DNA of 52,740 nt, from NCBI GenBank assembly GCA_016282095.1, contig JAEEJW010000078.1, forward strand, positions 1-52,740, given 5' to 3'. The notes under the pieces are model-generated. The model saw nothing but the letters and a program-made list of their open reading frames with translations. It had not been told where the DNA came from and did no database searches. Source of the stretch: Ruminiclostridium sp. GTDB taxonomy: Bacteria; Bacillota; Clostridia; Oscillospirales; Ruminococcaceae. Below are positions 1 through 52,740 of this stretch, piece by piece. The position numbers and the translations under genes are program-made. Position 1 is the stretch's first letter. The number at the start of each line of letters is the position of its first letter.

Positions 1-40
1 GATGTTAAACGCTCAACCTATTTAGCCGGATTGGACAAAC

Positions 41-54
41 GGCTTGGTTAAGCC
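41..54 (-). terminator. weak terminator-like hairpin after tRNA-Pro
   Basis: Minus-strand GGCTT/AAGCC stem with a four-base loop just downstream of the tRNA 3' end, followed by GTTTGT. The stem is short and the U tract weak, so this is tentative. Confidence 0.25.
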
Positions 55-61
55 AAAAATT

Positions 62-137
62 TGGTCTGAGTGACGGGACTTGAACCCACGGCCTCTACCA
101 CCCCAAGGTAGCGCGCTACCAACTGCGCCACACCCAG
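62..137 (-). tRNA. tRNA-Pro (anticodon GGG)
   Basis: Read on the minus strand, the sequence folds as a complete cloverleaf. The acceptor stem is CTGGGTG/CACTCAG with discriminator A and an encoded CCA. The D stem is GCGC/GCGC, the anticodon stem CTACC/GGTAG with loop TTGGGGT, and the T arm is GTGGG/CCCGT with loop TTCAAGT. Loop position 34-36 reads GGG, so the tRNA decodes CCC/CCU proline codons. C1-G72 and A73 agree with bacterial proline tRNAs. It has its own strong promoter at 168-196. Confidence 0.96.
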
Positions 138-167
138 ACAACAATCAGATTTCCTGACTGCTCTAAT

Positions 168-196
168 ATTATACTACACAAATCAGAGTTTGTCAA
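168..196 (-). promoter_or_regulatory. sigma-A promoter of tRNA-Pro
   Basis: On the minus strand a perfect -35 (TTGACA, 191-196) and a perfect -10 (TATAAT, 168-173) are separated by 17 bases, about 30 bases upstream of the tRNA 5' end. Confidence 0.85.
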
Positions 197-271
197 TACC
201 TTTTTGAGAATTTTTTATTATTCCGTGTCAGGTACTGCGGACAGCGGCATCTGGCCGGTCATTCGCGGAAA

Positions 272-303
272 AGGGGAGGAGGAACCGCAATTCCTTCTCC
301 CCT
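272..303 (-). terminator. Rho-independent terminator of the SGNH lipoprotein gene
   Basis: A 13-bp stem (arms 272-284 and 291-303, one G-U pair, six-base loop) lies just past the stop codon at 309. On the minus strand it is followed by TTTTCC. Confidence 0.7.
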
Positions 304-308
304 GAAAT

Positions 309-1661
309 TTACTTCGTAATTGCAAGCGCGGATATGGTGAACACGCTTTTTTCGCCGGTATGAGGCACGATATCGACGAAATGTTTACCGCATTCGTCGA
401 AGTCAATGATTTCCTCGGCCTCAACGTAATTGCCCCAGCCGCCTTTGAAGTCGGAGTTTATGGTCTTTATGAGCTTGCTGTCCACATAAACGTCGAATGT
501 GCCGCCTTTCGCGGTCATTTTCCCATAGAACACGCCTATTGACTTGGCTTCGACTTCGAACGCGAGGGGCTCTATGCCGTCGAAATTGCCGTCCTTTGAC
601 ATTATGCGCCAGCAGTCACCGAAATTGCCGAAATTCTCCTGCTTGACGTCCCAGCCCGTGCTGTTTGTATTCTCGGGACTGCCGGGAACGACGAGAGAAG
701 CTGTGGAATACTTGTCGCTGCTGAACGGCACGGAGAGGTCGCTCTCGGCTTCGGTGTCGATATTGCCGATATCGTCGAGCACGCTTTGCAGGTAGGATGT
801 GATCATCTCTGTCAGTACCGCATGACCTGGGACATTGGGGTGGATATTGTCGTCGGAGATGTCGTCCCAGACGATATGCCCGTTGTCTATCACGTCAAGT
901 ATGGCATCGTGATAGGAGATCATGGGAATATCGTAGGCTTCGGTCACCTGGCTGTGGTATTTCTGGAAGCTGGTGCCGTCCTCCATGGTCATGGCAATGG
1001 TGACGATAGCGGGCTTCGAGTCCGAGAACCAGAGCTTTCTCATTACTCCGTCGTAGGAATCAGTATTGCGCTGAGTGTGTTCGGTGGTGTCGTTGACAGA
1101 GAAATCCACGAACACGATGTCGGGGTCATGGCAGGTCACATCGCGGTCGGCACGGTAAACGCCGATATAGGAGCCCGTTGCGCCGATGCCCGCGTTGACG
1201 TAGGTGATCTTTGAATCGGGGAAGGTCTTTTCAAACCAGTTTGTGGTAAGTCTCGCATAGCAGAGGTCGTTGCCTGCCGAAGAGCCCTGTGTTATGGAGC
1301 CTCCGAAGTACGCCACTGTGAGAGGCTCGCCGTTAAGCGCCTTTTTCATTGCCTTTGCGAGTCTTGCGCGGTTGCCTTCGTTGAGCACGGACAGTGCCTT
1401 CATTCTGTCGGTTATGCCGTTTTCGATGACATATTCGCTGTCTGCGGGTATGGTTTTTTCGGCCTTGGCCGCAGTTGTGGTCTCGGGAGCCGCATCGGTG
1501 ACGGCAGCGGTGGTTCCGGCTGCGGAGGTGCCGGCTGCCGCGGAAGCAGCCGCAGTTGTTGTGGCGGCACCGGACGAAGCCGCGGGAGAGTTGTTTCCGC
1601 AGGAAGCCGCCGAAACGAGCAGAGCTGCCGTTATCAGTATGAGAGTTAACTTCTTTTTCAT
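309..1661 (-). CDS. SGNH/GDSL-family hydrolase lipoprotein
   Basis: A secreted, lipid-anchored esterase-type protein of 450 residues. Residues 1-21 are a lipoprotein signal ending in a lipobox (SAASC, Cys21). An Ala/Thr/Ser-rich linker follows to about residue 68. The SGNH core runs from about 113 to 295: block I GGSITQGS with candidate nucleophile Ser122, Gly160 in the block II region, Asn190 in SVND (block III), and the Asp271/His274 pair in DNIHPN (block V). About 150 C-terminal residues look like an extra beta-rich domain I cannot name. The start at 1661 is preferred over an in-frame ATG at 1694 because it has AAAGGA eight bases upstream and begins directly with the signal peptide. Polysaccharide deacetylation is plausible in this lineage, but the substrate is not visible from sequence. 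Confidence 0.88.
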   Translation of the reverse strand: MKKKLTLILITAALLVSAASCGNNSPAASSGAATTTAAASAAAGTSAAGTTAAVTDAAPETTTAAKAEKTIPADSEYVIENGITDRMKALSVLNEGNRARLAKAMKKALNGEPLTVAYFGGSITQGSSAGNDLCYARLTTNWFEKTFPDSKITYVNAGIGATGSYIGVYRADRDVTCHDPDIVFVDFSVNDTTEHTQRNTDSYDGVMRKLWFSDSKPAIVTIAMTMEDGTSFQKYHSQVTEAYDIPMISYHDAILDVIDNGHIVWDDISDDNIHPNVPGHAVLTEMITSYLQSVLDDIGNIDTEAESDLSVPFSSDKYSTASLVVPGSPENTNSTGWDVKQENFGNFGDCWRIMSKDGNFDGIEPLAFEVEAKSIGVFYGKMTAKGGTFDVYVDSKLIKTINSDFKGGWGNYVEAEEIIDFDECGKHFVDIVPHTGEKSVFTISALAITK

Positions 1662-1700
1662 AATAGATGTCCTTTCGGTAGTATTTTGTTCCAATTAATA

Positions 1701-1729
1701 AGTATAGCATCTGCTGATAAAAAAGTCAA
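1701..1729 (-). promoter_or_regulatory. sigma-A promoter of the SGNH lipoprotein gene
   Basis: On the minus strand, -35 TTGACT (1724-1729) and -10 TATACT (1701-1706) with a 17-base spacer, 40 bases upstream of the start codon. Confidence 0.75.
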
Positions 1730-1776
1730 TACTGACTGTGCCGTTAAAAATTCAGATAAAAAATTTGAAAAAACAC

Positions 1777-1805
1777 TTGACAAACGCGGTAATATCTGCT
1801 AAAAT
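1777..1805 (+). promoter_or_regulatory. sigma-A promoter of rpmB
   Basis: -35 TTGACA (1777-1782) and -10 TAAAAT (1800-1805), 17-base spacer, ahead of the ribosomal protein gene. It lies back to back with the promoter at 1701-1729. Confidence 0.8.
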
Positions 1806-1879
1806 ATCATAGTATCAATGTATTACAGATAAATGTAATAAAGAACATCAAAACGCAAATCAAAGGGAGGTGCTGACCC

Positions 1880-2068
1880 ATGGCAAAATGCGAGATCTGC
1901 GGCAAGGGTGTCACTTTCGGTATTGCGGTTTCCCACTCTCACAGACGCACAAACAGGACCTTTAAGCCCAATGTACAGAAGGTTAAGGCGCTCGTGAACG
2001 GAACACCGTGCAGAGTTAACGTATGCACAAGATGCCTGCGTTCGGGTAAGGTACAGCGCGCACAGTAA
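1880..2068 (+). CDS. rpmB: 50S ribosomal protein bL28
   Basis: A component of the large ribosomal subunit. The 62-residue protein has the family opening [11 protein letters not shown] and the conserved SHSHRRTNR and KPNVQ segments. It is the zinc-binding (C+) form: Cys4 and Cys7 pair with the CTRC motif near residues 48-51. The ribosome binding site GGGAGGTG lies about 10 bases upstream of the ATG. The gene is monocistronic, with its own promoter (1777-1805) and terminator (2118-2149). High expression is expected. Confidence 0.97.
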
Positions 2069-2117
2069 TCGGCGCTTATACCCGTGATCGAAGACACGAA
2101 CTGAAGAAACAGCATAA

Positions 2118-2149
2118 GCCCTCTGGTTTCAGAGGGCAGTTTGTTTTTG
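2118..2149 (+). terminator. Rho-independent terminator of rpmB
   Basis: Eight-base-pair stem (GCCCTCTG 2118-2125, CAGAGGGC 2130-2137, loop GTTT) followed by a U-rich tail, 2140-2149. Confidence 0.88.
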
Positions 2150-2166
2150 TGGAGAAGGTGAGGATT

Positions 2167-3018
2167 TTGCAGAAGTCGATAGACGAACGCGCAAAGGAAG
2201 TCATGCATCTGTCGGGCTTCACGGGAGATATCACCCGTTCGAGGATAGAGCACAGGCTCCGCCTGACCGACAGCTGGAAGATATTCTACGGCAGCCGCAT
2301 ACTTGAGATAGGCTGCGGGCAGGGTGAGACCACCGCGGCTCTGGCCTACACTGTGGGCGAGGGTGGCTTCGTCTTTGCGGTTGACCTTGCCAATGAGGAT
2401 TACGGCTCGCCCGAGAACCTCGGGACTGCCCGTGAAAGGCTTATGTTCTCGCATCTCGGCGACCGTATAAACATCGAACTCGGCGTGAATATCCTTGACC
2501 GCTCCTTCGATTTTGAGCCCAATTCCTTCGGCTATGTGGTCCTCTCTCACTGTCTCTGGTATCTGTCATCGCAGGAGGAACTGCGGGATATCCTGTTCAA
2601 GGTGCGCAAATGGGCTCCGCGGCTCTGTATCGCGGAATGGGACCCGCGCGTCAATACCATAGGACAGTACCGGCACTTCATGTCGGCCAACATTCAGGCA
2701 GTCTGTGAAGCCTACCACATTTCCGACCATTTCAATATAAAGACACTGTTCTACCCGCATGAGATCGAGAACGCCATGCTCGCCTGCGGCTGGGACATTA
2801 CCTCCGAGGAGAGCATAGAGGCCTACGATGTGCAGGACGCGATGTGGGAGATAGACATAGTCAAGGATATGTTCCCGCGCAAGATAAGCGAGCAGAAGGA
2901 TATGCCCGCGAAGCTGAAAAGGCTCCTGCTGTCGCAGATATACTCACTGGGCGATGCCGAGGCAGCCGAGCCGCTTTCCGTGTTCGCGGCCACAGCAGAA
3001 AGGATAGGAGAAATATGA
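2167..3018 (+). CDS. class I SAM-dependent methyltransferase, substrate unknown
   Basis: A Rossmann-fold methyltransferase of about 283 residues. Motif I, ILEIGCGQGETT, lies near residue 45. It is followed by an acidic strand end (FAVDLAN) and a motif-IV-like segment (YVVLSHCLWYL). The NPPY motif of glutamine methyltransferases (PrmC) is absent, so this is not PrmC despite lying just upstream of prfA. An in-frame GTG at 2149 is directly preceded by the rpmB terminator U tract and has no ribosome binding site. The TTG at 2167 follows AAGGTG by six bases and is preferred, although the GTG cannot be excluded. The stop codon overlaps the start of the next gene (ATGA), so the two are probably co-translated. 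Confidence 0.75.
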   Translation: MQKSIDERAKEVMHLSGFTGDITRSRIEHRLRLTDSWKIFYGSRILEIGCGQGETTAALAYTVGEGGFVFAVDLANEDYGSPENLGTARERLMFSHLGDRINIELGVNILDRSFDFEPNSFGYVVLSHCLWYLSSQEELRDILFKVRKWAPRLCIAEWDPRVNTIGQYRHFMSANIQAVCEAYHISDHFNIKTLFYPHEIENAMLACGWDITSEESIEAYDVQDAMWEIDIVKDMFPRKISEQKDMPAKLKRLLLSQIYSLGDAEAAEPLSVFAATAERIGEI

Positions 3019-3272
3019 ATGACCCGAAAATCAACAGGATCATAGGCTATATCGTGCTGTTCATAGGCTTCGGATTTGTGATCGCCGGTACGGTATGCGG
3101 AGATATCCTGAAGATTATATTTTATGTGATCGCCGCCCTTCTTATCGCAGGTTCGTTCGTATGGATGATAATGAAGGTAAGATGCCCTCACTGCGGCGCC
3201 TTGCTGCATCTTAAACTGTACAGCATCGCAAGATGCCCGCACTGCGGAAAAAACACAGACCCCGATGAATGA
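3015..3272 (+). CDS. small membrane protein with C-terminal zinc ribbon
   Basis: An 85-residue protein of unknown function. Two hydrophobic helices (about residues 9-28 and 33-52) are followed by a short cytoplasmic-type tail with two CPHCG knuckles about 20 residues apart, a pattern that would bind one zinc ion. The ATG overlaps the methyltransferase stop (ATGA) and has GGATAGGAG in front. The reading frame stays open further upstream (to 2844), but those codons overlap the methyltransferase and carry no ribosome binding site at their ATG. The pairing with the methyltransferase suggests a shared role, but nothing in the sequence says what it is. Confidence 0.7.
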   Translation: MNDPKINRIIGYIVLFIGFGFVIAGTVCGDILKIIFYVIAALLIAGSFVWMIMKVRCPHCGALLHLKLYSIARCPHCGKNTDPDE

Positions 3273-3310
3273 CAGCCAGGTTTATTTTTCATTTTAGTGA
3301 CGTTCTCCCA

Positions 3311-3339
3311 TTGCATTTTTCATTTTTATATGGTATAAG
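3311..3339 (+). promoter_or_regulatory. upstream copy of a duplicated promoter (P1) before prfA
   Basis: -35-like TTGCAT (3311-3316) and -10 TATAAG (3334-3339) with a 17-base spacer. The surrounding 37 bases (3303-3339) match 3396-3432 at about 32 positions. It is followed at once by a GC-rich inverted repeat (GCGCGG/CCGCGC, 3340-3354). Confidence 0.5.
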
Positions 3340-3403
3340 CGCGGAGCCCGCGCACCCTATATTGTCCCGGACAGCTTTGTTTGCTTTTTATTTTCTTCTC
3401 CCA

Positions 3404-3432
3404 TTGATTTTTTCTTCTTTATATGGTATAAT
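3404..3432 (+). promoter_or_regulatory. main sigma-A promoter (P2) of the prfA operon
   Basis: -35 TTGATT (3404-3409), perfect -10 TATAAT (3427-3432), 17-base spacer. The transcript leader would contain the perfect 7-bp inverted repeat GCGCGGA/TCCGCGC (3462-3476), directly before the prfA ribosome binding site AGGAGGTGA. Confidence 0.75.
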
Positions 3433-3489
3433 AATATATTAAAGCATCCGATGACGGAGCAGCGCGGACTCCGCGCAGGAGGTGAGTGC

Positions 3490-4563
3490 ATGACCGAAAA
3501 GCTCAGCGAAGCCGAAAAACGCTACGAAGAAATAGGCGAAAAGCTGTCCGATACCGCAGTTATAAGCGATCAGGAACAGTATAAGAAACTGATGAAGGAA
3601 TATAAGAGCCTGACTCCGCTGGTGGAGAAGTTCCGTGAGTACAGGAAGGCAGAGAGCGATTTTGCCGAGGCGAAGGCTATGCTGGACGAGAGCGGCACGG
3701 ACAAGGAACTGCGAGAAATGGCACAGCTCCAGTACGACGAGAGCCGTGAGCTCATAGAGAAGTACACGGAAGAGCTCAAGGTGATGCTACTGCCGAAAGA
3801 CCCCAACGACGACAAGAACGTTATCATGGAGATACGCGCAGGCACCGGCGGAGAAGAAGCCGCGCTGTTTGCCAACTCCCTGTTCAGGATGTACACCATG
3901 TACGCACAGTCCAAGGGCTGGAAGACCGAGGTCATCGGCTCGAACCCCACGGAGCTGGGCGGCTACAAGGAGATCAGTTTTTCCATAGAGGGCGACGGAG
4001 CTTACGCGAAGCTGAAATACGAGAGCGGAGCGCACCGCGTCCAGCGAGTCCCCGAGACCGAGTCGCAGGGCAGGATACAGACCTCGGCGGTAACGGTGGC
4101 GGTGCTTCCGGAAATGGAAGCTGTGGACGTGGAGATCAATCCCGCCGATCTTGAATACCAGACTTACCGCTCCAGCGGCGCGGGCGGCCAGCACATCAAT
4201 AAGACCGAGTCCGCGATACGCATAATACACAAGCCTACGGGTACGATAGTAGAGTGTCAGGAAGAGCGCAGCCAGTACAAGAACAAGGACAAGGCGATGA
4301 AGATGCTCTATTCCAAGCTCTACGAAGCAAAGCTCAATGAGCAGAACAGCCGCATTGCCGCCGAACGCAGGACGCAGGTAGGCACAGGCGACCGCTCCGA
4401 GCGCATTAGAACGTACAATTTCCCCCAGAGCCGCGTCACGGATCACCGCATAAACCTTACTCTGTATAAGCTGGAACAGTTTATGAACGGCGCCTGCGAC
4501 GAGGTTTTCGACGCCCTTGCCATAGCGGATACAGCCGCAAAGTTGGCAGGCAGCGGAGACTGA
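3490..4563 (+). CDS. prfA: peptide chain release factor 1 (RF1)
   Basis: RF1 recognises UAA/UAG in the ribosomal A site and triggers peptide release. The 357-residue length is normal for the family. The codon-recognition motif is the RF1-type PxT (Pro188-Glu-Thr190) rather than the RF2 SPF. The catalytic GGQ is at residues 232-234 in SSGAGGQHINKT; its Gln is the site normally methylated by PrmC. The ATG at 3490 is chosen because AGGAGGTGA precedes it by a few bases; an in-frame ATG at 3451 has no such site. The gene heads a plus-strand run with tsaC/sua5 and coaE. In many Firmicutes prmC sits directly after prfA, but here it does not. Confidence 0.97.
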   Translation: MTEKLSEAEKRYEEIGEKLSDTAVISDQEQYKKLMKEYKSLTPLVEKFREYRKAESDFAEAKAMLDESGTDKELREMAQLQYDESRELIEKYTEELKVMLLPKDPNDDKNVIMEIRAGTGGEEAALFANSLFRMYTMYAQSKGWKTEVIGSNPTELGGYKEISFSIEGDGAYAKLKYESGAHRVQRVPETESQGRIQTSAVTVAVLPEMEAVDVEINPADLEYQTYRSSGAGGQHINKTESAIRIIHKPTGTIVECQEERSQYKNKDKAMKMLYSKLYEAKLNEQNSRIAAERRTQVGTGDRSERIRTYNFPQSRVTDHRINLTLYKLEQFMNGACDEVFDALAIADTAAKLAGSGD

Positions 4564-4594
4564 TGTTCATTTATATAAAACGGCAGGAACAATA

Positions 4595-5629
4595 ATGAAG
4601 ACAAAACTTGTAAAAGCCTCGGACAGCGTGCTGGACGAAGCCGCAGAGATACTGAAAAACGGCAGCATAGCGGCGATACCTACGGAAACGGTCTACGGAC
4701 TGGCGGCCAACGCCTACGACGTAGAAGCCGTGCGCTCTGTGTTCAGGGCGAAGGGCAGGCCGCAGGATAATCCGCTGATACTGCACATCAGCTCGACGGA
4801 TATGCTCTATGACATAGCGGAGAGCGTGCAGCCGCTGGCTCTGAAGCTCGCGGAGAACTTCTGGCCGGGTCCGCTGACAATGATATTCCCGAGGAAGCCC
4901 CACGTTCCCGCAGAGACCTGCGGAGGCCTCGATACGGCAGCAGTCCGTATGCCGAACAACGCTTTCACCCTGAAACTTATCGAACGCTGCGGGTTCCCGA
5001 TCGCAGCGCCTTCCGCCAATACCTCCGGGCTCCCAAGCCCGACGGGTGCCGCCCACGTCATGGCGGACATGGACGGGAAGATTCCGCTGGTCATCGACGG
5101 CGGCGAGTGCCGCTTCGGTGTGGAGAGCACCGTTATCTGCTTCGAGGGCGAAGATGCGGTCCGCATACTGCGCCCGGGCGCGGTGACTCCCGAGATGCTG
5201 CGGGAATACGCCCATGTCGCGGTGGACAGCGGCGTTCTGGAAAAGACTGACCCCAGCGCGAAGGTGCTGTCACCGGGTATGAAATACAAGCATTATTCCC
5301 CGGCTGCGGAAGTATATATATTGAAGGGAGACGCGGATACAGTATCGCGTTTCCTGAAAACGGAAAACAGGAACGGAACGGGATTTCTCGGCTTCGGAGA
5401 TGAGGAGATACCCGGAAACGTTACTGTGTTCCCCTACGGCAGAACCGCGGAGGAGCAGGCGGAGAATCTTTTCGCGAGCCTTCGTGCGGCAGATGCCGCG
5501 GGCTGCACACAGGTGTATGTAAGAATGCCCGATACTGCGGGGCTTGGACTCGCAGTGTACAACAGGCTGCTGAGAGCTGCGGCTTTCAGGGTCATAGAAG
5601 CGGACGGAGGCTCCGATGCTGTACGTTGA
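4595..5629 (+). CDS. L-threonylcarbamoyladenylate synthase, Sua5 type
   Basis: Makes threonylcarbamoyl-AMP from threonine, bicarbonate and ATP, the first step in the t6A37 modification of ANN-decoding tRNAs; it acts with TsaB/D/E, which are not in this window. At 344 residues it is the long Sua5 form. The YrdC/TsaC catalytic domain (about 10-200) shows PTETVYGLAANA, KGRPQDNPL and PSANTSG. A linker and the smaller C-terminal Sua5 domain (about 230-340) follow. AGGAAC lies about eight bases before the ATG. The C terminus overlaps the start of coaE by 14 bases, which indicates tight coupling. Confidence 0.95.
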   Translation: MKTKLVKASDSVLDEAAEILKNGSIAAIPTETVYGLAANAYDVEAVRSVFRAKGRPQDNPLILHISSTDMLYDIAESVQPLALKLAENFWPGPLTMIFPRKPHVPAETCGGLDTAAVRMPNNAFTLKLIERCGFPIAAPSANTSGLPSPTGAAHVMADMDGKIPLVIDGGECRFGVESTVICFEGEDAVRILRPGAVTPEMLREYAHVAVDSGVLEKTDPSAKVLSPGMKYKHYSPAAEVYILKGDADTVSRFLKTENRNGTGFLGFGDEEIPGNVTVFPYGRTAEEQAENLFASLRAADAAGCTQVYVRMPDTAGLGLAVYNRLLRAAAFRVIEADGGSDAVR

Positions 5630-6260
5630 CGACAATGTTTACATAGCCGGCCTCACGGGAATGTCAGGCGCCGGAAAATCCACTGCCGCGCGGATATTCG
5701 CGGAGAACGGCATCGCGGTCATCGACTGCGACAAGGTGGCGCGGATAGTCGTTGAGAAGGGCAGACCCGCCCTCCGTGAGATAGCCGCGGAGTTCACCGG
5801 AAGCATACTCACGCCGGAGGGAGAGCTGAACAGAAAGAAGCTGGGCGGCATAGTGTTTGCGGACCGGGCGAAGCTGGACAGACTGAACGGCCTGATATAT
5901 CCGTACATCACGTTTGAGATAATCCGCATGATACGGGAGTGCGCCGACAGGGGAGACAGGGTCATAATGCTTGATGCCCCGACGCTGTTCGAGAGCGGCG
6001 CCGACAGGCTGTGCGACACGGTGGTGAGCGTCGTCGGCGATATCGCTTCCTGTAAGGAACGCATCATCGGGCGCGACGGACTGACCCCGGAACAGGCGGA
6101 GCAGCGCCTTTCGTCACAGCACGGAGCGGACTTCTACCGTGAGCGTTCGGAATTCTGCATAGAAAATAACGGCACAGAAGCGGAATTCGCCGCAAAGGTG
6201 TCGGAGACCGCCCGCATACTTGCCGGGCGCACAGGAGAGAGATTTGAAGAAAAAAAATAA
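5616..6260 (+). CDS. coaE: dephospho-CoA kinase
   Basis: Catalyses the last step of coenzyme A synthesis, phosphorylating the 3'-OH of dephospho-CoA with ATP. The 214-residue protein has a P-loop at about residues 12-20 (GLTGMSGAGKST), the Asp-containing IDCDKVAR segment and the lid region around QRLSSQ. The start at 5616 has GGAGG (5606-5610) upstream and overlaps the preceding gene. The 3' end overlaps the next gene by 17 bases. Confidence 0.95.
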   Translation: MLYVDDNVYIAGLTGMSGAGKSTAARIFAENGIAVIDCDKVARIVVEKGRPALREIAAEFTGSILTPEGELNRKKLGGIVFADRAKLDRLNGLIYPYITFEIIRMIRECADRGDRVIMLDAPTLFESGADRLCDTVVSVVGDIASCKERIIGRDGLTPEQAEQRLSSQHGADFYRERSEFCIENNGTEAEFAAKVSETARILAGRTGERFEEKK

Positions 6261-6843
6261 AGCGGTGCCGGTTATACTCGCCGTTGTGCTGATAACCGCG
6301 GCATTGGCGGCAGGCGCCTATTTCGGGGGAAAGAATGTCTACGACAGCTATATCGCCTCCGAACACCCGATAAAATATCAGGAATATGTCGAGCGCTACG
6401 CCGACGAATACGGCCTGGACAAATATCTTGTGTACGCGTTCATAAAGACCGAGAGCGGTTTCGACCCCGAAGCGGTCTCGGGTACCGGAGCACGGGGGCT
6501 CATGCAGCTCATGGAGATCACCTTTGACTGGGTGAAGTTCCGGCTCGGGGACGGCGACGAGATCACCTACGACGATATGTTCGACCCGGAGACGAATATC
6601 CGGTACGGAGCTTACCTCGTGGGTTTCCTGATGAAGAAATACGAAGACATCGACACTGCGGCGGCGGCATATTTCTCGGGAGTCGGCGAAGTCGGAGACT
6701 GGCTGGAGAACAGCGAGTATTCTTCCGACGGAGTGCATCTCGACAGGATACCGAGCCGCAATGCCGCACATTATGTAAATAAGATCAATGACGCTTACGG
6801 AGTTTATCTGAAACTCTATGCGCCGGAAAGGAACAGAAAGTAA
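6244..6843 (+). CDS. membrane-anchored lytic transglycosylase (SLT fold)
   Basis: Cleaves the MurNAc-GlcNAc bond of peptidoglycan with formation of a 1,6-anhydro end. The 199-residue protein has an N-terminal membrane anchor (about residues 7-25), then the SLT domain with the family pattern KTESGFDP (catalytic Glu70), GARGLMQLM and, further on, NIRYGAYLVG and AAYFSGVG. The initiation codon is probably TTG at 6244, since AGGAGAGA precedes it. A further upstream ATG at 6220 lies inside coaE and has no ribosome binding site. The stop overlaps the next start (TAATG). It is likely a wall-remodelling enzyme of vegetative growth or sporulation. Confidence 0.92.
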   Translation: MKKKNKAVPVILAVVLITAALAAGAYFGGKNVYDSYIASEHPIKYQEYVERYADEYGLDKYLVYAFIKTESGFDPEAVSGTGARGLMQLMEITFDWVKFRLGDGDEITYDDMFDPETNIRYGAYLVGFLMKKYEDIDTAAAAYFSGVGEVGDWLENSEYSSDGVHLDRIPSRNAAHYVNKINDAYGVYLKLYAPERNRK

Positions 6844-8261
6844 TGGCAAAGAAGGAAAAAGACAAGAAGACCGAGACAGCGGAGCTGAAAGAAAAGCTCT
6901 TCATGAAGCGTAAGAACACAGGCCTCGAAATGACGGAGAGCGAGACCGCGAAGGCGGACAAGTTCTGCGAGGGCTACAAGGACTTCCTCGATACCGGCAA
7001 GACCGAACGCGAAGCCTGCGCCGAAGCTGTAAGGCTGGCGGAGAAGGCGGGCTTTGTACCTTTCGACAGGACGGCTTCCTACAAGGCCGGAGACAAGGTA
7101 TATGTCTGCAACCGCGGAAAGGCGATAATACTTGCCGTGATAGGCAGGGAGCCCGCAGCCTGCGGCGTGAACCTCGCCGCCGCGCATATCGACTCGCCCC
7201 GCCTTGACCTGAAGCAGAACCCGCTCTATGAGAACGAGGGCATTGCTTTTTTCAAGACTCATTACTACGGCGGTATAAAGAAGTATCAGTGGCCGGTTAT
7301 TCCGCTGGCGCTGCACGGTGTTATCTATAAGGCTGACGGTGAGCGCGTTGACGTGAAGATCGGCGAGGACGCGGATGACCCCGTATTCGTCATCACCGAT
7401 ATCCTGCCGCACCTTGCGGACGAACAGTACAAGCGCCCGGCTCCGAAGCTCATACAGGGCGAGGAGCTCAACGTTCTCATAGGGTCCCGGCCGTTCCGTG
7501 ACGACAAGGCCAGCGAAGCCGTGAAGCTGAACATCATGTGCATACTCAACGAGAAGTACGGCATAACGGAGAGCGATTTCATCTCCGCGGAGCTGGAGTG
7601 CGTTCCCGCCTACAAGGCGAAGGATGTGGGCTTCGACAGGAGCATGGTGGGTGCCTACGGACAGGACGACAGGGTCTGCGCATACACGGCTCTTGCCGCG
7701 ATACTCGCGGTGAAGGGCGCTCCGGACAGGACTGCCGTGACCATACTCACCGATAAGGAAGAGATCGGCAGCGAGGGCAGCACGGGTCTGCGCTCCGCTT
7801 ATCTGAAGAATTTCTTATATGACCTTGGCGACTGCTTCGGCGTGAAGGGCAGAGATGTACTTTCCCGCTCGAAGTGCCTTTCCGCCGATGTGAACGCGGG
7901 CTTTGACCCCACATTCTCCGAGCCCTTCGAGAAGCTGAACGCTTCCTACTGCGGCAGAGGCGTGGTGCTCACGAAGTACACCGGCGCCCGCGGCAAGTCC
8001 GGCACCAACGACGCTTCGGCGGAGTACGTCAGCGAAGTGCGCCGCATATTCGACGCGGCAGGTGTTATCTGGCAGACCGGTGAGCTCGGCAAGGTGGATC
8101 ACGGCGGCGGAGGAACTGTCGCCATGTATATAGCGAATCTCGACGTCGATACCGTTGATCTCGGTGTGCCGGTGCTCTCCATGCACGCACCTTTCGAGCT
8201 CACCGCGAAGAACGACGTTTATATGGCATACAAGGCTTTCAAGGCATTTTTCAAGGGCTGA
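6843..8261 (+). CDS. M18-family aminopeptidase (aminopeptidase I type)
   Basis: A cytoplasmic dizinc aminopeptidase that removes N-terminal residues from peptides, 472 residues as expected for the family. Metal-site motifs are visible in order: AAHIDSPRLD (His115 region), GAYGQDDRVCAY, DKEEIGSEGSTG (catalytic and metal Glu pair), SADVNAGFDP, and the C-terminal LSMHAPFELTAKND carrying the last ligand His. The start codon is contiguous with the stop of the transglycosylase gene (TAATG). Substrate preference cannot be deduced. It is the last gene before a 98-base gap. Confidence 0.95.
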   Translation: MAKKEKDKKTETAELKEKLFMKRKNTGLEMTESETAKADKFCEGYKDFLDTGKTEREACAEAVRLAEKAGFVPFDRTASYKAGDKVYVCNRGKAIILAVIGREPAACGVNLAAAHIDSPRLDLKQNPLYENEGIAFFKTHYYGGIKKYQWPVIPLALHGVIYKADGERVDVKIGEDADDPVFVITDILPHLADEQYKRPAPKLIQGEELNVLIGSRPFRDDKASEAVKLNIMCILNEKYGITESDFISAELECVPAYKAKDVGFDRSMVGAYGQDDRVCAYTALAAILAVKGAPDRTAVTILTDKEEIGSEGSTGLRSAYLKNFLYDLGDCFGVKGRDVLSRSKCLSADVNAGFDPTFSEPFEKLNASYCGRGVVLTKYTGARGKSGTNDASAEYVSEVRRIFDAAGVIWQTGELGKVDHGGGGTVAMYIANLDVDTVDLGVPVLSMHAPFELTAKNDVYMAYKAFKAFFKG

Positions 8262-8359
8262 AAAGCTGTCCTAATATCACGGAACTCTCCATAAACATAT
8301 AATAAAAAAGCCCTGTTTTATGATAAACGGGCCGGAAAAATGATTATGGGGGAGTAAAT

Positions 8360-9040
8360 ATGACCTGCGCAGGAAAGGGAAAGCGGCGTGCCGCCCGCAT
8401 CGCCGGAACGGTGCTGATAGCGGCGGGAGTACTGACGGCGCTGATACTTACGGGTATAGAGCTGTTCATTCGTCCCACGCTGAAAAGACTGCTTGACTAC
8501 AAGTGCCGCACAGCTGCGGAACGCATCATCAGTGACGCGGTATTCGAGCGTCTGAACGGCAGGGAAGATCTCTGCTCCCTTGTGAAGCTCGAATACGACA
8601 CGGACGGCAGCGTCGCGGCGCTGACTACCGACCAGCGCAGGATAAACAGTTTAAGATCTCTGCTCAGCGACGCGGTGAACGACGGCATAGACAGTCTCGG
8701 CGGCGAGTGTGTGAGCATTAGCGCCGGGACGCTTACGGGCATAAGCCTGCTGTACGGCGCGGGAGCTTCGCTGGATTTCCGTATCGAGCCGAAGGGCAGT
8801 GCGGAGACCCGGCTGATAAGCGGCTTCCGCAGCGCCGGGATAAATCAGACCGTCCACAGCATCACGCTGGAGATAAAGGCCGAGCTGTCGCCGATGATGC
8901 CGGGCTTTTCCGGGACGGTGGACATCTCCTACGGCCTGCTCCTCGCGGAGTCCGTGATAGTCGGCAGAGTTCCGGAGAATTATTCCTACATCGTACTTGA
9001 CAGCGAGAATATGAGCGAACTTGCGAATATAGATATATGA
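8360..9040 (+). CDS. yunB: sporulation protein YunB
   Basis: A mother-cell sporulation protein; in Bacillus subtilis yunB belongs to the sigma-E regulon. The 226-residue protein has one N-terminal membrane segment (about 12-36), then the family pattern: a Cys-containing KCRTAAERIISDAV helix, a GAGASLDFRIEPKG strand region, the signature GFRSAGINQT, and near the C terminus LAESVIVGRVPENY. GGGGGA lies 6-10 bases before the ATG. A CATATAAT sequence about 65 bases upstream resembles a sigma-E/K -10 element, but I could not pair it with a well-spaced -35. It is 13 bases from ligA, so the two may share a transcript. Confidence 0.9.
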   Translation: MTCAGKGKRRAARIAGTVLIAAGVLTALILTGIELFIRPTLKRLLDYKCRTAAERIISDAVFERLNGREDLCSLVKLEYDTDGSVAALTTDQRRINSLRSLLSDAVNDGIDSLGGECVSISAGTLTGISLLYGAGASLDFRIEPKGSAETRLISGFRSAGINQTVHSITLEIKAELSPMMPGFSGTVDISYGLLLAESVIVGRVPENYSYIVLDSENMSELANIDI

Positions 9041-11026
<1,986 letters not shown>

Positions 11027-11038
11027 ATACAACTGCTT

Positions 11039-13432
11039 ATGAAAAAACTTCTTATTCTTCTTGTTATCCTGCTTGCGGCCGGTGCCGCGAGCATCTATAT
11101 GCTGGAAAACCACGCTGACCTGCAGGTGGCGCTGCCGCAGAGCTACGAGCGCGCTACGGACGAGGCTTCGGGCAAGGAATACGTTCCCGCCGAAACGAAG
11201 CCCGCGGAGCTTCTCGTGTCGTTTTCACAGCAGAAGACGTTCTACGACCACAGCATCGAAGTGGAGCTTTCATGCCCGGTCTCCGATGCGGTGATATACT
11301 ACACCACCGACGGCAACGACCCGACTGAGGAGTCGAGACGATACACCAAGCCCCTGTCGATAGGCGCGAAGAACGATACCGCTGCAACTACGATAAAGGC
11401 GATAGCGGTCAACGGTGAGAAAAAGTCCGATATCGCGCTGAAAAGCTATGTCGTGGGCAAGAACGTGAACGAGCGCTTCTCCGATGATACGCTGGTGTTC
11501 GTGCTTTCCACCGACGAGTATAATCTCTATGATTACTACAACGGCATAGCTGTTGAGGGCTATCTGCGCGACAAGTGGCTGCGTGAGGAATATACCGGCG
11601 GAGAGATAAACCCGACTGACCCCGCGAATTACAATATCGGCGGACGCGCCAGTGAGCGCGAGATGTATGTCGAGGTCTACAACAGCAAGGGCGAACAGCT
11701 TATCTCCCAATCAGCCGGAGCCCGTGTCGTGGGCGGTTATTCCCGTGCCAACGACCAGAAATCCTTCCGGCTTTTCGCGCGCAGTGTCTATGACCCCGAA
11801 AACGGAAAGTTCAAGTACCCGTTCTTCGGTATGGACCGCGATGCTTACGGAAATATACTGACCCGCTACGATACCATAACTCTGCGCGACGGCGCCAATG
11901 ACCGCGAATTTGCCGGAGTGCGCGACGAGCTGACTATGACGCTTTCCTTCGACGCAGGCATCAAGGATGCGCAGAACGTGCGCCCCGCAGCGGTGTTCCT
12001 GAACGGCAAGTATTACGGCTTCGCGTGGCTGCATGAGGCATTCACCGATGACTACCTCGAAATGATGTACGGCGGCAACAAGGACAATTACCGTATCCTC
12101 GGCGCCAAGGAGCTGGAAATGACAAGCGACGATGAAGACGACGCACAGGCGCTTGCCGACTGGAACAAGCTGCTGGCTCTCGCGGAGAACGACCTTACCG
12201 TTGATCTCTATTTCGCGCGGTTCTGCGAGCTGGTGGATATCGACGAGCTGATGCTCTACTACGCGATACAGGTCTACATAGACAACAAGGACTGGCCGGG
12301 CAACAACTTCAAGGTATGGCGCTATTACCCGTCACCCGGTGAACAGGTCACAAGTCCGTATCTTGACGGGAAGTGGCATTTCCTGCTGTTTGACGCGGAG
12401 TTCGCCTGGGGACTGTACGGCGCAGGCTACAACGACAATACCCTGAAAGCCGTACTCACCGGAAAGCATATGCAGGGTGCGTCCCACATACTGCGCGGGC
12501 TGCTGTACCGTGACGATATGAAGCGGAAGTTCGCCGCTGTTATGTGCGAGCTGTACTGCGGTGCGTTCTCGCCGGATCATGTTATCGGGACTTTAGATAA
12601 ACTTATCGCGGAGAGCGATCCTGAGCAGATGTACGCGCTCAGCAACGGCTATACTTCCACATGGGCGAACGAGTGGACGTTCAATGACAGCAGGCAGCAG
12701 ATACGCGACTTCGCGAATTACCGCCCTGTCATCATCAGAAAGAACATTATGTCTCAGTTCGGTTATTCCGGGGAGACCTACAACGTATCCTTCCGTAACC
12801 CCAACGGGGCAAAGACCGTGATAGGCTCGCAGACACTCACGGGTGCGGACAGCTTCAGCGTTGATTACTTCATCGAGACCGGCGCGGATATCGAGGCGTT
12901 CCCGTATGACGGCTTCATGTTCGACCACTGGGATATAAACGGAGTTTCCTATACCGACCCGAAGCTGCACATAGATCTTTCAATGGCGGACGATACCCGC
13001 AATGTCGTTATTTCTCTGTATCTTACGCGCACGGAAAAGACCGGCGGCATCTGCGTAAGCGAGCTGTACACTGCGGACGCCGGAGACTGGATAGAGATAT
13101 ACAACCCGACTCCGGAGCCTGTGAATCTCAAAGGCTGGCACCTGTCCGACAAGCTCACGCAGCCTGACAGATATACGCTGCCGTCCGTTGAGATACCTGC
13201 GGGCGGGGTAGTGACCATAGTAACGAAGAACAACTCGGAGACATCGGCGCTGATGAAGCATCAGACGAATTTCAGTCTGAGCGTCGGGGAAACGCTTTAT
13301 CTCACCGACCCCGATATGAACATAATTTCGGCTGTTCCTGTGACAGAGCAGGAGGCCGGGCGTTCGCTGGCGCTGGGAATTGACGGGCTTTATTATGAAA
13401 GCTCGCCTACCGAGGGGCTTTATCTGGAATAG
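11039..13432 (+). CDS. secreted CotH-kinase-family surface protein with chitobiase-like, InlB-repeat-like and lamin-tail domains
   Basis: A 797-residue exported multidomain protein. Order: N-terminal signal/anchor (about 1-18); a chitobiase C-terminal-like Ig domain (about 57-140, YYTTDGNDPT); the CotH kinase-like core (about 150-570) with GGYSRANDQKSF, TLRDGANDR and LLFDAEFAWGLYG; a region resembling the divergent InlB B-repeat (about 580-660); and a C-terminal lamin-tail domain (about 665-797, GDWIEIYNP and LKGWHLSD). Spore-coat CotH proteins are protein kinases in Bacillus, but in gut Clostridia such architectures are usually large surface proteins of unknown function. The ribosome binding site is weak. 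It starts 12 bases after ligA and ends at the terminator at 13634. Confidence 0.9.
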   Translation: MKKLLILLVILLAAGAASIYMLENHADLQVALPQSYERATDEASGKEYVPAETKPAELLVSFSQQKTFYDHSIEVELSCPVSDAVIYYTTDGNDPTEESRRYTKPLSIGAKNDTAATTIKAIAVNGEKKSDIALKSYVVGKNVNERFSDDTLVFVLSTDEYNLYDYYNGIAVEGYLRDKWLREEYTGGEINPTDPANYNIGGRASEREMYVEVYNSKGEQLISQSAGARVVGGYSRANDQKSFRLFARSVYDPENGKFKYPFFGMDRDAYGNILTRYDTITLRDGANDREFAGVRDELTMTLSFDAGIKDAQNVRPAAVFLNGKYYGFAWLHEAFTDDYLEMMYGGNKDNYRILGAKELEMTSDDEDDAQALADWNKLLALAENDLTVDLYFARFCELVDIDELMLYYAIQVYIDNKDWPGNNFKVWRYYPSPGEQVTSPYLDGKWHFLLFDAEFAWGLYGAGYNDNTLKAVLTGKHMQGASHILRGLLYRDDMKRKFAAVMCELYCGAFSPDHVIGTLDKLIAESDPEQMYALSNGYTSTWANEWTFNDSRQQIRDFANYRPVIIRKNIMSQFGYSGETYNVSFRNPNGAKTVIGSQTLTGADSFSVDYFIETGADIEAFPYDGFMFDHWDINGVSYTDPKLHIDLSMADDTRNVVISLYLTRTEKTGGICVSELYTADAGDWIEIYNPTPEPVNLKGWHLSDKLTQPDRYTLPSVEIPAGGVVTIVTKNNSETSALMKHQTNFSLSVGETLYLTDPDMNIISAVPVTEQEAGRSLALGIDGLYYESSPTEGLYLE

Positions 13433-13633
13433 TCAGCACTCTTTTTGAGTGGTCGCTCCGCTTGAGAGGTCGCTGACGCTCGAGAACGGGAGCAAGAGGT
13501 CGCTCCGCTCGAGTTGCCTCCGGCGGCCAGCTTTTTGAAAAAAGCTGGGCAAAAACTTTTCAATCGCTTCGCCTTGCAAACTCGGTAAGCAGTACCCCTT
13601 TTGAGGGTAAAAGGTACTAAAATAACAAAAATA

Positions 13634-13672
13634 TCTGCTCCTTTTGACTTCCAAAAGGGGCAGATTTCTTTT
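13634..13672 (+). terminator. Rho-independent terminator of the cotH-type gene
   Basis: A 13-bp stem (arms 13634-13646 and 13652-13664, one G-U pair, loop ACTTC) followed by TTTCTTTT. It lies about 200 bases past the stop codon, inside the repeat-rich gap. Confidence 0.65.
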
Positions 13673-13713
13673 GAGTTTAATAGCGGAGCGGTTGAAAGTT
13701 TTTTGAAGGGGGT

Positions 13714-13749
13714 CTGGGGGAAACTTTTTTTCAAAAAAGTTTCCCCCAG
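13714..13749 (-). terminator. long palindromic hairpin after the RlmN/Cfr-family gene
   Basis: Perfect 17-base inverted arms (13714-13730 and 13733-13749) separated by two bases. The stem itself contains A and T runs. It directly follows the stop of the minus-strand methyltransferase gene and probably ends that operon. Confidence 0.5.
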
Positions 13750-13764
13750 TCTCGAGCGGAGCGA

Positions 13765-14784
13765 CTAATCTACGAGTGAAGAAGCTCTGAGCTGTCCGCA
13801 GGCGGCGTTTACGGAGGCTCCGAGTTCACGCCTCATGGTGACGCCGATGCCGTGTTTCTTCAGCACATCGTAGAAACTCATTATGCGTTCGTGGGGGCTG
13901 CATGAGAACGGCGAATCTCCGGTGGCATTGTATCTGATGATATTCACATAACAGTTGAAGCCGGACAGCAGGGAAGAGAGCTTTCCGGCACAGTCGTCAC
14001 TGTCGTTTACGCCGTTCAGCATCACATATTCAAACGTTATGCGGCGGTTGTTCTTCTCCGAATAATACCGCGCCGCCCTGATTATTTCCGCCAGCGGGTA
14101 CTTGTTCGCGGAGGGCATGATCGTTCTGCGGAGCCCGTCCTCCGGAGCGTGCAGGCTTATTGCGAGATTCACGGGAGCGGCGCTGTCCGCAAGCTCGTAT
14201 ATTTTCGGCACAAGTCCGCAGGTAGACAGCGTGATATGTTTTAGCCCGATATCGAAGCCCCTGGGATACTGCGCTATGTCAATGAAGTCAAGTACGTTCG
14301 CGAGATTCTCCAGTGGCTCTCCTATCCCCATTATCGATATGCCGTTGAGCTTCTGACCGATATCGCGCCGGATATACATCAGCTGACCCACCAGCTCAGA
14401 AACTGTCAGGTCGCGCACCTTTTTCAGCCTGCCGCTGGCGCAGAATCTGCATCCCATATTGCAGCCAACCTGCGTCGATACGCAGACATTGTACCCGAAT
14501 TCATGCTTCATCAGCACCGATTCTATGGTGTTGCCGTCCGCCAGCCTGAACAGATACTTGTCGGCAGCGTCGGAAGTCAGTTTTTGCAGACATTCCGGTC
14601 TGCCGAATGTAAAGTTCTCGTTCAGCGTCTTTAATGTTTCCTGCTTCAGCGGCAGTCCGTCAAAGCTGTCGGCCAGCTCACCGTAAACGGCAGGGAAGAT
14701 GATGCCGGCGCGGGAGGGCTTCTCGCCGAGTTCCGCGAGCCGCTCTGCCAGCTTTTTCAGCGTGAGGCCGCATATATCAGTCAT
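13765..14784 (-). CDS. RlmN/Cfr-family radical SAM 23S rRNA methyltransferase
   Basis: The family methylates A2503 of 23S rRNA: RlmN at C2, Cfr at C8. The 339-residue protein has the radical SAM triad Cys108-Cys112-Cys115 (GCNMGCRFC), MGIGEPLEN, SLHAPEDGLR and the C-terminal methyl-carrying Cys329 in AACGQL. The CxxxCxxC segment (GCNMGCRFCASG) is closer to the Cfr/Clostridial-paralogue style than to the usual RlmN pattern, and the N-terminal helical domain is short on the RAKQIFQW consensus. So it could be the housekeeping RlmN or a divergent paralogue; I leave the symbol blank. Its start overlaps the exonuclease stop by eight bases. It is the last gene of the citrate synthase operon. Confidence 0.85.
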   Translation of the reverse strand: MTDICGLTLKKLAERLAELGEKPSRAGIIFPAVYGELADSFDGLPLKQETLKTLNENFTFGRPECLQKLTSDAADKYLFRLADGNTIESVLMKHEFGYNVCVSTQVGCNMGCRFCASGRLKKVRDLTVSELVGQLMYIRRDIGQKLNGISIMGIGEPLENLANVLDFIDIAQYPRGFDIGLKHITLSTCGLVPKIYELADSAAPVNLAISLHAPEDGLRRTIMPSANKYPLAEIIRAARYYSEKNNRRITFEYVMLNGVNDSDDCAGKLSSLLSGFNCYVNIIRYNATGDSPFSCSPHERIMSFYDVLKKHGIGVTMRRELGASVNAACGQLRASSLVD

Positions 14785-15724
14785 TTGTGCTGCCTGCTGC
14801 TTTCTTGTGGCTCTCGCGTATGCGGGCGTTCCGTGCTTTTATGCGAAGGCGGTTCCTGTATATCTTCTCGAATTCTTCGTTCATCTCAAAGCAGGATACC
14901 GAAAGCAGCCCGCTTTTCAGCTCGTATCTTATGAACACCGACCCGAAGTCCTCACAGCCCGCCGCTGCTACAAATGAGCATTTGCCATGCCGCACAAGCT
15001 CCGCGCCGGAGTACTCTATGCCGCATACGGGGCAGCAGATGTGGGTCTTCCTGCACAGGTCGGCAAGCCCTGCGGGTTTTATATTCGTTTCAACGTTGGC
15101 AGTGCATATTGGCGTGTACTTCTCCCAAGGCTGAACTACGGTCTTTGAGGGCTTGACTACAATGCGCTTGGAATATTCAGCGATGCCCTTTTCAAGGTCG
15201 AGCTTCTCCGCGATAAGATAGGTCATATATGCGTCGTTCAGCGCGTCATGCGCTTTTATCTCATCGGTGATGCGGAAATTCTCCAGCGCCGTTTTAAGTC
15301 CTATCTGCGCCTGCTGAGAGCCTGTCTGCGCGGAGTAGATGCGCTGGAGGTTGTAATGCACAGGCAGAGCCACGCCCGTTATGCCGTGGAACGCGAGATT
15401 GTCACGCATTATCGGCATATCGTCGTCCCCCCACGTTATAAGCACGGTGTCAGGGGTGAAATGCGCCGCCATGATGCCGACGGCCTCCGCGAAGGTCATG
15501 CCCTTGTCTATGTCGGCCTGCTTGATGCCGGTGAGGGAGCTGACGTAGGGATTCATTTTCCTGTAGCAGACCGGGCGTATCATAAGCTCCGTCCTGTCCG
15601 TTATCCTGTTCTCCTCATCGGTGACGATGAAGCCTATCTGGATTATCTCCCCGTGGGGCAGCAGCTTTGAAGCCGGAGAATTCGTGGGCTGGTTCCATTC
15701 GAGGTCGAATATTATCTTCTTCAT
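14777..15724 (-). CDS. DEDDh-type 3'-5' exonuclease
   Basis: A nuclease of the RNase T/DnaQ superfamily, 315 residues. Catalytic motifs are visible: Asp7 and Glu9 in FDLEWN (Exo I), an Asp-containing segment WGDDDMPIMRDNL (Exo II) and AHDALNDA (Exo III, His and Asp). The spacing fits the ERI-1/KapD subgroup, which acts on short nucleic acid 3' ends. The C-terminal 90 residues contain CCPVCG followed by a His/Cys pair (HGKCS), probably a zinc ribbon for substrate binding. The ribosome binding site is weak. It lies 10 bases after the citrate synthase gene and overlaps the next gene, so transcription from the promoter at 17167-17195 is likely. Confidence 0.85.
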   Translation of the reverse strand: MKKIIFDLEWNQPTNSPASKLLPHGEIIQIGFIVTDEENRITDRTELMIRPVCYRKMNPYVSSLTGIKQADIDKGMTFAEAVGIMAAHFTPDTVLITWGDDDMPIMRDNLAFHGITGVALPVHYNLQRIYSAQTGSQQAQIGLKTALENFRITDEIKAHDALNDAYMTYLIAEKLDLEKGIAEYSKRIVVKPSKTVVQPWEKYTPICTANVETNIKPAGLADLCRKTHICCPVCGIEYSGAELVRHGKCSFVAAAGCEDFGSVFIRYELKSGLLSVSCFEMNEEFEKIYRNRLRIKARNARIRESHKKAAGSTND

Positions 15725-15734
15725 TCTTACTTTC

Positions 15735-17129
15735 TTATTCTCTTTCTTCGAGCGGTATATAATCGAGATGCTCCGCGACGTATTTGTATGCGGGGCGTAT
15801 TATCTTGCCGTTGTTTATTATCTCTTCAAGTCTGTGCGCAGACCAGCCGGATATTCTCGAAATGGCGAATATTGGGGTGAACAGCTCCTCGGGTATGCGC
15901 AGCATATCGTAAACGAAGCCGCTGTAAAAATCGACGTTCGCGCATATCGGCTTGAAGAGGTGTCTCTTCTCGGCTATGACTTCCTTTGCTATACGCTCGA
16001 CGCGGTTGTAGAACTTGTATTCCGCTATCCTGCCCTTTTCTTCGGCGAGCTTCTTGGCGTAATCCTTGAGTATCAGCTCTCTCGGGTCGGAGCGTGTATA
16101 TACGGCGTGTCCGATGCCGTAGACAAGGCCGGTCTTGTCGAAGGCCTGCTTGTCCACTATCTTCGTGACATATTCGCGTATGGCGTTCTCGTTGTTCCAG
16201 TCCAGGACGTGCAGTTTTATATCTTCAAGCATATGCTTGGCTTTCAGGTTCGCGCCGCCGTGACGGAAGCCTTTCAGCGAAGCAATTGCCGCAGCAACCG
16301 CCGAATAGGTGTCGGTGCCGGAGGAAGTGACCACATGGGTAGTGAAGGTCGAGTTGTTGCCGCCGCCGTGTTCCGCGTGGATGACCAGAGCCACATCGAG
16401 AACGCTTGCCTCAAGCGGCGTGAATTCACCCGTTTCGCGCAGCATATAGAGTATGTTCTCCGCTGTGGAGTATTCGGGTTTAGGGTTGCGTATCATAAGG
16501 CTCTCATGCAGCTTGAAGTGCTTGTACGCGCAGTAGGCGTAAACGGATATAAGCGGCATCTTCGCGATGATCTGTATCGACTGGCGCAGCACGTTCTCCG
16601 CGGAGATATCCTCGGGGTCGTCGTCGTAGGAGTAGAGAGTCAGTATGCTCTTCTGGAGAGCGTTCATGATATTTGAGCTGGGCGCTTTCATGATAACGTC
16701 GCGGGTGAAGTTGTTGGACAGGCTCTGGTATGTACTGATGAGGCTGTCGAACTGCGCCAGCTGCTCGGAGTTCGGGAGCTTGCCGAAAAGAAGCAGGTAT
16801 GTGGCTTCCTCAAAGTTGTGGCGTCTGCCTTCCGCGCCCTTCACCAGGTCGACTATGTTGTAGTTGTGATAGAACAGTCTGCCGTCGCAGGGGATCTTCT
16901 TTCCGTCAACGATGTCGTAGGACACCACGTCTGATATCTCCGTGAGGCCGGCGAGAACGCCCTTGCCGCTGCTGTCGCGCAGACCGCGCTTGACATCGTA
17001 TTCAACGTACAGCGACAGGTCTATGGTCCCCTTGCTCAGATTATTTTCATAAAGCTCCTCAAGTATCTTCTTTTCGTTATCCCTGGGGCTTACTATTTCC
17101 TTGTCGGTCGATCTCTCAACTGTCGGCAT
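15735..17129 (-). CDS. citrate/2-methylcitrate synthase family protein (citrate synthase)
   Basis: Condenses acetyl-CoA and oxaloacetate to citrate, probably for glutamate synthesis through a partial TCA pathway. It has 464 residues. Conserved segments include LLFGKLPNSEQL, the catalytic-His region VIHAEHGGGNNSTFT, the GFRHGGANLKA segment and GIGHAVYTRSDPRE (second catalytic His). The N terminus of about 60 residues before the core is typical of the clostridial form. The ATG at 17129 is chosen because AAAGGAGAT lies eight bases upstream; the frame stays open further but without a ribosome binding site. First gene of a three-gene operon. Confidence 0.93.
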   Translation of the reverse strand: MPTVERSTDKEIVSPRDNEKKILEELYENNLSKGTIDLSLYVEYDVKRGLRDSSGKGVLAGLTEISDVVSYDIVDGKKIPCDGRLFYHNYNIVDLVKGAEGRRHNFEEATYLLLFGKLPNSEQLAQFDSLISTYQSLSNNFTRDVIMKAPSSNIMNALQKSILTLYSYDDDPEDISAENVLRQSIQIIAKMPLISVYAYCAYKHFKLHESLMIRNPKPEYSTAENILYMLRETGEFTPLEASVLDVALVIHAEHGGGNNSTFTTHVVTSSGTDTYSAVAAAIASLKGFRHGGANLKAKHMLEDIKLHVLDWNNENAIREYVTKIVDKQAFDKTGLVYGIGHAVYTRSDPRELILKDYAKKLAEEKGRIAEYKFYNRVERIAKEVIAEKRHLFKPICANVDFYSGFVYDMLRIPEELFTPIFAISRISGWSAHRLEEIINNGKIIRPAYKYVAEHLDYIPLEERE

Positions 17130-17166
17130 GAAACGATCTCCTTTCTTTAAAACACAATACATATTT

Positions 17167-17195
17167 ATTATAAACCAAATCCGCGCAATAATCAA
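17167..17195 (-). promoter_or_regulatory. sigma-A promoter of the citrate synthase operon
   Basis: Minus strand: -35 TTGATT (17190-17195), perfect -10 TATAAT (17167-17172), 17-base spacer, about 38 bases upstream of the start codon. Confidence 0.75.
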
Positions 17196-17284
17196 GATAC
17201 CTGCCGGAATGTTGTTGATACTGCCTGCCTGACGCATTTTTTGCAGCGGCCGATATGGTAACAATGCACAAGAGAAACGCCGCG

Positions 17285-17314
17285 TTCATAATGCCGCCGC
17301 CCCCCGCATATAAA
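17285..17314 (+). promoter_or_regulatory. candidate sigma-E promoter of spoIIID
   Basis: TTCATAA (17285-17291) and CATATAAA (17307-17314) with a 15-base spacer resemble the sigma-E -35/-10 pair of Bacillus. spoIIID is a known sigma-E target there. No good sigma-A promoter was seen. Confidence 0.45.
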
Positions 17315-17349
17315 TTGGTCAGAACAAAATTTTCGGAGGAGGCGTATCC

Positions 17350-17640
17350 ATGTCACGGATAAGATCAACAGAGTCATCTGTAAGCGGAACAAAACAGGAA
17401 AGATGTGTAAGCCTCGCACAATACATAATCGACAGCGGTTCGACGGTAAGAAATGCAGGAAAAGCGTTTGGGATAAGCAAAAGTACAGTTCATCAGGACA
17501 TCACGGCACGGCTGGCGCGGGTCAATCCCGAGCTGCACAGGCAGGTGAGGGAAGTGCTCGACCGCAACAAGGAAGAACGCCATATCCGCGGAGGTATGGC
17601 CACGAAGCGCAAGTACAGGGAACTTGCGGAGAAAGAATAA
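17350..17640 (+). CDS. spoIIID: sporulation transcriptional regulator SpoIIID
   Basis: A small DNA-binding regulator that adjusts the mother-cell programme after engulfment, between sigma-E and sigma-K. The 96-residue protein has the family helix-turn-helix (GKAFGISKSTVHQDIT, about residues 37-52) followed by the invariant stretch LARVNPEL and the basic C-terminal ERHIRGGMATKRKY. GGAGGAGG lies eight bases upstream of the ATG. It is monocistronic, with a hairpin terminator at 17645-17678 shared with the convergent gene. Together with yunB it argues for a spore-forming lineage. Confidence 0.96.
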   Translation: MSRIRSTESSVSGTKQERCVSLAQYIIDSGSTVRNAGKAFGISKSTVHQDITARLARVNPELHRQVREVLDRNKEERHIRGGMATKRKYRELAEKE

Positions 17641-17644
17641 AGAA

Positions 17645-17678
17645 GCAGCTCCATTCTCTCAGCGGAGAATGGGGCTGC
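17645..17678. terminator. bidirectional terminator between spoIIID and the NusG-II gene
   Basis: A 14-bp stem (17645-17658 and 17665-17678, one G-U pair, six-base loop). The plus strand is followed by GGGTCTGTTTC; the minus strand reads into the T-rich TTCTTTATTCTTT. The stop codon of the minus-strand gene falls in the loop. Confidence 0.6.
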
Positions 17679-18018
17679 GGGTCTGTTTCAGGATTATTTC
17701 CAGCTTGTTCGGCAGGCAGATTATGGGAAGAAAATCCGATCTCAGAGGACCGTGCTTCACGCATATCTTGTCGGGACAGCTCGCTTCGGTGATGCTTATT
17801 TCGCCGTTTTCGATGCGGACTGTGTTGGTGCCGTAATCGCTGTCAACTGTGAAAGTCTCGTCAGGTGCGTTGTCGAGATCGACCGTGCGTATCAGCCTGC
17901 CCTCGACTCTTATCTCGGCAGTGCGCCCGTGTGATCCGCCGAAGAACGCGATACAGGCATATATCACCGCTCCCGTCAGCAGGAACACAGCCGATGCTAT
18001 TATAACGATCTTTTTCAT
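17659..18018 (-). CDS. NusG domain II-containing membrane-anchored protein
   Basis: A 119-residue protein with one N-terminal membrane helix (about 4-26) and an outward NusG-domain-II-like beta domain: VDSDYGTNTVRIENGEISITEASCPDKICVK is typical, including the paired Cys in CPDKIC. Family members are often found near polyprenyl diphosphate synthase or Rnf genes and their role is not settled. Here the gene starts one base after the stop of a sugar-phosphate transferase, so both are probably translated from one mRNA. The two Cys might hold a disulfide or a cofactor; this is inference. Confidence 0.8.
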   Translation of the reverse strand: MKKIVIIASAVFLLTGAVIYACIAFFGGSHGRTAEIRVEGRLIRTVDLDNAPDETFTVDSDYGTNTVRIENGEISITEASCPDKICVKHGPLRSDFLPIICLPNKLEIILKQTRSPILR

Positions 18019-18019
18019 A

Positions 18020-19402
18020 TCACTTTCCGGGCTTGTTTTCCGACGCGGTGATCTGCCCCTCGGCTACTCCGTCGGTGCTTTCGGGCATGAACAGTATCTT
18101 TATCGTCGCGAAAAGCAGCTTTATATCTTCGGTGAGACTGGGGCGCGCTATGTACTGGAGATCCATGAGGAGCTTGTCATACGGCGCGGTGTTGTACTTG
18201 CCGTAGACCTGCGCGAAGCCCGTGAGGCCTGCTTTCGCCTGTAACCGGAACGCGAACTCCGGAGTTTCGTTCTCATACTGCTCGGCGATCTCGGGGCGCT
18301 CGGGACGCGGGCCCACAAGCGACATGGAGCCGTTCAGCACGCAGATCAGCTGCGGTATCTCGTCGATGCGGAACTTGCGCAGCACGCGGCCTACTTTAGT
18401 GACGCGGTCATCGGAAGCTCCGGTGGATAGTCTCGCGATGCCGTCCTTTTCCGCGTCCATACGCATTGTGCGGAATTTGATGATGTTGAATTCCCTGCGG
18501 TTCTTTGTCAGGCGTTTCTGTTTGTAGAATACCGTGCCGCCGTCACGCTTTATCAGTATGGCGGTGACGAGCATCAGCGGCGAGAGCAGGAGCAGCGCTA
18601 TGCCGGAGATGATGATATCCGCGGCGCGCTTTATGAACAGATACTCGAAGGACGGATTGTAACGCTCAATGGCGACTATGGGAAGATGCAGTATATGCAG
18701 CGGCTCGGAGCTGCTCATTATGACATCTCCGATGCCGGGGATCGCGAACACCCGGATATCCGACTCTATGCAGTACTTGATGATGAGGTTGCGTTCGCTG
18801 CTGTGTATGCCGCAGAGGAACACGGCGTCGGTGTTTTTCAGCGCCGAGGGTATGTCCGCAATACATTCTTCCACGCGCAGAGTCTTTGCGACTTCAAAGC
18901 GCTTGTCAAGTTTATACTCCTTTATCAGGGCTTCGATGCTCTGTCTCACGTCCCAGATCACGGCGGTGCGCATAGGTTTGTTGTTCCGGAAGAAGCTCTT
19001 GTTCGCGAAAAGCGACCAGAACACCGCCAGCGCAGCCTGTACAAGGAACAGGACTGCCAGCTCCCATGCCGAAGCGAGGCGGTAGGAAAGCAGGAATATG
19101 ATAACGTACGTTATCGCGTCGGTCACAAGGATTGAAAGGAGCTGGCTGTAAACGAGCTCCGAGATCCTCACTATCGACACGCTGAAGCCGGAATACAGCT
19201 TGCATACCGTGAAGTAGATGAACGCGTACAGCAGTATAAGCACAACATTTCCCCAGTGGAAGAAAGGTACATGGATAGTGTCGGCATAGCACCAGTACCA
19301 GCACAGGGCGAAGGGTACAGTGATGCACGCAACATTCAGCAGGTTCAGGATATATGACCAGAGCTGTTCGGTCACGCTGTTAAATTCTTTTCTGCCGCGC
19401 AT
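18020..19402 (-). CDS. polyprenyl-phosphate sugar-1-phosphate transferase (exopolysaccharide initiating enzyme)
   Basis: Transfers a sugar-1-phosphate from a nucleotide sugar to undecaprenyl phosphate, starting synthesis of a surface glycan. The 460-residue protein has four or five N-terminal membrane helices (to about residue 135), a central Rossmann-like region, another membrane hairpin (about 270-292) and the bacterial transferase catalytic domain with KFRTMRMDAE, LRKFRIDEIPQL, GSMSLVGPRPERP and the C-terminal GLTGFAQVYG. AAAGGAGGG precedes the ATG. No other glycan genes are adjacent, so it is an orphan in this window. Sugar specificity is not predictable. Confidence 0.92.
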   Translation of the reverse strand: MRGRKEFNSVTEQLWSYILNLLNVACITVPFALCWYWCYADTIHVPFFHWGNVVLILLYAFIYFTVCKLYSGFSVSIVRISELVYSQLLSILVTDAITYVIIFLLSYRLASAWELAVLFLVQAALAVFWSLFANKSFFRNNKPMRTAVIWDVRQSIEALIKEYKLDKRFEVAKTLRVEECIADIPSALKNTDAVFLCGIHSSERNLIIKYCIESDIRVFAIPGIGDVIMSSSEPLHILHLPIVAIERYNPSFEYLFIKRAADIIISGIALLLLSPLMLVTAILIKRDGGTVFYKQKRLTKNRREFNIIKFRTMRMDAEKDGIARLSTGASDDRVTKVGRVLRKFRIDEIPQLICVLNGSMSLVGPRPERPEIAEQYENETPEFAFRLQAKAGLTGFAQVYGKYNTAPYDKLLMDLQYIARPSLTEDIKLLFATIKILFMPESTDGVAEGQITASENKPGK

Positions 19403-19428
19403 CGTTATCCCTCCTTTTCGTAGAATAA

Positions 19429-19455
19429 AGCCGTATTCATTGGCTGAATACGGCT
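19429..19455 (-). terminator. Rho-independent terminator after the NhaC-type antiporter gene
   Basis: An 11-bp perfect stem (19429-19439 and 19445-19455, five-base loop), followed on the minus strand by TTATTCT. It lies between the antiporter gene and the sugar transferase gene, only about 26 bases before the latter's start. Confidence 0.7.
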
Positions 19456-19474
19456 CTGGAGCTATTGTCTGCCG

Positions 19475-21145
19475 TTATGACTGTTCCGGTGCCGCTTTTT
19501 TCTTTGAGAGCAGCTTTATGGTGAAGAGTACCGCTATCATCAGGACTATCGAGATGCCGAGCACCACGAATACGTTCTGTATGAAGCCGGAGATCAGGTA
19601 GCCCACCGCGCATACGCCTGCGGTTGTGAAGGCGTATGGGAGCTGTGTGGAAACATGGTTGACGTGGTCGCACTGTGCACCCGTGGAGGCCATGATGGTG
19701 GTATCCGATATAGGCGAGCAGTGGTCGCCGCATACGGCACCCGCGAGGCAAGCCGCGATGCAGATGATGACCATTTCGGGAATTACGCCGGTCTCGGCTG
19801 TGGAAGCGAGGTCACCGGAGAATACGCCTGTAACTATCGGGATAAGGATACCGAATGTACCCCATGAAGTACCTGTCGCGAAGGAAAGACCGATAGCAAC
19901 TGCGAAGAGTATCAGCGGCAGGAGTATCTGAATCGCGTGTGCGCTTTCAACGATGCCGGATACATACGGACCGGCTTCGAGCATGGAAGTAATGGACTTG
20001 AGCGCCCATGCGAAGCAGAGTATCAGTATAGCCGGTACCATCTGCTTGAAGCCCGCCACGATGGAATCCATGCAGCTTGTGAAGGTGAGAACGCGTCTGC
20101 ACAGGAAGTAGAGTATAACAAGGATAAGAGCGCCTATGGAACCGAGGGCGAGACCATAGGAAGCGTCACAGTCCGAGAATGCCGTGATGAGGTCGGCTCC
20201 CGAGAACAGGCCGCCGGTATATACCATACCGAGTACGCACATAACTATGAGTATCACAACGGGGAGAATGAGGTCGATGACCTTGCCCTTTGTGTGAACG
20301 GGCTTGTCGTCCGGAGGATAAGCGGTATTCTTCGTGGTGAAGAGGTCACCGTTCCTTGCGTTGTCCTCATGGTGCCTCATGGGACCGAAGTCCGTGTCGC
20401 TGAGCGCTATGAAGATTACCATGACGATCGTGAGCAGAGCGTAGAGGTTGTAGGGAATGGTGTCGATGAAGAGCTGTATGCCGTTGACGCCGTCAACCGT
20501 TCCGGCAACTGCGGCTGCCCACGATGATATCGGGGCGATAATGCAGATAGGAGCGGCTGTCGCGTCGATGAGGTAAGCGAGCTTTGCACGGGATATTCTG
20601 TGCTTGTCCGTAACGGGGCGCATTACCGAGCCGACGGTAAGGCAGTTGAAGTAGTCGTCCACGAATATCAGTGCGCCCAGCAGGAATGTTGCGATGCTTG
20701 CGCCCTTGCGGGTCTTGATGTGTGCCGAAGCCCATTCACCGTAAGCACGGCTTCCGCCCGCTCTGTTCATCATGACTACAATAGTTCCAAGCACAACGAG
20801 GAATACGAGTATTCCGACATTGTACGAATCGGCGATGTTGGCTATGATGCCTTTGTTGACCACAGCGTCCATAAATTTCGGGAAGCCCGTGAGTACAGGT
20901 GCTTCGGGGTCTTCCGGGAGCGGTGTGTTCGTCGAAACGGCATACAGGAAGCCGCCCGTCAGTATTCCGAGGAACAGGGAGGAGTAGACTTCCTTCGTTA
21001 TCAGCGCAAGTCCTATCGCGACTACCGGAGGCAGAAGCGACCAGAGCGTGCCGACAGCTTCGGTTATCGGTGCGCTGACAGCACAGCATATAATGAATAC
21101 CACAACGATAAGTGCGAAAATGATCTTACTGAGATACTTTTTCAT
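19475..21145 (-). CDS. NhaC-family Na+/H+ antiporter-type transporter
   Basis: A polytopic membrane carrier of 556 residues with about 11-13 hydrophobic helices. Conserved segments of the family include FVDDYFNCLTVGSVMRP, the APICIIAPISSWAAA helix, SFATGTSWGTFGILIP and AGAVCGDHCSPISDTT. The ATG at 21145 fits AAGGAGGG about 10 bases upstream better than an ATG at 21154 that lies almost on the ribosome binding site. Its 5' end overlaps the DMT-transporter gene. As last gene of an amino-acid ABC operon it may be a sodium-coupled amine or amino-acid exchanger rather than a pure Na+/H+ antiporter; this is inference from context. Confidence 0.9.
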   Translation of the reverse strand: MKKYLSKIIFALIVVVFIICCAVSAPITEAVGTLWSLLPPVVAIGLALITKEVYSSLFLGILTGGFLYAVSTNTPLPEDPEAPVLTGFPKFMDAVVNKGIIANIADSYNVGILVFLVVLGTIVVMMNRAGGSRAYGEWASAHIKTRKGASIATFLLGALIFVDDYFNCLTVGSVMRPVTDKHRISRAKLAYLIDATAAPICIIAPISSWAAAVAGTVDGVNGIQLFIDTIPYNLYALLTIVMVIFIALSDTDFGPMRHHEDNARNGDLFTTKNTAYPPDDKPVHTKGKVIDLILPVVILIVMCVLGMVYTGGLFSGADLITAFSDCDASYGLALGSIGALILVILYFLCRRVLTFTSCMDSIVAGFKQMVPAILILCFAWALKSITSMLEAGPYVSGIVESAHAIQILLPLILFAVAIGLSFATGTSWGTFGILIPIVTGVFSGDLASTAETGVIPEMVIICIAACLAGAVCGDHCSPISDTTIMASTGAQCDHVNHVSTQLPYAFTTAGVCAVGYLISGFIQNVFVVLGISIVLMIAVLFTIKLLSKKKAAPEQS

Positions 21146-22058
21146 TGAGATCATTCCCTCCTTTTTTCTTTTTGTTAATATTTATCTGAGCGGCAACGAC
21201 CGCGATAAATACCAGAGTACAGCCCGCGAGCTCCTTTATGCTGAGGGTCTCGTTCAGCAGAAGCCAGCCTGAGAGCGCCGCGAATACGGATTCAAGGCTC
21301 ATCAGCAGGGTAGCGGCAGTGGGGTCGGTGTAGCGCTGTCCGATTATCTGGAGAGTGTAGGCCACTCCGCAGGACATCACGCCTCCGTAGAGTATCGGCA
21401 GCCATGCCGCGAGTATCGCATCAAATGACGGCTGCTCGAAAATGAACATACAGACAAGCATTATAGTGCCTGCGGTGAAGAACTGTATGCAGGACATCAG
21501 TGTTCCGTCGGCGTTTTTCGCGTTGAAACGGTCGATGATCATGATGTGCGCCGCAAAGAAGAATGCGCAGGCCAGCACCAGCAGGTCGCCGGGGGAAACG
21601 GTGAAGCCTTCGTTTATGCACAGCAGGTAGAAACCCGCTATTGCGACAAGGCAGCATATCCACGCTTTCAGCGAGGTCCTGCGGTATATCACGAAGCCGA
21701 ATATGGGCACTATGATTATGTACAGTGCGGTGACGAAGCCCGCTTTACCGGCAGTAGTCATGCTTATGCCGTACTGCTGGAGCATACCCGCCACCGTGAA
21801 TATCAGGCCGCAGATGACACCGCCCGTGACGGTAGTCCTGAGGGGAGCCTTTTCCCGCTTCTCAGGGGACTTGTCCGGCAGGAGCCTGAGCAGTCCGATC
21901 ACAGGAATAAGCACAAACCCGCCGATAAGCGTGCGGCAGGCGTTGTAGGTGAACGGCCCGACATAGTTCATGCCGTCGCTCTGCGCGACGAAAGCCAGAC
22001 CCCATATCGCCGCGGTTATCAGCAGCATGATGCTGCCGCGGAGCTTATGCTGCTTCAT
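21126..22058 (-). CDS. EamA/DMT-superfamily transporter
   Basis: A 310-residue drug/metabolite transporter-type permease with ten membrane helices in two EamA repeats of five. The N-terminal repeat opens with SIMLLITAAIWGLAFVAQ. The second repeat contains YGGVMSCGVAYTLQIIGQ and the typical ATLLMSLESVFAALSGWLLLNE. The start codon overlaps the stop of the upstream ATPase gene (TAATG), and the lysine-rich tail overlaps the next start. Members often export amino acids or metabolites; the location inside an amino-acid ABC operon supports an amino-acid-related substrate, but this is inference. Confidence 0.92.
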   Translation of the reverse strand: MKQHKLRGSIMLLITAAIWGLAFVAQSDGMNYVGPFTYNACRTLIGGFVLIPVIGLLRLLPDKSPEKREKAPLRTTVTGGVICGLIFTVAGMLQQYGISMTTAGKAGFVTALYIIIVPIFGFVIYRRTSLKAWICCLVAIAGFYLLCINEGFTVSPGDLLVLACAFFFAAHIMIIDRFNAKNADGTLMSCIQFFTAGTIMLVCMFIFEQPSFDAILAAWLPILYGGVMSCGVAYTLQIIGQRYTDPTAATLLMSLESVFAALSGWLLLNETLSIKELAGCTLVFIAVVAAQININKKKKGGNDLNEKVSQ

Positions 22059-22783
22059 TACAGGACTTTGGACAGGAATTCCCTGAGTCTCGGGCTTTTC
22101 GGGTTTGAGAAGAATTCGCCCGGTTCGTTTTCTTCCATTATCACGCCGCCCTCCATGAACAGGACGCGTGAAGCCACTTCGCGTGCGAAACCCATTTCGT
22201 GGGTAACTACCACCATGGTCATGCCCTCTTCGGCAAGCTGCTTCATCAGCCCCAGCACCTCGCCCACCATTTCGGGGTCAAGTGCGGAAGTCGGTTCGTC
22301 GAACAGCATGACTTCCGGGTTCATGACGAGAGCCCTCGCTATGGCGATACGCTGTTTCTGACCGCCGGAGAGCATATTCGGGTAGCTGTCGGCCTTGTCG
22401 AAGAGCCCGACTTTCCGCAGGAGCTCTTCGGCTCTTGCGTTGGCCTCGTCTTTGGTCATCAGTTTCAGCTTTACTGGAGCGAGGGTGAGATTGCCGCGTA
22501 TAGTCAGATGCGGGAACAGGTGGAAATGCTGGAACACCATGCCCATTTTCTCGCGCACCTTGTGGAGCTGCTTCTCCGACGCGGCGGTAAGGTCGGTGCC
22601 GTCAAACAGTATAGTGCCGCCGGTAGGCTGTTCAAGGCGGTTCAGACAGCGCAGGAATGTGCTTTTGCCCGAGCCGGAGGGCCCTATGATAACGACCTTT
22701 TCGTTCTTTTCTATCTTCGTGTCGATGCCCTTGAGTATCTCAAGATCACCGAAGCTCTTTTTAAGTCCTTTAACCTCGATCAC
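22058..22783 (-). CDS. polar amino-acid ABC transporter, ATP-binding protein (GlnQ-like)
   Basis: The energising subunit of a polar amino-acid importer, 241 residues. It has Walker [10 protein letters not shown] (about residues 34-42), the Q-loop around [11 protein letters not shown], signature LSGGQKQR, Walker [13 protein letters not shown] and the H-loop in VVTHEMGFA. Initiation is at GTG (22783), with AAAGGAGG upstream inside the permease gene; the two overlap by 14 bases. Second of the three transporter core genes. Confidence 0.95.
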
Positions 22784-23462
22784 TCTTCTTGAGCCTCCTT
22801 TCGAGCTTTCCGACCAGAGCGCTGAGTCCTACGACTATGATAAGGTAGATCAGCGCGACTGCGATAAGCGGCAGGAATGCCTCATAAGTGACGCTTCTGA
22901 TTATGTCTCCGCCCTTGGTGAGGTCTTCGAGGGCGATATATCCAGCGACGGATGTTTCCTTCAGCAGTACGATGCACTCATTGGCAAGTGCGGGCAGGAC
23001 ATTCTTGAACGCCTGGGGAAGAATTATGTACATCATGGTCTTTGAGTAGCTGAGACCGAGGCTTGCGCCGGCCTCGAACTGTCCGCCGTCCACCGACATG
23101 ATGCCCGAGCGCACGATCTCCGCGACGTATGCTCCGGAGTTTATACCGAATGCAAGCACACCGACGAAGACCTTGTCTATCCTCACGGAAGCGAAGATGA
23201 CATAGTAGATGATGAGGAGCTGCACCATTACAGGCGTTCCTCTTATCACCGTCAGATATATCTTCGATATGAAATTCAGTATTTTAAGCTTGCCTGTTTT
23301 ATCGTGTGTTGCACGGACTATAGCAACGAGGAAACCAATGACCATGCCCAGCAGCACTGCGAAGAATGTTATGATGAGCGTGGTCTTGAGTCCGTTCACG
23401 AGGTACATATACCTGTTATCGTAGATGAAGGTATCGTACAGCTTCTGTAAAAGATCGTCCAA
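22770..23462 (-). CDS. polar amino-acid ABC transporter permease
   Basis: A membrane subunit of the His/Glu/Gln/Arg permease type, 230 residues, five helices. The EAA loop ([22 protein letters not shown], given here as a region near residues 133-154) contacts the ATPase; RGTPVMVQL lies near residue 75. Initiation is at TTG (23462) with GGGGGA eight bases upstream; the next in-frame ATG would remove the N-terminal periplasmic segment. It lies 55 bases downstream of the binding-protein gene. Confidence 0.93.
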
Positions 23463-23517
23463 GGGTCTGTCCCCCTAAATTCAGTTATTTTCTTGTTTTA
23501 CGGTTTTCTGCTCCGCG

Positions 23518-24303
23518 CTACTTGGCTCTTACGACGATTGCCTGCATCGAGGTAGCGTAGCCGTCGGTGAAGTTTACGTTCTTGAGTCTGTCCTCTGTAA
23601 CGGACATACCAGCAACGCCAACGTCGGCCTTGCCGGAGGTAACGGCTGTGATTATGGAATCGAATGCCATGTTCTCGATAGCCAGCTCCATGCCGAGCTT
23701 GTCGCAGATAGCTCTCATCATGTCAACATCTATGCCGACGATCTCGTTGTTCTCCATGCTCTCATAAGGCGGGAATTCGGCGTTTGTAGCCATGGTTATA
23801 GTGCCTGTTCTTGTTATGGAACTGTCTGCAACATAAGGAGCGTGATCGGCCTCGTCGCCTATCCAGTGGGAAATGATGCCGTCAAGGGTTCCGTCGGCCT
23901 TAATAGCCGCAAGAGCTTCGTTGAGCTTCTTGCCCAGTTCATCGTCGCCTATGCGGTAGCAGATGGAATATTCTTCATTATCGAAAGGCTCGTCGAGGAT
24001 CCTGAGGTCGGGGTTCTTGTTCACGAAAGCCTTTGCAGTCTCCATGTCGATGATGACAGCGTCGGTCTTTGCCTGTTTGAGCGCCTGTATGGCGTCCGCA
24101 CCCTTGTTGTAGCCCTCGACCTTGGCGTTCTCGATGTCGCCGGCAAGGATATATCCGGTGGTGCCGAGCTGTGTGCCTATGGTCTTGCCCTTGAGGTCAT
24201 CGGCGCTGTTTACGGTGTTTGCGGGAACGGCGGCGGCTCCGCAGGACGAGATGCATACTACGGCAGCGGCAAGCAGTGCCGCGAGTGGTCTTGTTTTTTT
24301 CAT
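23518..24303 (-). CDS. circularly permuted family-3 amino-acid-binding lipoprotein
   Basis: A solute-binding lipoprotein (261 residues; lipobox CISSC, Cys21) for the adjacent permease and ATPase. Its two halves are in reverse order. Residues 32-150 match the usual C-terminal half (SADDLKGKTIGTQLGTTG ... AIKADGTLDGIISHWIGD). Residues 167-261 match the usual N-terminal half (TITMATNAEFPPYES ... FDSIITAVTSGKADVG ... VTEDRLKNVNFTD). The protein stops where a canonical member would cross into its second half. The signal peptide sits before the moved half, so this is an intact permuted gene and not a fragment. The binding protein at 24663-25514 has the normal order. The ATG at 24303 has AAAGGAAG upstream; an earlier in-frame ATG (24360) lacks a ribosome binding site. 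Confidence 0.9.
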   Translation of the reverse strand: MKKTRPLAALLAAAVVCISSCGAAAVPANTVNSADDLKGKTIGTQLGTTGYILAGDIENAKVEGYNKGADAIQALKQAKTDAVIIDMETAKAFVNKNPDLRILDEPFDNEEYSICYRIGDDELGKKLNEALAAIKADGTLDGIISHWIGDEADHAPYVADSSITRTGTITMATNAEFPPYESMENNEIVGIDVDMMRAICDKLGMELAIENMAFDSIITAVTSGKADVGVAGMSVTEDRLKNVNFTDGYATSMQAIVVRAK

Positions 24304-24398
24304 GACTTTTCTTCCTTTCTTCCGGTTATACCTCCGGTATATGCCGTGCAGGGAAAACATAGGGAAGTCCCTGCGCTTTTAACTTTACATACTTATTT

Positions 24399-24427
24399 AT
24401 TATAACTCAATTTGTCCGAAAATGCAA
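24399..24427 (-). promoter_or_regulatory. sigma-A promoter of the leftward ABC operon
   Basis: Minus strand: -35 TTGCAT (24422-24427), perfect -10 TATAAT (24399-24404), 17-base spacer. The -35 overlaps a palindrome at 24423-24452. Confidence 0.75.
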
Positions 24428-24452
24428 TAGAATATCGGATATTTGTATTGCA
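24423..24452. promoter_or_regulatory. candidate operator palindrome in the divergent ABC promoter region
   Basis: Outer arms TGCAATA (24423-24429) and TATTGCA (24446-24452) flank inner arms AATATC and GATATT centred near 24437. It overlaps the -35 of the leftward promoter, a typical repressor position. Regulator unknown; no regulator gene is adjacent. Confidence 0.4.
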
Positions 24453-24588
24453 CAATAATTGAATGACGGTGCGCGCGTTTTATGTCATATTTACCGATTG
24501 CCGCGGTAATCCGCCATAAAACATCACTAAATAAGGGCTGCGGTAAAGCGTTAATTTGTATCAACTTCCGAAATTCCGCCCCGCGCTC

Positions 24589-24617
24589 TTTACAAATTCC
24601 GGGTAATGTGATATATT
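24589..24617 (+). promoter_or_regulatory. sigma-A promoter of the rightward binding-protein gene
   Basis: -35 TTTACA (24589-24594) and -10 TATATT (24612-24617), 17-base spacer. Between this and the leftward promoter, 24453-24588 shows no reading frame and no other clear structure. Confidence 0.65.
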
Positions 24618-24662
24618 GATTTAGTTGAAACTTCCAGGAACATGAAAAGAAAGGAAAAAGTT

Positions 24663-25514
24663 ATGAAAAAAACATTTATAGCAAGAATAACAGCAGGTCT
24701 CGCTGCATTCGCGATGATCGCTGCGGCAGGAAGCTGCGGCAACGGCGGCAGCGCGCAGACAACGACCGCCGCCGCAGGCACACCCGCAGCTTCGGCCGAT
24801 GATTCGCTGAAGAAGGTAATGGACGCAAAGCAGCTCGTTCTCGGACTTGACGCAAGCTTCCCGCCCATGGGCTTCACAAACGAGGCAAACGAGATCGTGG
24901 GCTTCGATATCGACGTGGCTCAGGCGGTATGCGACAAAATGGGCATCACGCTGGTAAAGCAGCCTATCGTATGGGACAACAAGGAAGAGGACCTCAATGT
25001 CGGCAAGATCGACTGCGTTTGGAACGGAATGTCCATAAACGAGTCGAGACAGAAGGCAATGAACCTTTCCGAACCCTACATGAACAACGAGATGATCTTC
25101 GTAGTACCCGGAAACAGCACTGTAAAGACAATGGACGACCTCAAGGGCAAGACCGTAGGCGTACAGTCCGGTTCCTCCGCAGAGGAGATACTTGTGGCTG
25201 CCGATCTCTACAAGGACATCACCGTAACGGCTCTTGAAGACAACGTAACTCTCCTCAACCAGATGGAACTCGGCTTCTCCGATGCTGTGTTCCTCGATTC
25301 CATCGTTGCGAACTACTTCATCACAGAGAACAGCAAGGATTATGTTATACTCCCCGGCAACCTTGAAGCGGAAGAATACGCTATCGGTTTCAGAAAGAAC
25401 GATCAGGCGCTCCGTGACGAGGTACAGAAGATCCTCGGTGAACTCAAGGCAGAAGGCAAGCTGGCCGAGATATCCACAAAGTGGTTCGGCAGAGACGTTA
25501 CAACCGTCAAGTAA
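24663..25514 (+). CDS. family-3 amino-acid-binding lipoprotein (canonical order)
   Basis: Extracellular lipid-anchored receptor of a polar amino-acid importer, 283 residues. The signal peptide ends at a lipobox (AAGSC, Cys near 23), followed by an Ala/Thr-rich linker. Lobe 1 starts with LVLGLDASFPPMGF, then NEIVGFDIDVAQAVCDKMG and GMSINESRQKAMNLSEPY; the hinge and lobe 2 follow with DDLKGKTVGVQSGSSAEE and end with KWFGRD. The ATG at 24663 has AAAGGAAAAAG in front; an ATG at 24642 overlaps that site. A terminator (25537-25566) separates it from its permease gene, which would let the receptor be made in excess. Confidence 0.94.
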   Translation: MKKTFIARITAGLAAFAMIAAAGSCGNGGSAQTTTAAAGTPAASADDSLKKVMDAKQLVLGLDASFPPMGFTNEANEIVGFDIDVAQAVCDKMGITLVKQPIVWDNKEEDLNVGKIDCVWNGMSINESRQKAMNLSEPYMNNEMIFVVPGNSTVKTMDDLKGKTVGVQSGSSAEEILVAADLYKDITVTALEDNVTLLNQMELGFSDAVFLDSIVANYFITENSKDYVILPGNLEAEEYAIGFRKNDQALRDEVQKILGELKAEGKLAEISTKWFGRDVTTVK

Positions 25515-25536
25515 AAAAATACACGGACAGATACGA

Positions 25537-25566
25537 CAGTCGCGGCAGAAGCCGCGGCTGTTTTTT
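25537..25566 (+). terminator. Rho-independent terminator after the binding-protein gene
   Basis: A 10-bp stem (25537-25546 and 25551-25560, loop AGAA, one G-U pair) followed by TTTTTT. Confidence 0.85.
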
Positions 25567-25577
25567 GTTATTTGCTA

Positions 25578-25606
25578 TTGAATTTATTACATATTTATGA
25601 TATAAT
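25578..25606 (+). promoter_or_regulatory. sigma-A promoter of the permease/ATPase genes
   Basis: -35 TTGAAT (25578-25583), perfect -10 TATAAT (25601-25606), 17-base spacer, about 75 bases before the start codon. It is the last clear promoter before 35777, so it may serve the whole run to the OppA-like gene. Confidence 0.7.
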
Positions 25607-25679
25607 ATAAACTGCGGTGTGATTTACCGTATTAACACGCTTTTATGATAGCATAACGAAACAAGGAGAAGATTTCCCG

Positions 25680-26384
25680 ATGACAGGAGAACAGTTATCG
25701 ACGCTGTTCGGGCTGATGCTCGAATACGCTGTCCCGACGCTGAAAATATTCGCGTTCACGCTGCTTTATTCCATACCGCTCGGAATGGTGGTGGCGCTGC
25801 TGAAAATGTGCAGGTTCAAGCCCATTTCATGGCTGACGAACATCTACATACTGATAATGCGCGGAACTCCGCTGCTGCTCCAGCTCATCGTGGCGCAGTA
25901 CTCGGTGCCGTACATCGTGCGCAGCGATATCTGCCCGGATTTCATAAAGAGCCTGCTCGAAAACGTGGACATCAGAAGCGAGAGCTACACGTTCAATATG
26001 ATGCTTTTTGCCTTTGTGCTCAACTACGCGGCTTACTTCGCGGAGATATTCCGCGGCGGTCTCGAGTCGATACCGAAGGGGCAGTACGAAGCCTCGCGGT
26101 GCCTCGGTTTCGGTAAGTTCCAGACCTTCTTCCGCATAATACTCCCGCAGGTGATAAAGCGCGTCGTACCTGCAAGCTCCAACGAGATAATCACGCTGGT
26201 CAAGGATACATCGCTTGCCTCCGCGATACCGTACATGGAGATCATGTACATAGCGAAGAAGCAGGTGCCGCTGTACGCGTCGCTTATGCCGCTGTTCATG
26301 GCGGGCGTGTTCTACTTCGTGTTCGCAACGGTGCTTACAGTGCTTTTCTCGGCAGTCGAGAAGAAGCTGGATTATTACAGGTAA
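25680..26384 (+). CDS. polar amino-acid ABC transporter permease
   Basis: A membrane subunit of 234 residues with five helices. RGTPLLLQL lies near residue 61, and the ATPase-contacting EAA region (ASRCLGFGKFQTFFRIILPQ, near 139-158) near the middle. AAGGAG lies about 12 bases before the ATG. It partners the binding protein at 24663-25514 and the ATPase that starts 13 bases downstream. It is more divergent from the permease at 22770-23462 than a recent duplicate would be, so the two transporters are probably old paralogues with different substrates. Confidence 0.94.
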   Translation: MTGEQLSTLFGLMLEYAVPTLKIFAFTLLYSIPLGMVVALLKMCRFKPISWLTNIYILIMRGTPLLLQLIVAQYSVPYIVRSDICPDFIKSLLENVDIRSESYTFNMMLFAFVLNYAAYFAEIFRGGLESIPKGQYEASRCLGFGKFQTFFRIILPQVIKRVVPASSNEIITLVKDTSLASAIPYMEIMYIAKKQVPLYASLMPLFMAGVFYFVFATVLTVLFSAVEKKLDYYR

Positions 26385-26397
26385 GGAGGGACGCGGT

Positions 26398-27162
26398 TTG
26401 GCTATACTTGAAGTAAGGAATCTGTCCAAGAGCTTCGGCACTCTTAACGTGCTGAACGATATCAGCTTCGATGTTGAAAAGGGCGAGGCCGTGGCAGTGA
26501 TAGGCCCCTCCGGCAGCGGCAAGTCCACGCTGCTGCGCTGCGTGAACCAGCTTGAAAAGGCGAGCGGAGGAACGATACGCTTCTGCGGAATGGATATGTT
26601 CGTCCCCGGTCCGGGCGGAAAGAGCGTCTACGCAGACAAGCAGACACTTCGCAAAGTACAGGAGAAAACGGGGCTCGTGTTCCAGAATTTCAACCTGTTC
26701 CCGCACATGACCGTACTGCGGAATATCACCGAGGCTCCGGTCTGCGTGCTGAAAAAGAGCAAGCAGGAAGCGCAGGAGATCGCGATGGAGCTTCTGAAGA
26801 AAATGGGTCTCGAAACCAAAGCAAAGTCCTATCCCTGCGAGCTTTCCGGCGGCCAGCAGCAGCGTGTTTCAATAGCCCGCGCTCTTGCTATGAACCCGGA
26901 GATACTGTTCTTCGACGAACCCACCTCGGCTCTCGACCCGGAGCTGACGGGAGAGATACTGAAAGTCATCAAGGAGCTTGCCGCCGACGGTATGACCATG
27001 GTTATCGTGACCCACGAAATGAACTTCGCACGGGGTGTGGCGGATAAGATAATCTTCATGGAGGGCGGCTACATAGTCGAACAGGGCGATCCGGAGCAGC
27101 TCTTCGGAGAAAACGCCTCTGAGCGCACGAAACAGTTCCTCCAGAGATACAGCAGCATATAG
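26398..27162 (+). CDS. polar amino-acid ABC transporter, ATP-binding protein
   Basis: ATPase subunit, 254 residues. Walker [10 protein letters not shown] (about residues 34-42), the Q-loop in LVFQNFNLFPH, signature LSGGQQQR, Walker [13 protein letters not shown] and H-loop VVIVTHEMNFA are all intact. An insert of about 12 residues before the Q-loop (PGPGGKSVYADKQ) is longer than in the ATPase at 22058-22783. Initiation is at TTG (26398) with AAGGAGGGA seven bases upstream. Confidence 0.95.
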   Translation: MAILEVRNLSKSFGTLNVLNDISFDVEKGEAVAVIGPSGSGKSTLLRCVNQLEKASGGTIRFCGMDMFVPGPGGKSVYADKQTLRKVQEKTGLVFQNFNLFPHMTVLRNITEAPVCVLKKSKQEAQEIAMELLKKMGLETKAKSYPCELSGGQQQRVSIARALAMNPEILFFDEPTSALDPELTGEILKVIKELAADGMTMVIVTHEMNFARGVADKIIFMEGGYIVEQGDPEQLFGENASERTKQFLQRYSSI

Positions 27163-27205
27163 AGTTACCCGAACATAAGAATCTTGGCGAAAGGAAACAC
27201 CGGAT

Positions 27206-30200
27206 ATGAATGATAATTTCAGAATTGAAGCGCGTGTCACAAATACCTTCAATTTCGCGATGCAGCAGAACTATATACCGCTTATCCGCAGTATAACGCT
27301 TGTGAACGACAGCACAGCCGCCGCGGAGAACGTGACGGTAAGGGCGGAGTTCGAGCCGGAATTCGCGAAGCCGTTTGAATACGAGCTCGGGACTGCCGAG
27401 GCAGGCAGGAGCACCGAGATATCTCCGGTGAAGCTCACTGTCTCGACGGAACTGCTGTTTTCGCTGACCGAAAAGACCGCCGGCAATATCCATATCTCCG
27501 CTGTTTCGGGAGAAGAGACTCTTGCGGAGACGGACATTCCCGTGGATATCCTCGCTTACGATGAGTGGAGCGGCGCTCTTATAATGCCCGAGCTTGTGGC
27601 GGCGTTCACGGCTCCGAACCACCCGAGGGTCGGTGAAGTGGTATCCCGCGCGTCGGTATATATGCAGAAATGGACGGGTTCGCCGTCATTCACAGGCTAC
27701 ATGACCGGGGACCCCAATGTGGCAAAGCAGCAGGCAGCCGCAGTCTACGCGGCTTTGCAGGAGGAGAACATCGCCTATACCGTGCCGCCTGCCAGCTTCG
27801 AGCAGTCCGGACAGCGTGTGCGTCTGCCGTACACCGTGCTTGCCGAGAAGCGCGGCACCTGCCTCGATCTCACCCTGCTCTTCGCTTCCTGCCTTGAGCA
27901 GACAGGCCTCAATCCGCTGGTGATACTTGTGAAGGGGCATTGTTTCGCGGGATTCTGGCTGGAGGACGAGACCTTTGCCGACTGCGCGGAGGACGATGCT
28001 TCGGCTCTTACGAAGCGCGCAGCCGAGGGCATAGACAAGATATGCGTAGTCGAGTGTACAGACTTTGTTGCGGGCAGCAGCACGGATTTCGCCCATGCCG
28101 AGAGCCACGCGCTCACGAAGCTGGGGCAGCCCGGCGAGTTCCAGTACGCAGTGGACATAAAGCGCTGCCGCGGGAGCGGCATCAGACCCATACCCGCCCG
28201 TGTTGCGGAGGACGGTGTCTACAAGGCTGTGGATTACGGCAGGCGCGACAGCGACGAGATCACTTCTGAACCGAGAATGATAGACACATCACGCCGGGGC
28301 GAGACCGCCGGTGAAAGAGAGCTGACGAAGCTGATGGTCTGGGAGCGGAAGCTGCTGGACCTGAGCCTGCGCAACAGTCTGCTCAACTTCCGCCCGGCTT
28401 CCTCAAATGTCCAGCTCATGGTCGCTGATGTGAGCAAGCTGGAGGACGAGATATCCGACGGCGAGAGCTTCAGGATAATGCCCGCTCCGTCAGAGCGTTC
28501 GTTTGTGCTGTCCGACAGCCGCATATATGAGACCGAGAACGACAAGGATCAGATATCGGCAATTGCCGAGTCGGAATTCAGGAATCACCGCCTGCGCACA
28601 TTCATAAGCGAGACGGAGCTTGAAAAGACGCTGAAAAAGCTGCACCGCGACGCGAAAGTCAGCCTTGAGGAAAACGGCGCCAATACGCTGTACCTGGCTC
28701 TGGGATTCCTGCGCTGGTATGAGACCGACAAGGCGGTGAAGCCCCGTTACGCGCCCCTTGTGCTGGTGCCGGTGGAGCTGGTCAGAAAGATACAGGACAA
28801 ATCCTACTCTCTGCGTGTGCGCGGAGAGGAGACTCAGATGAATATAACGCTGCTCGAGCTTCTGCGGCAGGATCAGGGCATCGCGATAAACGGCCTTGAC
28901 CCGCTGCCGGCGGACGAAAAGGGCGTGGATCTGCCGCTGGTGTTCAGCACTGTGCGGCAGGCGGTGATGTCGAAGAAGCGCTGGGATATCGAGGAGATAG
29001 CTTTCCTCGGTCAGTTCTCGTTCAGCCGCTTCATCATGTGGAACGACATACGCAACCGCTCCGAGGATCTCGCAAAGAACAAGGTCGTCGCGAGCCTTAT
29101 GTCCGGAAAGACCGAGTGGGAGGAAGAGGACATCGCACTTTCGCCCAATGTTCTTGACGAAAAGCTGCTGCCTGCGGATATGGCGGTGCCGATGAGCGCC
29201 GACTCCTCGCAGCTGGCGGCGGTATATGAAGCGTCCCTCGGGCGCAGTTTCGTGCTGCACGGCCCGCCCGGAACGGGTAAATCCCAGACCATAACGAATA
29301 TGATAGCGAACGCGCTGTTCCAGGGGAAATCGGTGCTGTTCGTGGCAGAAAAAATGGCGGCTCTGTCGGTAGTCCAGAAGAGACTGAAAAAGATAGGCCT
29401 CGATCCGTTCTGCCTGGAGCTCCATTCCAACAAGGCACAGAAGCGCGCTGTACTTTCGCAGCTTGAGGAAGCGCTGGGAATGAGCCGCATAAAGCCGCCG
29501 GAGGAATACGCACGCACAGCCGACAAGCTCCACTCCCTGCGCGTGGAGCTCAACGACACCATGTCGGCGCTGTACAAGGAGCGCTCGGCGGGAATGTCCG
29601 TCTATGACGCGGTGGCGCAGTACGAAGCCGTAAAGGACTACGACGGCCGCCTGACGCTGGACGGAGACTTCGTGGCTTCCTCGTCTGCGGCAGACTTCGC
29701 CGCGTGGGCGGAAGCCGCCGCCGATACTGCCGCGGCCGGCAGGGATCTGGGCGGCCTTCAGGGCTCCCCGCTGAAAAATGTCTGCATAACCGAATACACG
29801 ATCGAGATAAGAAGCGCGTTCGCGGCGCTGGCGGAGCAGCTCTGCGGCAAGGCAGCCGCTGCCGCGGGAGCTTACGCGAAGCTCGGAACGGCTCTCGGCT
29901 GTCCGATGCCCTCGGATAAGAAAGGCATAGACAGTGCTTTCGGACTGCTGAACGCGGTCACGGGGCAGGAGCTTATCCTCGGCGGCATCGTGAACGGCGA
30001 AGACCCGGCTTCGGTGCGCGGCGAAATGGAAAAGCTCATCGACACCGGACTGCGGATGATCGCGATATACGGCGAATATTCCGCGAAATTCGAGCCCAGC
30101 ATCTGGAACTACGACCCCGACACGGCTCTGCTCAACTGGAAAAAGACACAGCAGAGCAACTTCATAAGCAAGGCTCTGGGTTCCGGCAAGCAGGTCAAGG

Positions 30201-32995
30201 AGCTTGCCGTCTACGCCAAGGACCCGAATTCCGTCACGAAGGACAACATAGTGCAGATACTCGGCACGCTGTCGGAATACCGTCAGCTCGCTGCCGCGGT
30301 AAACGCCGCCGACCCAATGGTGACGAAGTATTTTGGCGAATACTGGCGCGGCATCAATACCGTGTTCCCGAAGCTGAAAACAGCTCTTCCGGTATCCTTT
30401 GACATACGCAATATGATGCTGGACGCGCAGCCGGAATTCCGGAGCGCAGTCATAGCCCATGCCGCCGACCCTGCCGCAAGGGCGGCTCTCGGTGACGCAC
30501 AGGCCCGCTACGCGGATATGCTGGCTGACTGCGGCCGCATGAAGAACGAGTTCTCCGCCGATGTGGCAGGCGTATGCGGCGGTGCGGACTTCTTCGGCAG
30601 CATTGCCGCAGAGAACCGCGGTTACTGCGGCGCGGCAGAGAGCCTGCGCGACAGGGCAGTGCTTGAGAACAGCATAAGGAAGATGAATATGCTGGGTCTT
30701 AAACCCGCCGCCGACGCTTACAGGAGCGGCGTTCTCGACGAGAGCAGCCTGAGACCCGCACTGACCGCCGCGGTCTGCAAGTCCGTGATCTCCCGCGCCG
30801 TAAGCTCCGAGCCGCTGTTAAAGTCATTCCAGGGCGCGGAATTTGAGCGCACGATTGAAAAATACCGCAACTTCTCGGCACGTTTCGAGGAGCTGACCAT
30901 AGAAGAGCTGGCAGCGAGACTGTCCTCAAGAGTGCCGGATATCTCTACAGGAAAGACCGCCAATTCCTCGGAGCTGGCGATATTACAGAAAGCGATAAAG
31001 AGCGGCGGCAGGGGAATGTCCATACGCAAGCTGTTCGACAGCATACCGAACCTGCTCGGAAGGCTCTGCCCGTGTATGCTCATGAGCCCGATATCCGCCG
31101 CGCAGTACATAGATCCGTCTTACCCGAAGTTCGATCTCGTGGTGTTTGATGAGGCCTCGCAGCTCCCCACCAGTGAAGCAGTCGGTGCCATAGCGCGCGG
31201 CGAGAATGTGGTGGTAGTCGGTGACCCGAGACAGCTCCCGCCCACATCATTCTTCACAACGGACCATACCGACGAGGAGAATATCGAGAAGGAAGACCTG
31301 GAAAGCGTCCTCGACGACTGTCTCGCGCTGGCGATGCCCCAGAGACATCTGCTCTGGCACTACCGTTCGCGCCACGAGAGTCTTATCTCTTACAGCAACA
31401 GCCGCTTCTATGACAACAGCCTGCGCACTTTCCCGTCACCCGATGATCTTGTTTCCAAGGTCAACTGGGTACACGTCGAGGGCTTCTACGACAAGGGAGG
31501 CTCAAAGCAGAACCGCGCCGAGGCCGAGGCAGTCACCGCGGAGATCGTCCGCCGCCTGTCAGACCCCGAACTGCGCAAGGACAGCATAGGCGTTGTAACA
31601 TTCAATATAATCCAGCAGATACTCATTGACGATATGATAGCCGACGAGCTCCGCAAGGATCCCGCACTGGAGCAGGCAGCCAACGAGATGTATGAGCCCA
31701 TTCTCGTCAAGAACCTCGAAAACGTTCAGGGCGACGAGCGCGACGTGATACTGTTCTCCATAGGCTACGGCCCGGACAAGGACGGCAAAGTCTCCATGAA
31801 TTTCGGCCCCGTGAATCAGGACGGCGGCTGGCGCAGACTCAATGTCGCAATTTCCCGCGCAAGAAAGGAAATGATAGTGTTCTCGACTATCCGTCCCGAA
31901 CAGATAGACACTGCGCGTACACGTTCCGAGGGCGTCGCCGGACTGCGCGGATTCCTTGAATTTGCCGCAAAGGGCAATTCCGCCCTGCCGGTGAGAAAGA
32001 CTTCCGGAAACGGTAAAAAAGACAACGCTGCATTCGCGGAAACCGTGGCGGAGGCTCTGCGCGGCGCGGGCTATGAAGTCAAGCGCAATATAGGCCAGTC
32101 GGACTACAAGATAGACATAGGCATAGTGAACCCCGACTGCGAAGGCACATACCTGCTGGGCATAATGTGCGAGAGCCGCAGCAACTTCGAGCTGACCAAC
32201 GCACGCGACCGCTGCATCGTTCAGCCGTCGGTGCTGGCGGGACTGGGCTGGAAGATACTCAGCGTGCATATACTTGACTGGCTGGATAATGACCGCAAGG
32301 TGCTGGCTAATCTCACCGAAGAAATAGAAAAGGCGCTTGAAGCATTCCGCAGCGGTGTGCCGGTAGTTGAAGAAGCTGCCCCCGCAAAGCGTGAGATAAC
32401 CTTCGAGCGGGAAGAAGCTGCCGCAGACGCGGGTCCGGTGTACTACACGCCCTTTATTCCCGAAACTGCCGGCGATCCCGAATACTACTACGATAAGAGT
32501 TCAAATACGCAGATAAGGCGCATCATCACGGATATCGTGAACGCCGAGGCTCCTGTGGGCAGGGGAGTTCTCCTGCACCGCGTACTCGGTGCGTTCGGCA
32601 TAGCGAAAATGAGCGCAAAAGCGGAGAGCCGTTTTGCGGAAGTGTTCGACGGTATGGAGCTTAAAAAGACCATGCGCGGCGAGCTTGTGTTCGTATGGCG
32701 CAGCGATCAGGAACCGTCGGAGTACACAGAGTTCCGCGCAACCGCCCCGGGCGGCGAGAAGCGGAAGCTGGACGACGTATCCACCGAGGAGATCGGCGCG
32801 GCAGTGACCGATATCCTGCGCAGCTCCATAAGCCTTGAACGCGCGGAGCTTGTGAAGAACACCGTACAGACCTTCGGCGCGTCACGCACCACAGAAGCCG
32901 GGGAGCTTGCGGTATCCATGGGAATTGCTCACTCCGTCCGCAGCGGCAGGGCGAAGATAGATACAGAGACAGGCCGCATTATGTGCGCAGACTGA
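27206..32995 (+). CDS. giant DUF4011-type SF1 helicase with transglutaminase-like, nuclease-fold and DUF3320 domains
   Basis: A 1929-residue protein. Order: N-terminal beta-rich region (about 1-110); a transglutaminase-like segment (Cys in KRGTCLDLTLLF near 219, His in KGHCFAGFW near 245, Asp near 255); DUF4011 (about 370-560, WERKLLDLSLRNSLLNF); an SF1 helicase with Walker A GPPGTGKSQT near 685, a coiled insert of about 600 residues, Walker B VVFDEASQLP near 1315, VGDPRQLPPT, and motif VI NVAISRARKEM near 1545; a nuclease-fold (MTES_1575-like) segment near 1610-1700 with KIDIG; and a C-terminal DUF3320 winged-helix-like domain (about 1768-1925). Homologues usually read IECDG in the nuclease motif; here it is IMCES, so nuclease activity is doubtful. 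Known relatives are linked to nucleic-acid processing and some to defence, but these neighbours are metabolic. AAAGGAA lies upstream of the ATG. Confidence 0.88.
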   Translation: MNDNFRIEARVTNTFNFAMQQNYIPLIRSITLVNDSTAAAENVTVRAEFEPEFAKPFEYELGTAEAGRSTEISPVKLTVSTELLFSLTEKTAGNIHISAVSGEETLAETDIPVDILAYDEWSGALIMPELVAAFTAPNHPRVGEVVSRASVYMQKWTGSPSFTGYMTGDPNVAKQQAAAVYAALQEENIAYTVPPASFEQSGQRVRLPYTVLAEKRGTCLDLTLLFASCLEQTGLNPLVILVKGHCFAGFWLEDETFADCAEDDASALTKRAAEGIDKICVVECTDFVAGSSTDFAHAESHALTKLGQPGEFQYAVDIKRCRGSGIRPIPARVAEDGVYKAVDYGRRDSDEITSEPRMIDTSRRGETAGERELTKLMVWERKLLDLSLRNSLLNFRPASSNVQLMVADVSKLEDEISDGESFRIMPAPSERSFVLSDSRIYETENDKDQISAIAESEFRNHRLRTFISETELEKTLKKLHRDAKVSLEENGANTLYLALGFLRWYETDKAVKPRYAPLVLVPVELVRKIQDKSYSLRVRGEETQMNITLLELLRQDQGIAINGLDPLPADEKGVDLPLVFSTVRQAVMSKKRWDIEEIAFLGQFSFSRFIMWNDIRNRSEDLAKNKVVASLMSGKTEWEEEDIALSPNVLDEKLLPADMAVPMSADSSQLAAVYEASLGRSFVLHGPPGTGKSQTITNMIANALFQGKSVLFVAEKMAALSVVQKRLKKIGLDPFCLELHSNKAQKRAVLSQLEEALGMSRIKPPEEYARTADKLHSLRVELNDTMSALYKERSAGMSVYDAVAQYEAVKDYDGRLTLDGDFVASSSAADFAAWAEAAADTAAAGRDLGGLQGSPLKNVCITEYTIEIRSAFAALAEQLCGKAAAAAGAYAKLGTALGCPMPSDKKGIDSAFGLLNAVTGQELILGGIVNGEDPASVRGEMEKLIDTGLRMIAIYGEYSAKFEPSIWNYDPDTALLNWKKTQQSNFISKALGSGKQVKELAVYAKDPNSVTKDNIVQILGTLSEYRQLAAAVNAADPMVTKYFGEYWRGINTVFPKLKTALPVSFDIRNMMLDAQPEFRSAVIAHAADPAARAALGDAQARYADMLADCGRMKNEFSADVAGVCGGADFFGSIAAENRGYCGAAESLRDRAVLENSIRKMNMLGLKPAADAYRSGVLDESSLRPALTAAVCKSVISRAVSSEPLLKSFQGAEFERTIEKYRNFSARFEELTIEELAARLSSRVPDISTGKTANSSELAILQKAIKSGGRGMSIRKLFDSIPNLLGRLCPCMLMSPISAAQYIDPSYPKFDLVVFDEASQLPTSEAVGAIARGENVVVVGDPRQLPPTSFFTTDHTDEENIEKEDLESVLDDCLALAMPQRHLLWHYRSRHESLISYSNSRFYDNSLRTFPSPDDLVSKVNWVHVEGFYDKGGSKQNRAEAEAVTAEIVRRLSDPELRKDSIGVVTFNIIQQILIDDMIADELRKDPALEQAANEMYEPILVKNLENVQGDERDVILFSIGYGPDKDGKVSMNFGPVNQDGGWRRLNVAISRARKEMIVFSTIRPEQIDTARTRSEGVAGLRGFLEFAAKGNSALPVRKTSGNGKKDNAAFAETVAEALRGAGYEVKRNIGQSDYKIDIGIVNPDCEGTYLLGIMCESRSNFELTNARDRCIVQPSVLAGLGWKILSVHILDWLDNDRKVLANLTEEIEKALEAFRSGVPVVEEAAPAKREITFEREEAAADAGPVYYTPFIPETAGDPEYYYDKSSNTQIRRIITDIVNAEAPVGRGVLLHRVLGAFGIAKMSAKAESRFAEVFDGMELKKTMRGELVFVWRSDQEPSEYTEFRATAPGGEKRKLDDVSTEEIGAAVTDILRSSISLERAELVKNTVQTFGASRTTEAGELAVSMGIAHSVRSGRAKIDTETGRIMCAD

Positions 32996-33015
32996 ATGTG
33001 AAAGGGGAAATTACT

Positions 33016-33642
33016 ATGAAAGCTATGAAGATTTTCTACGATCTGAACGGGGCGCTGTACGCGAACATTACCAACAAATGCCCCTGCAACTGCACGTTCT
33101 GCATCCGTCACAATGACGAGACCGTAGGCGAGAATGACAGCCTGTGGCTGGAGCATGAGCCCACAGTCGAGGAGATCATGGACGCCTTCGATGAGGTCGA
33201 TGCTTCAAAGTACGATGAAGTGGTGTTCTGCGGCTTCGGCGAGCCTATGGAGCGCCCATGGGAGCTTATAGAAGCCGCCGAATACATCAAGCGCAGGACA
33301 GGTATGAAGATACGCATAAATACCAACGGCCTTGTGTCGCTGATGCACCCGACATTTGACCTGTACTCCATGCGCGGCGTCATAGACAGTGTTTCCATAA
33401 GCCTCAACGCCTCCGACCCCGAGAAATACCTGGAGATCACGAAGTCGAGGTTCGGTCTGCCGTCCTACAATTCGATGCTTAACTTTGCGATAATCACGCA
33501 CTCGTTCATTCCGGACGTGAAGCTGACCGTCGTTGACGTCATCGGCGAGGAAGAAGTGGAGAAGTGCCGCCGGCGTGCCGCGGACATAGGCGTTCCGCTT
33601 CGTGTGCGCGCGTATATTTCTAACAACAGGGAGTACGATTGA
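33016..33642 (+). CDS. TatD-associated radical SAM protein
   Basis: A radical SAM enzyme of 208 residues. The cluster motif Cys-PCN-Cys-TF-Cys (about residues 23-30, in NKCPCNCTFCIRH) and the glycine motif FCGFGEPMERP are intact. The pattern NDSLWLEHEPTVEEIMDAF, followed by RINTNGL and SVSISLNA, resembles the family usually called TatD-associated radical SAM proteins, which are often next to tatD nuclease genes; no tatD is present here. The reaction is unknown. The ATG at 33016 has AAAGGGGAAA upstream and lies 20 bases after the helicase stop. The next gene starts two bases after its stop. Confidence 0.85.
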   Translation: MKAMKIFYDLNGALYANITNKCPCNCTFCIRHNDETVGENDSLWLEHEPTVEEIMDAFDEVDASKYDEVVFCGFGEPMERPWELIEAAEYIKRRTGMKIRINTNGLVSLMHPTFDLYSMRGVIDSVSISLNASDPEKYLEITKSRFGLPSYNSMLNFAIITHSFIPDVKLTVVDVIGEEEVEKCRRRAADIGVPLRVRAYISNNREYD

Positions 33643-33643
33643 G

Positions 33644-34147
33644 ATGCTGATAAAGCTTGCCGGACTTGTTCCGGAATCCTACGTTGACGGCCCGGGCATA
33701 CGCTTTGCGATATTCACACAGGGCTGCCCGCACAACTGCAAGGGCTGTCACAACCCCGAGACCCATGATCCTAAGGGCGGCCGTCTTGCCGATACCGACA
33801 GGATATACAACAAGATAAAGCAGTACCCGCTGGTCAGGGGCGTGACCTACTCCGGCGGAGATCCGTTCTGCCAGCCGGAGCCCCTTTACGACCTGTCCGT
33901 GAAGCTGAAAGCCGACGGCTACCACCTTATGAGCTACACGGGCTGGACTTATGAGCAGCTCCTGAAAAAGAGCGAGACCGAGGAGTTCGTCGGGAAGCTG
34001 CTGGGACAGCTCGACCTGCTCGTTGATGGCAGATTCGTGCTTGAGGAACGCACGCTGGAACTGCCTTTCCGCGGCAGCCGCAACCAGCGCATTATAAACG
34101 TACCGGAGAGCCTTGAAACCGGGGAGGTCGTCACGGTTGAGTTTTAA
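33644..34147 (+). CDS. NrdG-like radical SAM activase (paralogue)
   Basis: A 167-residue glycyl-radical-activating-type protein with the CxxxCxxC cluster motif (TQGCPHNCKGCHNPETH), the SAM motif VTYSGGDPF and the C-terminal signature FRGSRNQRIINVPESL. It is annotated as anaerobic ribonucleotide reductase activating protein by family resemblance. A second NrdG (35788-36315) lies directly after nrdD and is the better candidate for that job, so this copy may activate another glycyl radical enzyme or be redundant. It starts two bases after the previous radical SAM gene. Its 3' end overlaps the next gene by 11 bases. Confidence 0.82.
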   Translation: MLIKLAGLVPESYVDGPGIRFAIFTQGCPHNCKGCHNPETHDPKGGRLADTDRIYNKIKQYPLVRGVTYSGGDPFCQPEPLYDLSVKLKADGYHLMSYTGWTYEQLLKKSETEEFVGKLLGQLDLLVDGRFVLEERTLELPFRGSRNQRIINVPESLETGEVVTVEF

Positions 34148-35777
34148 GAAGAGAACAGCCGCATACATAACTGCTGCCGTGTTTGCCGCGGCAGCTGTTT
34201 TTGCTGTATCTTCCTGCGACGGTGACAAGTCAGAAGACCCGAAGGCGGGCTTCGGACATTCCTTTGCTTCGGTGATCGACGGGAACCCTGCCACGCTTGA
34301 CCCGCAGCTGTGTGAGAACGACAGCTCCGCCGAAGTGATAGCGAACGTGTTCCTCGGGCTGTACCGTGTGGCGGACGGCGGCGTTACAGTCCCGGGAATG
34401 GCGCAGGACTGTACGGTCAGCGATGACGGGCTGATATGGGAATTCACCCTGCGGGAGGATATACAGTGGTACGGCCGCGGGAGTTTCACCGCCGGATGTA
34501 CTGCCGACGATTTCGTGTTCGCGTTTCAGCGCCTTATGTCCCCGGAGCTGGAATCGGCGCGTGCGAAGGAATATTACTTCATAAAGAATGCCGAGGCCAT
34601 AAACACCGGCAAAATAAAAGACCTCTCACAGCTCGGTGTGGAGGCAACGGATAAGTATAAACTGAAAATAACACTGAATGAGCGGCGCTCGGATTTGCAG
34701 GCAATGCTTGCGGCGCCGCCTGCCATGCCCTGCAACCGTGAATATTATGAGCTGACGGAAGGGCAGTACGGCCTTGTCGGAGACCTGACAGGCTCAAACG
34801 GCGCATTTTATGTGAGCCGCTGGCACTATGACAAATGGACGAAGAACGGCAATTTCATAGAGCTTAAACGCAATCCGCTGAACGCCGGAGCTCTCGGGAC
34901 AGCGCCTTCCATGGTCACCTGCAATATAAACGCCGATGCCTGCGGGTGGTTTGAAGCCGGTGACGTTCAGGTCTGCCGCACATCTGACGCGGAGAAGATA
35001 ATGAGATACACCGGAAGATACGGTTACAATACATACTCGACGGCTGTGTGGGGAGTCATATTCAATACCCACGGCGTGTTTGAGTCCTCCGACCTGCGGA
35101 AAGCGCTGGCCGGCTGCGTGAGAGCGGACTTTTCCGGTGATATATATACGGCCGCGGACCGCGTGATTCCCGACGGTATAAAGCTGGGCGGCGGAGGGGA
35201 TTACCGCACTCTTGCGGGAGTTCCGGAAGCAGAAGCCTGCACGGAGAGCGAGCTGACAGCCCGGAGGGAGAACGCCTTGCGTGAAGTACAGAGCGGCAGG
35301 CTGTCCGGAGTGCATATACTCATGCCCGAGGGGACATCCCTGCGGCAGAGCGTCGGTAGCTTCATACAGGAATGGCAGCATGAATTCGGCATATACTGCA
35401 TGATATCCGAGCTGCCTTACAGCGAATACATAGCGGCGCTCTCTTCCGGAGATTTTGAGATAGCGCTTGTGCGTCTCAGCGGCGGAGCCGGCGGGGCGGT
35501 GTCTTATCCCGCTGTGTTCTCGTCCTCGTCCGTGCTCAATTATGCCGGAGTATCGAGCCGCAGGCTGGACGATCTGATCTCCGGAGTCCTTACTGCGCCG
35601 GACGATAAGACTGCCGCGGGATACTGCCTTGAAGCCGAACGGCTCATCATGGACAGCGGGTGGTTCGCGCCGCTGTGCTTCGGGAAGGAGTATGTGTTCC
35701 GGGCGCAGGGCGTTGAGAACGTGGGCTATGACCCGTTCTCGGGGACATATCTTTTCGGGAATGCTGTGAAGAAATAA
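34137..35777 (+). CDS. OppA-like (family 5) peptide-binding lipoprotein
   Basis: An extracellular receptor of oligopeptide-importer type, 546 residues. The signal peptide ends at a lipobox (FAVSSC). Family-5 features include VIDGNPATLDPQLCEN, a DDGLIWEFTLREDIQW segment, TADDFVFAFQRLMSP and the late AEVYIR-equivalent strand ALVRLSGGAGG. Initiation is probably TTG at 34137, nine bases after GGGGAGG; an earlier TTG (34113) is less well placed. No permease or ATPase of the Opp type lies in the window, so it is an orphan receptor at the end of the helicase/radical-SAM run. Confidence 0.88.
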   Translation: MSFKKRTAAYITAAVFAAAAVFAVSSCDGDKSEDPKAGFGHSFASVIDGNPATLDPQLCENDSSAEVIANVFLGLYRVADGGVTVPGMAQDCTVSDDGLIWEFTLREDIQWYGRGSFTAGCTADDFVFAFQRLMSPELESARAKEYYFIKNAEAINTGKIKDLSQLGVEATDKYKLKITLNERRSDLQAMLAAPPAMPCNREYYELTEGQYGLVGDLTGSNGAFYVSRWHYDKWTKNGNFIELKRNPLNAGALGTAPSMVTCNINADACGWFEAGDVQVCRTSDAEKIMRYTGRYGYNTYSTAVWGVIFNTHGVFESSDLRKALAGCVRADFSGDIYTAADRVIPDGIKLGGGGDYRTLAGVPEAEACTESELTARRENALREVQSGRLSGVHILMPEGTSLRQSVGSFIQEWQHEFGIYCMISELPYSEYIAALSSGDFEIALVRLSGGAGGAVSYPAVFSSSSVLNYAGVSSRRLDDLISGVLTAPDDKTAAGYCLEAERLIMDSGWFAPLCFGKEYVFRAQGVENVGYDPFSGTYLFGNAVKK

Positions 35778-35787
35778 GCGGCAGGCG

Positions 35788-36315
35788 TTATTTAATCCCC
35801 TCGAGAAGAACGGGACTGCCGGCGGCGAAGGACTTTTTCAGATCAAGGACTCTCTGGTTAGACGAGCCCCGGAATGTGAGCGCGAGGCTCTTCTGCGCAA
35901 GTACGAACCGTCCGTCAACAAGCACATCGGCAAGCGCGAGCAGTCCGTCGGTCACTTCGGTGCGGCATCTGCTGTTCCCGGAGGTCAGCTCCTCAAAAGT
36001 AAATCCCGAGAACAGCCAGATATCCTTACCGGGATAAGTCTCTTTCACTCGTCTGAAAAAGGGCAGAAGCTCCCGCTGGTTTTCCGGCTCCATAGGCTCT
36101 CCGCCCAGCACTGTCAGCCCGTTGATGTAATCGGGCGCCAGCATTTCAATGATCTCGTTCACGGTGTCCGCGGTGAAGGGCCTGCCGTAGCCGAAATCCC
36201 ATGTCTGCGGCTGAAAGCAGCCTTCACAGTGATTGCGGCATCCCGAAACGAACAGCGTCACCCGTACTCCGAGGCCGTTGGCGATATCGTAATTCTTGAT
36301 CTCTCCGTAATACAT
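35788..36315 (-). CDS. nrdG: anaerobic ribonucleoside-triphosphate reductase activating protein
   Basis: Generates the glycyl radical on NrdD using SAM and a 4Fe-4S cluster. The 175-residue protein has CRNHCEGC for the cluster (about residues 26-33), the VLGGEPMEPENQ glycine motif and the closing FRGSSNQRVLDL. It follows nrdD on the same strand with a 58-base gap that contains a stable hairpin (36335-36362). GAGGT lies five bases before the ATG. Together with nrdD it forms a complete class III reductase pair. Confidence 0.94.
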   Translation of the reverse strand: MYYGEIKNYDIANGLGVRVTLFVSGCRNHCEGCFQPQTWDFGYGRPFTADTVNEIIEMLAPDYINGLTVLGGEPMEPENQRELLPFFRRVKETYPGKDIWLFSGFTFEELTSGNSRCRTEVTDGLLALADVLVDGRFVLAQKSLALTFRGSSNQRVLDLKKSFAAGSPVLLEGIK

Positions 36316-36334
36316 GATGTACCTCGTTCAAAAT

Positions 36335-36362
36335 CCCCGCCGTCAGCTGACTGACAGCGGGG
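36335..36362 (-). terminator. intercistronic hairpin between nrdD and nrdG
   Basis: A 12-bp stem (36335-36346 and 36351-36362, loop of four, one G-U pair), followed on the minus strand by ATTTTG. It could be a partial terminator that lowers nrdG expression relative to nrdD, or an mRNA-stability element. Confidence 0.5.
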
Positions 36363-36373
36363 AAACGTGTTTT

Positions 36374-38572
36374 TTACAGATGCAGGACTCTTTCCTTTAT
36401 CTCCTGTGTCCTGCCCTGATTCCAGAACTGTGTGCCGATGTAGCCGCAGGTACGGCGGGCGACATTCATGGTGTTCTGATCGGTGTTGCCGCAGTTGGGG
36501 CATTTCCAGATCAGCTTGCCGTCCTCCTCGACTATCTCTATCTCGCCGTCCCAGCCGCATTTCTGGCAGTAGTCGCTTTTGGTATTGAGCTCGGCGTAGA
36601 TGATGTTGAGGTAGATAAACTTCATCACCTGGAGCACAGCCTCGATGTTGTTCTGCATATCCGGAACCTCGACGTAGCTGATAGCTCCGCCGGGGGAGAG
36701 GGCCTGAAACTCCGCTTCAAAGCGCAGCTTCGAGAACGCGTCTATCTTCTCGGTGACATGGACATGGTAGCTGTTGGTGATATAGCCCTTGTCCGTAATG
36801 CCCTCGATGACGCCGAAGCGCTTCTGGAGGCACTTTGCGAATTTGTAGGTGGTGGATTCCAGCGGTGTGCCGTAAAGCGAGAAGTCTATGTTGGTCTCTG
36901 CCTTCCACTTTTTGCAGGCAGCGTTCAGGTAGTTCATGACATCGAGCGCGAAGGGCTTTGCCTCCGGGTCGGTATGGGACTTGCCGGTCATATATTTCAC
37001 GCACTCGTAAAGTCCCGCGAATCCGAGGGATATGGTGGAGTACCCGTTGTAGAGCAGTTTGTCGATAGGCTCGCCCTTTTCGAGTCTTGCGAGAGCTCCG
37101 TACTGCCAGAGTATCGGCGCCACGTCGGAGGGCGTACCGAGCAGTCTCTTGTGCCTGCACATGAGGGCGCGGTAGCAGAGGTCAAGCCTTTCATCGAATA
37201 TCTTCCAGAACTTTTCCATATTGCCGCCGGAAGAAAGCGCGACATCCGGCAGATTTATGGTAACTACGCCCTGATTAAAGCGTCCGTAATACTTGTGCTT
37301 TCCGGGTTCGTAGTTCTTCGCGTTGGCGATGTTGCCGACACCGGCTTCGGTGAAGCGGTCGGGGGTGAGGAATGAGCGGCAGCCCATGCAGGTATAGACA
37401 TCGCCTTTGAGCTCCAGCATCTTCTTCTCACTGATATAGTCGGGAACCATACGCTTGGCGGTGCATTTCGCCGCGAGGCGGGTGAGGTAGTAGTATTCGC
37501 TGTCGTCTGTGATGTTGTCCTCTTCGAGAACGTATATGAGCTTCGGGAACGCGGGGGTGACCCATACGCCCTGCTCGTTCTTGACGCCCTCGATGCGCTG
37601 GCGGAGGACTTCCTCAATGATGAGGGCGAGGTCCTTCTTCTCCTGCTCGTTCTTCGCTTCGTTGAGGTACATGAAAACGGTGACGAAGGGCGCCTGTCCG
37701 TTGGTTGTGAGCAGTGTGACCACCTGATACTGTATGGTCTGAACGCCGCGCTGTATTTCTTCCAGCAGTCTGTTCTCCGCCATTTTCGCGACAGTCTCGT
37801 CGTCTATGGTCACGCCGAACTCCTCGGCTTCGTCGCGTATATCCTTGCGGAGCTTCTCGCGGCTGACCTGTACGAAGGGCGCCAGGTGGGTCAGGGAGAT
37901 GGACTGGCCGCCGTACTGGTTTGAGGCTACCTGCGCGATTATCTGTGTTGCGATGTTGCAGGCTGTGGAGAAGCTGTGGGGACGCTCGATGAGCGTGCCT
38001 GTGATGACTGTGCCGTTCTGGAGCATATCCTCGAGGTTCACGAGGTCGCAGTTATGCATATGCTGTGCGTAGTAATCGGAGTCATGGAAGTGTATGATGC
38101 CTTCGTTGTGCGCTTCGACTATATCACGGGGCAGCAGGATGCGGCTGGTGATGTCGCGGGAGACTTCGCCGGCCATATAGTCGCGCTGTGTGGAGTTCAC
38201 AATGGGGTTCTTGTTGGAGTTCTCCTGCTTTGCTTCCTCGTTGCTGCACTCTATGAGCGAGAGTATCTTGTCATCCGTGGTGTTGGACTGACGGATGAGC
38301 TGCCTTGTATAGCGGTAGGTGATATAGGCCTTTGCCGCCTCGAAGGCTCCGTGCGCCATTATCTGGTGCTCCACCATATCCTGCACTTCCTCCACGCTGG
38401 GCGAATGTCCCAGCTCGCCGCAGGCTATGACGACGCTTTCGGTGATGCGGTCAATCTGGAGCGATGTCATGCGGGCATTCTCGCCCACCGCTTCGTTCGC
38501 TTTTGTGACGGCCGCCTTTATCTTTTCGGCATCGAACGGCACTTCCGAGCCGTTTCTTTTTATGATCTTCAT
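36374..38572 (-). CDS. nrdD: anaerobic (class III) ribonucleoside-triphosphate reductase
   Basis: Reduces NTPs to dNTPs under anoxia. The 732-residue protein has an N-terminal ATP-cone (about 1-95, KIIKRNGSEVPFD), the large barrel, and near the C terminus a four-Cys zinc site (CQKCGWDGE ... WKCPNCG) followed by the glycyl-radical loop RTCGYIG (about 707-713). The ATG at 38572 has AAGGAAGGGA upstream; a frame extension to 38611 has none. Promoter at 38639-38667 with NrdR-like boxes. Confidence 0.97.
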   Translation of the reverse strand: MKIIKRNGSEVPFDAEKIKAAVTKANEAVGENARMTSLQIDRITESVVIACGELGHSPSVEEVQDMVEHQIMAHGAFEAAKAYITYRYTRQLIRQSNTTDDKILSLIECSNEEAKQENSNKNPIVNSTQRDYMAGEVSRDITSRILLPRDIVEAHNEGIIHFHDSDYYAQHMHNCDLVNLEDMLQNGTVITGTLIERPHSFSTACNIATQIIAQVASNQYGGQSISLTHLAPFVQVSREKLRKDIRDEAEEFGVTIDDETVAKMAENRLLEEIQRGVQTIQYQVVTLLTTNGQAPFVTVFMYLNEAKNEQEKKDLALIIEEVLRQRIEGVKNEQGVWVTPAFPKLIYVLEEDNITDDSEYYYLTRLAAKCTAKRMVPDYISEKKMLELKGDVYTCMGCRSFLTPDRFTEAGVGNIANAKNYEPGKHKYYGRFNQGVVTINLPDVALSSGGNMEKFWKIFDERLDLCYRALMCRHKRLLGTPSDVAPILWQYGALARLEKGEPIDKLLYNGYSTISLGFAGLYECVKYMTGKSHTDPEAKPFALDVMNYLNAACKKWKAETNIDFSLYGTPLESTTYKFAKCLQKRFGVIEGITDKGYITNSYHVHVTEKIDAFSKLRFEAEFQALSPGGAISYVEVPDMQNNIEAVLQVMKFIYLNIIYAELNTKSDYCQKCGWDGEIEIVEEDGKLIWKCPNCGNTDQNTMNVARRTCGYIGTQFWNQGRTQEIKERVLHL

Positions 38573-38609
38573 TTCTGTCCCTTCCTTGCAAAATAGTTCC
38601 CATGGAATC

Positions 38610-38657
38610 AATCAACATATTGTACCTTGCAAGAAATTATTATAGCATATCTTGTGT
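38610..38657 (-). promoter_or_regulatory. candidate NrdR box pair upstream of nrdD
   Basis: Two minus-strand elements, ACACAAGATATGCTAT (38657-38642) and a second around TACAATATGTTG (38625-38610), have their ACAA cores 32 bases apart, three helical turns. That is the spacing known for NrdR box pairs. The first overlaps the -10. They match the consensus at about 12 and 11 of 16 positions, so this is suggestive only. Confidence 0.45.
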
Positions 38658-38667
38658 TTTATGTCAA
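38639..38667 (-). promoter_or_regulatory. sigma-A promoter of nrdD
   Basis: Minus strand: perfect -35 TTGACA (38662-38667) and perfect -10 TATAAT (38639-38644), 17-base spacer, 66 bases before the start codon. Confidence 0.85.
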
Positions 38668-38769
38668 TATATTTTTTGATTTTTACGGCGATAATTTTGC
38701 GTTCCGGCAGCAACTGTAATATGAACAGCTTTAAAAACCGTAAAAATGCACAAATATGACGATACCTAC

Positions 38770-38798
38770 TTGATTTATAGCTTTTATTATAGTATAAT
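38770..38798 (+). promoter_or_regulatory. sigma-A promoter of the transglutaminase/GGDEF-EAL operon
   Basis: -35 TTGATT (38770-38775), perfect -10 TATAAT (38793-38798), 17-base spacer. It is divergent from the nrdD promoter; about 100 AT-rich bases lie between them without an obvious gene. Confidence 0.75.
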
Positions 38799-38849
38799 AT
38801 CTATGTATTTGCTTTTACTATAAATAGCGAACAAAGGAAAGATAAACCG

Positions 38850-40109
38850 ATGAAGAAAAGTTTCAGAACCCTGATATCTCTTATCGCAGCACTTGTTCTG
38901 CTGCTGTCCTGCCTTACGGCAGCGGCTTCCGCGGACGCAGTCACCGACGAGCTGGCTCCCGTGCTGATCGAAGGAGCGTTCCGGCATGAAAGCAGCATAG
39001 AGGTCTCGGATATAGTCAGACAGAACGGCTGGAGCCTGGACGAAGCGACCCGTATGATGGGCAGAGCATACCTTGCTGCCCCGGAGCTGTTCTTCGTAAG
39101 CAACTCCATCACCGTGAACAGCATCGGCAGGGACTTCTTCGTGAAATTCGACTATACCATGACTCCCGAAGAGCAGAGAGCCGCGAAGAAGAAGATCGAC
39201 GCGCTGTGTGAGAAGATAGTTTCCGGTATTACTCCGGAGATGAACGACGTGCAGAAGCTGCTGTATGTGCATGACTGGCTGATACTCAACTGCAAGTACG
39301 ATTACGGCAAGACCAACTATGATATGTACGATTGTCTGATAACCCGTTCCACCGTGTGTCAGGGCTATTCGCTGGCATATATGTACATACTGAATAATTA
39401 TCTGAACATAGACTGCACGATAGTGATCTCGGACTATATGGGACACGCGTGGAACTATGTAAAACTCGGAAATAACTGGTATCATGTTGATATAACCAAG
39501 GACGATGCCGCCACGGTGTACAAGAACAACTCCTATGACAATCTCGGATATGTTTCGCACGAGAATTTCCTTATGAGCGACGAGCTCTGCCGCAATACCA
39601 CAATGCCGCACAGGAACTGGGAGATCGTGGGCAGTTATCCCGCGGCAAAGGATAAGACCTACGACAATGCCTTCTGGCACGAAGTAACTTCTCCGATAAT
39701 CCTTGACGGCAGGATCGGGTATTACGCGGTGAAGAACGACTCGGAAGCCGCCGCGGATATATGCTCGTACAATTTCAGGACCGACACTGCCAAGCCGCTG
39801 ATAAGGATACGCACCAAGTGGTATTCGAGAAGAAATACAAACGGCACGGAGACCTATCCCTACGGGAAGTATTTCTACAATCAGATATGGATGTCCCTGG
39901 GCGTGCGCAACGGAAAGCTCTATTTCAATACCAGCAAGAACATATATTCCTATGATCCTGCCACGAAGAAGACAAAGAAGCTCTACACGCTGTCAAAGGG
40001 CGATCAGCAGATATTCGGCTGTATGTTCACCTCGTCAGATATGCTGCGGCTGGCATACAGGTACGATGTCACCTATCCCGAGAGCTACATCTCATTAAGA
40101 CTCAGATAA
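38850..40109 (+). CDS. secreted transglutaminase-like protein
   Basis: A 419-residue exported protein with a signal sequence (residues 1-30; LLLSC could be a lipobox, or cleavage may follow ASA). The transglutaminase core (about 120-220) has the catalytic triad in order: Cys170 in STVCQGYS, His199 in MGHAWN, Asp214 in HVDITKDD. The typical helix VHDWLILNCKYD lies near 140. The C-terminal 180 residues are beta-rich, perhaps propeller-like, with repeated short strands (YSYDPATKKTKKLY). The family contains cross-linking enzymes and cysteine proteases; which applies is not visible. AAAGGAAAG lies about nine bases before the ATG. Followed after 11 bases by the c-di-GMP gene. Confidence 0.88.
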   Translation: MKKSFRTLISLIAALVLLLSCLTAAASADAVTDELAPVLIEGAFRHESSIEVSDIVRQNGWSLDEATRMMGRAYLAAPELFFVSNSITVNSIGRDFFVKFDYTMTPEEQRAAKKKIDALCEKIVSGITPEMNDVQKLLYVHDWLILNCKYDYGKTNYDMYDCLITRSTVCQGYSLAYMYILNNYLNIDCTIVISDYMGHAWNYVKLGNNWYHVDITKDDAATVYKNNSYDNLGYVSHENFLMSDELCRNTTMPHRNWEIVGSYPAAKDKTYDNAFWHEVTSPIILDGRIGYYAVKNDSEAAADICSYNFRTDTAKPLIRIRTKWYSRRNTNGTETYPYGKYFYNQIWMSLGVRNGKLYFNTSKNIYSYDPATKKTKKLYTLSKGDQQIFGCMFTSSDMLRLAYRYDVTYPESYISLRLR

Positions 40110-40120
40110 CGGAGGTCATT

Positions 40121-43100
40121 ATGGAAACTGCTGTTGAACTGGCGGAAAAGAACCAGATATTCGGTGAGATACCCTGCGCTGCCGCGACATTTATCTGCGA
40201 GGGCAGCTTTATGCGGCTCAAGTGGGCGAATGAACGCTTCTTTGCGTTATTCGGCTGCTCGAAGGCCGAATATCTCAACCTTGAACCCAATGAGTACGGT
40301 TTCAGAGTGCTCGGCAGGGAATACTCGGCGGCGGTCACGGGTCAGATAGAAGCTCTCAGCAGAAATCTGAGGGTGTTTGAGCTGGATATCGATACCAACC
40401 GCGTTGACGGAACGCATATAACCCTGCACGCGGAGATAGCTGTCGATGACATACGCAACGGAAAACGCCTTAACGTGCTCCTGCATGATATGTCGGAGCT
40501 TTCCGAAGTATCTTCCAGAAACTCGGAAATTGTGGATATGATGTTCTCCGTTATGGCTATATCCGCCGACTACATATTCAGATACGACAACCGCACAGAC
40601 AAGCTCGAACTCTACAAGAACGTGGGCGGCACATTCGTGAACAGCTTCTCGGCCGTGGATTTTGAAACTGCCTTCATCTCCGGCAATATGGTCTGTGACG
40701 AGGACGAAGAGACCTTCGGTGTCCTCTGCAACAACCTGAAGACCGGCATAGACAGCGGTGTGTTTGAGCTGCGCCTGCGGTTCCCGGACAACACGGACTT
40801 CCGCTGGTACAGATTTACGATAAAGACAGGCCGCAGCAGCTCCGACGGCGAATACAAGGGCGCTGTGGGCAAGATCGAGGACATCAGCACCATAAAGCTC
40901 GCGAATCAGCGCCTTATCGAAAAAGCCGAGCGCGATCCGCTGACCAAGCTCTACAACAAGGCCGCCACCAAGACGCTTATCCAGAACTACCTGCGCACCG
41001 ACAGCCGTGACACCTTCGACGCGTTCATAATCGTGGATGTGGACAATTTCAAGCAGATAAACGATACCCTCGGACACCTTTTCGGCGACAGCGTCCTCGT
41101 GGACATAGCCCAGGAGATGCAGGACCTCTTCCGTTCCAACGACGTGATAGGACGTATAGGCGGAGATGAGTTCATCGTCTTCCTGCGCGGTATGAACCAT
41201 AAATCCCATATAGCAAACAAGGCCGAGGATATCTGCAAGATATTCAACCTGATATACAGCGACGACGAGGGCATGAAGGTCTCCGGAAGCCTGGGCATAG
41301 CGCTGTTCCCGGCGGACGGCGAAACTTTCGACGAGCTGTACAGGAAAGCGGATCAGGCGCTGTACACCTCGAAGCGCACCGGCAAGAGCTGCTTCAATTT
41401 CTACTCCGGCGATGCCTCCGTTCCTGTGGAGGAAAAGCCCGCATCACGAGTTGAACGTTACCAGAAGGGAATGGATTTCTTCAACGGCGGTTCGGGGTTC
41501 GGCAGTGAGATACTTGCCAGCGCGTTCGATATGTCCGAAGCCGGATTCGATATGAACGAAGCCGTGGAGCGCGTGCTTGAAAAAGTCGGCAAGCACTTCC
41601 ATTTCGGCAGGATAGTGGTTTCCGAGCAGACCGGGACTATCGGCGGATTCAGGGACACCTACATCTGGCGCTCGAAGAACGCCGAGGCCGGCAGGAACGA
41701 CAGAGTGCTGTTCTCGAACAAGGAGCTTAACGAGTTCTGCGCCCGCTTCGACAAGAATTTTATACTCAGCATAATCACAGAAGAAGAGAAGATACTGAAA
41801 GACAACGCCTATGTCACATATCTGAAAGCCAACCGCATAGGCTCGGCAACGGTATGCGGATTCTTCCGCTCCGGCAGGCTCGCGGGAATGGTGAGCTTCC
41901 AGGACAGCGCCGGCTCATACCAGTGCTCGATAGATGAAGCGAAAGTCCTCAAGGAAATGACCCGCATAATCTTCGCGTACCTCATCAGGATCCGCGAAGT
42001 GGAGAAATCTCTCGACAAGGCGGAGTATGACGCGAATTACGATGAGCTTACGGGACTCATGAATTACCGCTGCTTCAAGGAACACGTCAACAGATATATG
42101 GAGACAGCCTTTGAAAACGACAAGTTCGTGTTCATAATGGCGGATTTCACCAATTTCAGCTATATAAACAGCCGCTTCGGACACGGAAGCGGAAATGAGA
42201 TGCTGAGGAACTTTGCCGCGGCGTTCTCTTACTTTTCCGACAAGATAAGATATGTATGCCGCTCCGGCGCGGACAGTTTCTGTGCGCTGGCGGAATATGA
42301 CAGCGGCCTTATTTCGCAGTTCGAGAGCTTCACCAGCCGTTTTTCGGAGAATGAGGATCTTATCGGCGGGGAAATGAGCTTCGGCATAGTTTCCGGTGCC
42401 TATATCCCCGAAACAGGCGCGGCATTCGATTTCGACACGGCTTACAGCAACGTGAATCTTGCTCTGCGCTATTCCAAACAGCACAATATCTCCAAGTGCA
42501 GCATCTACCACATGGTGATGCGCGAGGAGCTGAACCGGTCGTTCGAGATCGCGGCGGACGCGAGGACCGCGCTGCGAAACAACGAGTTCAAGGTATATTT
42601 CCAGCCGAAGGTCTCTGTCTCCAAGAGCGAGATAGTAGGCGCGGAAGCTCTTGTGCGCTGGGTGAAGCCCGACGGCACCGTGCTGCCTCCGGATAAGTTC
42701 GTCCCGTTCCTTGAGAAGAACGGTTTCATAGTGAAGCTGGACTACTTCGTCTACGAAGAGGTCTGCCGCTATATGCGCCGCCGCATAGACGAGGGCAGGC
42801 GCATAGTACCGATCTCTGTCAATGTTTCCCGCATACACATGCTGTCGAACGAGTTCACAAAGCGTGTCAGCGAGATAGTGCGCAGGTATCGCATAGATCC
42901 GGCGCTCATAGAAATGGAGCTCACCGAGAGCGCCTTCGTAGTAAACGAGAACGACACCCGGTTAACGATGATGAAGCTGAAGGAAATGGGCTTCCGGGTA
43001 TCCATAGACGATTTCGGAACCGGATATTCTTCGCTGTCGCTTCTCAAGGATATGCCGGTCGATGTGCTTAAGATAGACAAGGGCTTCTTCTCCGGCGACC

Positions 43101-43315
43101 ATGTGGAGAGCAAGGACGGCATAGTTCTTTCCAGCGTCATGGACATGGCGGACAAGATGAACATCGAGATAATCTGCGAGGGCATAGAGACCGAGGATCA
43201 GGTGGATTTCCTCAGACACAGCAAGTGCGACACCGCGCAGGGCTTCTATTACGCGAAGCCCGTGCCTTCCGGAGATTTCGAGGATCTGCTGGAGAACGGC
43301 ATCAACAATGCATAA
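40121..43315 (+). CDS. PAS/GGDEF/GAF/GGDEF/EAL cyclic-di-GMP enzyme
   Basis: A 1064-residue cytoplasmic protein; no membrane segment is evident. Order: PAS-like domains (about 15-135 and 135-285); an active-looking GGDEF domain (about 295-425; IGGDEF near 346-351, with an RxxD inhibitory site, RSND, exactly five residues before the motif); a GAF-like region (about 450-625); a degenerate GGDEF domain (about 640-785, RSGADSF in place of GGDEF); and an EAL domain (about 800-1055) with EALVRW near 840, ELTESA, DDFGTGYSSL, LKIDKGF and EGIET all intact. It could both make and break c-di-GMP, with PAS/GAF setting the balance. GGAGGT lies before the ATG. Confidence 0.94.
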   Translation: METAVELAEKNQIFGEIPCAAATFICEGSFMRLKWANERFFALFGCSKAEYLNLEPNEYGFRVLGREYSAAVTGQIEALSRNLRVFELDIDTNRVDGTHITLHAEIAVDDIRNGKRLNVLLHDMSELSEVSSRNSEIVDMMFSVMAISADYIFRYDNRTDKLELYKNVGGTFVNSFSAVDFETAFISGNMVCDEDEETFGVLCNNLKTGIDSGVFELRLRFPDNTDFRWYRFTIKTGRSSSDGEYKGAVGKIEDISTIKLANQRLIEKAERDPLTKLYNKAATKTLIQNYLRTDSRDTFDAFIIVDVDNFKQINDTLGHLFGDSVLVDIAQEMQDLFRSNDVIGRIGGDEFIVFLRGMNHKSHIANKAEDICKIFNLIYSDDEGMKVSGSLGIALFPADGETFDELYRKADQALYTSKRTGKSCFNFYSGDASVPVEEKPASRVERYQKGMDFFNGGSGFGSEILASAFDMSEAGFDMNEAVERVLEKVGKHFHFGRIVVSEQTGTIGGFRDTYIWRSKNAEAGRNDRVLFSNKELNEFCARFDKNFILSIITEEEKILKDNAYVTYLKANRIGSATVCGFFRSGRLAGMVSFQDSAGSYQCSIDEAKVLKEMTRIIFAYLIRIREVEKSLDKAEYDANYDELTGLMNYRCFKEHVNRYMETAFENDKFVFIMADFTNFSYINSRFGHGSGNEMLRNFAAAFSYFSDKIRYVCRSGADSFCALAEYDSGLISQFESFTSRFSENEDLIGGEMSFGIVSGAYIPETGAAFDFDTAYSNVNLALRYSKQHNISKCSIYHMVMREELNRSFEIAADARTALRNNEFKVYFQPKVSVSKSEIVGAEALVRWVKPDGTVLPPDKFVPFLEKNGFIVKLDYFVYEEVCRYMRRRIDEGRRIVPISVNVSRIHMLSNEFTKRVSEIVRRYRIDPALIEMELTESAFVVNENDTRLTMMKLKEMGFRVSIDDFGTGYSSLSLLKDMPVDVLKIDKGFFSGDHVESKDGIVLSSVMDMADKMNIEIICEGIETEDQVDFLRHSKCDTAQGFYYAKPVPSGDFEDLLENGINNA

Positions 43316-43319
43316 TAAA

Positions 43320-43354
43320 AACTGCTCTTCCGGAAGTTTTCCGGAAGGGCAGTT
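43320..43354. terminator. bidirectional terminator between the GGDEF-EAL and YtxH-like genes
   Basis: A 15-bp stem (43320-43334 and 43340-43354, one G-U pair, five-base loop). The plus side is followed by CTTGTTCTGTCTT; the minus side by TTTATTATG. Confidence 0.8.
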
Positions 43355-43376
43355 CTTGTTCTGTCTTAAATCGGGA

Positions 43377-44078
43377 TCAGAGCTGTTCGGGCTTGCTGAA
43401 ATCGAAAGTCTCAACGGAGTCGGTATCGTCCGAACCGATAGTAAGGCTGTCAAGATCGTCGGCAGCTTCTTCTGCCTTGTCAGCTACTGCTTCCACAGCT
43501 TCCTCAACTGCGTCGGCTGCTGCCGAAGCCGCTTCCTCAACGTGCTCAACGATAGCCTCGGGCTCTGCCGCTTCGATATCTGCGCTGTCAACTGCCTTGT
43601 CAACCAGCTCGTCAACGTTCTCTTCGATAGCTTCCGCCAGGTCGGAGACTTCTTCTGCTGCTTCGTCGGTCTTGCCTGTAACTTTATTCTTCAGATTTTC
43701 GAAGCCGCCCTTGACATTCTCGGCGGTATTCTTTGCGAATTCAACGGCCTGTTCCTTCTTTTCTGCCGCAAAGGTCTTTGTTTCTTCAAGGGTCTTTTCT
43801 CCCTTGGAGATCATATCGTTGTTGATTATGTCGTCTATGCCTTCCTTGAACTTCTCGGTACCTGTCTTGATCGCGCCGACAGCGAACAGGGAAGCCTTCT
43901 GGAGCTTCTCCTTGGGAGTGCTGTGATGCTCTTCCGCGTAGAATTCGGAATCGTCCTCATAAACGCGTGCCGCTCTTTCTTCCTCTTCAGCGTTGCGCTT
44001 TTCGATGACTCTCTTGCCGATGTAGTAACCGAGTCCTGCCAGAGCCGCGATGCTGATGAGTGCTGTTAATTTGCCCAT
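43377..44078 (-). CDS. YtxH-like membrane-anchored acidic coiled-coil protein
   Basis: A 233-residue protein with one N-terminal membrane helix (LTALISIAALAGLGYYIGKR, about residues 3-22), then a long charged helical region. The middle (about 60-135) carries Lys/Glu-rich amphipathic repeats. The last 100 residues are strongly acidic and Ala-rich (AEAIEENVDELVDK, VEEAASAAADAVEEAVEAV). This resembles YtxH/gas-vesicle-GvpP-type stress proteins of Firmicutes; function unknown. AAAGGAATGG precedes the ATG at 44078; an ATG at 44102 lies upstream of that site. Own promoter at 44157-44185. Confidence 0.75.
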   Translation of the reverse strand: MGKLTALISIAALAGLGYYIGKRVIEKRNAEEEERAARVYEDDSEFYAEEHHSTPKEKLQKASLFAVGAIKTGTEKFKEGIDDIINNDMISKGEKTLEETKTFAAEKKEQAVEFAKNTAENVKGGFENLKNKVTGKTDEAAEEVSDLAEAIEENVDELVDKAVDSADIEAAEPEAIVEHVEEAASAAADAVEEAVEAVADKAEEAADDLDSLTIGSDDTDSVETFDFSKPEQL

Positions 44079-44156
44079 TTTGTTTCCATTCCTTTCGGTC
44101 ATAAATTTTCAGACGGGCTGAAAACGACACAGCCGTCCGTATTTTTCATATAATTT

Positions 44157-44185
44157 ATTATACAATATTATTTTTGTTTTGTAAA
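44157..44185 (-). promoter_or_regulatory. sigma-A promoter of the YtxH-like gene
   Basis: Minus strand: -35 TTTACA (44180-44185), perfect -10 TATAAT (44157-44162), 17-base spacer. The leader contains an imperfect ACGGCTG/CAGCCCGT inverted repeat. Confidence 0.7.
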
Positions 44186-44209
44186 GCCTTTTTGTTAATT
44201 TTTTATATA

Positions 44210-44875
44210 TTATTCTTCCGTCAGGACAGCTTCGGCGTAGAATATGGGCTGTCCCAGATCGAGGAACCGCTGTTCATATTCGGTAATAATATTCCCGGTT
44301 ATTCCGCTGTTATGCAGATCACGGGTAACGAAGCGCACAGTGCAGCCGTTTTCGGCATACTGCTCCAGCGAATAGTCAAAGAAGCCCTCGTTGTCCGTTT
44401 TCTGTATGATAACTCCGCCGGGAGTCAGCAGTTCTTTGTATATTCCGAGGAACAGCGGGCTTGTAAGGCGGTGCTTGGCGTAGCGGCTTTTCGGGTACGG
44501 ACAGCTGAAATTCAGATATATGCGCTCCACGGAGCGGGGCGGCAGCACTTTAAGCAGATATTCGGCGTTGCCCATAAGATAGCGCAGGTTTGTGAGCCCA
44601 GCGGCCACAGTCTGCTCCATCGCCATTACCACAACGTTCGGAGACTGTTCGACAGCTATGAAGTTCGCTTCCGTATCCCGCGCGGCTATGGTGTTTGCGA
44701 ATTTTCCCTTTCCGCAGCCTATCTCCAGCCGGAGCGGCTTGTCGTTCCCGAACACCTCTGCCGGGTCGAGCATTCCGGTCCCGCCTTCGTGTATGCCGTC
44801 GGGCAGCCACCCGAGGCAGACTCCGCTGCTTGCCGCAAGACGTTCGTCAAGGTGCTTCTTTTTTCTCATTCTCAT
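44210..44875 (-). CDS. trmB: tRNA (guanine-N7-)-methyltransferase
   Basis: Methylates G46 in the variable loop of tRNAs. The 221-residue protein has the SAM motif LEIGCGKGKF (about residues 49-58), the FIAVEQSPN acidic loop, QKTDNEGFFDYS and the C-terminal TEYEQRFLDLGQPIF. The usual NFSDPWPKKRH motif reads NFSCPYPKSRY: the Asp is replaced by Cys (codon TGT) and the Trp by Tyr. In studied TrmB enzymes that Asp is important, so activity may be altered. The other motifs are intact. Start and stop overlap with the Nudix gene (ATGA). Confidence 0.92.
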   Translation of the reverse strand: MRMRKKKHLDERLAASSGVCLGWLPDGIHEGGTGMLDPAEVFGNDKPLRLEIGCGKGKFANTIAARDTEANFIAVEQSPNVVVMAMEQTVAAGLTNLRYLMGNAEYLLKVLPPRSVERIYLNFSCPYPKSRYAKHRLTSPLFLGIYKELLTPGGVIIQKTDNEGFFDYSLEQYAENGCTVRFVTRDLHNSGITGNIITEYEQRFLDLGQPIFYAEAVLTEE

Positions 44876-45372
44876 AGTGCGTTACCCTTTATTTCCTGCC
44901 ACTTATGGAGCATATCAATGCCGTAGGCGCCCTGGAACAGCGCCTTTTCTGCGGCCTCGGGAGTGAACCATGCAGCCTCGCTGACTTCTCCCGACAGCTT
45001 CGTTTCAGCCTTGCGCACCCGGCAGGCAAATGCCAGCATCAGGTTGTCGTGCTTTTCGTAGTATCTGCTGTACAGGAACGTTGCCGAAAGCATTTCCAGC
45101 CCCGTTTCCTCCGCGATCTCGCGGCGTGCGCAGTCCTCGGCGTTCTCGCCGGCCTTTATGTAGCCCGCAACGCATACATAACGGCTTATGCCGTAGCTCT
45201 GCTTTATCAGCAGGACATCGCCGTCCTCCGCTATGCAGAGGCATATCACGCAGGGATAGGAGAAAGGGAAGAAGGGGCGTCCGCACTTTTCGCAGAACGG
45301 AACGTCGCCCTCATCGCCTATCTGTTTCGGAATCAGTTTATCGCCGCATACCGGGCAGTAATCAAATTTCAC
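44872..45372 (-). CDS. Nudix hydrolase with N-terminal zinc ribbon (short NudC-like)
   Basis: A 166-residue pyrophosphohydrolase. The zinc ribbon uses Cys6/Cys9 (CPVCG) and Cys27/Cys30 (CEKCG). The Nudix box is complete: GYIKAGENAEDCARREIAEETGL in one stretch around residues 70-92, with REIAEETG as core. The architecture matches the C-terminal part of NAD-capping NudC proteins, without their N-terminal domain, and without a visible SQPWPFPxS specificity motif, so the substrate is open. It is the middle gene between lysA and trmB, overlapping each by four bases. Confidence 0.88.
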   Translation of the reverse strand: MKFDYCPVCGDKLIPKQIGDEGDVPFCEKCGRPFFPFSYPCVICLCIAEDGDVLLIKQSYGISRYVCVAGYIKAGENAEDCARREIAEETGLEMLSATFLYSRYYEKHDNLMLAFACRVRKAETKLSGEVSEAAWFTPEAAEKALFQGAYGIDMLHKWQEIKGNAL

Positions 45373-46640
45373 TGCTTGTCACCGTATTCGCTGAAATCGA
45401 AGGTCGCGAAATAGTCCTTCGGGGTTTCGGCGCGGCGTATCATCTGCCACGAACCGTCCTCGTGCAGCAGGACTTCCGCAGAACGCAGCTTGCCGTTGTA
45501 GTTGTAGCCCATGGAGAAGCCGTGGGCTCCGGCATCGTGTATTGCGAGGATATCGCCCATGTCGATCTCCGGCAGCTCTCTGTCCTTTGCAAACTTGTCG
45601 CAGTTCTCACAGAGACCGCCTACAATGTCATAAACGTGGTCGCAGGGCTCGTTCTCCTTGCCGAGAACGGTGATGTGGTGGTAAGCTCCGTAGATAGCGG
45701 GTCTCATAAGGTTAGCGGCGCAGGCGTCCACGCCGATGTATTCCTTGTAGATGTGCTTCTCGCGTATCGCGGTGGTGATGAGCATACCGTTGGGCGCGAG
45801 CATGAAGCGGCCAAGCTCGGTGCAGAGCCTGATATTTCCGAGTCCGGCAGGTACGAGTATCTCTTCGTATGCCTTTCTTACACCTTCGCCGATGACCCTG
45901 ATGTCATTCTCGGTCTGCTCGGGGCGGTAAGCTATGCCGACACCGCCGGAAAGGTCGATGAAGCTGAGCTCAATGCCGGTCTTTTCCTTGATCTCCACAG
46001 CGGTGCGGAAGAGAATGCCCGCGAGAACGGGGTAGTAGTCGTTCGTAAGCGTGTTGCTGGCGAGGAAGGAATGCATTCCGAATTCCTTTGCGCCCTTGTC
46101 GCGGAGTATCTTATAGCCTTCAATAAGCTGATCGTGTGTGAAGCCGTACTTGGCGTCCTGCGGGGTGTCCATTACATTGCCTTTTTCGCTGGTCTTGAAC
46201 TCTCCGCCGGGATTATAGCGGCAGCATATAGTTTCCGGTATGCCTGTCAGCTTGTCGAGTATCTCTATATGCGTGAAGTCGTCAAGGTTGATTATAGCGC
46301 CGAGGTCGTAGGCGAGCCTGAAATCCTGATCCGGAGTCTCGTTGGAGCTGAACATTATATCGTGCCCCTTTGCGCCTACCTTGTCGGACAGAAGCAGCTC
46401 GGTGTATGAAGCGCAGTCGAAGCCGCAGCCTTCCTCGGTGAGTATCTTCATAACGAACGGGTTCGGGGTAGCCTTCACGGCGAAGTACTCCTTGAAGCCC
46501 TTGTTCCATGCGAAAGCTTCGTTGAGCGCTCTTGCGGTGGCTCTGATGCCTTTTTCGTCGTAGATATGGAAGGGTGTGGGTATCTCCTTTTTAATCTCCT
46601 CGATCTTTTCCTTTGTCACGAACGGTACTTTCTTGCCCAT
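45369..46640 (-). CDS. lysA: diaminopimelate decarboxylase-type PLP enzyme
   Basis: Expected to convert meso-diaminopimelate to lysine. The 423-residue protein is a fold-type III PLP enzyme: the PLP-lysine is in YFAVKATPNP (about residue 54), then GFDCASYTELLL, HSFLASNT, the glycine loop DLSGGVGIAYRPEQ, ELGRFMLAPNG and the catalytic-Cys region GGLCENCDKFA. The usual EPGR phosphate motif is ELGR, seen in a divergent branch of the family, so substrate assignment is probable rather than certain. AAAGGACAAA lies before the ATG. First gene of lysA-Nudix-trmB. Confidence 0.85.
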   Translation of the reverse strand: MGKKVPFVTKEKIEEIKKEIPTPFHIYDEKGIRATARALNEAFAWNKGFKEYFAVKATPNPFVMKILTEEGCGFDCASYTELLLSDKVGAKGHDIMFSSNETPDQDFRLAYDLGAIINLDDFTHIEILDKLTGIPETICCRYNPGGEFKTSEKGNVMDTPQDAKYGFTHDQLIEGYKILRDKGAKEFGMHSFLASNTLTNDYYPVLAGILFRTAVEIKEKTGIELSFIDLSGGVGIAYRPEQTENDIRVIGEGVRKAYEEILVPAGLGNIRLCTELGRFMLAPNGMLITTAIREKHIYKEYIGVDACAANLMRPAIYGAYHHITVLGKENEPCDHVYDIVGGLCENCDKFAKDRELPEIDMGDILAIHDAGAHGFSMGYNYNGKLRSAEVLLHEDGSWQMIRRAETPKDYFATFDFSEYGDKQ

Positions 46641-46677
46641 AGCTGTTTTGTCCTTTCTTCCTTATAATTTATTTTGC

Positions 46678-46702
46678 TGCCCTCTCCGTGCGGGAAAGGG
46701 CA
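46678..46702 (-). terminator. hairpin after the Na/Pi cotransporter gene
   Basis: A 10-bp stem (46678-46687 and 46693-46702, one G-U pair) between the cotransporter stop and lysA. There is no U tract on the minus strand, so it is a weak or non-classical terminator. Confidence 0.4.
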
Positions 46703-46757
46703 GCCTGCTTCTAAATGTTATGCCTGTGCGATGCCGGTCATTACCGTCAGGCACCGG

Positions 46758-48530
46758 TCAGGCCTCAACGGCTTCGATGGACTCGATGGAATACTTGTTT
46801 TCGTAGAATTCATAGAGCTTGTCATATTCGATGGAGCTGTCGCGCTTCAGGGTACTGATATATTCGTGCATCTCGAAGCTGTGGTGCGATACCTCGATCA
46901 TACAGACAGCGATATTCGAGCAGTGGTCGGAGATACGCTCAAGGTTGGTGAGCATATCGGAAAGCACGAAGCCCATTTCCATGGTACATTCCTGCTTGCG
47001 CAGACGCTCGATGTGAGCGGTCTTTATCTGGACTTTCAGAAGATCGACGACGGATTCCAGAGGCTCGACGCTGACGGCCTTCTTGAGGTCGTTGGTCTCG
47101 AATGCCGACACGGACAGATGAAGTATCTCGGTAACGGCGTCCAGCATGACCCTGATCTCTTTCTGCGCCTTGTCGGAGAAGTGCAGTTCCTTGTCGTTTA
47201 TCTCCTCCGCCGATTCCACGATGTTGACCGCGTGGTCGGACAGACGCTCAAGGTCGCCTATGGTATGCAGGAGCTTGGTGACTTCCTGGCTGCCCTGTTC
47301 GGTGATGTTGTGGTCGGTTATCTTGACAAGATAGGTGCCGAGGCTGTCTTCGTACTTATCGACGGAGTCCTCGAGTTCGCGCACTTTCTTGGCTTTCTTC
47401 TCATTATAGTCGAACAGTATCTCGAATGAAAGCTCCAGGGAGCGTACAGCTTCATGCGCCATGCTGATAGCAACGGTGCGGCTGCGCTCGATGGCTACGG
47501 ACGGTGTGGAGAGCAGACGCTCGTCCAGCAGGGCGAACTCGCCCTTGTCCGAACCTTCCTTTATCACCGCGCAGGCGAGCTTTTCCAGCAGCTTGTTGAA
47601 CGGTGCGAGAGTAACAATAGTCAGAACATTGAAGGCCGAGTGGCATATCGCTATGCCCAGCGGCGTGACAGCTTCATCGGATATCGCGGGTCTCAGCACC
47701 GCGTTGAGTATGGAGTAGATCGTCAGCCATACGAGAGTACCGATAGTGTTGAAGCTCAGGTGTATGAACGCCGCGCGTTTGGCGTTCTTGTTAGCGCCCA
47801 GGGACGAGAGCATCGCGGTAACGCAGGTACCGATGTTCTGTCCCATGATGATCGGGATTGCGCTGGAGTAGGTGAGCTGTCCGTTCAGCGAAATTGCCTG
47901 TAAGATACCGACGGATGCCGCCGAGGACTGGATTATCGCGGTGATGACCGCACCTGCGAGAACGCCGAGCAGAGGATTCGAGAACATTCCCATGAGCTGC
48001 GCGAATTCGGGGACATCTTTAAGTCCCGAAACGGCTGCTGTGATGTTCTGCATACCGTACATGAGGAAAGCGAGGCCGAAAAGTATCGACGCGGTATCCG
48101 CTTTCTTGGCGTCCTTCTTGAACATCAGCAGAAGGATTATCGCAGCAAACGCGATAAGCGGCGTGAAGCTCTGGGGTTTCAGGAACTGTACCCACATAAC
48201 GTCGCTGTCAACGCCGATAAGGGACATGATCCACGATGTGACCGAGGTACCGAGGTTCGCGCCCATGATAATGCCGATAGCCTGTCCGAGTGTTAAAATT
48301 CCGGAATTGACAAAGCCGACGACCATAACTGTCGTGGTAGCCGAGGACTGAATCAGTGCGGTGATGCCTACGCCGAGCAGAAAACCCTTGAACTTGGTCG
48401 AGGTACAAGCCGCAAGCAGACTTTTCAGCTTGCCGCCGGCCTTTTTCTCAAGACCCTGTCCGAGCAGCTTCACTCCGTAGAGCAGGAGGGCAACGCCGCC
48501 GAGCAATGAGAAAACATCAAAGATAGTCAT
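46758..48530 (-). CDS. Na/Pi cotransporter family protein with PhoU domain
   Basis: A 590-residue sodium-phosphate symporter. The membrane part (about 1-310) contains two inverted Na/Pi repeats, each with the QSSA motif (LIQSSATTTVMVVG near 60 and IIQSSAASVGILQ near 203) and the GxNxGTxVT motif (GANLGTSVTSW and GQNIGTCVTAM). The C-terminal part (about 340-570) is a PhoU-like helical domain with repeated ERLSDHAVNI and ERISDHCSNI segments that would bind metal. GGAG lies seven bases before the ATG. Role: phosphate import or homeostasis, independent of the Pst system. Confidence 0.94.
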   Translation of the reverse strand: MTIFDVFSLLGGVALLLYGVKLLGQGLEKKAGGKLKSLLAACTSTKFKGFLLGVGITALIQSSATTTVMVVGFVNSGILTLGQAIGIIMGANLGTSVTSWIMSLIGVDSDVMWVQFLKPQSFTPLIAFAAIILLLMFKKDAKKADTASILFGLAFLMYGMQNITAAVSGLKDVPEFAQLMGMFSNPLLGVLAGAVITAIIQSSAASVGILQAISLNGQLTYSSAIPIIMGQNIGTCVTAMLSSLGANKNAKRAAFIHLSFNTIGTLVWLTIYSILNAVLRPAISDEAVTPLGIAICHSAFNVLTIVTLAPFNKLLEKLACAVIKEGSDKGEFALLDERLLSTPSVAIERSRTVAISMAHEAVRSLELSFEILFDYNEKKAKKVRELEDSVDKYEDSLGTYLVKITDHNITEQGSQEVTKLLHTIGDLERLSDHAVNIVESAEEINDKELHFSDKAQKEIRVMLDAVTEILHLSVSAFETNDLKKAVSVEPLESVVDLLKVQIKTAHIERLRKQECTMEMGFVLSDMLTNLERISDHCSNIAVCMIEVSHHSFEMHEYISTLKRDSSIEYDKLYEFYENKYSIESIEAVEA

Positions 48531-48572
48531 AATAATTCTCCGAATTGTCTCTTTTCATACTTCTACACTACT

Positions 48573-48601
48573 ATTATATCTGTTTCCGCGACTTTTTTCA
48601 A
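48573..48601 (-). promoter_or_regulatory. sigma-A promoter of the Na/Pi cotransporter gene
   Basis: Minus strand: -35 TTGAAA (48596-48601), perfect -10 TATAAT (48573-48578), 17-base spacer, 43 bases upstream of the start codon. Confidence 0.75.
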
Positions 48602-48656
48602 GGGTATTTTCCATTTTCTGCGCTTTTTACAACACATCCTGCGCTTGGTAGAAATA

Positions 48657-49889
48657 TTAGTGCAACTTGACAAGGCGTTTTGTGAGTTCTTCGATGATAC
48701 CGCGGCGGACGGAGTTTATGGCCGATGCCGTCAGCATCAGGCCCTCGTCGGAACGTACATCTATCCTTTCCGCAGTGAACACCGTGCCGCCGGTCTTACC
48801 GAGGCGCTCGGCGATCTCTTCGGCGGTTATGCTGCGGTTTATGGCAGGCTCGGGTATGATCTCCGTGGCATAGCGGAAGCTCAATTCTCCGCAGGTCACT
48901 TCTGCCGTGACAGGCTGACCCGCCCGCACGGTGAGCGAAACGCCGAAAGAGCGGCGCTTGTACGGCTTTTCGTACAGCTTCCGCAGCTTCGTAAGAGCCG
49001 CGGCCGAGGCTTCCACGTCGTCCTTTGTGCGTATTCCGCCCATGCCGCGCATGGAGCCGTCGTAGTACGCGCGGGTGAAGCCGCTCCGGGAGAACACGGC
49101 ACGCAGGGTGTCGAGATCCGGTTCTCTGCCGTCCAGCTTCGCACGGCAGGCTGCCACAGCCGCCGCGACATACTCCGGCCGCTTCATCCTGCCTTCAATC
49201 TTCGCCGAGGTCACGCCGAGCCTGTCCAGCTCCGGCAGATCGTCAACCAGGGACAGGTCTTTCAGCGACAGCACGTTCTGCCTGCCGCCATAGGTAAAGT
49301 CCAGACGGCAGGGCTGGGCGCAGAGCCCTCTGTTGCCGCTTCTGCCGCCGTAGACCGCGCTCATCAGGCACTGGCCGCTTGTGCATACGCACAAAGCCCC
49401 GTGAACGAAAACTTCCGTTTCTATATCCACTCTGTTCACGATGTCCGCTATCTCTTCCCGGGACAGCTCCCGGGCAAGGACTACGCGGGAGAAGCCGTGC
49501 TTCTTCGCAAACTCGGCTCCGGCAGGGGAGGTTACCGTCATCTGCGTCGAAGCGTGGAGCCGCAGGGAAGGAGCTGCTTCATGTATGATCTTCGCGGCGC
49601 CGGGATCCTGTACTATCACGCCGTCGGCACCGGCTTCCGCTATCCTTTCGGCGGTTCTCGCAAGCTCCGCGAGCTCGTCGTCGAACACCAGCGTGTTCAT
49701 GGTGACATAGACCTTTACGCCGGATATCCTGCACTCGCGGACTGCGCGGGCAAGCTGTTCGTAAGTGAAATTCCTGGCATTTTTGCGCGCAGAAAATGCG
49801 GTCACCCCGAGGTAGACCGCATCTGCACCTGTATTCAGAGCCGCGGGGAGAGAATCCTCACCGCCGCAGGGAGCAAGTATCTCTATCAT
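48657..49889 (-). CDS. peptidase U32 family protein
   Basis: A 410-residue member of the U32 family, whose characterised relatives act in collagen degradation or in RNA hydroxylation. Visible motifs are APCGGEDSLPAALNTGADAVYLG at the N terminus (residues 5-27), MTVTSPAGAEF, the Cys-rich signature FVHGALCVCTSGQCLMS and GNRGLCAQPCRLDF (likely Fe-S ligands), and KIEGRMKRPEYV. Residues 315-408 resemble the first part of the DUF3656 extension (AINSVRRGIIEEL at its end), but the remainder found in long relatives is absent. It starts four bases before the stop of the ZapA-like gene (ATGA), a neighbour pair common in Clostridia. Confidence 0.9.
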   Translation of the reverse strand: MIEILAPCGGEDSLPAALNTGADAVYLGVTAFSARKNARNFTYEQLARAVRECRISGVKVYVTMNTLVFDDELAELARTAERIAEAGADGVIVQDPGAAKIIHEAAPSLRLHASTQMTVTSPAGAEFAKKHGFSRVVLARELSREEIADIVNRVDIETEVFVHGALCVCTSGQCLMSAVYGGRSGNRGLCAQPCRLDFTYGGRQNVLSLKDLSLVDDLPELDRLGVTSAKIEGRMKRPEYVAAAVAACRAKLDGREPDLDTLRAVFSRSGFTRAYYDGSMRGMGGIRTKDDVEASAAALTKLRKLYEKPYKRRSFGVSLTVRAGQPVTAEVTCGELSFRYATEIIPEPAINRSITAEEIAERLGKTGGTVFTAERIDVRSDEGLMLTASAINSVRRGIIEELTKRLVKLH

Positions 49890-50998
49890 TCCGTCGTTTC
49901 CTCGTCGTTTACTGCCGGCGCGGGAGTTCCCGCTTCCTCGGTGCCGTCGAAGGTCGTCTGGACGTACTTGCCGCCGAGCTTTTCCTCCGAGCGCATATTG
50001 AGTATGGTCTTCAGACGCTCAACGCGCTGCTGGAGCTCAAGTATCTCCTCTTCCTTCTTCGCGATGCTGAGGGCGTAGGAGCTTTCGTAGTTCGAGAGGA
50101 TATTGCGCAGCTTGTCGCATTCTTCTTCCTTTGCCTCGAGCTTTGCACGCACAGAAGCCTCGGTCTCTGCCAGCAGGCTGCGCAGCTTGTCCAGCTCCGC
50201 GGCGCGGCTGCGGTACTGTCTGGCCATCTGTTCGTACTCGGCGAGCTTGCGGGCGTTTTCGCTGCCCTCGCCGTTTTTGAGCTTCTGTATCTCTTCACGG
50301 GCGATCTCGAGGTCGATCTCAAGGTCTTCCTTCTGCGCTTTGAGGCGCTTTATCTCTTCCTCGTTCGCTGCAACGCTTCCGTCGGCGTTGACGGAGATCG
50401 AGTTGATCTCCATTTTGGTGATCTTGCCGTTGAGTTCGGCTATCTGCTTGTTCGAGCCGTCGAGCTTCTCGCGGAGTGTGTCGATCTCTGCGCGCAGAGC
50501 TTCGTTTGCCGCCACTTCGGTGAACTTTTCGGAGTTGAGCTTGTCTATCAGTTTCTTTGCCGATTCGAGAGCCTTCTGTGTATCACCGAGGGAGTTGCTG
50601 AGGTCATCGACTTTCGCACCGTCGTCCCTGCTGCGCTCAGCGAGGGTCTCGAGCTTGCCGGTAAGCTCGTTCTCGCGCTCGCGGAGGCTCTGTATCTCCT
50701 CACGCGCTGCATTTTCGGCTTCGGTCTGCTTGTCTATCTTGTTCGTCAGGTGCTCTATACGCTCTTCGAGACCGTCGATAAGAGCCTGATCCGCGTCGCT
50801 GCGCTTTTCCTTGAAAGAGTCTCCCAGCAGCAGCAGTGCCGAAAGCGCCGTAGCCTCGGCTTCAACGGTCACTCCGAGTTTCTTTTCCACATATTCGATC
50901 TGCTCGGTGAGATCCGCCGCGAACTTCTGTAATTCCTCCGGGTGGTCGGTCTTAAGGAAGTAGCCTCTGCCGTTTACCTTGACTCTGATCTTTTCCAT
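49886..50998 (-). CDS. ZapA-domain protein with long coiled coil
   Basis: Residues 1-90 match ZapA, the FtsZ-ring cross-linking protein: MEKIRVKVNGRGYFLKT, then DLTEQIEYVEKKLG and ALSALLLLGDSF. Instead of ending at about 90-110 residues the protein continues to 370 with an almost uninterrupted heptad-rich coiled coil (about 85-340), rich in Glu/Lys/Leu (EEIKRLKAQKEDLEIDLEIA), and a disordered acidic tail (EETTE at the end). AAAGGGA lies 12 bases before the ATG. The extension could serve as a ruler or binding surface at the division site; this is inference. Confidence 0.85.
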   Translation of the reverse strand: MEKIRVKVNGRGYFLKTDHPEELQKFAADLTEQIEYVEKKLGVTVEAEATALSALLLLGDSFKEKRSDADQALIDGLEERIEHLTNKIDKQTEAENAAREEIQSLRERENELTGKLETLAERSRDDGAKVDDLSNSLGDTQKALESAKKLIDKLNSEKFTEVAANEALRAEIDTLREKLDGSNKQIAELNGKITKMEINSISVNADGSVAANEEEIKRLKAQKEDLEIDLEIAREEIQKLKNGEGSENARKLAEYEQMARQYRSRAAELDKLRSLLAETEASVRAKLEAKEEECDKLRNILSNYESSYALSIAKKEEEILELQQRVERLKTILNMRSEEKLGGKYVQTTFDGTEEAGTPAPAVNDEETTE

Positions 50999-51124
50999 GA
51001 GCTGTCAGTCCCTTTCGTAAAGCGCACGATGCGCATATTTTCTCAATATACAGATATATTATACAACATATTTCCAAAAAAGAAAAGGGGTTTTTCAAAT
51101 TTTTTTCATATTTTTAAAAATTTG

Positions 51125-51153
51125 TTGAAATCTTCGGAAAAATATAGTATAAT
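51125..51153 (+). promoter_or_regulatory. sigma-A promoter of the thioesterase/esterase operon
   Basis: -35 TTGAAA (51125-51130), perfect -10 TATAAT (51148-51153), 17-base spacer. A TATAAT on the minus strand near 51057-51062 may serve the ZapA-like gene, but its -35 is unclear. Confidence 0.75.
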
Positions 51154-51227
51154 AAAAAACGGAGTGCGAAAAGCAGGTTCGTTCCGGCCGCATATCCGTA
51201 TTTTGTTCCCGAAAAGGAGATGTGCCT

Positions 51228-51614
51228 ATGCTTGAGATCGGTATAAAGGGCAGGCTGACAGAGACTGTGACCGAGGAAAAGACCGCGGGAGCTTACGGCA
51301 GCGGGATACTGCGTGTCTACGCTACTCCGGCGATGATCGCGCTTATGGAGCATACTGCTCTGCTGTCCGTGGCGCCGTATCTTGAAGACGGCATGACCAC
51401 GGTCGGAACATCGCTGAATATAAAGCATACCGCACCTTCTCCTGTCGGCAGCGAGATCACCTGCGAGAGTGAACTGACAGAGATCGACCGCCGCAGGCTT
51501 GTTTTCCGCGTCACCGCATACGACGGAGCGGGGGAGATAGGCAGCGGCACACATGAGCGTTTTATAGTTGACTGTGATAAATTTTTCATAAAAGCGGAGG
51601 AAAGAGCCAAATGA
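51228..51614 (+). CDS. hotdog-fold thioesterase (FlK-like)
   Basis: A 128-residue thioesterase of the fluoroacetyl-CoA thioesterase-like branch. The family pattern TPAMIALMEHTALLSV (about residues 36-51, with the Glu-His pair) is followed by GTSLNIKHTAPSPVG and the closing GTHERFIVD. The typical substrate is an acyl-CoA, but the specific one cannot be told. AAAAGGAGA lies seven bases before the ATG at 51228; an in-frame GTG at 51222 is closer to that site and less likely. Overlaps the esterase gene by four bases (ATGA). Confidence 0.9.
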   Translation: MLEIGIKGRLTETVTEEKTAGAYGSGILRVYATPAMIALMEHTALLSVAPYLEDGMTTVGTSLNIKHTAPSPVGSEITCESELTEIDRRRLVFRVTAYDGAGEIGSGTHERFIVDCDKFFIKAEERAK

Positions 51615-52420
51615 ACATCAAAAAGTTTTATCTGAATGCCGAAAAAACCGTGATAATGAAGGCCTACCTGCTGGATCAGGTGGAGAGCCTCCAGTGGTGC
51701 AGGAAGCGCCCCGCGATACTTATACTCCCGGGCGGAGGGTATGAATACACCTCCGAGCGCGAGGCCGAGCCTATTGCGATGCGCTATGCAGCCGAGGGCT
51801 ACAATACCTTCGTGCTTTACTACACCTGCAACGCCCGGTTCCCGGCAGCGTTCCACAATGCTGCTTACGCGCTCTACAAGATACGCATGAGAGCGGACGA
51901 GTTCGGCATAGACCCTGACAAGATAGCGGTCTGGGGAGCGAGCTCCGGCGGGCATCTGGCGGGCTGTCTTGCGACTATGTGGGGCGATGAGGAGATGCTT
52001 GCTGCCATAGGCGCGAATGCCGAGGACGTGCGTCCGAACGCGGCGGTACTGTCCTATCCTGTTATCAGCGGCATCACGAATCCGCACAAGGGTTCCTTTG
52101 AAGTGCTTCTCGGCAAGGACGCTACTCACAGCCAGCTTTCGCGGCTCTCGCTGGAAAACCGCGTTACGCCGAAGACTCCGCCGGTTTTCATCTGGTGTAC
52201 TGCCGACGACGACTGTGTTCCTGCGCACAACAGTCTTGTAATGGCGAAGGCCTGTGTTTCCAACAAAGTTCCGGTAGAGCTGCATATGTTTGACGCGGGT
52301 CCTCACGGACTTTCGACCTGTGACAAGGTGACCGGCTGGAACGACTGCTTCTGTCTTGACAATGTAAAGTCATGGATAGACCTGTCGGTAAAGTTCCTTG
52401 CAAAGTACATGAATGTCTGA
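51611..52420 (+). CDS. alpha/beta hydrolase (acetylesterase type)
   Basis: A 269-residue serine hydrolase without a signal peptide, so cytoplasmic. The oxyanion-hole loop LPGGGYEYTS (about residue 35), nucleophile GASSGGH (Ser near 117), the Asp in TADDDCVP (near 200) and the His in GPHGLS (near 235) form a complete triad. It resembles xylan-oligosaccharide and sugar-acetate esterases of Clostridia. With the extracellular SGNH protein at the other end of the window it might serve deacetylation of plant-glycan fragments; substrate unproven. The ATG overlaps the thioesterase stop. Confidence 0.9.
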   Translation: MNIKKFYLNAEKTVIMKAYLLDQVESLQWCRKRPAILILPGGGYEYTSEREAEPIAMRYAAEGYNTFVLYYTCNARFPAAFHNAAYALYKIRMRADEFGIDPDKIAVWGASSGGHLAGCLATMWGDEEMLAAIGANAEDVRPNAAVLSYPVISGITNPHKGSFEVLLGKDATHSQLSRLSLENRVTPKTPPVFIWCTADDDCVPAHNSLVMAKACVSNKVPVELHMFDAGPHGLSTCDKVTGWNDCFCLDNVKSWIDLSVKFLAKYMNV

Positions 52421-52740
52421 ATAGAAAACTACTTTTTTCTCTGCCTCGCAGCCGGTAGTCTCGTAATACGTTTCTTTTCGCCCGCGCGTTAATTTTAATT
52501 TTATGTCGGAGTTTCGTTCCGCGAGGCGAGTCACTTTCCCCCTCCAGCGGCGGAAAGTAACCAAAGGGCGCCGCTTTTTCAGTCCTGTCTCAGACGGTCC
52601 GCTTACCTTTCATCCCCCCGTCCGCTCGCGTTGGACCGCGTTCGACAAGTCCTGAAAAAGACTGCCGCCCCCGAGGGTCATCTGCTCCTTTTGGCAGAGG
52701 AGTAGTGGGGAATCCTTTCAGAATTTCTTCTATCGACATA
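52421..52740. repeat. non-coding end region with nested inverted repeats
   Basis: 320 bases without a convincing gene. A hairpin ACTTTCC/GGAAAGT lies at 52533-52558. Nested inverted pairs follow: CTTTTTCAG (52574-52582) with CTGAAAAAG (52652-52660), and inside them CGGTCC (52595-52600) with GGACCG (52633-52638). The arrangement could fold into one structured RNA or cruciform of about 87 bases. The 13-base TCTGCTCCTTTTG at 52681 also occurs in the hairpin at 13634. Probably a dispersed intergenic repeat. Confidence 0.45.

Follow-up and report, generated by a model that had tools for sequence, protein, structure and literature searches.

In canonical substrate-binding proteins (SBPs) of family 3, lobe 1 is built from the N-terminal part of the chain together with a C-terminal tail, and lobe 2 lies between them. 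Natural permuted binding proteins are already known in other SBP clusters. Tp0684 (MglB-2) of Treponema pallidum, a lipid-anchored ABC binding protein, is circularly permuted by nature and has Gram-positive relatives, and its authors also discuss a link to membrane tethering (PMC4990184). The glycine-betaine-binding proteins OpuAC and ProX are related by circular permutation, a relation given by CPSARST for the glycine-betaine/molybdate group in the excerpt cited (PMC2395249). Fusion of SBP domains to a permease is described for GlnPQ, where the excerpted text gives the tandem order SBD1-SBD2-permease (PMC8025302). Here, we describe P0002, an SBP family-3 lipoprotein gene with its halves in reverse order, in a window of 52,740 nucleotides (the whole stretch of DNA analysed) from a bacterium that is kin to gut and rumen Clostridia.

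Results

The halves of P0002 are encoded in reverse order

An earlier note on this DNA had placed a permuted lipoprotein gene at 23518-24303. The coordinates stand, but reading of the ORFs corrects the strand to minus, where P0002 encodes 261 aa plus a stop; the plus-strand frame at the same position is a chance open frame. The lipoprotein signal described in the note is indeed intact, with Cys21 closing a lipobox-like ISSC motif and a helix at residues 6-19 in the AlphaFold2 model. The parts of the gene and its canonical neighbor are as follows.

23518-24303, minus strand: circularly permuted SBP family-3 lipoprotein gene P0002 (profile matches, AlphaFold2 model)
24241-24303, minus strand: signal peptide and lipid-anchor Cys, residues 1-21 (sequence; model helix 6-19)
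23995-24219, minus strand: lobe 2 (canonical middle part), residues 29-103, first in the P0002 chain (canonical and segment HMMs)
23854-23994, minus strand: hinge strand 2 and lobe 1 C-terminal helices, residues 104-150 (HMMs, AlphaFold2 model)
23809-23853, minus strand: linker from old C-terminus to old N-terminus, residues 151-165 (gap lengths, confident in model)
23524-23808, minus strand: lobe 1 N-terminal part and hinge strand 1, residues 166-260, last in the chain (canonical HMM 2-96; strand 243-259)
24663-25514, plus strand: canonical-order SBP family-3 lipoprotein P0003, divergently transcribed (profile, canonical HMM)

The Pfam profile SBP_bac_3 (PF00497) matches P0002 with 117 bits (cut-off 26.4) in two stretches, and the best of these places profile positions 1-92 at residues 169-260, i.e., the N-terminal half comes last. 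P0003, which had been put forward as a standard-order internal comparison, serves well as one, with a single SBP_bac_3 stretch (profile 1-131) in normal order. A canonical HMM built from 41 canonical relatives, with P0003-type rows left out, splits P0002 into two pieces of 127 and 143 bits, with profile 98-219 at residues 29-149 and 2-96 at residues 166-260. When this HMM was doubled end to end, P0002 gave a single match at 98-316 with 264 bits, spanning 219 positions where the whole domain has 220, while 200 shuffled versions of P0002 reached a maximum of 6 bits in the canonical/doubled HMM test. By the doubled HMM, P0002 is thus a circular permutation as defined, with the domain present once, the old termini joined, and the new termini internal. 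The same crossing was seen in three alignments of P0002 to solved canonical relatives; residues 166-259 align to AncQR 9-103 and residues 30-150 to AncQR 108-233. Both profile halves of SBP family 3 score above the cut-off in P0002, but they do not follow the N-before-C order, and since the halves are reversed, we treat P0002 as a permuted variant rather than a canonical member.

The reversal of the halves with a cut at the hinge, as first proposed, is therefore upheld by Pfam, the 41-relative HMM, the doubled HMM, and the AlphaFold2 model. The segment bounds given at that time (32-150 and 167-261) describe the reversed pieces correctly, except that homology begins at about residue 29 rather than 32. 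The description of two swapped lobes is right for the order of the halves but not as a simple exchange of lobes, since lobe 1 is normally discontinuous. P0002 runs from lobe 2 (L) through hinge strand 2 and the C-tail (T) and a linker to the N part (N), and its lobe 1 is contiguous (C-tail, linker, and N part) behind lobe 2.

The AlphaFold2 model of P0002, made with 81 permuted rows, reached a pLDDT of 92.8 and a pTM of 0.83. Confidence extends to the linker that connects the old termini, and a long strand at the new C-terminus (residues 243-259) matches hinge strand 1. A Foldseek search of the model against the PDB returned 558 matches with E ≤ 0.001, and the 50 of these listed were mainly binding proteins and fold relatives. 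Query TM values of 0.30-0.47 among the 50 matches listed are compatible with permutation but have no canonical control, as the P0003 model reached a pLDDT of 40 with 5 rows. One-lobe entries of TmArgBP domain 1 match the model at 38-39% identity over 102 columns. Judging from the order of the segments, the lipid anchor of P0002 would leave from the lobe-2/hinge side, whereas it normally leaves from lobe 1.

P0002 adjoins a permease and an ATPase of the polar amino acid type

The further genes around P0002 are as follows.

22770-23462, minus strand: cognate permease, BPD_transp_1, GlnP/cystine type (profile matches; locus survey)
22058-22783, minus strand: cognate ATPase, best curated model GlnQ, below cut-off (profile matches; locus survey)
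21126-22058, minus strand: EamA-family exporter-like gene, downstream in near relatives only (profile; 9/80 loci)
19475-21154, minus strand: Na+/H+ antiporter family (PF03553) gene, downstream in near relatives only (profile; 6/80 loci)
25680-26384, plus strand: permease of the canonical (P0003) system (profile)
26398-27162, plus strand: ATPase of the canonical (P0003) system (profile)

The permease matches HEQRo_perm_3TM with 74.2 bits, above the cut-off of 42.2, and the best model for the ATPase is GlnQ at 316.4 bits, below its cut-off of 379, so that P0002 adjoins a permease and an ATPase that fit a polar amino acid ABC importer. Among the 81 permuted rows, 20 columns are invariant, and these include Q45, T48, D86, F177, F214, and R239. 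We take these to be the positions of ligand contacts in E. coli GlnBP, where R239 and D86 would presumably contact the carboxylate and amino group of the amino acid and F177 and F214 would be the cleft Phe residues. The Arg, Asp, and cleft Phe of SBP family 3 are thus all present and invariant. On these grounds, we infer both the ligand class and the transport role of P0002 as the L-alpha-amino-acid receptor of an ABC importer. The best curated ligand model, the NCBIfam Lys/Arg/Orn-binding TIGR01096, scored 140.9 bits against a cut-off of 256.35, and since the NCBIfam ligand models fall far below their cut-offs, we claim no ligand for P0002. A search of Rfam at gathering scores yielded no riboswitch as a clue to the ligand, its sole match being a tRNA at 65-137.

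A defense gene adjoins the two transport operons. Its product (27206-32995, plus strand, 1929 aa) matches the curated model of the anti-phage protein ProA with 2064.7 bits against a cut-off of 1500 and PADLOC PDC-S37 with 1176 bits.

Relatives share the permuted order

We used three segment HMMs to class the relatives, in which canonical genes read N-L-T, genes like that of the window (window type) read L-T-N, and a further hinge-2 type reads T-N-L. A scan of named genomes with ten permuted query sequences gave at least 321 relatives, of which the best 80 were kept; all 80 carry the permuted order in one frame. The expectation that similar receptors occur in other Clostridia, so that the form might not be unique, is thus confirmed by the best 80 of at least 321 loci, and the suggested survey of homologues finds the reversed order common to them. 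Many records with permuted relatives are labelled as rumen or gut MAGs. Among these best 80 of at least 321 loci, a permease follows the permuted SBP in 74 and is fused to it in one frame in 4, while it is absent in 2, one of which lies at a contig end; an ATPase is present in 76. For the permuted SBP of L108 (5461-6705, plus strand), no recognizable permease or ATPase was found within 6 kb downstream. The proposed association with EamA and NhaC genes holds near the window's own type but not beyond it, as both occur together downstream of the permuted operon, within the fetched extracts, in only 6 of the 80 loci, all near relatives.

At the level of the order (394 genomes), the best-scoring 30 loci comprised 27 permuted genes, the window's gene and two fusions among them, and three (N-L-T)n-permease fusions. 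A class-level search of 291 genomes gave window-type rows in at least 18 genomes (the window's included) and hinge-2-type rows in at least 28, and its best-scoring 28 new loci were all permuted (15 window type, 1 fusion, and 12 hinge-2). In a phylum sample of 199 genomes, most rows listed outside the class were split halves as in canonical genes. Nine candidates from this sample were opened: G774, G878, G791, G707, G825, G790, and the array of G828 have the permuted order, G748 has it weakly (35 and 57 bits), and in G738, L293 matched only in part. The class counts are not frequencies, because similarity to the window type determined which loci were retrieved, and the canonical, hinge-2, and array regions had been hand-picked from listed rows.

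The G748 locus (L292, G748:C25:1500-8000) holds at 2676-3491 on the minus strand a divergent permuted-order SBP with weak scores, and its permease and ATPase are nearer to those of the window's canonical P0003 system. This context suggests permutation in another subfamily.

Cut sites, permease fusions, and arrays

The earlier note had expected similar permuted receptors in other Clostridia; these exist, but the extent was underestimated, with further cut sites, fusions, and arrays also present. Our cut counts include 207 unique ORFs with a full single-domain match and leave out 57 without one. Four cut positions occur among the relatives, at about 95-100 (window type), 107, 127, and 167. Matches to the doubled canonical HMM begin at 95-100 in 107 of 122 window-type rows and at 166-169 in 18 of 19 T-N-L rows. 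Starts at 107-108 are found in L148 and in L172, L175, and L179, which belong to a clade nested with hinge-2 proteins; for L176, L178, and L181 of this clade, the doubled HMM matched the N half only, and the cut was set by eye from their own ends and their kin L172, L175, and L179 (108). The cut at about 127, in mid-lobe 2, was seen in one genome only (L295, G790:C124:14500-18818, at 2796-3617 on the minus strand). Closer inspection of four genes with odd starts (150-164 and 205-214) showed two of them to be hinge-2 and two to be canonical. All cuts seen fall within the lobe-2 stretch or border on it, among relatives that were fetched by similarity and are not a fair sample. The linker varies little, with a median of 15 residues (sd 1.6, range 11-23) in 114 single permuted ORFs, 15 in 6 permease fusions, and 14 in 65 array junctions.

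Beyond the 80 loci, permuted SBP-permease fusions were found in L133, L134, and L258. Among the frames picked from lists that fuse multiple SBP domains to a permease, 23 different frames have an N part as their last SBP segment ahead of the permease, and 3 follow the N-L-T order. Of these 23 permuted-unit frames, 20 open with lobe 2 and 2 with a T match (their first lobe 2 being undetected), and 1 is cut by a contig end. The gap from N to L in arrays has a median of 8 and a range of 4-19 over 34 junctions, while it is 4 in all 7 junctions of (N-L-T)n arrays; these statistics come from 27 array ORFs, with four genes represented twice in extracts of different length. Since the same gap ranges from 4 to 18 in 18 single canonical genes, it is alone no proof of permuted units, and an N part before the permease is a firmer sign than gap length.

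The window's own genome also carries a frame of 769 aa with two permuted-order SBP units and a permease (L191, G000:C187:18000-25245, at 2778-5084 on the minus strand). In L179 (G293:C33:2500-13000, at 4988-6770 on the minus strand), a T-N-L gene and, directly downstream of it, an L-T-N-like SBP gene stand before one permease and an ATPase. Eight multi-SBP-permease frames of 1134-1210 aa (L193-L195, L201-L204, and L210) also carry an ATPase in addition to two permuted-order SBP units and the permease, which amounts to nearly a whole importer in one chain.

Permuted domains do not form single clades

For a careful tree, 81 re-ordered domains were taken out of 132 units; the remainder, 32 from arrays and 19 that were near copies, long branches, or part of the P0003 system, were left out. 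On this tree, which is unrooted so that gains cannot be told from reversals, the window type including the cuts at about 107 requires 6 changes, 4 of them forced by the starred branches, and the hinge-2 type requires 4, 3 of them forced. Neither form appeared as one clade in any of 200 bootstrap trees. In clade tests, a single origin as one clade is rejected both for the window (hinge-1) type including the cuts at about 107 (p = 5e-32) and for the hinge-2 type (p = 5e-5); for the cuts at about 95-100 alone, the rejection is weaker (p = 0.012) and the grouping was chosen after the tree had been seen. The window's domain lies in one clade of 21 rows.

Quick trees of both the permeases (near-identical ones dropped beforehand) and the SBP domains contain the permuted/canonical sister pairs L148/L244 and L132/L211. 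After re-ordering, the domains of these pairs are 71% and 73% identical, and their permeases are 75% and 67% identical. Since the clade tests reject single clades and the sister pairs are 71-73% identical, the comparison of sequences indicates that permutation has recurred in this transporter family.

No vestige of a duplication was seen when the doubled canonical HMM was run on the permuted rows. The extra C-terminal tail of L148 was considered as the leftover of a second copy, but the doubled HMM shows it to be the piece missing from the N-terminus, i.e., a later cut.

Discussion

We conclude, with a probability of roughly 0.87, that P0002 functions, in circularly permuted form, as the amino-acid-binding lipoprotein of a polar amino acid ABC importer, with its old termini linked, its chain cut behind hinge strand 1, and its cleft kept, and that the permutation is recurrent, with cuts in the lobe-2 stretch in all cases seen. 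A linker of about 15 residues would now connect the old termini, both of which lie in lobe 1, and the new ends would have been created immediately after hinge strand 1, which would have made lobe 1 contiguous. Of the two covalent crossings between the lobes, one would have been opened and one left, and the ligand cleft would be retained. The receptor would most likely catch an L-alpha-amino acid and hand it to the adjoining permease, powered by the ATPase. The route was presumably a tandem duplication followed by trimming, as tandem forms exist in the family.

Other readings of P0002 itself carry far less weight. Its source is a draft genome of 243 contigs, but the idea that the gene is a pseudogene or was rearranged in sequencing or assembly has next to no probability: an assembly artefact is excluded because the best 80 of at least 321 loci, from other records, share the order in one open frame, permuted forms occur in the single-contig genomes G271 (L153 and L171) and G506 (L273), and the key residues are invariant in the 81 rows. 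SBP family-3 domains also occur in sensors, and L108, 1 of the 80 loci, lacks a permease or ATPase in the 6 kb downstream; however, a signaling or other non-transport role is very improbable given that 78 of the best 80 of at least 321 loci have a permease behind the SBP or fused to it, with further permease fusions in L133, L134, and L258. It is also unlikely, if less so, that P0002 functions only as a domain-swapped pair in which lobe 2 and the C-tail of one chain complete the N part of the other. One of the close canonical relatives among the PDB matches, TmArgBP, is a domain-swapped dimer. Circularly permuted constructs of ribose-binding protein showed swapped elements (PMC10601554). Against a swap stand the confident single-chain model, linker included, and a linker length that is nearly constant in single genes, fusions, and array junctions alike.

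Whether each cut site arose once is a separate matter. A single ancient permutation per site, spread by gene transfer and sometimes reversed, would agree with the shared start of 107 of 122 window-type rows at 95-100, with the 21-row clade that holds the window's domain, and with the p of only 0.012, on a post hoc grouping, for the cuts at about 95-100. We nevertheless regard it as rather unlikely, only slightly less so than the domain swap, since the cuts are distinct (about 95-100, 107, 127, and 167), one clade is rejected for hinge-1 as a whole and for hinge-2, and the same permuted/canonical sister pairs recur in the SBP and permease trees. Instead, we lean toward the family being a hot spot, in which the receptor has probably been re-cut several times, each time independently, at about four lobe-2 loops and always with the anchor or permease tether at the lobe-2/hinge side. 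Such a pattern would point to a new tethering geometry that is selected for or at least tolerated. The bias of the cuts toward lobe 2 may reflect tolerance of termini there, a benefit in tethering, or in part sampling.

Order-bound profiles break permuted genes into two pieces. As a hot spot, the family would supply naturally occurring pairs of permuted and canonical receptors at >70% identity. Permuted domains may also serve as natural biosensor scaffolds. In the literature on permuted binding proteins, SBP family 3, and amino-acid-binding proteins, with subscription journals mostly outside its scope, we did not find this case among the papers listed, and the permutation-detection papers checked for binding-protein terms held nothing on permuted SBP family 3.

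Compared with canonical SBP family 3 (PF00497; GlnBP, TmArgBP, and AncQR, cluster F), P0002 has a strong match in both halves, invariant residues at what we take to be ligand contacts in both lobes, and the setting of a lipoprotein with permease and ATPase. Unlike them, it has its halves reversed, and its anchor and free end would lie at the lobe-2/hinge side. Tp0684 resembles P0002 as a naturally permuted, lipid-anchored ABC binding protein, but it belongs to another family, being a sugar-binding protein of Type I and cluster B, and its permutation adds a fourth hinge crossing (PMC4990184). P0002 matches SBP_bac_3 and SBP family-3 structures and does not belong to the Tp0684-like, Type I sugar-binding cluster Bc. 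The arrays here resemble GlnPQ in having tandem SBP domains fused to a permease, as described for it (PMC8025302), whereas 23 different frames among the arrays opened consist of permuted units, against 3 with the N-L-T order. OpuAC and ProX offer a like relation by permutation between binding proteins of like function, but at <24% identity and detected by structure in the excerpt cited (PMC2395249), whereas the relation of P0002's relatives is visible at 71-73% identity. In both Tp0684 and OpuAC/ProX, as these excerpts present them (PMC4990184, PMC2395249), permuted and canonical forms are distant relatives. Here, permuted/canonical pairs at 71-73% identity come with related permeases, several cut sites, and permease fusions, and therefore the origin of permutation in genomes and the effect of the tether on a Venus-flytrap receptor become directly testable.
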